The position numbers were made by a program, and so were the translations under genes. From assembly GCA_029204225.1 (NCBI GenBank), contig CM055101.1:40895427-40959426 (forward strand): DNA of 64,000 nucleotides. Direction: 5' to 3'. This document shows positions 1 to 64,000 of this stretch, piece after piece. The notes beneath the pieces are model-generated. The model ran no database searches. It saw only the letters and a program-made list of their open reading frames with translations, and was not told the DNA's origin. Within the stretch, counting starts at the first letter, position 1; every line of letters starts with the position of its first letter. The stretch is from Diphasiastrum complanatum. Taxonomy: Eukaryota > Streptophyta > Lycopodiopsida > Lycopodiales > Lycopodiaceae.

Positions 1-2175
1 CTCTCTCCATTCATGAAGGGTCCTGTAGGTGTATTTTTATCTCCTAACCAGACGGTTAAGGCTTGGCGTAGGGGTTTGAAATTCTTCAACACATCACCTA
101 AGGGCAGGGCGATATGACTGGACAATAAAGCAGTTAAGGCTTCGGTCCCACTCCATCCTAGTTCTAGGGAGGCGAAGGGTTCTTCATCAAACTCAGGTTG
201 GATAAGCCCTTCCTAGTTCATGGTTGAGGTAGGAGCATTCACAGCTCGGTTCGAGTGTACAAGCGAATCATGATAAGTTCTATTGGCCGATTGAGATCAC
301 CAATAGGGGCCTTAGCTTGCTCCTCTTGTATCCACTTTTTTACCTTGATATAACGATCTTTTTCTTTTTGTGGGTTGGGATACTCTTCTGGTCCAGTGGA
401 TTTAGTGTAATGGCTTATAGTATGGGGTTGACTATGCTCCTCGTTCAAAATTCTCTCTACCACTGGAGACTCTTTCAAGTGTTGGGAACATGTCTGAATG
501 TAGATAGGGGCTTCTAGTTTTGTGGATTTCGCTCTCCTATCATGTACAATAGTTGCAAGGTTGACAGGTGCGTCAACTTGCGGCTCTACTAGTCGGGATG
601 GGCAATCTTTATAGTAATGGCCATGGCCACATTCTCTACAGATAGGTGTGTAGGTGCCTTTATATGGGCACTCGGCAATGCGGTGGTTCTCTCCACAGCC
701 ATAGCATTGGATAGGTGCTCTATTTCCATAGAAACGTTGTTGTGTGATAAATAAAGGATAAATAGAAGCTTCAGTTCCATCTGAGTAAAAATAGGAGAAC
801 CCTTGATCCTCAGGCATATAGACATTCTCAAGGCTGAACTCTAGCTGAGGTTGAGGATCATGACTTGTGGTAGCAAGGTTTGCTGGGATGATTTGACGGT
901 TCATCTGAGGCCCAGGCTGTCGCACTACTAAGGCTGGTGCTGCGTTATTCGGTCCAGGTAGTGCTAAGCGTTGTTGAGGTGCTTGTTGGAATGTGGGCCT
1001 TTGGTAACTCGTAATTTGGAGACCCTGTTGTTGCATCCTCCATTGGTATTGTCGTGCAACAGCTTGTATTCTTGGATTGTAGATACAAGTAGATGTATCA
1101 TGATTGTTGGTGTTGCAAAAGATGCAAAACCTTTGGGCTATCTGTCTATTTTGTGGGCATCGTTTGCCGGGTGATTTTGTTGACATGTGGGACACCAAAC
1201 ATTATCACGCTTGGAAAATTGGTTGACAATAGGCCCTTGTGGTGTGGTATTTTTCAATTTCTATTCAAAATCTTTGGATATCTTATCCATCTGTGCCTGG
1301 TGGGTTTTATTCATGGTTTCAAGTTGTTGTAACAACAACTGTGTGGCAACATCGGCAAAGGATCCTTCACCTTGAGATATATGCCTTTGGTCAGAGACAA
1401 TGGCTCGAGAACATTGGGGTTCGTATTCTTCATCGGAGCCTTCATCCTCGTCATGGATGACATCATCCATAGCATCACGTAAGGTAGCATAGGATTCTGG
1501 AGGTCTAAGTTCACGTCGGATAGATTTCGGGAGGCCAGCCATGAACCATATGAGCACGGCCTGATCAGGTGCTAAGTGGGCAGGGCATTCAGTCTTAAGA
1601 CGTTTGAGTCGTTCGATGTAATCGCGTACCCTCTCATCCTTTCTCATTTTGATCTTACTAAACAATAAAAATGGGCTTTCAAGGAATCCGGATGATTTGA
1701 ACCTCTTAACGAAGGAGTCCTTGAGTGATTCCCACTCGTTTCGTTCGTGACGCTCAAGGTTGAAATACCACTCGCGAGCGACATCAGTGAGGGTCATACT
1801 AAAGAGTCAGAGTTTTTCTTCCGGAGTTGTCTCTCCATAAACTTCACATGCTTCCTCATAAATCTGAAGGTAGCGTGCTGGGTCGGTAGTACCATCATAT
1901 CATGGCAGATCGAGTCTAGGAGCTCGTCGATTATGTGGAATGGCTCCTGGTAATAGTACAACAAAGGCTAATGAGTTGGGGATCCTTTGAGCTCCTGGTG
2001 CCTCAGGTGGTACTGGATTCTCTTGAGGTTGGTTTGGATTATTGGCAGCCATGTCGAACTGCTCTTGGAGATTCTGGGATTGGGGATGGCTAGTTGATGG
2101 TTCCTGGTCTCCAAGTGAACTTTCTTCCTCTCTTGAGATCCTAGATTTAGTCCTTCGACCTGATCTTAGTTTCAT
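1..2175 (-). pseudogene. Ty3/gypsy gag (start of gag-pol), broken
   Basis: Gag polyprotein of a Ty3/gypsy LTR retrotransposon; Gag forms the cytoplasmic virus-like particle that packages element RNA. The frame starts at the ATG at 2175 (MKLRSGRR...). The next piece, 1797-1261, carries a Retrotrans_gag-like region (REWYFNLERHERNEWESLKD, then FMAGLPKSIRREL). The piece 1198-239 carries three zinc knuckles: one classic C-x2-C-x4-H-x4-C near its N-terminus and two with a shorter spacer, C-x2-C-x3-H-x4-C. Coding continues from 238 to the window edge in a conserved but stop-interrupted frame. Stops and frameshifts near 1800-1900, 1200-1260 and 220 show it is dead. The leader and primer site lie upstream at 2176-4051. 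Family call is firm; lineage within gypsy is inferred from the tRNA-Asp primer site. Confidence 0.88.
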
Positions 2176-4033
2176 CCAAACAAAAGATCTTGTCTAAGTT
2201 CGCAGCTTAGAAAAGTATCTTGTTTGGGGATCCAAGAATTCAAACTCTGGGAATGTGAGATTGGGAATGTACGAATGTAAGCTTTGGAATATGAAATTGG
2301 GGAATGAGATCTGGGGAGGTGGAATTGGGGATTCCAAAATTTTTGGGATCCCATAATTTGGGTGTTGGAATTTGGGGAATGCAGATCTGGGATTTGTAAC
2401 AAGTCTCAAGACATGTGGATTTGGGGATTGTCGAAGAGTGAATGAGGGAAGCAAATCTGGGGATTTAAGATGGAAATGGGGAACGTGAATATGGGAATTT
2501 GGAGAATTGGGGATTGTAGATTTGGGATTCACAAAAGGTCTTGCAGATTTGGAATCCCAAAATGGGAAGGCAATTCTAGCAATGTAGTTGGGTGAAAACA
2601 AAAAGTGTGATGGTTGGAGATAGGGTGAGATTTCTGGATCTCCTCTTTGGCCAATGATAAAGGGTGGATGGATATAGATTATACCCAAGGGGGGAGTCAA
2701 GATATCAAATTTTGGAGTCCTGGGGTGATTTTGGGATTGTAGGAAGCTAGGAGTGAAAAAAAGTCCAGATCTATGGATCCTTTGGGAGGTATGGCTCGCC
2801 CTTCTAGGGATGTCAAGAAAAGTATTAGATCTCGCAGATCTGAAAGAGACGAGTCAAAATATCCAAAACTGAAGCCTGTAGGCCAAAAATAGTAAATTTT
2901 GGGTTTTCTCCTGTTCTGGCCAATCCTGTGGGTATCTTGGTTCCCCTGACTCAAATTAGCTTCTTCACAAGTAGAGGATGCCACTTGCAAATAGGCAAAC
3001 CAAGACCTTGAGGGAACAATGAGATGTGACACTCACAAAAAGTCTATCAGATTGGGGATCCCAAAAAGTGCAAAAATTAGGATTTTCACACTTTTCAATG
3101 CAACATGATGGGTACTTGGGCTCTTGGATCGCCCTCTGGATAGTGTACTAAACTCAATGAGATCTATCAATGGTGAAAGAGGCGAGCCAACATATCCAAA
3201 AGTGAAAAATGTAGACCAAAAATAGTAAATATTGGATTTTTCGACTTTCTGACTGATTCTTTGGGTGTCTTGGCTCTCTTGACTCAAGTTAAGCTCTTCT
3301 TGAGTGGGGAATGCAACCTGCAAATAGGCAAATCAAGACCTTGAGAGAGTAGTGAGATATGACACTTTGGGATTGTACAAATCTTGAATCCCAGTTGATA
3401 GGCTATTTGGGATTCCAGAAAGTGCAAAAATCAGGATTTCTCCAATGTAAACTGATGGGTACTTGGGCTCTTGGCTCGCCCTTTGGATAGTTTACTGGGC
3501 ATAATAAGATCTATCGAGAGTGAAGGAGGCGAACCAAGATGGGTTTTTACTGAGGCTATAGAGGCAAGTTTCTCAAAAACTTTGAAGTGAGATATCTCGG
3601 CAATGGTGCAAGCTCTTGGCTCGCCCTTTTGATACAGTCTTCAGCAAGTAATTATCTCTCTAATTTGAGCTAGGCGAGCCAAGCTGAGTAGTTTTGGAGC
3701 TCTGGGAAACCAAAATAGGTCCAGGGTGTTTTTTTCTGAGTAAAATCTTCAAATCTTACTGTTTAGGCTCGCCCCTCTAATAGATGGTAGTTCAAACTAT
3801 GTTTTATCTCCAGTTAAGAGGGCGAGGCAAGTTGTCAAGATTTAGGCCTCTTTTTTAAACTGTCTTGTGGGGGAATTATAGTTTCTCACATACATATGTT
3901 CCAAACACCCAAACCACAAGCATAACAGTCATAAATGTTTTTTGCAAAGTAACCACTAAAAATTAGTGACCAGTCCCTACAACAAAGCAAGTAGAAAAAA
4001 ATGAAAAACAACAAAAGTTAGCAAGCATTTGGC
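2176..4033 (-). other. Long repetitive 5' leader of the gypsy element
   Basis: About 1.86 kb between primer site and gag ATG, with no recognisable gene. The half next to gag is rich in GGGGAT/GGGATT words. The open frames here (for example 2194-2700) look like by-products of that composition. The distal half holds the tandem repeat described separately. A leader this long is seen in some plant gypsy lineages with tRNA-Asp primers. Confidence 0.6.
2700..3840. repeat. Tandem modules with GGCTCGCC...GGCGAGCC arms
   Basis: Five modules each begin with GGCTCGCC (one copy GGATCGCC) at 2793, 3126, 3473, 3618 and 3766 and close 50-65 bases later with the complementary arm GGCGAGCC or a variant (about 2849, 3180, 3527, 3672, 3820). 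The first three are spaced about 340 bases and share flanking sequence, including the phrase GCAAATAGGCAAA; the last two are spaced about 147. Each module can fold into a stem-loop in leader RNA. Confidence 0.75.
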
Positions 4034-4051
4034 TCCCCGGCAACGGCGCCA
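4034..4051 (-). other. Primer binding site, tRNA-Asp(GUC)
   Basis: The plus strand reads TCCCCGGCAACGGCGCCA, matching the 3' end of plant tRNA-Asp including CCA over 18 bases. On the minus strand this is the TGGCGCCG... primer site used by several plant Ty3/gypsy lineages such as Athila. It fixes the orientation of the element and the end of its 5' LTR. Confidence 0.9.
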
Positions 4052-4052
4052 A

Positions 4053-4219
4053 TGCTGTCAAGAATAAAAAGCTTCCACCTTCTCCTCCTAAGTTGTTTGT
4101 AGCACGAGAAGTAGGGCTTGAACCTAGGAGCCTTGAAGATGCATGCAAAACAAAAGGGGTAACACTATTTCTACTCGCAAGCAAGATGCCATAAACACAC
4201 AACTAAAACCAAATAGTAC
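4053..4219 (-). mobile_element. Partial 5' LTR of the gypsy element
   Basis: Directly beyond the primer site the plus strand starts TGCTGTCAAG, so on the element strand the LTR ends in CA as expected. The sequence is cut by the copia LTR at 4220. No continuation of this LTR was recognised after 8270, so its outer end is unknown. Confidence 0.6.
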
Positions 4220-4541
4220 TGAAGAAACAAAATGTTTCTAATTACAAAGCTTTGCTAGCTTTCAGCCCTATGCCTGACGAAGATGTTCGCGAACACAAAA
4301 GTCAAGAGACACGAAGCACGAAAGTTTCGCGAACACTTGATGAAAAGACACAAACACGAAAGATTCGCGAACCAGAATCTTTTGCGGTCGAGCACGAAAA
4401 AGTCAGACGACGAAAACGAAACCAACGACGCGACACGAAAAACGTCGCGAAAGACTTTCTGCCCTCACGCTCCAAAGAGTACCAACGAAGATCATGCAAA
4501 TACCCAGAAGTACAGATATCTGATCTGATGACATGACGTCA
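4220..4541 (+). mobile_element. 5' LTR of copia element 1
   Basis: 322 bases, TGAAGAAACAAAATG... to ...TGACGTCA, nearly identical to 7949-8270. It is rich in CGAA/TTCGCGAA words. It is followed at once by gag zinc-knuckle codons: primer site and most of gag are absent. No 5-bp target duplication is visible (flanks AGTAC and CTCTT), so one outer end may have been rearranged. Confidence 0.85.
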
Positions 4542-7500
4542 ACAGATACACTATTCACTGCCACAAGAAGGGTCACGCAGCCATGGATTGTCGCCAGAAC
4601 CCGAGGGACAAATCAGTACAGAACATACAGGAGAATAGCAACAGTTCATCCTATGTCGAGGAGCCCGAGAGCTCAAAAATGGACGAAGAAAGAACGAACA
4701 AAAATTGTTCGACCGCCTACATCTGTGAAGACGTGTGTGCAGCGTCAACATTTGACACACATGAGGTGATCCTAGACTCAGGAGCCACCTCACACTTCGT
4801 GATATCAGGACGAATAATGTCTGATTTCAGAAGTGCAGATCCTTTAAGATTCATAGTTCTTGGAGATGGATCTAAGTATCAAGTGAACGGTATTTATTCA
4901 CTCTGGCTCAACACCAATGGCAGAGACAGACGACTCGAAGACGTTCTATTCGTGCCTATTCTGCAACAAGACTTGCTCTCTGTAGCAAGAATAGCAGATG
5001 CAAGGATGCGTGTGACGTTTTCTGACGAAGCATGCAACGTGATTGATGCCAGTACCAGTACATTGATCGCTCAAGACAGAAGGAAAGAAAACCTATATCA
5101 TATGAAGGTATGCCTGTCTGTAGATCAGGTTCATCAGACTCATGATGACCAACCAGACACTCTGTGGCACAGAAGACTATGCCACATGAACTCAATGAAA
5201 CTTTACCAAGCAAGCCATCATGGAGCAATAATAGGGGTCAGCATCTCGAATGCAACCAGTTCGACCACCTGTGATGCATGTTTGAAGGACAAGATGTCAC
5301 GCACTCCATTCATCAAAGACTTCTATAGAATGACTAAGATTCTGGAGTTAGTGCATTCTGACATCTACGGACCATTCAACGTGATCTCAATAGGAGGTTC
5401 AAAGTATTATATAACCTTCATTGATGACTATAGCAAATTTGCCAGAGTGTATTTTATTCAGAATAAATCTGAAGCACTTGACAAATTCAGAGAATATGTG
5501 AATTGGGCTGAGAGATGTACATGCAACAAGGTTAAGCAGATCAGGTTAGATCGAGGTGGCGAATACATCTCGAATCGCTTCACTTACTTCTGCAATGATC
5601 GTGACATCATTCACAAAAGGACTACAGCCTACACGCCGCAGCACAATGGTGTTGCTGAAAGAAAGAATAGGACCCTGATGAAAGCAGCCAAATGCATGAT
5701 GGCCTACTTGAAGGCTCCAAGGGTACTGTGGGCTGAAGCAGTAGCTATAGCCGCATACATCCAGAACAGGACAGGTAAGTCTGGTGTCCCTCACACGACA
5801 CCACACGGGCTATGGTGGGGTAGAAAGTCTAATCTGTCTCAAGTTAGAATCTTTGGCTGTGCAACTTATGCACACATTCCTGATAAGCTTCGAAAGAAGC
5901 TTCATGAGAAACCCGAGCAGAGATTTCTTGTAGGTTATGACAACAATTCGTCATACTACAAAATCTACATGCCAGACACGAACATTGTGAAAACAGTGAG
6001 AGATGTCAGATTTGATGAGAGCAGGACAATGGCCAATGACGATCCTGTCAGCTATGAAGTTCTGGAGAGACAGTATTATGACCTGCCGCCAATGACAGAA
6101 GGAGCAGAGGACGAACACGAAAACAAAGATTTTCGAATCGTCTCCCATTCGAGCGACGAATCTGAAGAAGAAAGATTCGAGAGGCAGCCTACTGCTACAG
6201 TTCCTATAAACCAAGATGGCTTCGGACCGAGCAGAGCAGACAAAGGCAAAGGCAAAGGCAAAGGCATTGTTGTCCCAGGAGGATCTCCTAGAAGGTCGAT
6301 AAGACCATGAAGAGCACCAACAAGATATGTGCTAGACAGCTCAGCTTCCGTATCAGAAGAGTTCTACGGATTCAGTGGCGAACCACAGACTTTCGAGAAA
6401 GCGATTGAAAGTCCAGAAAAGGACAGATGGATCCAAGCCATGAACGAAGAGATGGAGTCTATGAGGAAGAACCAGGTATGGACGTTGGAGCCATTACCAC
6501 ATAAGCGCAAGACTGTCAAATGCAAATGGGTTTTCAAGCTCAAATATGGACCAGATGAGAACATCACGAAATACAAGGCAAGACTGGTAGCGAAGGGATT
6601 TTCTCAGAGATATGGTATTGACTACTCTGAAACCTTCTCTCCTGTCATCAAACATTCATCCCTACGTCTGTTATTTGCATATGCAGCAGCTTATGACCTC
6701 AGGATCCACATTGTGGACGAGAAAACAGCCTTTTTGCATGACGAACTAGACGAAGAGGTCTATATGGATCAATCTCTATGATATGTCTCGAATTCACTTT
6801 TTGACTATGCATGCAGAATGCATAGAAGTATCTGCGGTCTGAAACAATCAGCCCAACAATGGTATAAGAAGAAAGATCAAGCCCTGAAATCATTAGGATT
6901 CAAGCCTCTGTTGGCTGATTCCAATGTACATGTCAGAGTTATAGATGGGCAGATCATCATCGTAGCCGTATATGTGGACGACACTCTGATACTTTGCAGG
7001 AGTGAGCAGCTAATTGCTGAAGTGAAGACAGACATCTCGAATATTTCGAGATCGTGGATCTGGGAGAAGCCAGGTGTTACCTAGGCTTACAAATTGAAAG
7101 GGACTACGAGGGAGGTAAGCTACACCTTCACCAGTCCAGATACACCCAGAAGATCCTAGAGGACTTTGGGATGCTGAACTACAAAGGAGCGAATACTCCA
7201 ATGCTCGCAGGGACGGTGCTGAGAAGTGTTGACTGTCCGAAGACTGAGGAAGAGAGAGAACAGATCCAGCTCACGCCTTACAGGAAGCTGATAGGATCAC
7301 TGATGTACAACACACGTCCTGATATTGTTTATGCAGTATTCATGATGAGCCAATTCTACATGAATCCAGGCTCGACACATTGGAAGATTGCAAAACGCAT
7401 TTTGCAATATCTTCAATTAACAAGGGATTATGGCTTGTGTTATTGTCATGATGCAGGTTTCAGGATACTTTTCTACAACGATGCTAGTTGGGCATCTCTC

Positions 7501-7948
7501 AAGGACGATGGTAAAAGCGTCTCAGGAAGATGCACTATCGCATCAGGAGCAGTAGTTCTCTAGGTCAGCAAGAAACAGACCATTGTGGCCCAGTCATCTT
7601 GCGAAGCAGAGTACATTGCAACAATAAAAATGGCCAACGAGATAATCTGGCTAAGGCAGTTCCTGGACGAATTGGACGAAACAAGGAACGAGCCTCTGGT
7701 CTTGCAGATGGACAACACCTCTGCAATACACCTGACAAAAGATCTCGTGTTCCATTCCAGAACGAAGCACATTGCGATCAAGTACCACTTGATCAGGGAT
7801 CTAATTGAAAAGAAGATGCTGCAAACCACCTTCATCGGAACGAAGGACATGGTTGTTGATATCTTCACCAAAGCCCTGGACAAAGGACTCTTTGAGAGAC
7901 AGAGGTGTAGTCTCGGGATCGTAAAGCTATCATGCTTTAAGAGGGAGC
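4542..7948 (+). pseudogene. Ty1/copia pol (end of gag, PR, IN, RT, RNase H), broken
   Basis: Polyprotein of a copia retrotransposon. The frame begins inside a gag zinc knuckle (HCHKKGHAAMDC, 4558-4593). Protease shows DSGATSH near 4780. Integrase follows: the HHCC motif from LWHRRLCH (about 5163) to CDACLKDK, then HSDIYGP (about 5355), LDRGGEY (about 5550) and AERKNRT (about 5658), which supply D, D and E. Reverse transcriptase runs from KDRWIQAMNEEM (about 6420) to YVDD (about 6970). RNase H includes YNDASW (about 7475) and SCEAEYIA (about 7600). It ends at a polypurine tract, AAGAGGGAGC (7939-7948), touching the 3' LTR. Stops at 6308, 6780 and 7561 and a shift near 7080 make it non-functional. 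The protease-integrase part (4583-6307) is still one open frame of 575 codons. Confidence 0.95.
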
Positions 7949-8270
7949 TGAAAAAACAAAATGTTTCTAATTACAAAGCTTTGCTAGCTTTCAGCCCTCT
8001 GCCTGACGAAGATGTTCGCGAACACGAAAGTCAAGAGACATGAAGCACAAAAGTTTTGTGAACACTTGACGAAAAGACACAAACACGAAAGATTCGCGAA
8101 CGAGAATCTTTTGCGGTCGAGCACGAGAAAGTCAGACGATGGAAACGAAACCAACGACACGACACAAAAAACGTCGCGAAAGACTTTTTGCCCTCACGCT
8201 CCAAAGAGTACCAGCAAAGATCATGCAAGTACCGAGAAGTACAGATATCTAATCTGATGACATGACGTGA
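7949..8270 (+). mobile_element. 3' LTR of copia element 1
   Basis: 322 bases, same length and nearly the same sequence as 4220-4541. It starts TGAAAAAAC and ends ...TGACGTGA, where the 5' copy has TGACGTCA. The equal lengths and shared breakpoints support these as true LTR limits. Confidence 0.85.
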
Positions 8271-8697
8271 CTCTTGTCGTAATAGTATGTCATGCATTGA
8301 AGGAGGATCATCATTCCTCAGAGCCCGACATTTGCATCTATCGAATGCAGTTTTTGTTTGTGTCGACCTTCTTTCCTTTTTCCAACGTGGGAGCTAATGC
8401 AAAGAGAGCATTCAATCTTTTGGTCATGACCTTGAATTGTCTTTATGGCAGCTATTTTATTCAAATCTTAATCTTGAGTCAAGATTTCTTCATTGTGCCT
8501 TCAACAACAACCATCTTAAAAATCTTGATCTTGAATCAAAGTCAACTTGCCAACTTTTGACAACAAACTTCAAGATCACTACACCCTTCATCCAATGCAA
8601 GGGCTACCAATATGTTGAGCAAAACTATATAGTGTAAAACTAAATATTACAATATTTTTGCCACCTTGATGGTTTTTAAAGTTTTCTTGATTTTTTT
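8271..8697. other. Unassigned stretch between two retroelements
   Basis: AT-rich, no recognised gene, LTR or repeat. It holds only imperfect AATCTTGA-type direct repeats near 8465-8540. Confidence 0.4.
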
Positions 8698-9468
8698 TTA
8701 AGAATTGTTGGATTTGGGATGTGTTTCATTAACAGCTTCCCTATCAATCATCTTGAATTGAAATTTTTTTTTTGGCTCATTAGGCTGGTGATCCCTAGAT
8801 GGCTTAGGTGTGTCATCAAAATACTTTGCAGTGCTTAAAGCATCCTCTAGGGTTTTTGAATGGTTCTTACAAACATCCACTTGGTAATCTTTCGGTAACC
8901 CATCGATAAACATTGACATTTGTACCTTTGGTGGAATGTCACTACAAAGTGGATTCAGGTATTCATGAAAATCTTGAATAAATTGTTTCAAACCTTTATT
9001 CATTGTTAAATGACTCAACTTTTGAAAGTGTTCATAGTCATCTAATAGTGGTATGAAGTATTCCCTAAAAAACTATGCAAAAATCATCCCATGTACTAGG
9101 TTGATTGCCTTTTGCAACTAGGTCATCCCACCATACTAAGGCTCTTTCTTCAAGGAACATAGTTACAGTGAACAACTTTTCACATTCAGGGATTGGTTCA
9201 TGCCAAAGTATTTGTTCCATACATTAAGCCATGAACTTACTACTTGCAAGTTCCTATCTTTCTTCTCTCCCTTAAACAATTTTACGGGAGGTGGAACTAC
9301 ATGCTTCTTCTGGTTGGCTAACCTAGACTCTAAGTCTTGGTTCTTTTGATTAGTTTGAAGAAGTTGTTTATTAGTGGCTTGCATTTGTTGGTATAAAAGT
9401 TCAAGAGCTTGTGCCACATTGGATGGGTTTGATAGATCAAATGATGGGTTTTCATTGGTTTGATCCAT
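8698..9468 (-). pseudogene. Ty3/gypsy-type gag, broken
   Basis: Starts at the ATG at 9468 (MDQTNENPSFDLSNPSN) with a Q/N-rich coiled-coil-like segment (ALELLYQQMQATNKQLLQ), then a Retrotrans_gag-like core read through frame changes: SWLNVWNKYF, ERALVWWDDL, then FIQDFHEYLNPLC and MSMFIDGLPKDYQ down to 8698. The W-W spacing and the late F-DGLP block fit plant gypsy Gag. There is a shift near 9165 and a stop near 9050. No zinc knuckle or pol follows before 8270. A methionine-initiator primer site lies upstream at 10515. Confidence 0.72.
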
Positions 9469-10514
9469 TGGGGTTGCTTGTGTGTTTTTGTATTATGCAA
9501 ATACAACAACAAGTAATTCCAATTAGAATTAAAAAAATGCTTCAATTCTTACATAATCCAATGAAAATAAAAACATTTACTTCTACTCATTCAATACTTA
9601 TTGTTTGTAAGCTCAATCCAAGCCTACTTTTTGCAAGCTCAATCCAAGCTTAAGAGAAAACTACATCAAGCAATTTCCTACTTTCGCCTCAATCCAAAGC
9701 AAAAATCAAAACAAGTCTTTATGTAAACTTCAATTAACTACTTCAAGCTAATCTTTACATAAAGTTCTCATTCCAATTCCATTTCCATTTGTCATTTCAA
9801 ATTCAACACAAATTTTCACATTTCTCACTTTTCTAGTTCTTCAAATCCATGAAACTAGTGACTAGAAATGGAAAACCAATGAAGTCTATGAAAACTTCAC
9901 TTTTCATATCTGTTTTTCAAATTTACAGGTCTGAAAATCAAAACTTCAAAATGACAAAAAAACAGAACTTCAAAACCTTTTTTATGCATAAAGTTACACT
10001 ACCTTTTCCTTCCTACATTGCCCATAACATTAAACTAGTAGGTAGAAAGGTATAACTAATGAAGTCCATATGAAAACTTTACTTTTTAGATCTAATTTTC
10101 AGATTTACAGGTCTGAAAAATAGAACTTCAAAATAAAAATCAAAAGTTTTAACGCTTCATTTATGCAAAAAAATAAAAAAAATGTTTTGATCAAAAACAT
10201 AAGCTAGAATCAATCTTTTTCCAAAAAAAAATTTGTGGATGTAGAGGAAGACCTCCTCTAACCATTTCACAAATCTTTTTTCAAAAAGATTCTAAACCAA
10301 AAGCCCACATTCAAACTTCTCTATCATAATAAAAAATCAGCCCCTAAACAATTCTATAAGCGTCACTACTCTTTAACAAGAGAACTAGATTAATTGGGTA
10401 CCTCAACTACAAGCTTCCTACTAGTAGAAAAGCCAATAATCTTCCCCCAAAAAATTTAGTTTGTGATCATAATAGAACTTGAAGAAGGTTAGAAAGATTA
10501 TCATCATTTGTCTA
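9469..10514 (-). other. Leader of the second gypsy element, with an internal 180-bp duplication
   Basis: No gene seen. Two copies of a segment about 180 bases apart (from 9854 and 10034) share CTAGT..TAGAAA and ATTTACAGGTCTGAAAA. The rest is AT-rich. Confidence 0.5.
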
Positions 10515-10526
10515 GCTCTGATACCA
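10515..10526 (-). other. Primer binding site, initiator tRNA-Met
   Basis: The minus strand reads TGGTATCAGAGC, the standard 12-base complement to plant initiator tRNA-Met. It sits 1.05 kb upstream of the gag ATG at 9468, in the same orientation. Confidence 0.82.
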
Positions 10527-10528
10527 CT

Positions 10529-11280
10529 ATCACAAATGAAGTCAAGAAGTCCTCCTAATCCAAAGGTAGTGCCTCCAAAGGTCTTCCAAGTAACCTGCAA
10601 GCTCCAAGATGCTTCCCAATTCCAAGCCAGGATGCCTCACCTGCAAGTAAGGATCTTCATGTCTCCATGGATTTCTCCTCCACCTGTGTCCCTAATCTTA
10701 ATAAAAAAGGTAGATAACAAGTGGCCTCAAGTATTCACCACCCAATTATAGCTAGCTAGCACATGCAATCCTGCATCTAGGCTAATCTTGCTAACCAATA
10801 ACTAACCACAAGCATACCACCACACACTATAGCATACTCAAGATCCAAACTCTACTTATGTCCCATACCATAAGCAAGATCCAAATCCTAAACATACTAC
10901 ACACAAGAAAATACTCTATACACTAGTAGCCACACTAGAGCATAAGCATAGCGAACAAAAAAGATCTCTCCCCCTCCCAATGGGTGCCCTACTCCCCTCA
11001 TATAGATGGCAATTGGCACCCTCCAATACACTATGGAGTTCCATTCACAACCAATGAGAAAGAGAGAAGCCTAGGGGAGTTAAAGAACCTTTATAGGCTT
11101 ATGGAAGGTCAAGAGACTTCTTCCATAACCTATGACTCTTTGAATGCTTTTCTTGTGGGAGTTAGGAATTCAATGGACCCTTTGGAAGGGCACCCTCCTA
11201 CCCTAGGTCCCATTGCCCAAGTTGTGCTAGTATACTTTGGTCCTAGACCAATAAAGTGATATGGTTCAAGGTTGAGGCCC
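10529..11280 (-). mobile_element. Probable 5' LTR region of the second gypsy element
   Basis: By position this should be the LTR (it abuts the primer site). No second copy is in the window and no clean TG...CA limits are visible, so this is inference only. No host gene is recognised in it. Confidence 0.35.
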
Positions 11281-11334
11281 AGGATTTAGAAAAATAGCCA
11301 AACACCCATGGTAATGACTTTCTAACACCTCACT

Positions 11335-11560
11335 AGGTTCCATACCTCCGACCAAGGCATAGACACCTACCTGCCTTTATCCAAGGACACCAGTACTTTA
11401 ATCTAAAGACACATACCCTTAATCCTAAGGTACCCCTTATCTAAGGGTAACTTGATTCCATACCTCCGACTAAGGTATAGTCACTTGCATGTCCTTATCC
11501 AAAGGCACCTACCCTTAATCCTAAGGGTACCCCTTATTCAAGGGTAACTTGCCATTTAGC
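11335..11560. repeat. Two tandem copies of a ~119-bp unit
   Basis: TTCCATACCTCCGAC..AAGG..TAG recurs at about 11338 and 11457. Both copies contain short inverted words, CCTTAATCCTAAGG and CCCCTTAT..AAGGGTAAC. Confidence 0.8.
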
Positions 11561-11882
11561 CTCCAACACTGAATGGACATATAGAGGTCATTGAAGTACT
11601 GCTAGTTACATAGGCATGTAACAATGCTGAAGTTCCACGTTCTATCAAGCTACTCTGGGATCTCTACAGATCATCTCAAATCCCACTCTTCCAACTGAAG
11701 CATCCGAAAGCAATGAGAAAAAATATACACAGAACATTTCTTCCGTCAAAGGACTTGTTATCGTTGACACGGGTGTAAGCAAAGCACAGATCACGAACAC
11801 TCTTTATGATCAACCTCCTGTGTCAATGTTTGCCATTGACAACGTCCTTCTTCCTCCAGAGTTGTTCGTCGTGTGCGTGTGC

Positions 11883-12004
<122 letters not shown>

Positions 12005-12224
12005 TAAGAGAGTCGTCTGCCTACGCTCAACAAAAAAGCTGCCACAGTCTCCATCCACACCCCTTGCTGGTGATTCAAAGAGAGAGAGGAACGAGCTGTG
12101 TAGAGAACTTTCTTGAGAGAAGCTGCATCCACAATTCTCCAAGGTTGGTAGCCCACCTGGATAGCGTCCACCGATGCAACCCAGCGAGTAATCACAGTCT
12201 CCGAGTCTTCTGAACACGATGTAT

Positions 12225-12595
12225 CACACATTGATGTGGTGTAACCGCGTACCACCACTATTGGTTTGGCCAGACATCCAACCAAATTCTGGATATCCTA
12301 TTCGTGCAAAGGGAGGATTGGCACTCACACTGGAGCAATCATCATCCTCGGTAGCTCCTTATGGCTGGTCTAGCTTATTCTGGGCAAGAACCGGATGCAA
12401 CTTTCATTACGCAGGAATTGGATCCTGTACCACAGGAGATTGCAACGATAAGCTTATGTGCGACGGGGCAGAAGGACGAGCTCCTAGCACACTTATACAG
12501 ATCACACTGAATGGAGATGGTGGAAGTGATGTTTATCATGTAAGGCTTGTAGATGGATTCAACGTACCTATCACTATGGCATTGGCTGCGAAGGT
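12225..12595 (+). pseudogene. Thaumatin-like protein fragment
   Basis: Thaumatin-like proteins are secreted, disulfide-rich PR-5 family proteins. The frame reads VWPDIQPNSGYPI, then GGLALTLEQ, then GWSSLFWARTGCNF, then the family signature GSCTTGDC, and finally LVDGFNVPI. This corresponds to roughly the first half of the mature protein. A signal peptide is not seen, and the frame runs straight into a 136-base GA microsatellite at 12596. The C-terminal half with most cysteines is not found beyond the repeat. The N-terminal residues before VWPD are poorly conserved. It is a truncated gene relic whose break coincides with the GA tract. Confidence 0.85.
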
Positions 12596-12734
<139 letters not shown>

Positions 12735-12839
12735 TTCATTAGCATACTTGAATTGGCCTGTTAGTTATTAATGAAAAGGTGGCCAATAAAGGCTTAGGGT
12801 CAATGTTGCACTGCAGATTGAAGAGCAACACTACCTTTC

Positions 12840-12950
12840 AAGAAAATAGGTTTTCCTTAAAACTGAAGGAATGCCCATTTATTTTCTTTCATATTTGAAG
12901 GGTGCATGATTTAAATGTCCTTCATTTGAAGGAAAAAAGGCCTTCTCACA
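12840..12950 (+). repeat. Dispersed repeat, copy 1
   Basis: Contains GGTTTTCCTTAAAACTGAAG, then TTTGAAGGGTGC, then TTCATTTGAAG. The same order occurs inverted at 63890-63990. A weaker partial match (TTTGAAGGGTGCT) is near 46490. Confidence 0.75.
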
Positions 12951-14657
12951 ATCAAGATTTGACTTTATGACTCCTCATGATCCACTTGATGATGATTATA
13001 AAATGTTGATGATTTCATATGCGACTAAAAGGTTGATGTGTGCATGTACTCTTTAGAGTGGTACCAAAGATCCATGCCAACAAGGACTATTGTTTATGAT
13101 CCAATTTTATGGAAGGATTAAGCACATTGTTGTAGTGTGCAAGTATTCTAAGGATCATCACAAAAAATTGATTCTTGAAAAATAGTAAGAATTGATTTGA
13201 AACCATGGATTCGATTCTTAAGGAACCACAAAAACATTGATATGAATCAGTTTTTGAGCTCATTGTAGTTACTATGTTGCAATTTTTGGAGAGATATGCT
13301 ATTTCATGACTCGGGAAGTACACTCATGGATTTCCTATTTGACCAAGACCATTAAGTATTCAAGAAACGAGCGTTTGAACGATGATTAGTGGAGGCCTCT
13401 TTGCATGCCAAAAATAGCTTTTGAGACTTTAAAAATATCCCTTTTCCATATATGACACATACCAACTTGAATTTAGAAACTTCCACTCAAGTACGTCCAC
13501 TCGTTTTGGCATGTATACGACCAATTCCTTCTTCATCAAGTATATATAGGTAATGCCCCCCGACTATTCATTCTAGGTGGTGGCAAGTTTAAGAAATGGT
13601 TTAAGATTTGGAGAGCTTCCAAGAACATTAAACTGTGAGCATACATGCTTTAGGAGTTGACCTTGGCAAGGGAAGTGCTACTTCTAATTTTTTTTGCTCT
13701 TTTTATATCCTATGCTTCCCATATCATGTGCATTCTCACTCTTTGTCTTTTCCCTCTCTAGTTGCCCTCTCCTACATAATTTTTGTCTCTTCTCAAGCCA
13801 CTCCCACATTTTCTTGTTTAACTCTTTGTCTTACCTAACCATCTCCCTCACTTCACTCACAATCCTCTCTAGTGACTTCTTCTCACCAACTTTTTCTCTT
13901 CTATCAAAACCTAATTCCTCTCTTTCAACCCTTCATACTTTACTTTCATTCCCCTCGCCTCAAAAATTCAAGTTGGAAATTGCATGTTGAAAGAAACTAT
14001 TGAAATAGTTTGATCATGATTTTGTAGCAATTTCGAAAGAGAGTTTACTATTTATGAAAAACAAAAACAAGAGATCAAATTTAAAAGATTATTTCCTTGA
14101 GAAGAATTGACTATGTGACCAACTTTTGTTGGTGGACACATGCGTAACACAAGAATAATTTGGAAAGGGAAAAATACAAGGGGAAGATTCCATCTTAACA
14201 CTTCGATAATTTGCATGGATGATTGATGTAATGTGGTGAGTAAAGATATATATTGCATGTTTTGAGAACTCATGCAATGCTTATTTAATAGTGACATCAT
14301 GATGTAATGATATAACAATAAAAATTGCATAATAATTGCACATTGATGGTCCTCAACATTTGATTTTTTGCATTCATTATTAATCAACTAGTGGTTGTTA
14401 TATACAACTTGGCCAAGCCCAAGCCATTTATGAAGCTAACCTCAGAAGTCACTACCCACACTGTGATAGACATCTTCAATATTCAACATCAATACTCCAC
14501 CTTTCAAAATATGATTATACAATCATAGAAAGCTATACTTATTCTCTTCCTCGCTACCATGACATGTCATCACGATAGGCATTGTATGTTCTACTTTCAT
14601 AAGAAGCACCTTTTAATGTTTTTTTTAAAAAAGGGCTAGCAAATTTTGCATTTGACT
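12951..14657. other. Intergenic, no gene recognised
   Basis: AT-rich sequence with a pyrimidine-rich patch at 13690-13960. No credible coding region or RNA gene was found on either strand. Confidence 0.5.
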
Positions 14658-14935
14658 TTCATGCATATATGACAATTTTGGCATGAATAGTTCAAGCCTC
14701 GTCAATTTCTATTATCCACTCGTGAAATATGTAACTTCATGATGATACCCCATTGTGGTATTGATCTCCCCATATAACCTTCCCATTTAGGTTTTATGTC
14801 CATGCATATATGACAATATCAACATGAAAAGTTCACGGCTAGTCATTTTTTGTTATCCACTTATGAAATAAGTAATGATACCCCGTTGTGGTAAAAATCT
14901 TCCCAACTGACCTTCCCATTTAGGTTCAATTGACG
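14658..14935. repeat. Tandem duplication, ~140-bp unit
   Basis: Two diverged copies share CATGCATATATGACAAT, ACCCC.TTGTGGTA and CTTCCCATTTAGGTT, in the same order and spacing. Confidence 0.8.
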
Positions 14936-15505
14936 ATATTGTGAACACATCAACCCTCAATGTTGTCCACCTTGACAATTTTTGCAATCCATGCAGGAGC
15001 ATTACTTAAGACATCATTAACACAAGTTTCCTAAAAACTTCGTTCCTAGGTGTAAATTGAAGAACATCGCCTCAACTTTTATCATCAATGCAAGTGCTTG
15101 CCATCCATGTTGTTGACCTCTTCTTCATGCTCAACAACATGCCAATCAAGTGCAATACCATTCTCATGGCCTTATTCTTGTAACTTGGGACTTTCCATTT
15201 TAGACCACTATTTTTTGATGTCAAGGATTTAACGCAAAAAAATTGAGATGAAAAAGATATTTCATGATAGATGAAAGTCACATCAATATCAAGACGAAGA
15301 AATTATAGTAATACTTCAGATACCTATTTTTTAATCCAAAAGGCAACCTTGTTCTAACATATTGAATACTGATCAGTTGTCAAAATAAGGAGAAAAACAG
15401 AACCTCTAACAAAAGCAACAAAAACCTGAAACTTTACTTGGATAGTTTGTTAATTTAAAATGTCTTTCATATCTCTGCAAGATTTTAAGGGTTTTAGAGA
15501 TAGGG
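14936..15505. other. Intergenic, no gene recognised
   Basis: A minus-strand frame (15281-15072) encodes no motif I recognise. Nothing else was supported. Confidence 0.4.
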
Positions 15506-15804
15506 TTGATATATATATATATATATAATAAAGGGATGAGGGTCCGGCCCGGATTGCCTACGTCCGCGTCCGGCGTCCGGACCTGGACGCGTTCGAACCC
15601 CGGACGCGGGGTCGGATGCGTCCAATTTTATTTTATTTTATAAATTAAAAAAAAAAACAAACACAGATGCGTCTGGGGTCCGGGTCCGGGTCTGGACGCC
15701 ATTTTTCTTTTTAAATTTTTTGAAAAAAAAAAAAAAAAAAAAAAAAAACCGGACGCGTCCGGACGCGGACGTACCCTTGACGCGTCCGCGTCCGCCATCC
15801 GCAT

Positions 15805-15854
<50 letters not shown>

Positions 15855-16136
15855 AACATGTGCGTCTGGGCCGGACATGGGCCGTTCGCGTCCGCGTCCG
15901 ATGTCCAGACCCGGACGCGTCCGACCCCTGGACGCGAGCTTGGACGCGTCCAATTTTTTTAAATTTTTTTTAGTTGTTAAAGGCTATAAAACCATAAAAA
16001 ATTTAAATTAAAAAAAGAAAAAAAGAAAAAGAAACGGACACGTCCGGACCCCCGGACGCACCCCTGGTGCGTCCACGTCCGGACGCGGACGCGGACGCGC
16101 GTCCGGACGTGCATTCAAACGCAGCATCTGCTTCCT

Positions 16137-16179
<43 letters not shown>

Positions 16180-16180
16180 T
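15506..16180. repeat. GC-rich CGGACGCGTCC word array between AT microsatellites
   Basis: Two related blocks (about 15530-15805 and 15853-16137) are each built as GC-rich words, an A/T-rich core, GC-rich words. The word is GGACGCGTCC and close variants (CCGGACGCGTCCGG, GTCCGCGTCCG), largely self-complementary. The blocks are separated and bounded by (AT)n tracts at 15507-15527, 15807-15852 and 16138-16178. The core is poly-A/T. Frames across it are composition artefacts. Probably a tandemly duplicated foldback-type insert; the family is unknown to me. Confidence 0.85.
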
Positions 16181-16542
16181 GTCTAGGATAAGCCAACATA
16201 ACAACTCTTCTTACATACAGTTTCATCCACAATAATTGATGCACAGTAAACCAATGTTCAAGGTAGGCATATTGAAATGAAAACCTCATTAACTATTATA
16301 AAAACCTAGTCCAAAATGCTAAGATCAGATTAATTGCTAGTTTTGGTGGCCTGGTGACTAGTGGAGCTTGCTTTTAACCAGTGGTTTAATCTATAATGGT
16401 GAAAGGCCTTGAACTATTTTGCCCTTTAGTCAAAGCTGTGTCCTATGCCCACCCAAACATAATTTCAGCATGCAGCTGAAGGGGAAAAGAATCAAAATTT
16501 GTAAGCCAAAATAATAAATGTTTCAACGCGCACTTCTGATAA

Positions 16543-19500
16543 CTAATCTGCATCCATATCTTCTTCTAATGCAGCCTTGGCAGCTGCCTTTGCTTCTTCT
16601 AGAAGGTCCGCTGGAACCTGTCAATGGTTGACGCAAAACTACGTTGAAAAAACCAAATGCAAAGCTACAATTTCAAGTGCTTATATAGCTATTTCTATGG
16701 TGAATGTTAGAAAAAAACATTTGACTTTCCATTTAAGTCTAAACCCGAAACCTTAAACCCTGTTCAAAGGTTTTGGGTCTAGGGTAGGGTTCTGTGGTTT
16801 GGGTTTTTGGATTCAGCATCCAAACTCAAGCCTAAACCCTAAAACCCTGTATAGAATGTCTTTCAAGTTGTATTCCAATGCTTGTGTAGCTACAAATGAA
16901 AGAAAGATTCAAAGGCCTATCATGAGACCAAACTCAAACATCCCATGCCTAAAAGCAGACGAGAGAAAAATACCGTTTATATGATAAATCTATCATGAAT
17001 TAGAGTAGAGCATGCTAGCCTCTCATGATAGAGCTAGAGGAGCAAAGGGCGATTGGGTGATTAAAAGATGTTACCCGTTGATGCACTTTATTTGTTTCGT
17101 CGCAAATCCAGCTCATTTCCAGTTCAAAAGCTTTGTCTTTTGCTTCATCATGTATGCCGTAAATACTGAATATGTCAAAATAACACCAAGAATTGCATTA
17201 ATCTTGCAACACATTAGCTTTGCCCAATATTTATTACTTGAGGAGCTAGTAACTCTCAATCAGAAGTACAATTTAGAAAGACCAGATGTTAATGTTCGAC
17301 AAATAGAATGTATAGGATGTAAGTCCTGATCAAGTATACACCTGCAATATCACTCTTTCCCTTCTACACAAGCTGATAAGATTTATTCTTAGGCTAGAAT
17401 AACTCTATAGATCCAAAAGCATGATCAATCTTCAGATCTCAATGTATCACCAACATGATGGTCCCATCATACGTGTGCTACTTGGCTGATTTGGCATCAA
17501 AGCAATTAACGATAAGTAGTTCACTTGCATCCGAGTAGTTATAGGCACTTCCTTGGGCCTTCACCCCGCGTCAGTATCTGACATTGTGTACATGCTTTGG
17601 GCACTTCGGCCCTTCATTTGATGTGTCGTCATTTAGTAGAGATATCTATTAGTGATATGTTTTCAGTATTATCTCGCATTGTTGTGTTGCTTGCTCATAA
17701 CTCTAGTTGCATGGACTAACATGCAAGAAAGTATTCCATAACATGTACAGAGAGCCTTGCAGGAGTAATTGTGCAGGATCGGAGAAAAAAGCTAGACCAC
17801 TTTTATGTTTTTCATATTCTTATAGCATGTTCCTGCAAACACTTGACAAAAGATATCTGATTCACAGCAACAGTAACAATCAAGGAATCCCTGGCACAGG
17901 GAAGCTTGTACTTGGTTATACAGAAGCAAAATCTGTGTATTGGAAGTAATATAACTGGGAACACAACTAGGAAAATTAAGTTCAATCTTCCATTGAAATT
18001 TACAGAAAGGATAAATACCTCTTGAGCTTCTAAGCGGAAGCAATACAACAATGCTGATGAGCTAAAAGAATTAGTAGCTTACATCTTAGCTACTTCTTTA
18101 ACACCTTCTCTGCAAGTTAATTCAGACAGCTTCAACTTCTCAATCTCCCTGTTGCAGACATAGAGCAGGATTATAATCACTGGGGAGGATACACAATCAA
18201 AGGCCACTCTAGGCAATCTGATGCACAGCAAAAAATTTGGTAAGTGAACAACAAGAGGAAATGACCAGATTTAAAACGAAACTCACGTTTTTGCAGCTTG
18301 CCGACCCTTCCCGACTGCTGCTCCAAAATATCGCTGGAAATAACGAACCGGTAAAAATGTTAACCATTATGGATAGCTTCTAAATATCATGATAATGAGT
18401 AGCACTTTCTCTTGCAATCAGATGAGGGATTGATTATAAAGGGGCCCAAAGGTGAAAAAAAACACATTCTGCAGGCTATAATGGTTGATTGGCAACGTTC
18501 GAGAACAACACATACTCGTAAGCAAGCAAACTAAATGTAACATTTTCAGAGAACATTAGGAAGTTTGCTGGTTTTTGCTAGCGAAGGTCGATTCTTTGGC
18601 TTTTAATCTATCCAAATTGATTCTCTATTGTGCATTTGAAAAACTTCTCCTCTTTTCTCAAATTTTGAGAATCCATTAGGGTTTATTTCAAACTGTCTCA
18701 AAGGAGCTTGACTTTAATCTTTAACAGAAATTTTGATTGATTCTGTTCTCCTTTATTTGAATTACCTGAGAATTAGTTCCATTGAAGAGGTAAGTGATGG
18801 ACATGAGGTGTGCTTGGGTGAAAATTCTATGCACAATGTCAAGGGCAAGGGCACAATTCCAGTCAAGCTCCATCAGGAGAGGTAAAGGTCATCATGAATG
18901 TCCTTTATGTCCCAGGGCCTGCAAAATATCTTCTTTCTGTTCAATTACAAGTTCAATAACTTTCCTAATGCCAAACTGTGGTTGTGAATGCCAAAAATGG
19001 CATTTACAACTATACCTTTCTCAAGCAAGATATGAAAGTTAAATTTGACGATTAAGCTTGTCCTTGTCAAGGATGATAGATAGTATGAAGGTTATAGTCC
19101 AGGGGCTGCAAGAAAATGACCTCTATAAACTATGCACAACGATCCCAAATCAGCATGTTGAAGACGGTGATGTCGATAGGTTGTGGCATGAGAGGTATGG
19201 CCATCTAAGTTACAAAAGTATGCATGTGCTAAACAAGCACAATGGGTACTAGGACTTCCATCGATCAAGCTCATCAATTTGTGAGGCTTTCACTGTGGGA
19301 AAGCAGCAGCGGCAAAAATTTACGAAGCGAAGCACTACCAAGGCAAAGGAAATACTTGAGTTGACCCATTCAGATTTGTGGGGGCCAACCCAAACTAGAT
19401 CTACCGGGGGAGCATATTACTTTTTGACCTTTGTAGATGGGGTTTGAGTATATTTTTTGAGGCAAAAATCTTAAGTTGTCAAGTACTTTAAGCTGTTCAA

Positions 19501-22500
19501 GCTTTGGTGGAGAATCCAACAAAGAGGGGATAATGAGCTCAGGCCTGACGGTAGTGGTGAATACATTGCTGGTAAATTTGTTGAACTTTGCAATGCAAAT
19601 ATGGTACTAAAAGGCAATTTACTGCTCCACACACTACCCAGCAGAATGGCATAGCCGAGAAGCAGAACCGAACAAAATTTGAGCTCGCAGCATGAGCTAC
19701 AAATCCAGGTTGACAAGAGCCCTTACAATCATACATCAGATATAAGTATCAAAGTTCTTAAAACAACCAAAGTTCATTCAGAAACATTTTACAGCAATTT
19801 CCAAGGCTTTTGAGACAGGGAAACAAATGAATCGGAGCTTCATGAATACCATTATAATCGATACATTTTGTGCTTTCATGCATATCTGAAGCATGATGGA
19901 AGACATTCAGAATGAAGAACATTTGGAAAGCCACAGTAAAAGGACATGCCAAATGCTTGGAGCGCCCCAGCTTCTTTTGAATGGATGTAAAAGAATCATT
20001 CTAAAAGGGGCTAACATTGTATACGCAGCATTCTGTGTAGTGACATACGGGACGTCATGAAACTACAATGCATATGCATTTCTAGTTTCAGCTCAGCCAA
20101 CATGGGCTCCATGACCTTTTTGTGCATGCAAGGTGGAAACATATGCCATGCTTCCTATTCATGTCAGGAATAGCCATGTAGATTGCAGTTCAATCGCACA
20201 AGCTGGTGCTCTATTCAGCTTTCTCTTAGTGAGTAATTCCTAGTTTCTATCGCAATAACAAAAATCCTTGCCTTGGTGAACTGCCCTTGAGTGACTGGAA
20301 ACTGCCTACTAATCACAAAACATTGCAAAAAGTGTATTGAAGATGGTTTAATTTGTCACTTTATTTTCATAAAAAACTTGAAAAAGGACGTTTGGTGCCT
20401 TACATAAGCAACACCTGAGGGCTCAATCATGTATAACTGAGGCCCATCTCGATCATAGCCTCCTAAAATTGCTGCTGATCCAAAAGGTCTGCATAGAAAA
20501 AGAAGCTCTCTTTTTAAGGTTGAATGTGAAGCCTCGAAAAGCACTAAAACACAAGCTAAATATTGCATAACCCCAAAAATGCACCTGAGCCACCAGTAGA
20601 GAGTTGAAAGGTGAACATAGCTGGCAACACGGTCGCAGAGTTCCTTGATAGGGATTTCGTCGCCATAAAAACTGAAAGAAGAATGTCATTAATTAGAATC
20701 ATGGTAAACCCTTCTATGCTTTCTTTGGTACGCTCCGTTCCATACATATGGAAACAAATGTGTTCCACACATACAGATTATTAATATTGAATTTTTACTA
20801 AAGAACATGGGTTTCATATGGAACATGGGTTTTTCCCGCATTCCAAACTCCAAAGGGAACGAGGTCCATTGAACAACGATCATAATAGATTGTTTGCAGC
20901 TCCAACTCAAATTCATCAATATGATGAGCTATGACTTCTTCCATATTTTCTTAGCCGACAGCGAAGCAGAAACACCAAATTAAATCTCTTGGTTGAGATC
21001 TTAGAAACCCATTCCAAGCCTTTTTGGTCGGAACGTTTTTTTTTTCATCCCCAAAAAAAACATTTGCATGAATATGAATTTTTTCTGCGTTAAACAAATA
21101 CGATTTTTTGTAAAAAAAATTTCTGGCCAACTTCCAGAACGGGCAACAATGGAACTTTCAGATACACTTCATGTTTTATGTTGAAGTTCACAACATAGAT
21201 AACCAAAATAATTTGCCTGTTGATGACACATACATGCTCAGAGAAGTAAGCAGAAACAACTTACTTTTCATAGTTATTTGCCTCTGCTCTGGCACGAGAA
21301 ACTATTTGTCTTCCATCAGCAGCAACTCCTGCCATGGCCTAAAAGACAGAATAACAAAAGTATTAAGTTTACAAAACTGAAAGTGGGAAATTTTGCCTAC
21401 TTTCCCACTGAAAGTGGAAAAGTAATCAATCACTCGCCACTGGCATCTCCTTCTATAGCCTATAACTTGCAAAGTGGAAATAAAAGCATGGGAAGAAAAA
21501 ATTAGTTTCAGGATCCAACTTCATCTTTGATCTGTTTATTCTGTGTCACAGTACTCAATTATACAAGACAAGTACAAATAGAAATGCAAATATGGCACAT
21601 AGTGCACCATGGCTGCATGGCGTTGGACAGCATGTATTCTCCGATTTGATCCTTCTAAAAGCATTTTTGAAACAATAAGCTTTTCCACTCCCTGTGCCCA
21701 TTAGCAATATAGAAATTGAGTCAGTTAAAATACACCACTGACTTATCAAATATAAACAAATTTATGCACTGCAGAGGCCATGTAAGAAAGACATGTAGGA
21801 GAATAATAGTGGTCTATCATGTGGCCACTCATGTGATTCTGTTAGAATAGCAACTATGGGAATATCACAGACCGTGAAAACAGAAAAACATTCGGCAAAC
21901 AGGTAAACTACAGCAAGCAACTTGTGATGTGGAAGCAGCAGTTATTGGTAAATATACCTCTTATTACTAGCCTTTCCACCAAAACATGTAGACATCTATA
22001 ATGAACAAGATTCCTATGCAAAGCATGCTACAAAGAGGATTCAAATGGACGACTAAAAATCAGAATAGCGGGCAAACTCCAGCATTGGTTTATTCAGGAG
22101 GTGAGCTCATACGACATGTCCCAAAGACCAAGAATCTTCATTATTAAGTAATATTAAAATCATAGATTCACGTTCTGGGTTTTCAGGTGCATTTCTTTCT
22201 GTACTTACAAAACAAATTTTTTTTTCAAATTCAAATCTTTTACGTAAAAATTACTGCATGGTCGCACGTTCCGTACAACTACTCATACGAGGTCGCTCCT
22301 TACGTCAGGTTTCTACAATTTAACTGAAAACTGGACACTAAAATAAGTTTAAGGGTGATTACAAAAACAACTCCATCCTTGCACTTGATTCCCACCACCG
22401 TTCTGCAGCACAGATGGACTGCATCAGTTCCCAAAACATCAACAAGAAACACTTTTGGCTGACTCTTTAAAAGTTTCATAAACCTTAAAACCTTAGAGCT

Positions 22501-25500
22501 TCAACTATGGTAAATGTCCTCATTGCGAGACAGCCATATTATTAGAAGCAGTCAATTCAAATAAATGAAATTCTTTGAGAGCAAGATTTGGAATGCTTAC
22601 CCGCTATTGTCAACAGCTTTTGCTGCATATTCAACTTGGAACACACGCCCATCTGGAGAAAAGGTTGTTACTGATAAATCATACTGTCACAAACCAAATC
22701 AAGTGGGTGAATACAAATACACATCATAAGAGCTTCCAATTTGTGTCTAGCAATCACAAATGGAAACAAGTGAAGGCCACAAATATATCCTACTAGCACC
22801 AGTGAAAAACCAAAGCTAGCATAGACACGGCATGGCTAAAAAGAAATCAAATAGGTGTATCTTCCTGATCCATGAGAATGAGGACATAACTTTTTATCAT
22901 GTGCTGCCTACACAAACATAAATTTCTTGATCTGTAGAAAATACAAATCAGCCGCTGTTATAAGAAAATGAACATCCCAGAATGATATATACAGCAACAA
23001 GTAGCAAGCCGCCAGAAATGTATTTCAAACGCTGTCCTTCAACAGCTCATCTACAACTTCAGCTTTCCACATAACAAGAAAAATACTATTACAATGAAGG
23101 CATGAAAAAAATTTGATTGATAGAATAGCAAAAAGGAATCACGACTCCTCCATTTTAGAGACAATTATAATCAAGTATGCACAAGCTTAAATACAATGAT
23201 TTGGCAATATAACAACTAAACTCATTTGTGAGCAAATGAACAATAAGCAGGCTAGTAGATCAATAATTGATAGATATTAAACTATGATGATTATGTGCTA
23301 CTCTATATTTCTGGTCATTATCAATAAATCTATGGATAAATTATATCTTATGTACATGATTGGTCATGATATCAGCAACATATCAAGAGGTCTTAACCGA
23401 TTACAGGTCACTTGAGAAAGACTTTGATGGTGAATTGCAAATTACTAAACGATTGAGATAAACTTATAAGACTTAAGGAGGGAGCGCTCAGCTGAAAGTT
23501 GCAGGTAGTAGAGGCAAAAATAAAAATCTCGAGGCGAAATCGATAACTCGGAATAAGCTACTGATCACAAAGAGTGAATAAGTGGCCTTGCGCTTTAACA
23601 TCATTTGTAGGGTGCATGCCTGCTTCTAATTATATGCTCAGCACAATAGCTCTAAGTAGACATCAGGTAACCGGTAACATAAGAGAATTGGGTGAGCTGC
23701 ACCTCTTCCAATCACTAAACATTTTCGCACAAAGTTATGGACTACTAGGTCCACAGACTGCATGGTATAGTTACCTGAATATGATAATGTATTCTAAGCA
23801 ACAGCCCAAAGAAGGGGACCGTATATGGCAATTTTGACTACACATATGGATGAATATGCCACATCATCAACATTGACAATTTTTTGACGTGAAGATCCTT
23901 GAATGCCTTGATTGTCAGATTTGAGATTGCAAAAAAATTCTTGTGTGCCTCCTCATTTAATCCCTTTGTATATATATCAGCTACCATATACTGAGTTCTG
24001 CAAAATTTCAGACATACCTTCTTGTTGAGAATTCTGCATGTTTGTAGTGATACTTAATTTCAATTTGTTTGCTTCTAGAATGGATCTAGGATTCATCGAC
24101 AGTGCAATAGCACTTTGATTATCACGCTAAATAATTGTTGGAGCACTTTGTCTGAGACCAATGTCAGACAATATATTCCTCAACTAGACTGCCTCTTTGG
24201 TATCTTGTGAAGCTGCAATGTACTCAAATTTTGTCGAGGAGTCAAGGACATTGCAATGGAGGTTTCCTTTCAATTGTAGACTATCAAACCATTGTTGAGT
24301 AGGAAGATAAATCCAAAATGGATTTTCTTGTGTCGACATCACCTGCCCAATTTGCATCTATATATCCATGCGGATGGATCAGTCTCTTCATAGCAGATGC
24401 AGAGGTTGATAGTAGCTCGAACATATCTTACGACTCTTAATAGAGCCTTCTAGTGGATCATTCCAGGACTAGCCATATATTAGCGCAAAGAGGATATCCC
24501 TTCATTTCGTCCTTCTCTTCTTTGGTTTGAGGGCATTGCTCTTTTGATAATTTAAGACCTGGATCCATAGGAGAATGTACAAGCTTGCAATTCATGAAGT
24601 CGAATTTATAAAGCATATTAAAGATATACCTTAGGTGAGTATGTAGAGGAGCTTCTTGTTTGTCTCTGTGGATTTGGATCTCGAGACAATAATGAGCTAA
24701 TCCTAGATCTGTCATCAGTGACAATCCAAGTGTTGTTTTTGATCAACGAGTTGTATTCTTTATCCATAGTTTCCTTCCAAAAATCTGAATCGGGCCTGTG
24801 TGAGTGCTTCTTCGACTGTGATTGGCTCCTGTGAAAGATAGTGAGCATATTCATCAGTGAGCCTGAGGCTGAGTTCGAATTCTGGTAGATCTTCTGGAAG
24901 TGCTTCTGGCTGCAAAATTCGATATTGTGTCGGCTGCTCCTGAGTTGCAGCCATAGTTGCACGAATCGCGGTTCGAACCTCGAACCAAGGTTCGAACCAC
25001 TCGGAGCCGGTTCAAACCGGGGGAAAACAAAAACCCCCAAAAAGCCAAAAAAAAATTGGAAAAAAAAATTCAGTTCGAATCGTTTTTCAGTTTGAACCGT
25101 TTTTCGATTTGAACTAGCCCGGCCAGTTTGAATCGGCCCGATTCGAATCGGCTTGTAACCTTGCAGCAATCTATCTGTGTAAATTGGCTACTTGAAGGAA
25201 TCCAAATTGCACGATATTCATTAGTATTCGAGACAGGAACAACAGGTAGAATCTGGTTCTTGCCCTTTAAGTCGATAAACTGATCTTCAAGAAATGTAAC
25301 ATCCCTACTAGTAAAAACTTTACAGATAACAGGATTATACAGTCTATACATGCCATTTGAAGAAGAATAACCGACAAAATTTGTTTTGATAGAATGCTCA
25401 TCCAGTTTCTTTTTGGTGTCTTTAGGGACATGAGCATAGGCAATGCATTGCAAAACTTTAAAATGCTTTAACGAAGGTTTGGATCCAGTCCAAACTTCAT

Positions 25501-27813
25501 AAGGATATCGATTCTGCAAATAAGCTGTTGTCCAAATAGCATGTTGCCAAAAGGATTTATGCAATGATGCATGAGTAATCATACATTGATTCGACTAAGG
25601 TTTTGTTCTTTCTCTTTGCAAGTCCATTGGACTGAGGAGAATAGGAAGCAGCTAATTGTTGTTCGATACCATTTGTCGAACAATACTCCTTGAATGCATT
25701 GAATATGTATTCACTACCATGTCGGTTCTAAGAGTTTTGATCTTTCTTCTTGTCTGCAGCTCAACATTCTCTTTATAAATTTTGTGCTTCATAAAATAAA
25801 CAGCAGCTCTTCTCAAATAATCGTCAATAAATGTAATAAAGAATTTAGCACCAAGTAAAGATGGTGTTTGCATTGGGCCACATATATCTGAATGAATTAT
25901 GTCTAACAGATATCTAGATACACGTCCTTGATTGAACTTGAAAGGCCTTCTAGTCTGCTTTCCTATGATACACAACTCTAGCAGACTAGAGAGTCAAAAG
26001 TTCAATAATCAAAATCAAGAACTAAAGAGTGTTTAGACATATTAGCAATAAATACATGATTCAAGTGCCCAAGTCTATAATGCCAAATTAATTTTTTATT
26101 GATCAAAACTGAGCTGCTTAAAGCGAGATCAGTCACATAATAGCAATGTGTAAGCCGATTCAGATATCCTTGCCTTTTCCAAGTACAAGGACTCTCTTCT
26201 CTTTATCGAGAATTTTACAAGAATTTGATCCGAATCTACCTTATGTCCTAAATAAGTGATTCTACTGACAGATAGCAGATTGGTTGCCATATTTGGAACA
26301 TACAATACTTTTGAAATGAGTTTGGATTGTCCATGTGGAGGATGAGGATGCACCTTCCTTCGACTCTCCTCCCGCAGCAGCATAGTTATGACTCTAGACA
26401 AAGAAAGTTTTGAGTGGGTCGAGGACGGCAGGCTAGACAATAAGGTCATGACAACACCCGAATCTTCGATGACTGACACTATTGTTGCCATTTGATCAAA
26501 CAGAGTCTTGAATTGATTGATGTGATTCTGAAAAAAATCACTTTCTAACATTGAGTGAGAAAAGTTTCTTCCTCGGATGCAGTTTCGAATTGACGTCCCT
26601 CACTTCGTAGAGTGGGCTCAAAATGTTCCAAGCTTCCTTACAAGATTGGGCTCGTCTGATGTGGCTAATTTGCGTCTGATATATTAACGGTGATTAAAGC
26701 GAAAGCCTTACCATCCCTGAGCTTCCATTTAGAAATGGCTTGCACATCGACACTAGGAAATAGTTCGACACCTACAACTATCTCCTTGGCCATTAGCATG
26801 ACTTTCATCTTGAATTTTCATAGATGGTAATTTGATCCATCGAGCTTGTCTACCATTAGACCAGACTTTGATTGAGAATCCATCAGGAAATTCGAGACAG
26901 GTATATGCAAATAGTAGATTGTATGACTTCTAAATAGTTTAGTGAATGCTCACTCTGTCGGAACAAGAAATGTTCTGATACTGTATGCTTTGATACCATG
27001 TTGGGAATTCGAATGGATGATGAAGTCCTTGATACATGAACTACGTCTATCAGATTCGTGCTATCTTCGATAATTCGATGATAGCTCTACTTGATCAAAG
27101 CTTCGAAGTCGCGAGGATCGAAACAATTGCTTCCGTAGACACATACAAATTCATTCAGTAGCGGAAACGTGTAAAACGGATCAGATAAAGAGCATTACAA
27201 TCAACATACACTATTAGTCATAAAACGATTCAATCTACAAATTGTTTACCTGCAAACCTCGACTTAGACGAAACAGAGAATGATGCAAGTGACACGACAC
27301 GATAATGCACAGTATGTACTTAAACGAATTCAATTAGTTTGAAAGAATGTACATGTCCAAATGCTTACAAACGTGTTAATAGATTCGACAATTGCCTTCA
27401 GCAATTGCCTTCGATGGTTGGCTTCGATTCAATAATTCACCATGCAGACGAATGTTAGCGATTCTCGAGTATTTCTACAAACTATTAGACAATCCCATGT
27501 ATTTCAGCAGACTGTCAAATAACCTTTGTATTTCTACAAACTGTGCGACTGTACAAGTAATTATATACAACAAATGAATGGATCTAGATTTGCTATAGGA
27601 TTAGGGAGAGAGAGGATAATAATCCAACAAATTGTACTGCACCATTTTGGTGCCTTGTGGCCCAAGATTATATGTATACATATTTTACCACATGTGTTAT
27701 CTACACAAAGACTATGTCTCAATGGGATGCCAAGGTTGTTCCTTGAAATTTGCTATGGTTCAATGTGGTTTGCTATGATTTGCGAGGATTCTTTATGATT
27801 TCGGATGGATTAA

Positions 27814-27855
<42 letters not shown>

Positions 27856-29243
27856 GGGGGGGGGGGGGGCAGAAGAGTTCATTAAGGTTCAATATGGTTG
27901 CTATGGTGCGTCGTCATTTCGGATAGGTTCATTATAGTTTGTTGTACTTCTAACTCAAACTTAACATTACGTTCAATCCACAATGGACGTTTCTAATGAA
28001 ATGCACACGATGGCTCTTAGGTTCAATCCACAATAAATGTTTCTTATGAAATGCACAAGATGGACCCATCTTGTGCATCTCGTTTGAAACATCCACTTCA
28101 CCCATGAAGTCACTTTTACTGCTAACAGTAGTTTTAGAATTTCCAACCAGCTTTAGAAGCCAAGGAAAACTTTGGCTGCCCAAAAGTCAAGGGTGGTGCA
28201 CCAGCCACCCAACACTTACAATCTCAACCAACAAAGGGAAAACAATCAAAGAAAACGACGCAGTGCTTTCCAGCGCATGACAAGTTGATGCACAGAGGAG
28301 GACAGAATTTCAGTAATCAACATCTGCTTTCCTCTTTCTAGGTATCATTGGTAAGTCTTAAAGATATTTAACAACACGTCCATTTGGTCGCCTACATGTG
28401 GTAATGCATTCAGATTGTGTTTCCACTGTGCCCAGTACGTGTGTACAAGTAACTAAGTATGCCAAAGTTTGTCATACCAGTATGCCACAGAGTAGCAGTT
28501 TGATAGAAATACATATGATCTTTAACGAATTTACAATCAAGAAATCTAGCTTGTTATATTCCAATTTTAAGCTTATCAGAGTTGTTTTAGTGTTTGGTAT
28601 ATTCGTTTTTTAGTTTTGTCGGGTCTTGTATAATGCTAGGAGGCAAAAAAAAATTTCATAATTAATGACCTGGCATCAGACGATAAGCATACTACGACTT
28701 CTGTAACACAGATTTGTGTTTGACAGCATAAATATTTGTTTCGGTGCACGTATTTTGCCAACTATGTCACACCAGTTCTCCTTGAAAGAAACTTATGGTT
28801 TTGGTAATTCATACTAAAAGCATGGCACTATTTGCAGCTACGTGATCCAAAAACAATCAAGCATTTCCCAGAGAAGCTAAACCTACTTGTGCTTATGCAT
28901 GTTTCCCCCCTGTAGTAAGAAAATAACTGATCCAGGAACCAAACCATTAGCAGACACGGAAAACACTTAGATGAAAGGTAAGCGCCCGGAGCGTACAGAG
29001 GCTTCGCCGATAATACACAAAAATCTGACATAACATTTGAAAAAACTGACACGACATTTGATTATGAAAAAGCAGCAAGGAGTCGGCATAAAATGCTCAC
29101 CAGTCAGCAGATAGACAGACAGATAAAATTTAGACTGCGATGACCAAAAATCAGGCAACCCTAACAAGAACAGCAACCAAAAAATTGTAGCTCTATTTTA
29201 AAAGCGGAAAAACGAGGCTCACCCCAGTGCCGATGCTGCTCAT
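16543..29243 (-). CDS. PAG1: 20S proteasome subunit alpha type-7 (PAG1-like), 11 exons
   Basis: Alpha subunit of the outer ring of the 20S proteasome core particle, cytosol and nucleus; it is structural and gates the barrel. Coding exons: 29243-29223, 22683-22601, 22402-22363, 21691-21608, 21337-21264, 20671-20585, 20488-20404, 18333-18287, 18148-18083, 17165-17075 and 16617-16543. They total 753 bases (250 aa plus stop), against about 249 aa for plant PAG1. All introns are GT-AG and phases agree at each junction. The protein starts MSSIGTG, has the alpha-type signature YDLSVTTFSPDGRVFQVEYA, LYWWLRPFG, GGYDRDGPQLYMIEP, HDEAKDKAFELEMSWICDE and ends ALEEDMDAD. No stop or frameshift was found, so the gene looks functional. 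Intron 1 (6.5 kb) and intron 7 (2.1 kb) contain copia elements. HAAMAMAGVAADGR and RPFGSAAILGG differ from the usual angiosperm residues at those places. Confidence 0.97.
18880..19740 (+). pseudogene. Ty1/copia integrase fragment inside intron 7 of PAG1
   Basis: Antisense to the host gene. It reads LYVPGPAKYLLSV (about 18902), then GAG-pre-integrase LWHERYGHLSYKSM (about 19180), then the integrase core LELTHSDLWGPTQT (about 19363), SGEYIAGKFVELC (about 19555) and IAEKQNRT (about 19650), through many stops. No LTRs recognised; protease, RT and RNase H are missing. Confidence 0.88.
23880..26986 (-). pseudogene. Ty1/copia gag-pol inside intron 1 of PAG1, broken
   Basis: Same strand as the host gene. 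Gag begins near 26890 (KLDGSNYH.*KFKMKVML, with a stop at the usual Trp) and runs to about 26380. A deletion joins gag to the pre-protease/linker region (KVLYVPNMATNLLSVSRITY, about 26300). Integrase pieces follow (LLDIIHSDICGPM about 25905, FITFIDDY about 25830, then 25582-25167). RT is reduced to its start (FWKETMDKEYNSLIKNNTWI, about 24780) and end (DLGLAHYCLEIQIHRDKQ, about 24705). RNase H-like sequence (DNQSAIALSMNPR) continues to about 23880. The 3' LTR is not found. A 210-bp insertion splits the integrase/RT linker. Confidence 0.92.
24951..25160. mobile_element. 210-bp GGTTCGAACC-word insertion with target duplication
   Basis: It interrupts the copia frame and is flanked by TTGCAG on both sides (24945-24950 and 25161-25166), which looks like a 6-bp target-site duplication. 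Both arms are arrays of GGTTCGAACC, CGGTTCAAACCGG and TTCGAATCGG words, which are self-complementary. The centre is A/T-homopolymer-rich. It has no coding capacity and no recognised family. Confidence 0.8.
26987..26998 (-). other. Copia primer binding site (initiator tRNA-Met)
   Basis: The minus strand reads TGGTATCAAAGC, one mismatch from the consensus TGGTATCAGAGC. It sits immediately inside the LTR end at 26999, about 95 bases before gag. Confidence 0.85.
26999..27572 (-). mobile_element. 5' LTR of the intron-1 copia element
   Basis: The plus strand begins TGTTGGGAATTC next to the primer site and a matching end, TACAACA, occurs at 27572, giving about 574 bases with TGTTG...CAACA termini. 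The inner edge is firm, the outer edge is a best guess. No second copy lies in the window. Confidence 0.7.
27819..27869. repeat. (GA)n followed by poly-G
   Basis: About 26 bases of GA repeats then about 25 G, inside intron 1 of PAG1. Long G runs are prone to length error in assembly. Confidence 0.95.
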
Positions 29244-29348
29244 GACTGCAACAAGAATAATGTAGTCCTTGATCGGAAACGAATCCAAAATCAAACTATC
29301 GATCGATCCAACAGCAGCAGAATACAAAGAGAAAAGAGAGAAGAAAGG

Positions 29349-29349
29349 G

Positions 29350-29391
<42 letters not shown>
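29349..29391 (-). promoter_or_regulatory. CT-rich tract in the presumed 5' leader/promoter of PAG1
   Basis: A GA repeat on the plus strand reads CTCTCT on the gene strand, 106-148 bases upstream of the ATG at 29243. Pyrimidine-rich patches near the transcription start are common in plant housekeeping genes. No clear TATA box was seen nearby. Confidence 0.55.
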
Positions 29392-29395
<4 letters not shown>

Positions 29396-29415
29396 TGTGG
29401 GGGAAGAAGCCTGGT

Positions 29416-29421
29416 CACGTG
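29416..29421. promoter_or_regulatory. G-box core CACGTG
   Basis: Palindromic CACGTG (within GGTCACGTGCTC), about 175 bases upstream of the PAG1 ATG. G-boxes bind bZIP/bHLH factors. Further out, GGCCCA occurs near 29573. Function is inferred from position only. Confidence 0.45.
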
Positions 29422-29459
29422 CTCGCCAAGACATGGCAATTTTCTATAGTAGAATGGTC

Positions 29460-30560
29460 ACTTTGTATATGTGCATGTAGGGGCCTCTAGGCTATGCTCT
29501 CTTGAATCACTCTCGCCATCAATGGAGCTTAGAGACATGCTCCACTCTCTTGAGTGAGAGACTTTTGCTTGGCCCAACGAATATTTGTAATGTGGTGAAT
29601 CTTCAAATTTCAATGGTTCAAATTCTCATTAATGATGTGCATGTTGTGTCTCTCATACCTTCCCAAAGCATGAACTCTGCTACATATGCGCAAGTATGAC
29701 CGCCAAGTTACGTCACACGTGTAAACTGATGGAAAGGCCCCTCCCCTCTGTGCATTTGGCTTCTGTTGTGTGCACATGTATATCCACTTTAATGAAAACT
29801 TTGTGCTGGTTTACGGGATTAAAAACCATTGCTTCACCATATCTCGCAAATATCCCAAATTGATGTGCTACTTAAGGAAATGTCAGTTTCCCTTTACATG
29901 CCTAGAAGATGTGAGGGCCCTCCACCATCCAAGGATGAGAAACCGAGGAAGCCAGAGGAAGGTTGATGGATGCTAAAGGTAGCTCGATCGAATGTTGGTA
30001 GCAAGTTGTAGCCTCCATATATGTCCTTAATGACACACGTTGGACATAGAACCCGTTATCTTCAACACAATGTGGTGCAAAGTCATTACGGGATATTAGA
30101 ACTCAAAATGGGCCCTTTGTCAAGATGTTGTTTTTGACTTCGCACGCTTTCAACGCTTATGTGTCCCAATGAATGGTGTCCATCTGTGACGAACTATAAC
30201 AGTGGTTGACGAATTGTATTTAACTTTCTCAGCCAAATTTTCGTGATTTTCAAATATCCCGAGGGGCAGAACAAACAATTGTGATTGGACCACAGTTACT
30301 ACCCGAATACTCTTATGTTGCCCGTCATTGTTCACTCGAGGCTGATTTGACATCAATAGTCATAAACTGTAATTAACTAATCCTTGTAGTTAAGGAACTT
30401 CTTGTCATTCATAGGCATACCTCTCATTTTCTTCATTCTATCTCTCATTTTCTTGTCATTCTTAGGTTTACCTCGCAATTACTACATTCTCTCCGATCTC
30501 AGCTTGCGTACTCGTATTTTCGACTAATGGCTACACATAATCGGAGACCAAGAGGGAACC
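29460..30560. other. Intergenic upstream of PAG1, no gene recognised
   Basis: No recognised coding region. A short direct repeat based on CTCTCATTTTCTT and GTCATTC.TAGG lies at about 30400-30475, just before gene A. Confidence 0.45.
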
Positions 30561-30562
30561 AT

Positions 30563-31860
30563 TGATGCAATCAATATTTGCAATGAAAAAAATGCAGAAG
30601 ATCAATGGATACCAAGAAGATATCGAAAATACCAATGGATCTTGATGCATTCCTCTGCAAAAGGCTCATTCCGAAAAAGAAAAAGATTGGATAACATCTA
30701 TAGAAGCTCTTGGAAAGGTAGGATAATGGATTTTAAAGTATCACCTGCCGGTCAATCTATCACGGAAGTTTTAGTTCAGCATGCTTATATTCACAATGAG
30801 CTCAACATTCATGATCTGAATCCAAATGATAGAAGGAAATGCAATTGTACGTTTTCAGATTCAATTTCTTTAGATTTAGCATTTTCTTTAAATTATATTT
30901 TTCATGAGATGTTTTTGTTGGTTTTGCAGATTTGTATCCATCAAATTTCGTTGAATGGCAATCAATTCAATCGATTGCAGGAATAATCGATGTCATACAT
31001 TCGGATATCGGTATTTTACAATATAAAGGTCGTTCTCCAAAATCACTTTTAGAGTCAGGCGTTTTTTTTTTATGATCACACCTATTTTCCTGATAAAAAT
31101 GGTTTAGTTGGTAGATTAGAGCCATATCCTCTACCAGATTTTTTGAACGAGGATGCAACAATTTCAGAAAGTTTTCGATCTAGGCTATATATTGATATTC
31201 AGAGTATATTAAAATGTAGCACTGGATCAAAGAATAATAGATTAAGTTGGTATCTACCTTTTACTATTTTTGTTGATTTCTTTTCCAAATGCAATGTTTG
31301 GCAAACGAAAACAATGTTTATTTATAAGGACTTGAGTGCTGATATAATCGCCGAGTTGTTGGATGATGGTTGGGATACAAAACAAAATCAGCAAGTTGAG
31401 TGCAGAGTATGTTACTCAATTATGACATTTAAATATCACATCAAAAAACAAATGCTCACTTTGCTGCTGTATTATAGAAGATGGATTAAATGCAAAAATG
31501 TTTGGAAGCCACTTGATCAAGATTTTGGTATAAACCCTCAAGAGCAACTTCAGATAACAGTGAAAAGAAATGACAACATTCTTGCAATGGTTGATGTCAA
31601 GGAAGATTGGTGTCTCAATCACATTCGATCAGAACTAGACATGTTGCAATTCGATCTACCTCAGTACTATCAATTTTTCAATGGTGTAAAGGTACGTTAG
31701 CCATATAAAAATATTCATTTTTTTCTATTTTTAAGTGAATCGGTTTCATAAAATATATAACTAAAACAATTTCTCTTGTGCAGGTAAGAGTAAGGCAGGA
31801 AGAGCATATAAATGCAAAGACATTAAAACATCCATCGAAATTGAAAATCCATAGATTATG
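30563..31860 (+). pseudogene. Gene A of the 10-kb cluster, unrecognised
   Basis: The frame can be followed from about 30563 (GTIDAINICNEKNAEDQW) through KGSFRKRKRLDNIYRSSWKG, then a GT-AG intron (about 30847-30930, ending TTTTGCAG), then NFVEWQSIQSIAGIIDV. A one-base shift falls in a T10 run near 31063. Then SRLYIDIQSILKCSTGS, SWYLPFTIFVDFFSKCNVW, DVKEDWCLNHIRSELDMLQF and, after a second intron (31693-31783, GTACGT...TGTGCAG), VRVRQEEHINAKTLKHPSKL and a stop at about 31858. That is about 370 residues. The C-terminal part has a ubiquitin-like pattern, a guess only. It converges with gene B. Intron boundaries that restore the frame show it was a real eukaryotic gene. No family recognised. Confidence 0.6.
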
Positions 31861-31959
31861 AACTATGGAATTTTGTATTATGTAATACAATTTTTTGTAT
31901 ACATCATTTTTGAAAATATATGAGCCACTTTTTCTATGAGGCTCTTTCATTTCTATGAT

Positions 31960-32072
31960 CTCCATTTCCATGGTGCAAAAGACAATGTAATTGTAACTGG
32001 ATAATATGAGTTTTCGATAGCAAGATTCATTGTCTCCTACAGGAAATGCACTATCTCCATTGGGGAGATCTT
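31960..32072 (-). pseudogene. Second, degenerate copy of the last exon of gene B
   Basis: Matches 32528-32671 in order: CTCCCCAATGGAGATA.TGCA, then GAGAC.AT.AA.CTTG. The translation keeps ISPMEIVHF and LAIENS but has a stop and a changed 3' half. It lies 0.46 kb downstream of the first copy, so it is either a duplicated terminal exon or a trace of a second gene copy. Confidence 0.6.
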
Positions 32073-32527
32073 CAGTCACTTGAACTCCAGTGATCACTAC
32101 AATCGACGCTTGCCCTTGTTGATGTCTCATATATATTGGTTGTATTTTTGGTCTTCATTGTCTTGGTCTGTATTGTCCTTGTCTTGGCATATTTGGATAT
32201 GTTCAGAAGATGAACTGATGAAAGCTTTGTTCTAACAAATCTAAGTTTGTCGCATGTTTGGATTGGTTGTGGCAAAGGTTCCATCAGATCATCTTTCTGA
32301 ACTTATCCAAAAAAAAACCATGGTAAAGGCAAGGCAAACCAAGGCTATGAAAAACAAACATGTCGAAAAACCGTAGAAGTTGATGATGAATGTATCATAA
32401 CCTGAATTAATAACAGGAAAAAAAAAAAAAGTAAGAACAACCATTGAAAAACTGTAAATATATTTCTATAAAAAATTTCTATACATGTGTCTCATCCACA
32501 TCAAGTGAGACGAATATTTAATCAGTA

Positions 32528-33670
32528 TCAACTATCTATGATCTCTAAATCCATTTCTCCAGTTGGAAGTAGCTTGGGTGGAGAACACTCGGCCACTGCA
32601 ATTGGATGTGAATTTTCAATCACAAGCTTTATGGTCTCTTGCCTGAAGTGCATTATCTCCATTGGGGAGACCTTCGGACATTTAAATTTGAAAAAAAACA
32701 TACACACAGTTAAATGTAATTATTCAAAGATCAGTTAATAGGAATTTGAATATGAAAAAAAGCAAAAACACAATTAAAAGTAATTAATTGAAGATTACCT
32801 CTTCCAGATTTGGAAGTCCATCTTGTAATGCAAGCCAATTAAAGAAGTGTTTGGCAATGCATACGGTATACCAACGACAGCTGATTGAATCAACCTGCTG
32901 GGAGGATTGCAAAAATCCAAATTTTAACATTATGAGATATCGGATCAAAGCGCAAGATGTAAGAATAAAATCTACAACGGAAACAAGTGCGTATCGAACC
33001 GATATAAAAAAAATTGATTGAATATCGGACCAGCGCGCACGTTATGATAATAATCCAATCAATAACTACAAGGGCGCGTCGAACCGATGTTGAAAAATTT
33101 ATACCTCTGCATCAACCATTTTCAGCTTCGAATATGCTTTTGCATTTGGTACTGGAAAGAGTTCCAGTATTTTCTGTATATGGGTCCTGGCAATTTTGTG
33201 TGTGTGTGTGTGTGTGTGTAATAGAGTTCATTTTTAAACAAACTGGATTACACACACCCTCATCATTGACGTACAAGGACAACACATATAAGCTCCAATG
33301 ATTACTGAAGAATCAATGTAAAATCAAAAAATTCAAGAAAATAAAATCTGAAAAAAAAAAGACACTTACTTTGTTATGTATGGCAGCACAAGAATTGGAG
33401 TATCCAGTCTGACGTATTGGAACATATCATTGTGCAGACTTTTAAAATCAGGAAAATCAAATGCAGCCATGAATTGAAGGGGAAACAATGCAACATCTAT
33501 AAACAATGGGGTCTGGAAGAACTCCATCCAGTACTGAATTGCCCCACCTCCTACATTGTCCCCTAGTTTCTAATTCACCTAGTATCTAAACTAGAAAGGG
33601 GGAGACCAGCATTGGTCTTTGGCATCCTAAAACTGTATCGAGGACCTAAACCTTTAAGATACGTGTTTAA
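32528..33670 (-). pseudogene. Gene B, downstream exons (continuation of the H3-like gene)
   Basis: Exon-like segments in order on the minus strand: from 33670 GLGPRYSFRMPKTNAGLPL, then GGGAIQYWMEFFQTPLF and MAAFDFPDFKSLHNDMFQYV to a donor GTAAGT at 33369. A short segment near 33175-33107 has uncertain frame. Exon 32894-32799 is 96 bases (VDSISCRWYTVC...LPNLEE) bounded by CAG and GTAATC. The last exon, 32671-32528, starts at an AG acceptor (VSPMEIMHFRQETIKLVIEN) and ends in TGA. The borders fit splicing, but stops near 33570-33590 show decay. No domain recognised. It is read as one gene with 33678-34518 because order, strand and splice phase fit; that join is inference. Confidence 0.55.
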
Positions 33671-33677
33671 CAATTGG

Positions 33678-34518
33678 TCATATTGTACATATTGAGGAGT
33701 ATTTACAAAGGCAAGTGCAGGGGGTGACGGAAGTAATACCTGATAAACCACATAAAGAATTGTCATTCAAAATTGAATCTACCTTTACACTAACAAAATC
33801 ATCTAAATCGCTTCCAAGAACAGGAGGAGAGGAACTAATATCTATAGGTTTAGGAAGAGGAGGAGATTTAGGAGGTGGAGAATTATTAGGAGAGGAAGAT
33901 TTAGCAGGAGAAGTTAAAGATGGAGTGAGAGGAGAAGAAGGAGACTTAGGAGGAGAATTATGAGGAGAATGCCTAGAAGAAAGAAGAGTATTCATAGGAG
34001 ATGGCTTGGAAAACTCCCTCGCTTTAAATAGACGGTCAAGAGACCTCCTCTTCTTTGAAACACTCCCGCTCTGGGTTGGATGAGATTGCTTTCATTTTTT
34101 TCTCTCTGAATCTTTTTTTGGAGGAGAGGAGGGAGCAGGTCTAAAGTGTTCAGCAAACTTGTCATATGTGTCCTGAAGCCTGAACACAATGTTGAAATCC
34201 TTGGGCATGATGGTCACCCTCTTGGCATGGATAGCTGCAACAACAATATCTGAAAAAAAATTCACCTGAAAATCCTCATATGTTGTGTACAGTGCCTCAA
34301 TTGCCATTACAGTCCATCTCACATCTAGATAGACTGCTAAGATTATTTGTCTTCTGAAGCTTCCAAATATCCTTGAGCCAGGGTGGGTCTCTTCTTTTGC
34401 CCCTTGGCCTAGGAGGTAGTGGTGGTGGATGAGGTGGTGGTTGTGGATTTTCCTGACCCGCACCTGAAATTGGTATTCCACCTGAATGCCCTCGTGCTGT
34501 CTGCTTGGTCAGCGCCAT
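33678..34518 (-). pseudogene. Gene B, histone H3-like N-terminus with Pro/Ser-rich extension
   Basis: The ATG at 34518 opens MALTKQTARGHSGG, which follows the histone H3 tail ARTKQTARKSTGG: K4, Q5, T6, A7, R8, G12 and G13 are kept, K9 is G. After a Pro-rich stretch comes LKDIWKLQKTNNL, matching H3 alpha-N LREIRKYQKSTDL. In the next frame DVRWTVMAIEAL... through AAIHAKRVTIMPKD aligns without gaps to H3 alpha-2, loop 2 and alpha-3; AIHAKRVTIMPKD is identical to H3. About 20 residues of H3 between alpha-N and alpha-2 are missing, with a frameshift there. A basic, Ser/Pro-rich tail follows (KKRRSLDRLFKAREF, then repeated SPP/NSPP). Histones normally end soon after alpha-3, so this extension is abnormal. 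It is probably a chromatin-acting protein of a mobile element, now broken. Confidence 0.8.
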
Positions 34519-35537
34519 TACTGTGAAGTAGCGGATCAGCACGCAATAATGTTGATTTTAGGATCAGACCTCAGGTTGGCCGCGTCGAAGCAATACCTGA
34601 GCTCAACAAATCCGTTAGCTGGTAGCAGATGGGCGCGAGCGAGTAGTAACGGATTGAAGGAAGTTGTTTTTGAGCGCGCTGAATCGATATCGCATGGATG
34701 CAAATAACTATAAGCAAAAAAATTTCAACGTCGTCGATCAGTATATATGGAAAAAATAAGAAATGATTGCAAACGTGGTGATTTGGATATCCGAGGTTCA
34801 GATTACGATGATGATTACCCATAGGCTTGTCAATCAAATCAATCTAAATATCCATCAATCATTAAAATGATTAGTCCATACAAGAAATAATTTCAAATAA
34901 AGAATGGTCACATCTACAATTAATGCTACAAAAGTATACTATCACACTTCTACCATTAAATGCTGAAATTGACAATGTTAAGCTTTAAATATCAGACCTT
35001 TTTTTATATCCAATAATTATAATTTTGAAAAATTCCGAAGGCCAGATTTTCACCTGATAGCTAATCAACGCGCATATAAAGCATTTGAAAACCAGAGTAT
35101 GTATTCTCATGCGCTCATCCGATATTGGACGGAATATGAATGATCAGAGCTTGATTTGATAGATTCTGCATAACTTTGGCCAGTATGAAGAGTCTTCCGA
35201 ATCAAGCTTTGATCATGCATATAGGGTCCAATAGTTTCAAAATTTTCAATAGTATTTTGGTCCTGGAATAGCGATTCGACGTGCGCAGTCCAAATGCAGT
35301 AAATACATCATCTGCCAAGCGCGCTGATCCGATATCTCATATGCAAAAAAATCATACTGGAACACATAATGAAAGACTTATGAAAATGTTCTGAATGAAC
35401 GTTATCTCAAAAGAAAAAAATTTGTCTTTACGGTGCTTAAATAGGATGAGAGATTGAAATAATTCTCCTCGTACATGTTTTTCAATGATATCCATTAATC
35501 ATTTGTTTATAATTTTTTTAATGATTATTCTAGAAGG

Positions 35538-35765
35538 CTAGTGATTGTCTATTTAATGTATTCCGACGTAGGTACATATTCTCGGGTCAGGGCTAATGAG
35601 GATTCATTGAATCTAGTGATAGACTAGTTAATGTATTCCGGCGTAGGTACAAATTTGTCTCACTCTGATTGGTGGATAAATATATTGAATCTAGTGATAG
35701 ACTAGTTAATGTATTCTGGCGTAGGTACAAATTTTTCTCACACTGATTGGTGGATAGATATAGGC
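35538..35765. repeat. Three tandem ~77-bp repeats
   Basis: CTAGTGAT recurs at 35538, 35613 and 35691, each followed by TTAATGTATTC.G.CGTAGGTAC; copies 2 and 3 also share CTGATTGGTGGATA. The array ends about 55 bases before the TATA box of gene C, as upstream promoter or terminal repeats would. Confidence 0.85.
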
Positions 35766-35820
35766 TGTAAATTTCAATTCATTATTTGACAAATGTATGG
35801 TTGTGATCAACAGGAATTGG

Positions 35821-35829
35821 CTATAAATA
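35821..35829 (+). promoter_or_regulatory. TATA box of gene C
   Basis: CTATAAATA, matching the plant consensus, 271 bases before the ATG at 36100 and downstream of the 77-bp repeats. Confidence 0.55.
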
Positions 35830-36099
35830 TGTGCACCACTTTCTATATTTCGATTCCGTGATCTTTTATTCTGAACTCTCTAGCCTTCTTGTTTTTTTTT
35901 TTTTCATTCTCGCGATATCGAATCGACGCGCGCCATCCCTTGTTGTGCATGCTCGTATTCATTCAGACGCGCTGAATCGATATCAGCCATCTCCGACAAC
36001 AACTTTTCAGAAAATTTCATTCTCAATCTCAGCGCGTGTACTTTACTTTATTCCTCTACCGATATTTATCTGTCGCGTTGAACCGATATCGGATTCAAT

Positions 36100-37579
36100 A
36101 TGGCTAGTTCTTCCATGGCCTCAGATGACAAACTTATGGATTTTTTTTAATGCCAGTGACATTCCATCTGACAAATTAGAGTATTTTGCTAGTATTTTTT
36201 TTTTAACCCTTCGATGTCGATAAGCTAGTTTATGATAATCGTTATAATTTAATTTCTTATCTTGATAATTTTTTTCAGATTATTAGTACTCATGTTTTGG
36301 ATATAGATAATTTCTGTTTCGTTCATTTTCAGGACCTTGTACATTCCCAACCATCCTGTAAGCATAAACACAATATATACTATGATATCCACAAAAGAAT
36401 ATGTCGCCTTCTAATCAAAGGAATGGCTTTTGTCTTCTACATATCTACTGAAATTTCAGATGATGAGTCTGTTGGATCTTCAACTGTTCCATTGATCGAA
36501 GCATCTGCACCTGCTCCAGTTGATGTAAATGATGCAGATATTGATATAGGGGTTGAAGCTGAAGCTACTATGGCTTCAGATTATAAAAAAATTCTTCCTC
36601 GTTCTATAATCCTCTCTGATTCTCTTCCATTTGCATCTCTGTCAATTAATTAACTCTACTCGATGTTCTTTTATATTTTATAAATAATGAATGTTATATT
36701 TCATATAATGATATAGAAGATGTATTGAATTTGAGAGAGGATGAAATCCTCTCAATTTTTGCTTAAAATTTATCAGAATTTTTTGACATTGTTGATTACT
36801 CATATGATGACCTTGAAAGTGAGATAGATTATGATAAAGATGGCAATTGGAAATCTGGCAATGAGACCTTGGAGGCCATGATTGAAAAATCTAAAGCCTA
36901 TAAAGAAACTTTGCCTACAGAGGGAGAATTTTTGGAATTTCAAAAATAATATTTCCCTAGGACTAGATATATCCCCTCCGGAAATGTAGAGGCCATTGGA
37001 GGACATGACATCAACAAAGCAAACGTCGTTGATTACGATGATTATGATCTGGTAAGTAGATATTATATTGGTATTGATATTGTTCAGTTTTCTTATTGAG
37101 TTTGCAGTGTTATGTAATTTATTTTCTTTTCTCATTTACAGGATGCTATTGAAATAGATGCCTTTGGTATGAGACATGGAGGCGTCCGAGGTGTATCAGC
37201 CGGGAGAAAAGATGTTTCTCTATCTCATTATTTGAAAAACTTTCAAAATAATGAGATTTGTATATATCATTCATCTTATAATCCATATGCAACCACTGTC
37301 ATTATGGCCATCAAATCATTATCAGTTTGTTTAGGAGGCCATAAGTACGCAAGAGGAACATATTAAATAATTTTTGTGAAGAGATATTTGGCTATTAAGA
37401 TATTGGGTTATACTCTTAATGAGACTACGAAAAGATTATCTGCAATGGCCCTTTATTCGAGTTACATTGATATGAGCAAGAGGAAAAATTTAGAATTTTT
37501 AGATCCATATGAAAGGAGATTATTCCTTCATGACAATACCATCCGTCTGAATCTTGAAGAGGATGATGATGATAATTAA
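36100..37579 (+). pseudogene. Gene C of the 10-kb cluster, unrecognised
   Basis: ATG at 36100 (MASSSMASDDKLMDFF), then frame changes in T-runs near 36145 and 36200. It continues DKLVYDNRYNLISYLDNFFQ, ICRLLIKGMAFVFYISTEIS, then an acidic region (DVNDADIDIGVEAEA), NLREDEILSIF, DYSYDDLESEIDYDKDGNW and a GT-AG intron (37049 to about 37140, GTAAGT...ATTTACAG). The last part has SAGRKDVSLSHYLKNFQNNE, YATTVIMAIKSLSVCLGG and KRYLAIKILGYTLNETTKRL, and ends in an acidic EEDDDDN at 37577. About 450 residues with stops near 36765, 36950 and 37367. No domain recognised; the acidic stretches suggest a nuclear or chromatin protein, weakly. It converges with gene D. Confidence 0.58.
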
Positions 37580-37608
37580 ATAATTTTCTGTAATAATTTT
37601 TTGATATA

Positions 37609-40264
37609 TTACAAGGATCTCTCTTTTGTAATGAATTTAAATGCCTTTTGAAATATCGTAATACTTGGCGAGTTTTTAGCTTGATATCTAAATTTTGCTC
37701 TTCTGTAAAACCACTGAAAAAGTTGAACTAAATATTTATTTCTTGAATTGTGTCCTCCATGATTTGTTGCTCTATGAAATGCTCCCCTTGCTTGCCAATG
37801 AGATTTTTCCATGTCTTGTGATGACCAGATACTTAAGCTCTCATATTCCTTTGCAAAATAAGTTGTATGATGAAGAAGGATGTGCTGCAAACAATAGTTT
37901 TGATTAGTTACATCAGTAGAAAAAAATATAAGCTTGAATGAGAATATTACCAGATAATGATATAGATTAGCACCATGTAATAAGTAACATTGTTTTTTCC
38001 CCAACAATCATGTACAAATTTTACAAATGTGGTGCAATGATTTTGCAAAGTCCTCATATCTTCTGATGATAGGTTTTCTTTCCTGATAACACCTATGAGT
38101 TTGTCTAAATTGGTCCACACTTGTCCTTTTTCCACGCGATTACTTCCTTCCAGTGTTCGTGTGGCTTGAACAATTTCTCTTCATATTTCATATCTGACAC
38201 TTGATTCTTTGCATGTGTGATTGGATAAGAATCTTCTTGCTTTAGCACCTCCAATTGATGGCTTATTAGGAACGTTTCCTTTTTTTCCGGAGAGTCTGTC
38301 ACTTTTTTCAATCGTGACATTCCCTTTATGTAGTCTTGCATTTGACAGAACTATATCCAACCTCCTAATTGCTACTTTAGCCACTGACTCTAATTTATGA
38401 TTCCATGCTAGTAGAATATGCAAGTAAATTAGTTTTACAATAATACGAACCTCAGCATGCAATGTGCATATGTGAACATATTTCAATGGAATTGGCAGAA
38501 CACTTTTCATATTTGGATCTTTAGCTTCTCGTGTTGGGCCGGTGTTTGTTGATCATCCCAAATTCATATTGTAACAATCCTTCATGCAATAAAGACATGG
38601 ATGCTTTGATGTTGCCCCATGAGAGACATTATACATACATTTTAATGTTTTCAAATCCCCTACAAGGTGCCATTGAACTTAAAAACTTCCATGGTTTTCG
38701 ATTGTAAATTTCTCACCCTCCAAATGTCTCTTTATAATCTCGCCATAATTTGTCCTTGAAAATATCCATGATAGTATTTTATGGTCCTCTTTCAAGACTT
38801 GTAGAAAAACAAGTAATGCATAACATGTCAATAAAAACTGGCAAGGTATGAATTGTTAATATAGATATTCTAAATGAAAATGGAAATGTATATCTGGAAT
38901 GCCACCAACCACCATATGTGATTTTTCGATTGAACACTAAACGTTCGATCATCTGTATCTGAAATTTTGTTCATCAAAGTGACACTCACACGTTCCAACT
39001 TCTGACCCTTGATGATTTCAGATTCATCCAATTTTATTACAATAATGATCTTTCCATTTACTTGATGTTCGTCTAGTTTATAGAATCAAATAATGTATTT
39101 TAGAACATTTTCAATATCAAGGAAAATATTATTGCAATCGTTGTAATTGAGCTCACAATATTCTGATTTATATAATTCAGTTATATGAAGTGGTTGGCCA
39201 ACTACTTTGAACATTCCGTCATTATAAAAATTCTAGCTAATCTTACTCGATATGGACGCGGAAGATTAATTTTCTTCACCATCACTTGGGAAAAAACTTT
39301 TTTAACTATTCTAAAAAAATAGAATAAGCATTTCTGTTAATTCCAGATAATTACATGCACCTTGTATCACATTCGCATCCAAGTATAATTGAACCTTAAT
39401 CAAAACAGTCTCTACAATTTCATTTTTCATTTTTTCAAACTGAGCATTTTTTATCATTTCCTTTGCTGACTTTCTTGGTAAAACATGACTTAAAGATGAT
39501 CCAATGCATGAACGATCTGTTAAATAGTTTTTTGCCACCAAACATGATCTGCAGCAAACATATGAAACTCAAATTATGTTTAATAAATAAATAATCCATG
39601 TTATCAGTGCAAATCAAACCTAAATGACATATACAAATCAAATAAACAGTCTAGATGACAACATACTTGAATGTTCGAATTCTTTTTTTCTGTGTGTAGA
39701 TAGGTCATCAATATTCTTCATCAGTACTCTCTTTCTTTTCCTCTTCATCATTGTGTTATTGATAACTTTTAGATCAACATCAGACTTTAAACTCTCGGAT
39801 CGCAACTTTTCCATGGATTCTAATATTTCTTGGTTTGATTCTCAAAGAGTAGTGATAGTAGCATTCAACTCTGACATAGCATTCTTGAGTGCATTGTTTT
39901 CAGCACTAGTGTGTTGCACATAATGAAGCAATTGTTGATTTGCACGTTGTAATTGTTGATTCAGACAATATATGCTATGCATTCCAATATCATGCAACTT
40001 TTGACAATATCCAAATAATCCGCTATTTCCTTCACATACATATCTGAGAAGATGAGTTACGGACTTAAAATCTGGACACAAATTGGTAGCTGGATCATTA
40101 GGATAAATTGATCCATCCACCCACAAATCTATATTCATATGATCATTCATTCTCAATTCTCTAACTATTGCTGCAGCATTCTCTAAAACTTTTGCATTTT
40201 TCTTAATAATTGGAGTGCATTCAACATGCAAATGGAACATTGCCATTGTTAAAGCTACAATCAT
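37609..40264 (-). pseudogene. Gene D, transposase-like protein
   Basis: Read from 40264: MIVALTMAMFHLHVE..., a Q/N-rich coiled coil (LNQQLQRANQQLLHYVQ), a basic patch (MKRKRKRVLMKNIDD), intron (GTATGT...GCTGCAG), ATVLIKVQ-type helices near 39400, then IIIVIKLDESEIIKGQKL (about 39040), then WHLVGDLKTLKCM followed by GATSKHPCLYCMKDC (38675-38580), then LPIPLKYVHICTLHAEVRII (about 38500), then RTLQNHCTTFVKFVHDCW (about 38050), and finally SSQDMEKSHWQARGAFHRAT and LFQWFYRR (about 37850-37690). Ordered acids (D in LDES, D in GDLK, E in MEKSH) with C-x2-C after the second resemble RNase H-fold transposases, and the layout recalls transposase-like proteins known from animals; the assignment is inference. 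Several stops. Confidence 0.62.
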
Positions 40265-41426
<1,162 letters not shown>

Positions 41427-41819
41427 AATCTTTCACTTATTTATGTTGAATATCGAATCGATAAATGTATGGCAATCATAGACACCTAAAATTTCACATT
41501 CATCACAATTGTCATAGACGCCTATAATAATACTCAACTAAATTAAATTGAATGATATCAACAAATTAGCAAGATTAAGTTTGTTAGAATTGTGAAAATA
41601 GTCCTAGGTATAATTATATCAATTCTTTCTTCTTGGGCGGCAAACAATTTTCAGGTTCAAGCTTGTCAAAAAGCTAGATCTCTATTGAGAATCGGGCTTC
41701 CTCTCCTGAATAGTAGCATCAAAGCCACAAGTTCATTTGTTCAATATACATTCTTAGATTCAATCCTTAGAGATTCTTGTTTGTTTACATTCTTTTATAT
41801 CATTCTATCATCCATTGAA

Positions 41820-42350
41820 GGTTCATCGTATGAGATTTGTTTGATCAATAAATTCAACGGTGATGACTTTCACATGTGGAAGTTCAAGATGAGGATGATC
41901 TTGATTGAGAAATATTTGTGGGAATATGCCAATGGCACAGCCAAACTAGAGAATTCAAAATTGTTGACCAATTGGAATGCAAAAGATGGTAAAATATATA
42001 ATAAGATTATCAAATAGCCCATATGGTTACTTGTTCCACTTTAAAAATAAGCTATACTAATTGACATGTATGAACAAATTTAACTACTTGTCTCTTTTTT
42101 AGAAAGAAGTTCCCAGCTTTGAAAATGAGTAAAGGCACTTCAGTAGGTGATCACTTTAATAGTTTTATACAATTGTTAAATCAACTAGGGGCTATTGATG
42201 TTCCAGTATCAGATGATTATGTCATTATGACACTTTTGTCTAGTCTTTTTACTTCTTATGAAAATTCAATACTATTTTTGGACAATACTCTTATCACTCC
42301 AAAAGGTGGCAACAAGTTTGTTACATGACTAAATAAGAAGGAAGAGTTCA
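41820..42350 (+). pseudogene. Ty1/copia gag fragment
   Basis: Reads INKFNGDDFHMWKFKMRMIL (from about 41843), then a shift, then KMSKGTSVGDHFNSFIQLLN and VIMTLLSSLFTSYENSI. This is the UBN2-type core of copia Gag. It stops before a zinc knuckle, and no LTR is seen beside it. Confidence 0.85.
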
Positions 42351-42359
42351 TTTTCTTCA

Positions 42360-43335
42360 AATAACAAGACTCTTGTTGTCATGTCCACGTCCTGTATATA
42401 GGATTTAGTATAGTCCTAGACTTGGATACACGGTACTCTAATGAAACAAGCTTATTATTTATGCCACGTCATACTGGACGTGACTCGAAAGTAATTAATA
42501 TCCTTGTGAGGCCCAAAACACACTAAATGGAGTTAGTACAAGGGTTGGGACCATATGTGCATGTGTAGAGTATCAATTGTCATAAATAGGTGAGTAATAG
42601 AATGCAAAAACTTCCTACTTCCAATGCATGACTACGCCTATCAAAAGCAGTAGTGATAGAAATCATGTTCAATCTTTAGCAACTAACTCTCGCTAGATAC
42701 TAAGTGATTACGTAGCCAAACATAAAGTATTGAATTCTCAGACAATTTCTATCAGTTACAAAGGCAATATAGAGATGCATGCATTATGACACAAACTGAA
42801 TGCAATAAGAAAATAGTATTGATTCAGAAAAACAAGATCATATGCTAATGAGCGCAAGACAATAGCAGATAGAAACCACGCACTCTAAATCTATCTCTGA
42901 GTAACTGAGAATAAGTCTGAAATAAGCAACTCTACTGATAGCAGTAGCGCAATAGCAACTCTAAATAAATATCTAAAAGACTGAGCTAGATTGCTCAAGA
43001 GAGTTCAAGCTTGAAAGCTTGATAGAGAGTTAACAACAATACTTTCTGATTGTAAACGATCTGCGTGATGAGAGCGTAGGAAGCGTTGTGTAATAACACT
43101 CAACTCCTTCACAATTCACAATGTTGATTGATCATTGACTTATTGAAAATGAGATGTATGAAAAACTGATTTGTACTAAGTAATTAGGTCATCAAATGTG
43201 ATTGCCAGTTGGCTAGAGTCCGCTGGCATTCATCTAGTTCTTCTCAAAAGTTGCTTGCTAATAAGCGGCGACAATTGCCCGTAAACAGTTTGTCTGCATA
43301 AATGAAGACCCTATAATAGAATGGTAAGGATACTC
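42360..43335. other. Unassigned, no gene recognised
   Basis: AT-rich, with many short direct AGCAAC/AATAGCA words near 42840-42980. No credible coding region. Confidence 0.4.
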
Positions 43336-43339
43336 ACGC

Positions 43340-43610
43340 ATCTGCTCCTTCTCTTGAATTGTTTGAGGACACTTGTCTTTTGACAATTTGAGACATGGTT
43401 CCATTGTGAGAGAGCTAACTTGCAATTAATCGGATTATATCTGATTAACATATTGTAGATGTACCTCTATTGAGTAATGTAGATCAACTTTCTATTTCTG
43501 TCTCTGTGGATTTGAATACCAAGGCAGAAATGAGCTTCGCCTAGATCGGTCATGTCAAATTCAGAAGATAGCATTGTCTTGTCTTCTTTTATCAGATTGG
43601 TATTGTTGTT
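43340..43610 (-). pseudogene. Ty1/copia reverse transcriptase fragment
   Basis: The minus strand reads EFDMTDLGEAHFCLGIQIHR (about 43560) and YIYNMLIRYNPINCK, the end of copia RT. It is similar to the matching segment of the intron-1 element (24724-24530). No other domain is present. Confidence 0.82.
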
Positions 43611-43611
43611 G

Positions 43612-45236
43612 AAACGACAACATTCTTTGAACTAAACAAAAGTGGTGATTCGAAGGCTCAAGAGTTGTTGTACCATGACTTGCTGATGCAGTATTGATAC
43701 AACAGCGATACCATTTCTATGAGTCAGGTTTTGGTAGACAAATATGTTCTTGACGTGGAGTCGGACATGCAGACAGCTAGAAAGTCATTGGTGAGTTTTG
43801 GGTTTAGGGTCCTCGATGTCGATTTTGATTCATCTCCATTGTTTCGCGAGGAGATGTTTGTCGACAAGAACCCTTCAGAGGTTGAAGTTGACATTGAGAG
43901 ATTGAACGTGGATTAGCGAAAGATTTTCGACCGTGTAGTACGTGAGCATGTTGTTCGAAGAGTGGGTGGAGGTAGATGGACCGGGTGGTATAGGCAAGAC
44001 ACACTTGTATGGTGTCATGTTGTCATACGTGCATGCACAAGGGTAGAAAGCATTGGCAATTGCATCACGTGGGATTGTTGCACTATTGATGAAAGGTGGT
44101 AGGACCGCACATTCTTGGTTTAAAATTCCTCTGACGGAATCGAATGAGAGCTCGACATGCAACATCTCTAAGCAATTTGCGCTAGGTACGCTTTTGATGG
44201 CATGTCGACTCATCATTTGGGATGAGGCTCCCATGGCGCCTAAGTATACTATAGAGTGTGTGGACCGATCTCTGCGAGATATATTGAGTATCGATGCTCC
44301 ATTTGGAGGAGTTCCAGTTGTTTTCGGGGGTGATTTCCGATAGATTCTACCAATGTACTACGTGTTAGTCGTGCGTAGATTGTCAATGCTTCACTGAAGT
44401 GTTTGCGTTTGTGAAAAAACATGGAGGTGCACAAACTAACAAAGAACATGCACGTCATGGGTGTGGAGGGTGGCGATAAGGATGTTGAGGTTTGTAGATT
44501 ATTTGTTGAGTGTGGGAGATGGTCGTGAGCCCACATTCGTGCATCGCGATTTGGACCTGATCATGTGCCTAAGGACGTCTGATGTGGACGAATTGATTTC
44601 ATTCACATTTTTCAATGTTGCATGGCGTTTTATGAGATCATGCGAGGGTTGTTGAGCAGCTTCTGTGACGTTTGCACTTTTTATAGTGTCGATAGTGTTG
44701 TTGAGTGTGAGGGCTCTAATGTGCACCCTGTAGAGTATTTGAATAGCCTGCAACCGAGTGGATGTCCTCCATATAAGTTGGTGTTGAAGTTTGGAATGAT
44801 TGTGATGTTGTTACAATCGATAGCATCGCACAAGGGATTGTGCAATGGCACAAGATTGATCATCCTTAGATTAGGTAGACTGGTCATAGAGGCGGAGATA
44901 GTGATCGGAAAGAATATAGGAAGTAGAGTCCTTATTTCATGTATCCCTATAGTGCCAAGTGATTCGAACATATTGTTTGAATTGCAAAGGTGTCCAGTTT
45001 CCTATCAGAGCAACATTTGCCATGACAATAAACAAAGTACATGGGCAAACTATGGACATGATTGGATTGTATTTGCCTCGGCCTGTATTTAGCCATGGGT
45101 AGTTGTATGTTGCACTATCGAGAGTGCAAAATGCAACAAGTCTTCGTGTGTTGATTACTGACAAGGACAATCTATTTACGGATGTGGATGGACTGACGAG
45201 GTACACTCAGAACATGGTGTATTCAGGAGTGTTGTA
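43612..45236 (+). pseudogene. Helitron Rep/Hel protein, helicase part, broken
   Basis: PIF1-family helicase domain of a Helitron rolling-circle transposon. Reads FFELNKSGDSKAQELL (pre-helicase), RKIFDRVV, Walker A GPGGIGKTHLYGV (43978-44016), then ALLMKGGRTAHSWFKIPL, Walker B LIIWDEAPMA (about 44210), VVFGGDFR (44323), KNMEVHKLTKNMHVMGVEGG (about 44418), VHPVEYLNSLQPSGCPPYKL, LCNGTRLIIL and, near the end, remnants of [29 protein letters not shown] and YTQNMVYSGVLQW. Many shifts and stops. The HUH Rep domain is absent upstream. The end near 45236 is where the 3' terminus should follow; no clear hairpin plus CTRR was found. Confidence 0.92.
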
Positions 45237-45289
45237 GTGGTAAGTTTGAAGTGATGTTTATGGTTTATGGTTTCAGGATGCAAGGCACA

Positions 45290-45390
45290 ATTATAGTTAG
45301 AGTTAGGGTTAGACTTAGCATTTGGGATGTAGGGTAGAGTTAGAGTTAGAGTTATGGTGGAAGTTAGGGTTAGATTTGGAGAAAAAAACT
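45290..45390. repeat. Degenerate GTTAGG/GTTAGA short repeat
   Basis: Several GTTAGGGTTAGA and AGAGTTAGAGTTA words. They resemble telomere-like repeats but do not keep the plant TTTAGGG period, so this is treated as a simple repeat just downstream of the Helitron relic. Confidence 0.7.
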
Positions 45391-45506
45391 ATCAAATTTT
45401 GTACAAGGAGAAGGGTGTGTAGAAGGAGGTTCTTGGATATAGTTAGGATTTAGAGTTCAGTATTGGAAGCTTGTACTTAAAGCTTGACCATACCAGCTGA
45501 TTGCAG

Positions 45507-45879
45507 GCCAACTGTATCAAAGAGGGGCGGATAATATCATTCGACAATGTATCTTGTCTTCCTCATAATACAAGTCAGATCATGTCCCTCTCGCATGAAC
45601 CAATGGGAGGTGGTGGAGAATTTGCATCAGAAGTTACAATACATAATATTCTACAATCCTGGTGGCCAACAATGCATAAGGATACTAAAGTGTATATCAA
45701 CTAATGTGATGCATGTCAAAGGGCATGTAGACCAACGAAGGCGAACTATGAGCCGTTACGTTCTGTATTGTCTCAAGCGCCATTTGAAAAATGGGGACTC
45801 AATTCTATTGGCCTCATGTAGAAGACAAACGCGATCAAAGAAAGGCTAAAGCTCACTGGTGAAGGCCCTTATCGCATCA

Positions 45880-45905
<26 letters not shown>
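45507..45905 (+). pseudogene. Ty3/gypsy integrase fragment
   Basis: Zinc-binding (H2C2) domain across frame changes: GQLYQRGADNIIR, then HEPMGGGGEFAS, LQSWWPTMHKDTKVYI, CDACQRACRPTKANYE, FEKWG. The frame then jumps to LKLTGEGPYRITDIL, typical of the gypsy integrase C-terminus, so the catalytic core is deleted. The 3' end merges into the CCTACGTGGC array. Confidence 0.85.
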
Positions 45906-47965
<2,060 letters not shown>

Positions 47966-47975
47966 ACAAGCCCAT

Positions 47976-48980
47976 CGAGCCAGAAATTGGTTAAATTTAG
48001 TAAAAAATGGTCAAAACTTCGAACGGGAGGTGTCCACAGGTTTGTGCGCTCCACACGAACCCACATGTTTATTTGCAGCTCAATTTCAACGCCGTTTGTC
48101 TGAAAACGCCTTTTCTACCGAGGGAAATGCCACTAAATGGACTACTTTTTAACATTCCTGAGAACTGGTCCAGTGTCGTTGAACGAAGTCCGTTTTTCAA
48201 ACCCTCTATTTCATCCTGTGCTGCATGTCGAGACGAACCTACACGACTGAACTAGGCTCCAAACGGTTTAGTACTCACAGAAAAACGTGCGTCCGAACCA
48301 GAAACCCTAAACGCAGTCCTGGGATTCTAGGCTCGTCGAGCCAAAAATTGGTCGGATTCAGTAAAAAATGATCAAAACTTCGGACGGGACGTGTCCACAA
48401 GTTCATGGGCTCAACACAAACCCATAGGTTCATTTGCAACTCAATTCCGATATCGGTTGTCCAAAAACGCCCTTTTTGCCGGAGGGAATGCCACGAAATG
48501 GACTACTTTCCAATATTCTCGGGAATTGGTCCAGTGTCGCCGAATGGAGTCTGTTTTTCAGACCCTCTATTTTGTCTTGTGCTACCATAGAGATGAATCC
48601 ACATAACTAAATCGGGCTCCAAATGATTCAGTATTCACAGCAAAACGTGCATCTGAACCAGAAACCCTAAATGCAGCCCTGGGATTCTAGGCCCGTCGAG
48701 CCAGGAATTGGTCAGATTCAGTAAAAAATAGTCAAAACCTTGGACGGTAGGTGTCCAGAGGTTCGTGGGGCTCAACGCGAACTCACTGGACCAATTGTTG
48801 CTCAATTTTGACGTCGTATGCTTGAACACACCCGTCGTGTCGGGAGGAACGCCACTAGAGCACAATAAATGGACTACTTTTTGGCATTTTCGAGACATGG
48901 TCTAGTATCGTCGAAACGGGCTCCGTCTTGTATGCCGTCTGTTCCATCCAGTGCTGCACGTCGAGACAAACCCGCATACA
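47976..48980. repeat. Tandem repeat, 360-bp unit, 2.8 copies
   Basis: Units start at 47976, 48337 and 48697, each with CGAGCC.A.AATTGGT.A.AT and GTAAAAAAT..TCAAAAC.T. Copies 1 and 2 end GAAACCCTAAA.GCAG.CCTG. The third is cut near 48980. Satellite-like; no coding evidence. Confidence 0.93.
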
Positions 48981-49750
48981 CATACATGCAGTAGCAGTAG
49001 TAGCACCCGTAACAACAGCTTATTGTATTGTTGAGAGAGATCAATAGATCATTGTCACAATTTCTTCCTCCATTAAGAGCATTGCTTTGTGTATTGTCTT
49101 CAAGCTTTTGTGTATGATCTAAAGAGGCTTCCAAAAGTGGTAGGCTGCTATTGTAGGGCTGGTATGCTATTGTTTTTGGTTGCCATCAGTACCTTTTATT
49201 AGTTTCTTTTGTCTCTTGAATGCTTTGTCAAGTGCATGTGTATCAAAGGTAGCGTTAGAATGCTTTGCCATTTCTAGCTTTTGTAGCTTGTTATGCAAAG
49301 ATCTTAGCCAAGTATTTTGGGAGTTTGGATCCGTTCAAGATCCACTTTTTTCACATACCATACTTGCATAAAGGTTTTTTCTAAAATAAGGGTTTTTTTC
49401 CCACTTCCAATTTTAAAAGGACTCTACAAAATTTTAAAATTTAATTCCTAAATGGAGCGAAAGTAGTTTTTCCACCCTCACTAAGCTGAACATGACCTTT
49501 TGGAAAACCTCACTGCATGACACTATATAAACATGCAGTTTCGACGATTGTTCCTCACAACACCATGAAGAGTTCTAAGGTCTCTCACCTACGGCGAGTG
49601 CGCCCTACCAGTTCATTATTTGTCTCCTTCAATTCAACACTTTACTATATCAACACTCTCTCTTCATGCTTGTCACATTCAGTATGATACTTCCATGCTG
49701 ACTCTCATATGTGGTTACAAATTACTCATTACATAAAGCTTTGTATGAAA
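48981..49750. other. Intergenic, no gene recognised
   Basis: Mixed-composition sequence without recognised coding, RNA or repeat features. Confidence 0.4.
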
Positions 49751-49764
49751 GTTTTTTGATGGCT

Positions 49765-50283
49765 GATGGACATATCAAATTTTTTGATATGTCCATCAGT
49801 TTTTTTTATGGCAACGATGGACATAGCAATTTTTTTTAAAAAAATAGATATGTGTGCATCCTGCCTGAATGGCAGCGATGGACATACTACATCTATTTAC
49901 ATCTCTTCAAGATTGTTTTTTAGCTCATGTGGCCATGATGAACCACTAGTTGCCTCTTCAACTATGAGTTTGGTTTTATGTGTCTGATGGACAGCGATGG
50001 GATGGCCCTATCATAAGCTATCTTGTGGCTTCAAATAAACATAAATAATTGCCTCTGTCCACCAGCGATGGACAGATGGTTGACTCTTATACTTCTGAAA
50101 ATTGTTTCACAATGGTTGATAGACATTCTTTCCACCAGCGATGGACAACAAGTTCTATCAACTTTTTCAGTATGTAAATTTGGCAAACACACCTCTTACT
50201 ATCCAACGTAGACGGTAGGAGCATTTACTTTTGTTTCTTTGATCTTTTATATGATTCACAGGCTCCCTGTCCAACGATGGACA
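49765..50283. repeat. GATGGACA word array
   Basis: GATGGACA, mostly as CAGCGATGGACA or AACGATGGACA, occurs at 49765, 49816, 49877, 49986, 50067, 50140 and 50276, and inverted at 49790-49797. The first pair forms a perfect 17-base stem (CTGATGGACATATCAAA) with a TTT loop. The unique spacers are unrelated, so only the word is repeated. Confidence 0.85.
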
Positions 50284-50362
50284 ACAAGCCAAAATAATCA
50301 ATTTGGATTGAAGCTTTTTATATATACACTTCTACTGTCATGCAAACCCTACACAGCATGTA

Positions 50363-50367
50363 CAAGC
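50363..50367. other. Target-site duplication CAAGC (left)
   Basis: CAAGC directly before the 5' LTR; the same five bases follow the 3' LTR at 56061-56065. Five base pairs is the usual copia duplication. Confidence 0.9.
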
Positions 50368-51152
50368 TGTCAGAAATGTTGAACTCCTGCAACTTTGTCG
50401 CAACACGAACAAGACACGAAGGTCGAATGAGAACAATTCGCGACAGTCAATGTGTCTTTGACTCGAAGCACGAACGATTTGCAAATCAATTGCGAATCCT
50501 AAACACACCTCTAGGATCGCAAAGCACAAAATGGACGCAAAACGAAAACTACGAAAAGAATGAAAACACGCGAAGAGAAATTTTTTGCGCTGCCAGCTGG
50601 CAGCTCAACGAGCTTCATGCCCAGCTGAAACGAATAGCAACGACAGAGACTAACTAACTAGTTGATTAGCATTAACTAGTCTTGTGATTCTACGTTTAGC
50701 TATCTTGTAAACTCCACACAGTAGAGGTATAAACAATCCTATCTAGATCATAACCAAAGAGAGAGAAAAAGTGATGAGAATTGTACAGAGATTTATAAGA
50801 AATAGAGAGAGACGTAACGAATAGAGTAAGAAAGCAAAAATACCGTAGTTGTGCATGAAAGTCTGCCAACGAGCATAACATAACAAAAGAGCAGAGAGTC
50901 AATCCGCCAACAAACGAGACACTGACGATATCGCTCTAAAACCAAACTGACGATATAGTCGCTCTATTTCATGTATCTCTTGGTCTTGTGCTGTGTCTCT
51001 TGATTGCTAGAATAAAATATGTTCTGTGATGCGTAGTCGAGTGTTTGGGATCCCGTAAGAGCTTCTGCATGAAAAGAAAATTCAAAGACAGAAAATTGTT
51101 CGTGAATCAGAAGAGAGAGGACGAACACGAAACAAAAAAAACTTCCGCGACA
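50368..51152 (+). mobile_element. 5' LTR of copia element 2
   Basis: 785 bases, TGTCAGAAATG... to ...TTCCGCGACA, with TGTC/GACA ends. Nearly identical to 55311-56060 apart from small indels, the main one an extra ~35 bases near the start of this copy. Rich in CGAA words, like the LTR of copia element 1. Confidence 0.95.
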
Positions 51153-51165
51153 TAGTATCAAAACC
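51153..51165 (+). other. Primer binding site of copia element 2
   Basis: TAGTATCAAAACC follows the LTR directly, a mutated form of TGGTATCAGAGC for initiator tRNA-Met. Confidence 0.7.
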
Positions 51166-51217
51166 TACAAGTTATCACTATTGATATCCCAGCAGTGATT
51201 CTTCCAAACAACAAAAT

Positions 51218-54200
51218 ATGGCTACAACAATCCAGACAAGAGAAGCAATCAGTCTTGATGGCAAAAATTACAGGATCTGGAAATTCAAAATCAAAACACT
51301 TCTGAAGGGCGAAGGCATCTGGTCAATGACTGAACTTTCAGAGGTGCAGCCTCCAGAGGGAGACCCGAGGAGAGCTGAATGGATAAAAAAAGATGAGCGC
51401 ATTATGGCGATCATTGTTTCGTCCATAAATGAAGATCTACTCATGTAGATTGAAGACTGAGAAAGCAGCCATGCAGCGTGGGAAAGATTAAAGCAGAAGT
51501 ATGAAGCGAGGACTGCAACTTTAGTCATGCACCTTCACAATCAGCTACAATTCATACGATGGGATGAGAACCAATTAGATCAGCACGTTGAAAATATCAG
51601 AATGATCTTCGCTCAACTCAATGCATCAGGACAAGAGCACCAGGTCCCAGCACCAAAGCAGCTGATGTACTTCATGAAATCTCTACCGACATCCTATCAA
51701 CCGCTGAGAATGCTCATACTTAGTCTACCAGATATGACATTCGACAAAGCAGTTAGTCTTGTCGCTGATGAGAAACTAATGAGAGACGAAGGAGAGAGAA
51801 GTAGTGATCAAGAGAAGGCTCTCTTCATGAAAGGAAAGAAGAAGAACAAAAACAAGCCAAGATTCGAGAAGATGAAGTCCTCAAATCAACAATCTTCTTC
51901 CTGCGATCACTATCACAAACCAGGCCATACGGCCAACAAATACTGGTTCAACCCAGCAATACCTTGCATGCACTGCAAAAAGAAAGGGTATTCTGCATAC
52001 GACTGCAGATTCAACCCAAAAAGAAAAAACAAAGCTGAAAAGGCAAACATTGCAGAGTCATCAAAGGATGCTGAAAGAGGTGACGAAGCTTTCACGATAC
52101 TCGACGAAGCTTCGACAAGCTACTCTGAACATGAGTACGATGTAGTCATCGATTCAAGAGCAACATCTCACATAACCTGCAACAAGAAGATCTTGATAAA
52201 CTTTCGCGAAAAAGAAAATGACAGAGCAGTCATTCTAGGCGATGGAAGCAGACACGATGTCAAAGACATCGGCTCTCTATAGCTACGGACACTATTAGGC
52301 CAAGAAGAGCTGCCATGAGCACTTTAACATTGAAAGAGCATACTTGGATTGACATACAAAAGCTTTATCTTTAAGAAAGTCAAATCTCTAATCCTAGACT
52401 CTATGTGCCTTCACTCAGAAAGGATCTGCTATCTGTCTCCAAGATGGCATATCTAGACATTCGAGGTTTGTTCGACGACAACACTTGCCGTATGCTCGAG
52501 AAGACGACAAACAAGTTGCTGACGGTCGGATGCAAAGAAGGAAATCTCTACCAAGCCAAAATAATCAGCAACTCTGAAAGCATATAAAATGCTTCAGAAA
52601 ACGAAGATCAGCTCTAGCATAGAAGAATGTATCATCTGAACATGCGGAGCCTGTATGACATGAGCAGAAAGGACATTGTCACAGGTCTCAAGATTTCAAG
52701 GCCAGAGGCTGAGTTCTGTGAAGCTTGTCATAAAGGCAAGCAACATCGGAATCCATTCACACACGAGGGAAGAAGAGCCAAAGAAGTTCTTGAGCTTGTC
52801 CACTCTGATGTGTGTGGACCGATGAAAACATATTCACTCTGGTTCGAGATATTTTCTAACGTTCATAGATGATTACAACCGAATGACCACGATCTACTAC
52901 TTGAAGAAGAAATCCGAAGTATTTGATTCTTTTAAGAAGTTTGTGGCATTCGCAGAGCAACACACCTCGAAAAAGATACAGATCCTTAGATTTGACAATG
53001 GAGGTGACTACAAAAGCATAGAATTCTCAAGATTCTGCAAAGAATAGGGGATCGAACACCAGTTCACTCCTGCATACACACCAGAATACAACGGTGTGGC
53101 AGAAAGAAAAAACAGAATGCTAGTCGAAGGAGCTAGATGCATGATGGCATAGGCTCAATTGCCAGGTCAATTCTGGGCCGAGACAATAGCTGCAGCTGTA
53201 CACCTACAAAACAGATCTACAATGACAGCGCTGGAGAACAAAACACCATACGAAATGTGGACAGGCAGAAAGCCTGATCTGTCATACGTACAAGTGTTTG
53301 GATGTGCAGCATACAAGCACATTCCAAAGGAAAAGATAAGCAAGCTCGATAACAAATCCGAACAAACAATCATGGTCGGCTACTCAAATGGAACACATGT
53401 GTACAGACTCTACGATCCAACCACGAAGAAGGTTGTTTCGAGTAGAGATGTGAAGTACGACACATTCCCTGGACTGAAAGACAAAAAAAGCCATGAGATC
53501 TTCACACTGCTATCTATTCAAGAGAGATATCGAGGACATACATCAAATCAGAATGCAGAGCCCCAGATTCCAGAGCAGCAGGAAGCAGAGAATCGACCTT
53601 ACAAACAAGAAATGTTTGAGCAGTGACAAAACGAACCTCGAAGGTCAACAAGACAAAGAAGAGCTCCAGACCGCTATTCTGACAATCTTCAATGGAGTGA
53701 AGACACGTAGTTCAAGTACAGAAGCTTCACAGAAGAGCCAACAACATACCAAGAAGCTATCTAGAGTCTAGAGGGATAATTCTTGAAGCAGACAATGTCA
53801 GAGGAGATTGAGTCGATGAGGCAAAACGAGGCATGGACATTAGAGCCACTGTCAGAAAACAGAAAAATAGTCGACTGCAAGTGGGTGTACAAGAAAAAGC
53901 TAAAATCAAATGGCACTATTGGCCGCTACAAGGCAAGGCTTGTCGCAAAGGGCTACACGTAGAGATATGGTGTCGACTATTTCGACACATATTTGTCCAT
54001 GGTGAAGATGACAAACATAAGGTTACTCCTTGCATATGCCACATAGTACAATCTGGAAGTTCACCAGATTGACGTGAAAGCAGCCTTTCTCCATGGAGAC
54101 CTAGAGGAGGAAATCTTCATGAAGCAACTTGAAGGCTATGAAGACCTCGACAACAAACAATATGTCTGTCAATTACAGAGATGCATCTAGGGTCTAAAAC

Positions 54201-55297
54201 ATGCATCACGGGCCTGGTACAAAAAGCTTGATGGTCTTTTGAAGTCTCTAGACTTCAACCCTACTGTCTACATCAAAAGAGTAGGAAAGGTTTTTGTAAT
54301 ACTGACCATTTTCATGGATGATTCGTTGATGATAGGAAATTCCTTGATGCTGATCAAAGACAAGAAGAGTCAGATTTCTGAAAGCTACGAAATCACATAT
54401 ATTGGAGAAGCAACAAAATGCCTAGGGCTGGAGATCATAAGAGATCGATCGAATGGCGAAATGCACTTGAGTCAGCCAGAATACACCAAAAAAGTGCTGA
54501 AGCAGTACCACATGATAGACTGCAAAGAGAAAGCCACACCAATGATAGCTGGAGCCAAGCTCACGAAACATGATTGCCCAAAAACAGGAGAGGAAGAACA
54601 GAAGATGGCAGGTATATCCTATCAGAACTTAATCGAGAGTCTGATGTACTTGACAATTTGTACCAGACCGGATCTGGTCTTTTTTGTTTATGCATTGATC
54701 CAATTCTGTTCCAATCTTGCGCTAGCACATTGGCAAATGGCCAAACGAATCCTACAGTATCTAAAGGGTACCCAGAATATTGGATTAACCTACAGAGCTA
54801 GAAAATAGGAGAAATAATTTGAGCTATGTCACTATAGTGATGCGAGCTGGACGAGTTGCAAGGATGACAATAAGTCCATTACTGGAGGATGTACAATAGT
54901 GTGCGAAACTGCAATCAGCTGGATATGCAAAAAGCAAACCTTGGTAGCTCAATCCTCTTGCGAAGCTAAGTATGTCGCAGCCTCGAAAGTGGCGAATGAG
55001 GTAGTGTGGCTGCGGATGATGTTGGAGGCAATCGGGATACCACAAGAGTGGCCAAGCACGATGATGATGGACTCCTAGAGTGCCACCTATCTGTCCCAGG
55101 ATCCTGTCTTCCATTCAAAGATGAAGCACATTCCTTCGAAGTACCATTACATTCGAGATTTGATCTCGAAAGGAGAGCTCTAGGTCCAATTCATAAAATC
55201 AGAAAGTATGACTGTAGACCTCCCCACGAAACCGCTCGACAAGCCACTCTTTACCAAGCAAAGAGAGGCAATTGGATTGAACGAACAAAGCTGCAAG
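51218..55297 (+). pseudogene. Ty1/copia gag-pol of element 2, broken
   Basis: Complete domain order. Gag starts at the ATG at 51218 (MATTIQTREAISLDGKNYRI) and has two zinc-knuckle-like blocks: a degenerate CDHYHKPGHTANKYW and CMHCKKKGYSAYDC, with Y for H. Protease reads DSRATSH (about 52150) where the catalytic motif is DSGATSH. Integrase: CEACHKGKQ (about 52720), LVHSDVCGPM, FDNGGDYKSI, AERKNRML. RT: WVYKKKLKSNGTIGRYKARL (about 53881) to FMDDSLMIGN (about 54314). RNase H: YSDASWTSC (about 54836), AQSSCEAKY, VFHSKMKHI. Stops and shifts at about 51448, 52280, 53150, 53625, 54190 and 54808 disable it. It inserted between two word arrays. Confidence 0.95.
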
Positions 55298-55301
55298 GTT
55301 C

Positions 55302-55310
55302 AAGAGGGAG
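55302..55310 (+). other. Polypurine tract of copia element 2
   Basis: AAGAGGGAG immediately before the 3' LTR, the plus-strand priming site; nearly the same as in copia element 1 (AAGAGGGAGC). Confidence 0.8.
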
Positions 55311-56060
55311 TGTCAGAAATGGTGAACTCTTGCTCGAATGAGAACAGTTCGTGACAGTCAACGTGTCTTTGACTCGAAGCACGAACGATTCGTGAATCAA
55401 TCGCGAATCGTAAACACACCTCCAGTTCCGCAAAGCACAAAATGGACGCAAAACGAAAACTACGAAAAGAACCGAAAAGAACGAAAACACACGAAGAGAA
55501 ATCTTTCGCGCTGTCAGCTGGTAGCTCAACGGGCTTCATGTCCATCTAAAATGAATAACAACGATGGAGACTAACTAGCTAGTTGACTAGCGTTAACTAG
55601 TCTTGTGACTCTACGTTTAGCTATCTTGTAAACTCCACACAGTAGAGGTATAAACGATCCTCCCTGGATCATAACCAAAGAGAGAAAAAAAGTGATGAGA
55701 ATTTTACAGAGATTTGTAAGAAACAGAGAGAGATGTAAGAAAGCAAAAATACCATAGTTGTGCATGAAAGTCTGCCAACGAGCAGAACACAGCGAAAGAG
55801 CAGAGAGTCAATCCGCCAACAAGCGAGACATTGACGATCTTGCTCTAAAACCAAACTGACAATATAGTCGCTCTATTTCGTGTATCTCTTGGCCTTGTGC
55901 TGTGTCTCTTGATTACTAGAATAAAATATGTTATGTGATGCGTAGTCGAGTGTCAGGGATTCCATAAGAGCTTTCGCACGAAAAGAGAATTCAAAGATAG
56001 AAAATTGTTCACGAATCAAAAGAGAGAGGACGAACACAAAACGAAAAAGCTTCCGCGACA
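55311..56060 (+). mobile_element. 3' LTR of copia element 2
   Basis: 750 bases, TGTCAGAAATGG... to ...CTTCCGCGACA, matching 50368-51152. It is followed by the CAAGC duplication. Confidence 0.95.
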
Positions 56061-56065
56061 CAAGC
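56061..56065. other. Target-site duplication CAAGC (right)
   Basis: Same five bases as 50363-50367. Removing 50368-56065 restores the pre-insertion junction. Confidence 0.9.
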
Positions 56066-56079
56066 ATGGGATTTGATTA

Positions 56080-56345
56080 CTTGCGCTATTACTCGCCTAT
56101 GCTCATTACTCGTGCTATTACTCATCGGTGCCCATTACTCGCGCTCAGCTATTTACTTGCCTTCAGAGACCATTACTTGCCTTCAAAAATCATTACTCCC
56201 GCTCAGTACATTTCTCGTCCCCTTTGTGATTACTCGTCCCATTGATTACTCGTCGACGCCACATTACTCGCCAACTGACTTTTACTCGCACCCTATTTAT
56301 TACTCGCCCATAGTACATAGCTCACCCTCAATACATTTCTCGCCC
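56080..56345. repeat. ATTACTCGCC word array
   Basis: More than ten copies of ATTACTCG or close variants (ATTACTTGCC, ACATTTCTCGCC) every 15-35 bases, alternating with unlike spacers. Just before the copia insertion it adjoined the GATGGACA array. Confidence 0.85.
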
Positions 56346-56391
56346 TCAGACCCTATCCATCACCGTACCAGTTTTCACCGATGGCATCGAA

Positions 56392-58510
56392 ATGTCATCT
56401 TTTGCTACTGTCCCACCTGGTCAACGGGTCCAAACCACTCGAACCACTGCCACACCTACTGGACCCAGCCATTCCTCCAGCTCGTGTATGTCCACACACA
56501 CTCAACCTCACCATCTACATCCCAGCAGATCGGATCCGCCTCTTCATTCTCCCCAATCTCATCCACATCCCCTAGCCGAGAGGAGGGAGAGACATCTCCC
56601 CGATCTACCCGCCAACCTGTTGCTCGTGTCGCATGCGCACCATCACAGTACACCATTCTGCCTTATGGAGCAGGAGATTGTTGCTCTTCGCACCGACGGC
56701 TGCCTCGCGGTCTTGACTGCCACAGGCCTCCATAATATGCAAGTGCCCCTTTTCCAGGAGCTTGCCCTAGTCCGGTGCCACCGACACTTTTACCGTCACC
56801 TACAAGGGACAAGGCCATGTGATCCCCCTCGACCCGCAACTAATTTCCATTGCTCTCACGCTTCCACACTCCGCTCATCTACCAGCCACCCACATACTCG
56901 CCAAATATGACATATCTGCATTTCTCAACCCAGACCAGGACAATATTAAGACCAAAACCAACAATGGGTACATGATCTCACGGCTTAGAAATCCTCATCT
57001 CTGTGACGCGATAGATTTTCTATCTGCCACCATCATTGATTTTCAGTTTCCACCATCTCCTCCGTGTGTCCAAGTAGGTCATCGCCATGGCGACCATGAT
57101 GGAAAGACCAAAAACAGTCTATGATTGGGCCTCGTTTCTTATGAAACAGTTACAAGCTGCTTTGAAGCGCTCCTTGCGGATCACTTGCGGTGGTCTCATC
57201 ACCGTCATCGCCTATATGCATCTAGAGCATTTAGGTGTCAAAACGCCCCTACCATCCTCTCCATCTGCCAACTCTCCCCGTAGGATGCCCTCGCGCAACT
57301 GTTGGTCGACCAATCGCCTACCTTCATCTCCTCTCCTATGCCATCTATTTAAACACGCACTAGCCCGGTGCATGATAGCCCCAAACTCTAGATTGTGACC
57401 CTGTGCATAGCCCCAACCGCTCTTCCCCCTTAGTTCAGATCGTCTCTCCTGTGCATAGCCCTATCCGCCCTATAATCACTTTCACTATCTCGATCGTCGT
57501 CACGAGTCCTGTCGCTTCCACCATCGCCACCTCATCTTCCCTCTCTGTCTCTATTCCAATTGTTTCCTCTCTTGTTCGTCCCACGCTCATCTCTATCATC
57601 ACTGCTCCAATCGCCTCCATAGTCACTCCCATTGTTACCACTGTTTCCACCACCATTGTTCCACCAATCACCACCATCTCTGTCACCGCGCCTCTTCTAC
57701 CACCCGTCATAACCTTGCCAATATCCGCCAACTGGGATACTCAAGCACTAGATTGCTAGACCGCCTTAACATGCCTTCAGAATCAACTCTACCAGATGCT
57801 CTCTATAAGAGCTACTGAGCAATCCCATGGCCAATCAGTGGCGGGACAAACGTTGTAGGCCTTGACTGATTAGGTCAAGCATCTGAACAAAGAGAGAGAA
57901 AGAGTGTTAGGAGCTGGTCCATCAATTGACCGAGCAGCTCAAGAAAGCAGAGCAAGCAGCTCAACAACAGCAACAACATATGGACAACCTCAAGTCCCAG
58001 ATCCTCCAAGAGAAGACCGTCCGACAAACTTATCAATCCGACCGCCAGCACCTCGTCCTAAAACAAACAGCGCTAGAACAAGAACGTGAATCTCTCCAAG
58101 CTCAGAGAGATCGCTCAAGGATTACGTCTGCCAATTGGAACGTGATGTCTCAAAGGAGCGAACAGAGAATCAAAGGGCCCAAACCAACTTCCAGACTCAA
58201 TAGGCGGCCCTGAAATTAAAAGTCCAACAAGCAAACTCGCAGGTGCAGGCCTTCTAGGCTACCCTAGATCAAATGGTATCCGCGGCAGAAGACGAATCAC
58301 CGGCCTCTCAAAAGTTGCAAAGGAAGCGCGCCGAATATTATAAGGACCACTTTGGCCGCGTGCTACAAACTTACCAAGATCAGAGGAAGCTTCGGCACCA
58401 AGGATACCGAGTTGACAACCCTACATGCCACATTCTAAGAAGATGAGCAAGCGCTCCAAGTAGCAGAAGGCCAGTTAAGAACCCTCAAAAAGCAGTTCAA
58501 TTGCGTTCTA
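56392..58510 (+). pseudogene. Unrecognised GC-rich coding-like block with a coiled coil
   Basis: Composition is clearly richer in GC than its surroundings and codon-like. Fragments change frame: MSSFATVPPGQRVQTTRTTA and a Ser/Pro/His-rich segment (56392-56600), QYTILPYGAGD, then DTFTVTYKGQGHVIPLDPQL and HILAKYDISAFLNPDQ (56785-56945), then MERPKTVYDWASFLMKQLQA (about 57093-57152). A coiled coil follows from 57926 (EQLKKAEQAAQQQQQHMDNL, then LEQERESLQAQR), and LQRKRAEYYKDHFGRVLQTY near 58315. Order (Pro-rich, globular, coiled coil) would suit a Gag-like or structural protein, but I recognise no family. Several stops, so a relic. Confidence 0.4.
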
Positions 58511-58849
58511 GAGTTTCTCACTACTTTAGATGATAAATCACCTCTTATTTTTCAATATTTGAGTAGAATAGCTTTTTATTATTTCTCTCTGTCTTTTTCG
58601 GCTTCCCCCCTCTCTAATTCGGATCTCATTCACATTTATCAGATTGCATCAAAGGTCAATAAAAATATTTTTATTTTTGTCGTCCTTACTGGCTTTATCC
58701 AGGTTTAGGATTTCGGCTAATTTTGCAATATTTTCGGGAGTCCTCCGCTCCGCTTTGTAGTCGGCCTTAGTGCCATCATTAATTTTTCGCACGATCGACG
58801 CTTCCAATTGGAGCTAGATCATATGCATCAACCCCCCCTCTTTGTTCCA

Positions 58850-59617
58850 CCTTCGTTTATCCCTTCATCTTCACAACACCAGCAGGTACGATACGCGCCA
58901 GAGTACCAGCCAACATGATTAGGGAAGCCTTCTGATGCCCTAGAAAAGCATATTAAGCATTGCCAAACTACCACCACCGCACTTCCTGATGCCCTCTGTC
59001 TCGCTTATAACGAGCTCAAAGCCCTGTATTACGATTGTCACCAGTATTTTCCAGTGTCGCTCATTGTATGCTATAACGCGGCCTTGGCTCATTATAATGC
59101 CATTGTCCAAGATCCATTCATCAGACATCCCTGCCAGATTTCTAACTTTTCATTCATCGAATCCGCCTCCACATTCGACTACCACCAACTTCAGCTAACC
59201 TTCCCTCACTTCGACCTTCAAACTGGCGGAGATCGCACCTTCGACCAGGATCTTTGGTATGACTCTCAGACAAAAGCCACTACAACCTCTTAGATTTATG
59301 CTAACATGCCCAAACTCGAAATTGCATCTCCTCCTCGCGGCCTCTCACCATCTCGCACCATCTCACCACCTCACGCCAGCTCTCCTCCTCGTGCCTCTTC
59401 CCCTCCTCTCACCTCCTCTTCTCCACCCAAATCTGATCTTCCATCAACTTCCACAGTTCCTTCTCACCCAGTGGATAACTTCCCTGATCCTGTGGCGGTG
59501 CACAAACACTGGTACAATAAAGTTTTTATGGTACTTGACTCAAAACAGTTGGCCCTCTTCGAAAAGAAATATACAAACATCACCACCAGAGGCAGCTACA
59601 CACTACTAGGAAAGTAG
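58850..59617 (+). pseudogene. Unrecognised second frame downstream of the coiled-coil block
   Basis: Runs from about 58850 (QQVRYAPEYQP, a stop at 58918) through LGKPSDALEKHIKHCQTTTT, ALCLAYNELKALYYDCHQYF, HYNAIVQDPFIRHPCQISNF, FDLQTGGDRTFDQDLWYDSQ. After a stop at 59291 a Ser/Pro-rich linker (SPPRASSPPLTSS) is followed by AVHKHWYNKVFMVLDSKQLA, ending at the stop at 59615-59617. Same strand and composition as the block above, so probably the same former gene or element. Confidence 0.4.
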
Positions 59618-59764
59618 CACACGTTACTAGTATATATATAAAGATATTCTAGAGAGAGAATGTAAGGGTGCTGCCCAGTCTACTCTCCCTATGTCACACC
59701 TAGACCCTACTCTTTGCTTATTCATACATACAATACATATGCACACACATACAAGCTTATTTTT

Positions 59765-60235
59765 TAACACACACACACACACACATGCAAGAGCACACAT
59801 ACACACATGCACATATATACAAATACACATACACATAAACAATATATATACACACATACACATACACACATACATGTACACATACACATACACATATGCA
59901 CACATACACACATATGTACACACACACACACACACAAACATAGACACGTACACATATACACACATATAGATACATACACATATGCATATACACACATATA
60001 CATATACATACACATACACACACATACACATACACATACACATATACACACATATAGATACATAACATACACATACACGTATACACAAATATAGATATAT
60101 ACACATACACAGATACACACATACATACCCACATCCACATCCATACATATACACATACATACACTTACACATGCACATACATACACACATGCACATACAT
60201 ACATATACACATACACATACATATACTTACTAGTG
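59765..60235. repeat. CA/TACA compound microsatellite, ~470 bp
   Basis: Alternating ACACAC, ACATACAC, ATATACAC units. Translations on either strand (HTHTYT, VYVCVC) are artefacts. Confidence 0.97.
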
Positions 60236-61233
60236 GATATGCTCGTCGTGGATGATGGCCGATGATTATATGGCGGCCGATGGTCATTGACGGGTGGCCG
60301 ATGTATGTGTGCTAGTGTATTTAATTGATTGGATGTGTGAATGTATGTGTATGTGTGAGAATGTATGTATATTTTAGAAGACCATGCTCCCAATTTCAAA
60401 ATTTTAATATGTGGGTTATAATCACATGCAGTGCAAACTTCAAAAGATTAGCCACTTTGAGCTAATTATGCATACAAACATGTAAAGCCATTCTATATGT
60501 AGGGTACATGTAAAGCCACATATCCACTATGAAAAACATGTGGAAGATGCATTAGTATTGTACAACATTGAGTTTTGTGCATATTAATCAAGAAAGGAAA
60601 ACATTCCACATACATAAAATTTAAAAAACGAGTATATTATATTTCTATTTAAAAAATCAATACTTCTCGAAAAATTCCTCCCACGAATCACATCCAAAGG
60701 CTTGGGATCGTCTGTGATGCATCAATATTTTCTACAACCAATACTGTTCTATAAATTTATGTTAGATTTTGTACCAACAAAATTCACATCTAATAACAAT
60801 TGGTGTCGTCGTGAAATCAAATATCCGACATCTTGTTGTTCCTTTAAAAACTCCTTGTATTGCTGCAACAACCCAGAAAATTGTGCAGATGTATTCATGC
60901 TCCATAAAGTCCCATTCGTCGATTGACAATGACCTTCAGCATATGCGAAAACATACACATGCGTTACTTAATGTGCTTACCTAAAACATACTCAATAGCA
61001 AGTCGAATAAAAATACTTGCTCGTTCCAACAGCCTGCACGACAAAATCTGCAAAAAAAAAAAACACAATGTTAGTATAAGCATTATGAATGTTATATGAG
61101 ATGCTCTTTTTTTTCCTTCTTTTTTTTGTGAAGTAAGCAACATGTCATAGACATAAGTAATACGATCTGATGATCTTTGACCCCAATATTGTCGTCGAGC
61201 TTCCTTTATTTGTTTTCTCTTGACATGTTGGCA
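60236..61233. other. Intergenic, no gene recognised
   Basis: It begins with a small GGCCGATG word cluster (60255-60305). A minus-strand frame at 60958-60749 is open for 69 codons without recognised motif. Confidence 0.4.
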
Positions 61234-61311
61234 ACAATACTTATCACAACAATCTTTAGTAGCAACTTCATCTCAAAAGTTGCTACTAAAGATTGTTGTG
61301 ATAAGTATTGT
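61234..61311. repeat. Perfect 35-bp inverted repeat, 8-base loop
   Basis: Arms 61234-61268 and 61277-61311 are exact reverse complements around CATCTCAA; the arm starts ACAATACTTATCACAACAAT. If transcribed it gives a long uninterrupted hairpin. No terminator or gene is adjacent. Confidence 0.95.
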
Positions 61312-61649
61312 GACTTGTTTGATTGGACATCTCAAAAGTTGAACATTCATGTTCTCCAAGTTGCTAGCGTCACCTGCTAAATTATTATCCATGTTGGCAT
61401 GGATTGTGGAGATTGTGACACTTACATGTTCATCTCCAAGCTCTTTGAATTCTATAGCCTCATGATTTTGTGTCTACATATTTTTATCCAAAATTTCATA
61501 ATAATTTTTGAGAGAGTCCATTAGAACACCACAAACCACCAAAATAAAATTTTGTTTTACAAGTATATTTTGTTTATCTTTGATGAATAGAAATAAAATT
61601 CTGGCTATTAATTATCGTCAACCAAAGCTAACGTCAACATTGCATGGTA

Positions 61650-62241
61650 GTACTTTGTGAAGGCGCAATCATCCCATGCAGGGTCCCAAGTTTCATAGCA
61701 AAATAAATAACCAAGAGTTTGCTATTGTCCCAGCTACCATGATGCGTTATTACTACCAGAATCTTTCCATGTTCGTAGAAGAACAAAAATTAGTTCTTTA
61801 GAGCAGTATCTAAATTCTGTGTGCGACTGATGGAGCGGTGAGTCCAAGTGATACAAATGAAGAGATGAGTTGCTGGCAGCTGTTTGGCTTTACGTACTGT
61901 GGATTAACTTGCTACTGTTTCCCTCTTGATCGAAGAGGTTTAAAGAAGGGAACCAGGTTTCGTGAAGGCACAATCATCCCGTGCAGAGTCCCAAGTTTGA
62001 TAGCAGAATAAGTAACCAAGAGTTTGCTATTGTCCCAGCTACCATGATGCCTTATTACTACCAAAATCTTTCCGTGTTCGTAGAAGAACAGAAATTAGTT
62101 CTTTACAATAGTATCTAAATTCTGTGTGCGACTGATGGAGCGGTGAGTCCAAGTGATGCAAATGAAGAGATGAGTTGCTGGCAGCTGTTTGGCTTACGTA
62201 CTGTGGATTAACTTGCTACTGTTTCCCTCTTGTTTGAAGGC
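61650..62241. repeat. Recent direct duplication, 305-bp period
   Basis: Two near-identical copies (from about 61650 and 61955). Shared long runs include AACCAAGAGTTTGCTATTGT and GCGACTGATGGAGCGGTGAG. No coding potential recognised. Confidence 0.92.
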
Positions 62242-62523
62242 TTGGGTTTTGTTGATTCCTGAGTGCTCAAGCCTCAATGGTTGCGCCTCTGAGACTCGCA
62301 ACTATAAACAAAGCACATTTTTTAATATTTTTGGGCAAAGCGCTTACTAGCCAATCCAACAGGTACCCGATTCTAAATTTACTATCCAAATGTTTGTGTG
62401 AACAAAAAGCCTAAAACAAAGGCAAGCAAATATGAAATCGAACTGGAGATGCAAACATATTATGTATTTTGTACTGTATATACATTTCCATAGCTAGATG
62501 TTCACGCAGTCTCCACCACCAGG

Positions 62524-62745
62524 CAAAGCCTCACACACACTGATTTGAAGAGAACGACGAACCATCACACTCTTTGATTTTGAAGAACAAGAGAAGGAAA
62601 GCCTCACGCACACTGATTTGAAAAGAACGACGAACCACCACAGCCTCTTTGATTTCGAAGAAGAAGAGAAGGAACATGCGATTGATCTTGTTTGTTTTTG
62701 AAGAACAAGAGAAGGAACAAGCGATTGTCAAAAGATCAAGAAACA
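62524..62745. repeat. Tandem repeat, ~74-bp unit, 2-3 copies
   Basis: AAAGCCTCAC.CACACTGATT starts units at 62524 and 62598. A third partial unit keeps TTTGAAGAACAAGAGAAGGA. Confidence 0.88.
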
Positions 62746-63229
62746 AAAGCCCTTCCAAAAAAAATCTAGAAACCATTGCATGCAGTGACAATCGCCACCT
62801 TGAAAATGGCAAGTCACGTGAAAATGGGAATATGCAAATCCGGAATAAAAATGAAAACAAATCCGAATCCAGGTGTCAATCTGTTCATATCGAAGCACTC
62901 CCAAATCCAAAAAGGAAAATATTGTAATAATATAAAGTGAATAAAAAAAAAACAACAATAGGTAGCTCAAAAATCCTAGAAAAATACTCAATTTATTTTT
63001 AAATGCCAGATGTCATAACCACGAAAACCAGGGAATAAAAAAAAAACACATTCACATATGTCATTTGAGTTAAAACCAAAACACAAGCAGGTCAATGTTG
63101 CAAATGAATGCTAAGTCCTCCTTGCAAGCAAGGCAGGGCCTCATGTATAAGCATTTAGACTTTATGGAGCTACTCAAATTCGAAGATCTGCTTTGTGAGA
63201 GAGGGCTGGATCGATGGAGTCTAGAGGAG
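62746..63229. other. Intergenic, no gene recognised
   Basis: AT-rich. No credible feature seen. Confidence 0.4.
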
Positions 63230-63638
63230 GGAGATGAATTTTTGAATAAGCAAGCATGGGAAGGAGGGCCATGGCCATGCATACTCCTCAACATACATGC
63301 ATCCACTTTTTTTTAATCTTTTTAAAAAAAGGGTGTATGCATGGGTGAGGGGAGGAGGATTTATGGGGTCCTCACCCGTGCGCAAAACTGGATGTAAGTT
63401 AAATATATATATAGATATATATGTATATGTATATATCATAGTGGCCCTCTGGTACCGCCAGTACCATAATGGTGGTACCACCATTATGATGCCGCCCTCA
63501 TATCCGCGGTACCAGGGCGACACGAGAATAAAAATTTAAAAATTTTTTTCGTGTTATTTTCATAATTTTTTTTTTTTGGTATTGCAGTACCACGATACCA
63601 TACTGGTACCGCAGGTATCGGGATCCGCGGGACCTATG

Positions 63639-63681
<43 letters not shown>

Positions 63682-63850
63682 TCTATATATATATTTAAAC
63701 TTACGTACAATTTTGCGCATGTGTATGGGTGCACCCATGCATCCTCCTCCCCTCACCCATGCATGAGCTTTTTTTGAACTAAATTTAAAAACAGGATGCC
63801 ATGTATGGGGAGGAGGATGCACGGCCCTCCTCCCCATGCATTCATGCATA
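63230..63850. mobile_element. Foldback element with GGTACC-word centre
   Basis: The left arm (about 63300-63425) carries GCATGGGTGAGGGGAGGAGG, then GTGCGCAAAACTGGATGTAA and TTAAATATATATATAGATAT. The right arm (about 63675-63770) carries the reverse complement of the same three blocks in order. The centre (63440-63640) has GGTACC words (GGTACCGC, GGTGGTACCACC, CGCGGTACCAGGG) around an A/T-rich core, next to a (TA)n tract at about 63640-63675. No coding capacity. Confidence 0.78.
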
Positions 63851-63884
63851 TTGATCACCTAAGTCACTGCTGCAAATTGAATGG

Positions 63885-64000
63885 CAAAATGCCCATTGTA
63901 GGCCTTTTTCACTTCAAATGAAGAACATTTAAATGAGGCACCCTTCAAAAATGAATGGGCATTCCTTTAGTTTTAAGGAAAACTAATTTCAAATTTTTTT
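63885..64000 (-). repeat. Dispersed repeat, copy 2 (inverted relative to 12840-12950)
   Basis: The reverse complement contains GTTTTCCTTAAAACT.AAGG, GAATGCCCATT, TTTGAAGGGTGC and CATTTGAAG, in the same order as 12840-12950. It continues off the window edge and directly follows the foldback element. Confidence 0.75.

Follow-up and report, generated by a model that had tools for sequence, protein, structure and literature searches.

The 64,000-nucleotide stretch of Diphasiastrum complanatum DNA analysed here (the window) holds a dead copy of a DNA transposon with terminal inverted repeats and four conserved genes: a transposase-like gene, orfC, a gene for a histone H3-like protein (H3L), and orfA. 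Their positions are collected in the table below. Elsewhere in the window, three frames resemble gag/pol of Copia-type LTR retrotransposons by eye (242-1806 on the minus strand, 4532-8040 and 51461-54805 on the plus strand), and 11000-11624 covers the edge of another high-copy repeat, of which 39 scored copies (92-96%) stop near 11618-11638.

Table. Features of the transposon copy, in window coordinates
Feature	Position	Strand	Basis or remark
Whole transposon, 10,589 bp	30084..40672		edges common to other copies; several copies similar throughout 30940-40500
Left terminal inverted repeat, CATTACGGG...	30084..30118	+	alignment with reverse complement of right end
orfA, first conserved piece	30528..30983	+	47% identical over 106 aa to L022 7123-7605, E 2e-39; no Pfam match
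orfA, second conserved piece	31053..31697	+	42% identical over 211 aa to L018 2881-3549, E 1e-53; no Pfam match
Probable further H3L exon	32787..33041	-	60% identical over 30 aa to L024 3698-3868, E 3e-7
H3L C-terminal part, ends LPYITK, before splice-donor-like GTAAGT	33369..33569	-	read by eye
H3L Pro/Ser extension	33678..33995	-	window translation; present in sister copies; dN/dS 1.08 within W
H3L alpha-2, alpha-3 and start of extension, other frame	34092..34481	-	PF00125, E 2e-9; window translation contains DVRWTVMAIEALYTTYEDFQVNFFSDIVVAAIHAKRVTIMPKDF
H3L tail (MALTKQTAR), Pro-rich linker, alpha-N	34297..34518	-	in-frame in sister copies; window frame 34542-34297 reads MALTKQTARGHSGG...WLKDIWKLQKTNNL
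orfC, piece 1	36767..36946	+	E 9e-10 to L013 8067-8357
orfC, piece 2	37118..37363	+	E 1e-15 to L011 3796-4275 and L025 3740-4270
Transposase-like gene, in pieces	37612..40288	-	matches to sub-families A, B and C, down to E 1e-49
Pieces of transposase-like gene	39845-40288, 39314-39568, 38873-39085 (first D), 38682-38855, 38184-38552 (H(4)H), 37950-38180, 37612-38007 (E)	-
Right terminal inverted repeat	40637..40672	-	alignment with left end

A preliminary description of this DNA had placed an H3-like gene on the minus strand at 33678-34518, and such a gene is present there, in pieces. When these were searched against histone families, as had been suggested, only the piece with alpha-2 and alpha-3 matched, to the Pfam Histone profile PF00125 (E 2e-9, 38.2 bits against a cut-off of 26.4 bits, profile positions 71-121); Pfam scans of the first piece alone (81 aa) and of the Pro/Ser piece (105 aa) gave no match. 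Comparison with 20 sister copies revealed frame-breaking deletions between alpha-N and alpha-2, which is why the pieces lie in different frames. The window copy of H3L and its transposon are decayed and dead, with broken frames, and single-sequence AlphaFold prediction for two window pieces, with no alignment, gave uninformative models (pLDDT 43). The Pro/Ser extension that had been described is real, but the end of the gene had been set too early: a further C-terminal part continues to a stop codon at 33366-33368, which overlaps the splice-donor-like GTAAGT. By eye, the LPYITK end of this part is similar to the PYHTK end of frames at loci L024, L018 and L028.

The edges of the element recur in its other copies. 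In a DNA search with window 26500-31500, 38 of the 39 other full-score copies start at window 30076-30093, i.e., within 18 bp, and the remaining one starts at 30232, 148 bp further in. With window 40000-44500, all 38 dispersed copies stop at 40661-40682, within 21 bp, and one local 99% duplicate continues past the right end of the element. Some 10 kb beyond the window end, at C10:40969427-40973867, lies a 99% copy of the right flank (window 40038-44500), a recent local duplication. The shared edges agree with the earlier proposal that H3L is borne by a mobile element, and the transposase-like neighbour gene sits inside the same element. The terminal inverted repeats are about 35 bp long and run CATTA..TAATG (CATTACGGGATATTAGAACTCAAAATGGGCCCTTT versus CATTAGGGAAAAATATGGGCTCAAAATGGGCTCTTT); the ends of other sub-families read CATTAGGGCCCTTTTTGGACTCAAAAAGGGCC, with GGCCCTTTTT and AAAAAGGGCC making a palindrome (predicted hairpin energy -12.7).

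The genome searched was a 1.74-Gb assembly of 5,176 contigs. A 32-mer from the element end has 1,694 sites in it at up to 2 mismatches (control, 0), and a 41-base alpha-3 segment of the window-type H3L has 650 at up to 3 mismatches (reversed-pattern control, 0); these site counts are not exact copy numbers, and unplaced contigs may repeat loci (e.g., C1784 and C5). Because 650 sites stand against none for the control, the H3L of the window is more than a chance resemblance. The host is photosynthetic, as its genome contains 37 rows of the chlorophyll-a/b-binding family. Small non-autonomous elements with the same ends occur at L018 141-1315, there also with long internal inverted repeats, and at L021 1084-2173, and at G000:C17:3599242-3604375 units of about 580 bp of a non-autonomous CATTA element lie head to tail, as if becoming a satellite.

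The conserved genes were found by comparing the stop-to-stop frames of diverged sub-families of the element. In the transposase-like gene, a pattern of D, D, C(2)C, H(4)H, and E was read by eye in sub-family A and partially in B, C, and the window type, W. The first two residues lie in KLDE and in DLKTL, the latter missing from the window pieces; the C(2)C motif appears as CIYC or CLYC, the H(4)H motif as HFCTMH, HICTLH, or HVCTVH, and MEKSH contains the E. Searches with the transposase pieces yielded no convincing Pfam, NCBIfam, or PDB match, and a search for relatives in viral contigs yielded four pattern matches, none of them confirmed. For orfA and orfC, database searches including Pfam revealed no convincing known relatives and no reader domain. 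A BAH-like reading of orfA, made by eye only, found no support in profile searches, and a weak TnsA-like_N match to orfA of L022 (E 0.0048, below the cut-off) was set aside. By eye, orfC (L025 2736-3704) resembles the C-terminal part of H3L. Between A (L025) and W (window), the block of orfC and H3L differs in orientation relative to the transposase, as if it had been inverted once.

We searched the host genome with PF00125, scoring a sample of 150 of 6,325 candidates. Canonical host H3 accounts for at least 13 rows at 163.7-165 bits, and the eight of these 13 that were fetched encode the same H3 but for one K/R exchange. Below canonical H3 lie rows at about 95-110 bits and three at 83-84 bits; 20 of the lower rows were fetched with 10 kb each, and H3-like frames were present in all 20. 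H3L occurs in four diverged sub-families with a readable tail (A, B, C, and W), in addition to L013 (D), which has the fold and no visible tail. Sub-family A consists of MARTKQTARDPRV, a linker of about 300 aa, and the fold at the C-terminus; B and C begin with MDRRKQTRRDFF and MARTESTARATT, respectively, each followed by the fold and an extension; and W has MARTKQTARGHSGG, a Pro-rich linker, the fold, the Pro/Ser extension, and the C-terminal part.

The core histone fold of H3 type seen in the window piece is shared by these relatives: PF00125 matches A, B, and C with E values of 7e-29, 4e-28, and 3e-26, and the best PDB matches are H3 chains. From alpha-N to alpha-3, H3L can be aligned with host H3 almost without gaps at 40-56% identity (40% for the window-type fold), and the folds of A, B, and W are 33-52% identical to one another. 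Of the 20 W sister copies, three (L033, L035, and L036) have an unbroken frame over all of the sequence fetched, tail included, and 17 do not. Relatives with open frames carry the extension; the alignment of L035 with H3 chains begins at residue 1 and extends to about residue 132, through alpha-3 (best E 6e-19), and L035 keeps the Pro/Ser stretch. The neighbouring genes accompany H3L as well. Among the 20 H3L loci sampled, 14 hold the transposase, 17 orfC, and 14 orfA; 19 hold one or more of the three, L024 being the sole locus lacking a companion. As 14 of the 20 belong to sub-family A, the loci amount to fewer than 20 independent cases, and some neighbours could be part of nested elements. 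In both extension and neighbouring genes, the relatives thus escape the refutation foreseen in the preliminary description. The element-end motif was seen in 10 of the 20.

In a tree of 92 columns, 11 H3L rows fall on one side of a branch from the H3 and CenH3 rows (support 95/92). This tree, which left out L036 as the twelfth H3L row and had four reference rows entered by hand, allows a single origin of H3L but does not place that origin. A CenH3 identity was considered and rejected: its loop 1 is not lengthened by an insertion of the CENP-A or Cse4 kind, and its tail is H3-like, not unrelated.

The first eight residues of H3 are kept in H3L. That the tail retains K4 and has lost K9 was borne out across mapped copies, with K4 present in every mapped copy of W (21) and A (13) and K9 absent from all 34. 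Three of the four readable sub-family tails have K4, sub-family C having E instead, and none of the four has K9; R2 and R8 often differ in W tails. The ARKS segment with K27 is absent from all four tails (translations, read by eye), and of the full H3 set of K4, K9, and K27 the H3L tail has K4 only.

Pooled dN/dS values with codon bootstrap were calculated for 13 copies of A, leaving out L019 as a near copy of L015, and for 21 copies of W including the window; neutral decay after insertion raises these ratios. For the fold we obtained 0.41 (0.25-0.72) in A and 0.59 (0.40-0.86) in W, and five W copies with long frames gave 0.68 (0.39-1.23). The W Pro/Ser part is unconstrained at 1.08 (0.76-1.62), so that the extension singled out in the preliminary description is present and yet the least constrained part, while the fold is constrained. 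The conserved parts of H3L, as judged by these ratios, are the fold and probably also the further C-terminal part (0.58 in W, with an interval of 0.35-1.02). The W tail with linker shows no significant constraint (0.91, 0.53-1.75), and the tail alone shows none in W (0.78) or A (0.83); the better argument for the tail is the survival of KQT(A)R in A, B, and W despite fold identities of 33-52%. The element-borne H3L has very probably been under selection in the past, and on sequence comparison it presents itself as a long-kept gene of the element group, not as a stray host pseudogene.

Inspection of the flanks revealed an unusual mode of insertion. At ten independent insertion sites, the flanks match over 0 bp in six cases, over 2 bp in two, and over 1 bp and 5 bp in one case each; these sites comprise nine flank pairs less three duplicates, together with L018, L021, the window, and one C2 copy, L077/L078 having been dropped as not a pair. 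Among five full-length copies, both predicted ends are in place in the C2 copy only. Queries made of a 120-base join of the two flanks found empty sites for two of the ten, the joined flanks occurring without the element in at least 17 and at least 23 rows at 98-100% over 119-125 bases; for the other eight there was no such row among the matches listed. A third empty site is provided by the small element in L021, which interrupts a transposase gene that is uninterrupted in L018, with no alignment gap at the junction. At all three empty sites, the inserted DNA is precisely the element, with no base added besides it. The expected target-site duplication (TSD) of 2-8 bp is ruled out by the flank comparison of the ten sites and the exact empty sites, and no target preference is visible in the ten sets of flanks. 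For an inverted-repeat element whose transposase is DDE-like, exact insertion that leaves no target duplication is unusual, and this can be tested directly.

Plants silence transposons with H3K9me2 and H3K27me1. The composition of H3L suggests how an element might respond to this: H3L made by the element would pair with host H4 via its conserved fold and would then replace H3 on element DNA, or hold the transposition complex on chromatin, and its C-terminal part and the companion proteins may bring it to element DNA or to the transposase. Silencing methylation at H3K9/K27 would not be possible on nucleosomes built with H3L, since it has neither K9 nor the K27 segment. Some chromatin role for H3L is somewhat more likely than not, and we lean slightly towards one in the life cycle of the element itself. 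The specific model of an anti-silencing nucleosome is tentative, and the odds are clearly against it. We would be a little more sceptical still of the full proposal, namely a CATTA plant transposon group without TSD that has its own H3 variant as a core gene, with K4-bearing nucleosomes that lack K9 and K27, resist silencing, and stay open to the transposase, a self-supplied chromatin state. The interpretation in the preliminary description, an element-borne H3 variant that might enter nucleosomes or imitate the H3K4 mark to steer integration or silencing, is partly supported.

Other explanations were weighed as well. RAG2, the partner of RAG1, reads H3K4me3, and the transposase pattern of the element recalls the RAG1/Transib clade; this analogy makes a transposition role a close rival. 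The tail would then serve as a ligand resembling H3K4, by which the transposase complex is guided or activated or integration is steered, with no nucleosomes involved, in keeping with a tail whose start is kept, along with the fold, and whose remainder is lost. The missing reader domain in orfA and orfC, sub-family C with its tail devoid of K4, and the ten sites with no target preference all speak against such a subunit, and we consider it improbable. The H3-like tail and fold would also suit a decoy, free H3L tying up host H3 chaperones or H3-modifying enzymes; a conserved C-terminal part would not be needed for this, and we regard it as quite unlikely.

An ordinary host H3 gene or processed pseudogene might be suspected from a sequence that is H3-like and broken in the window, but the sister copies refute it: the extension and the element are common to hundreds of copies, window-type folds are only 40% identical to host H3, and canonical H3 is a separate set. 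This reading has scarcely any probability left. A host H3 gene could instead have been taken up by a DNA transposon as a passenger and amplified without function; such captures are in print for fungal hAT elements (PMC3538342, PMC6710886), and most sampled window-type copies are broken. A passenger would, however, need to have been kept through the divergence of sub-families whose transposases are only about 50-67% identical, and the H3L fold is constrained, so that we think it unlikely.

The element belongs to a transposon group that is abundant and apparently undescribed, the comparison having been made by literature description, without Lanisha, and the search in the host genome alone. In the open-access literature on H3-carrying transposons and TSD-less elements, with Repbase Reports outside this scope, none was recognised as this element. 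Three things appear to be new: the host is of plant type, the kind of transposon is apparently undescribed, and H3L has long been kept as a gene of the element. In print, the fungal cases are captured genes, whereas the H3-like protein of this photosynthetic genome seems to be encoded by a gene that has lasted in a successful element. Should H3L enter nucleosomes, the mobile element would supply a nucleosome component of its own, and a natural H3 without K9 and K27 would be at hand for asking how plants silence transposons.

The closest cargo is found in hAT transposons of Dothideomycetes, described as carrying an H3-like gene between inverted repeats in tens or hundreds of copies (PMC3538342, PMC6710886). 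These genes are presented there as captures, with copies nearly identical or inactivated by RIP, and the elements of PMC6710886 have an 8-bp TSD. Both systems are thus amplified DNA transposons with an H3-like gene between inverted repeats; the fungal ones have a hAT transposase and the 8-bp TSD, whereas here there is no hAT match and no TSD, and H3L exists in several diverged sub-families. We rejected a hAT capture as in fungi, given no hAT Pfam match among the scanned proteins and no 8-bp TSD.

The transposase points elsewhere. As described in PMC12730594, the CMCT clade comprises CACTA/EnSpm, Mirage, Chapaev, Transib/RAG1, Plavaka, ESTA, and Lanisha, with a D, D, C(2)C, H(3-4)H, E pattern, 5'-CA..TG-3' termini, and a TSD of 2-5 bp. 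The H3L element shares the pattern, with H(4)H, and the CA..TG termini; it differs from that description in its 0-bp TSD, the lack of a profile match, and its companions H3L, orfA, and orfC. Because there is no profile match and the TSD is different, we call the transposase CMCT-like and do not file it in the clade. Insertion without TSD is described for the Spy group of PHIS transposons, which prefer AAATTT (PMC4482050). The H3L element likewise has no TSD; the AAATTT preference is not shown by the ten sites here, and the termini and gene set differ.

Transposons with genes against silencing are already known, and epigenetic cargo is described for VANDAL elements with anti-silencing proteins, HarbingerS with a SET domain, and TET/JBP elements (PMC12730594). 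Like the H3L element, these carry a gene that may counter host silencing; their cargo, as described, consists of enzymes or DNA binders, whereas the cargo here is a histone.
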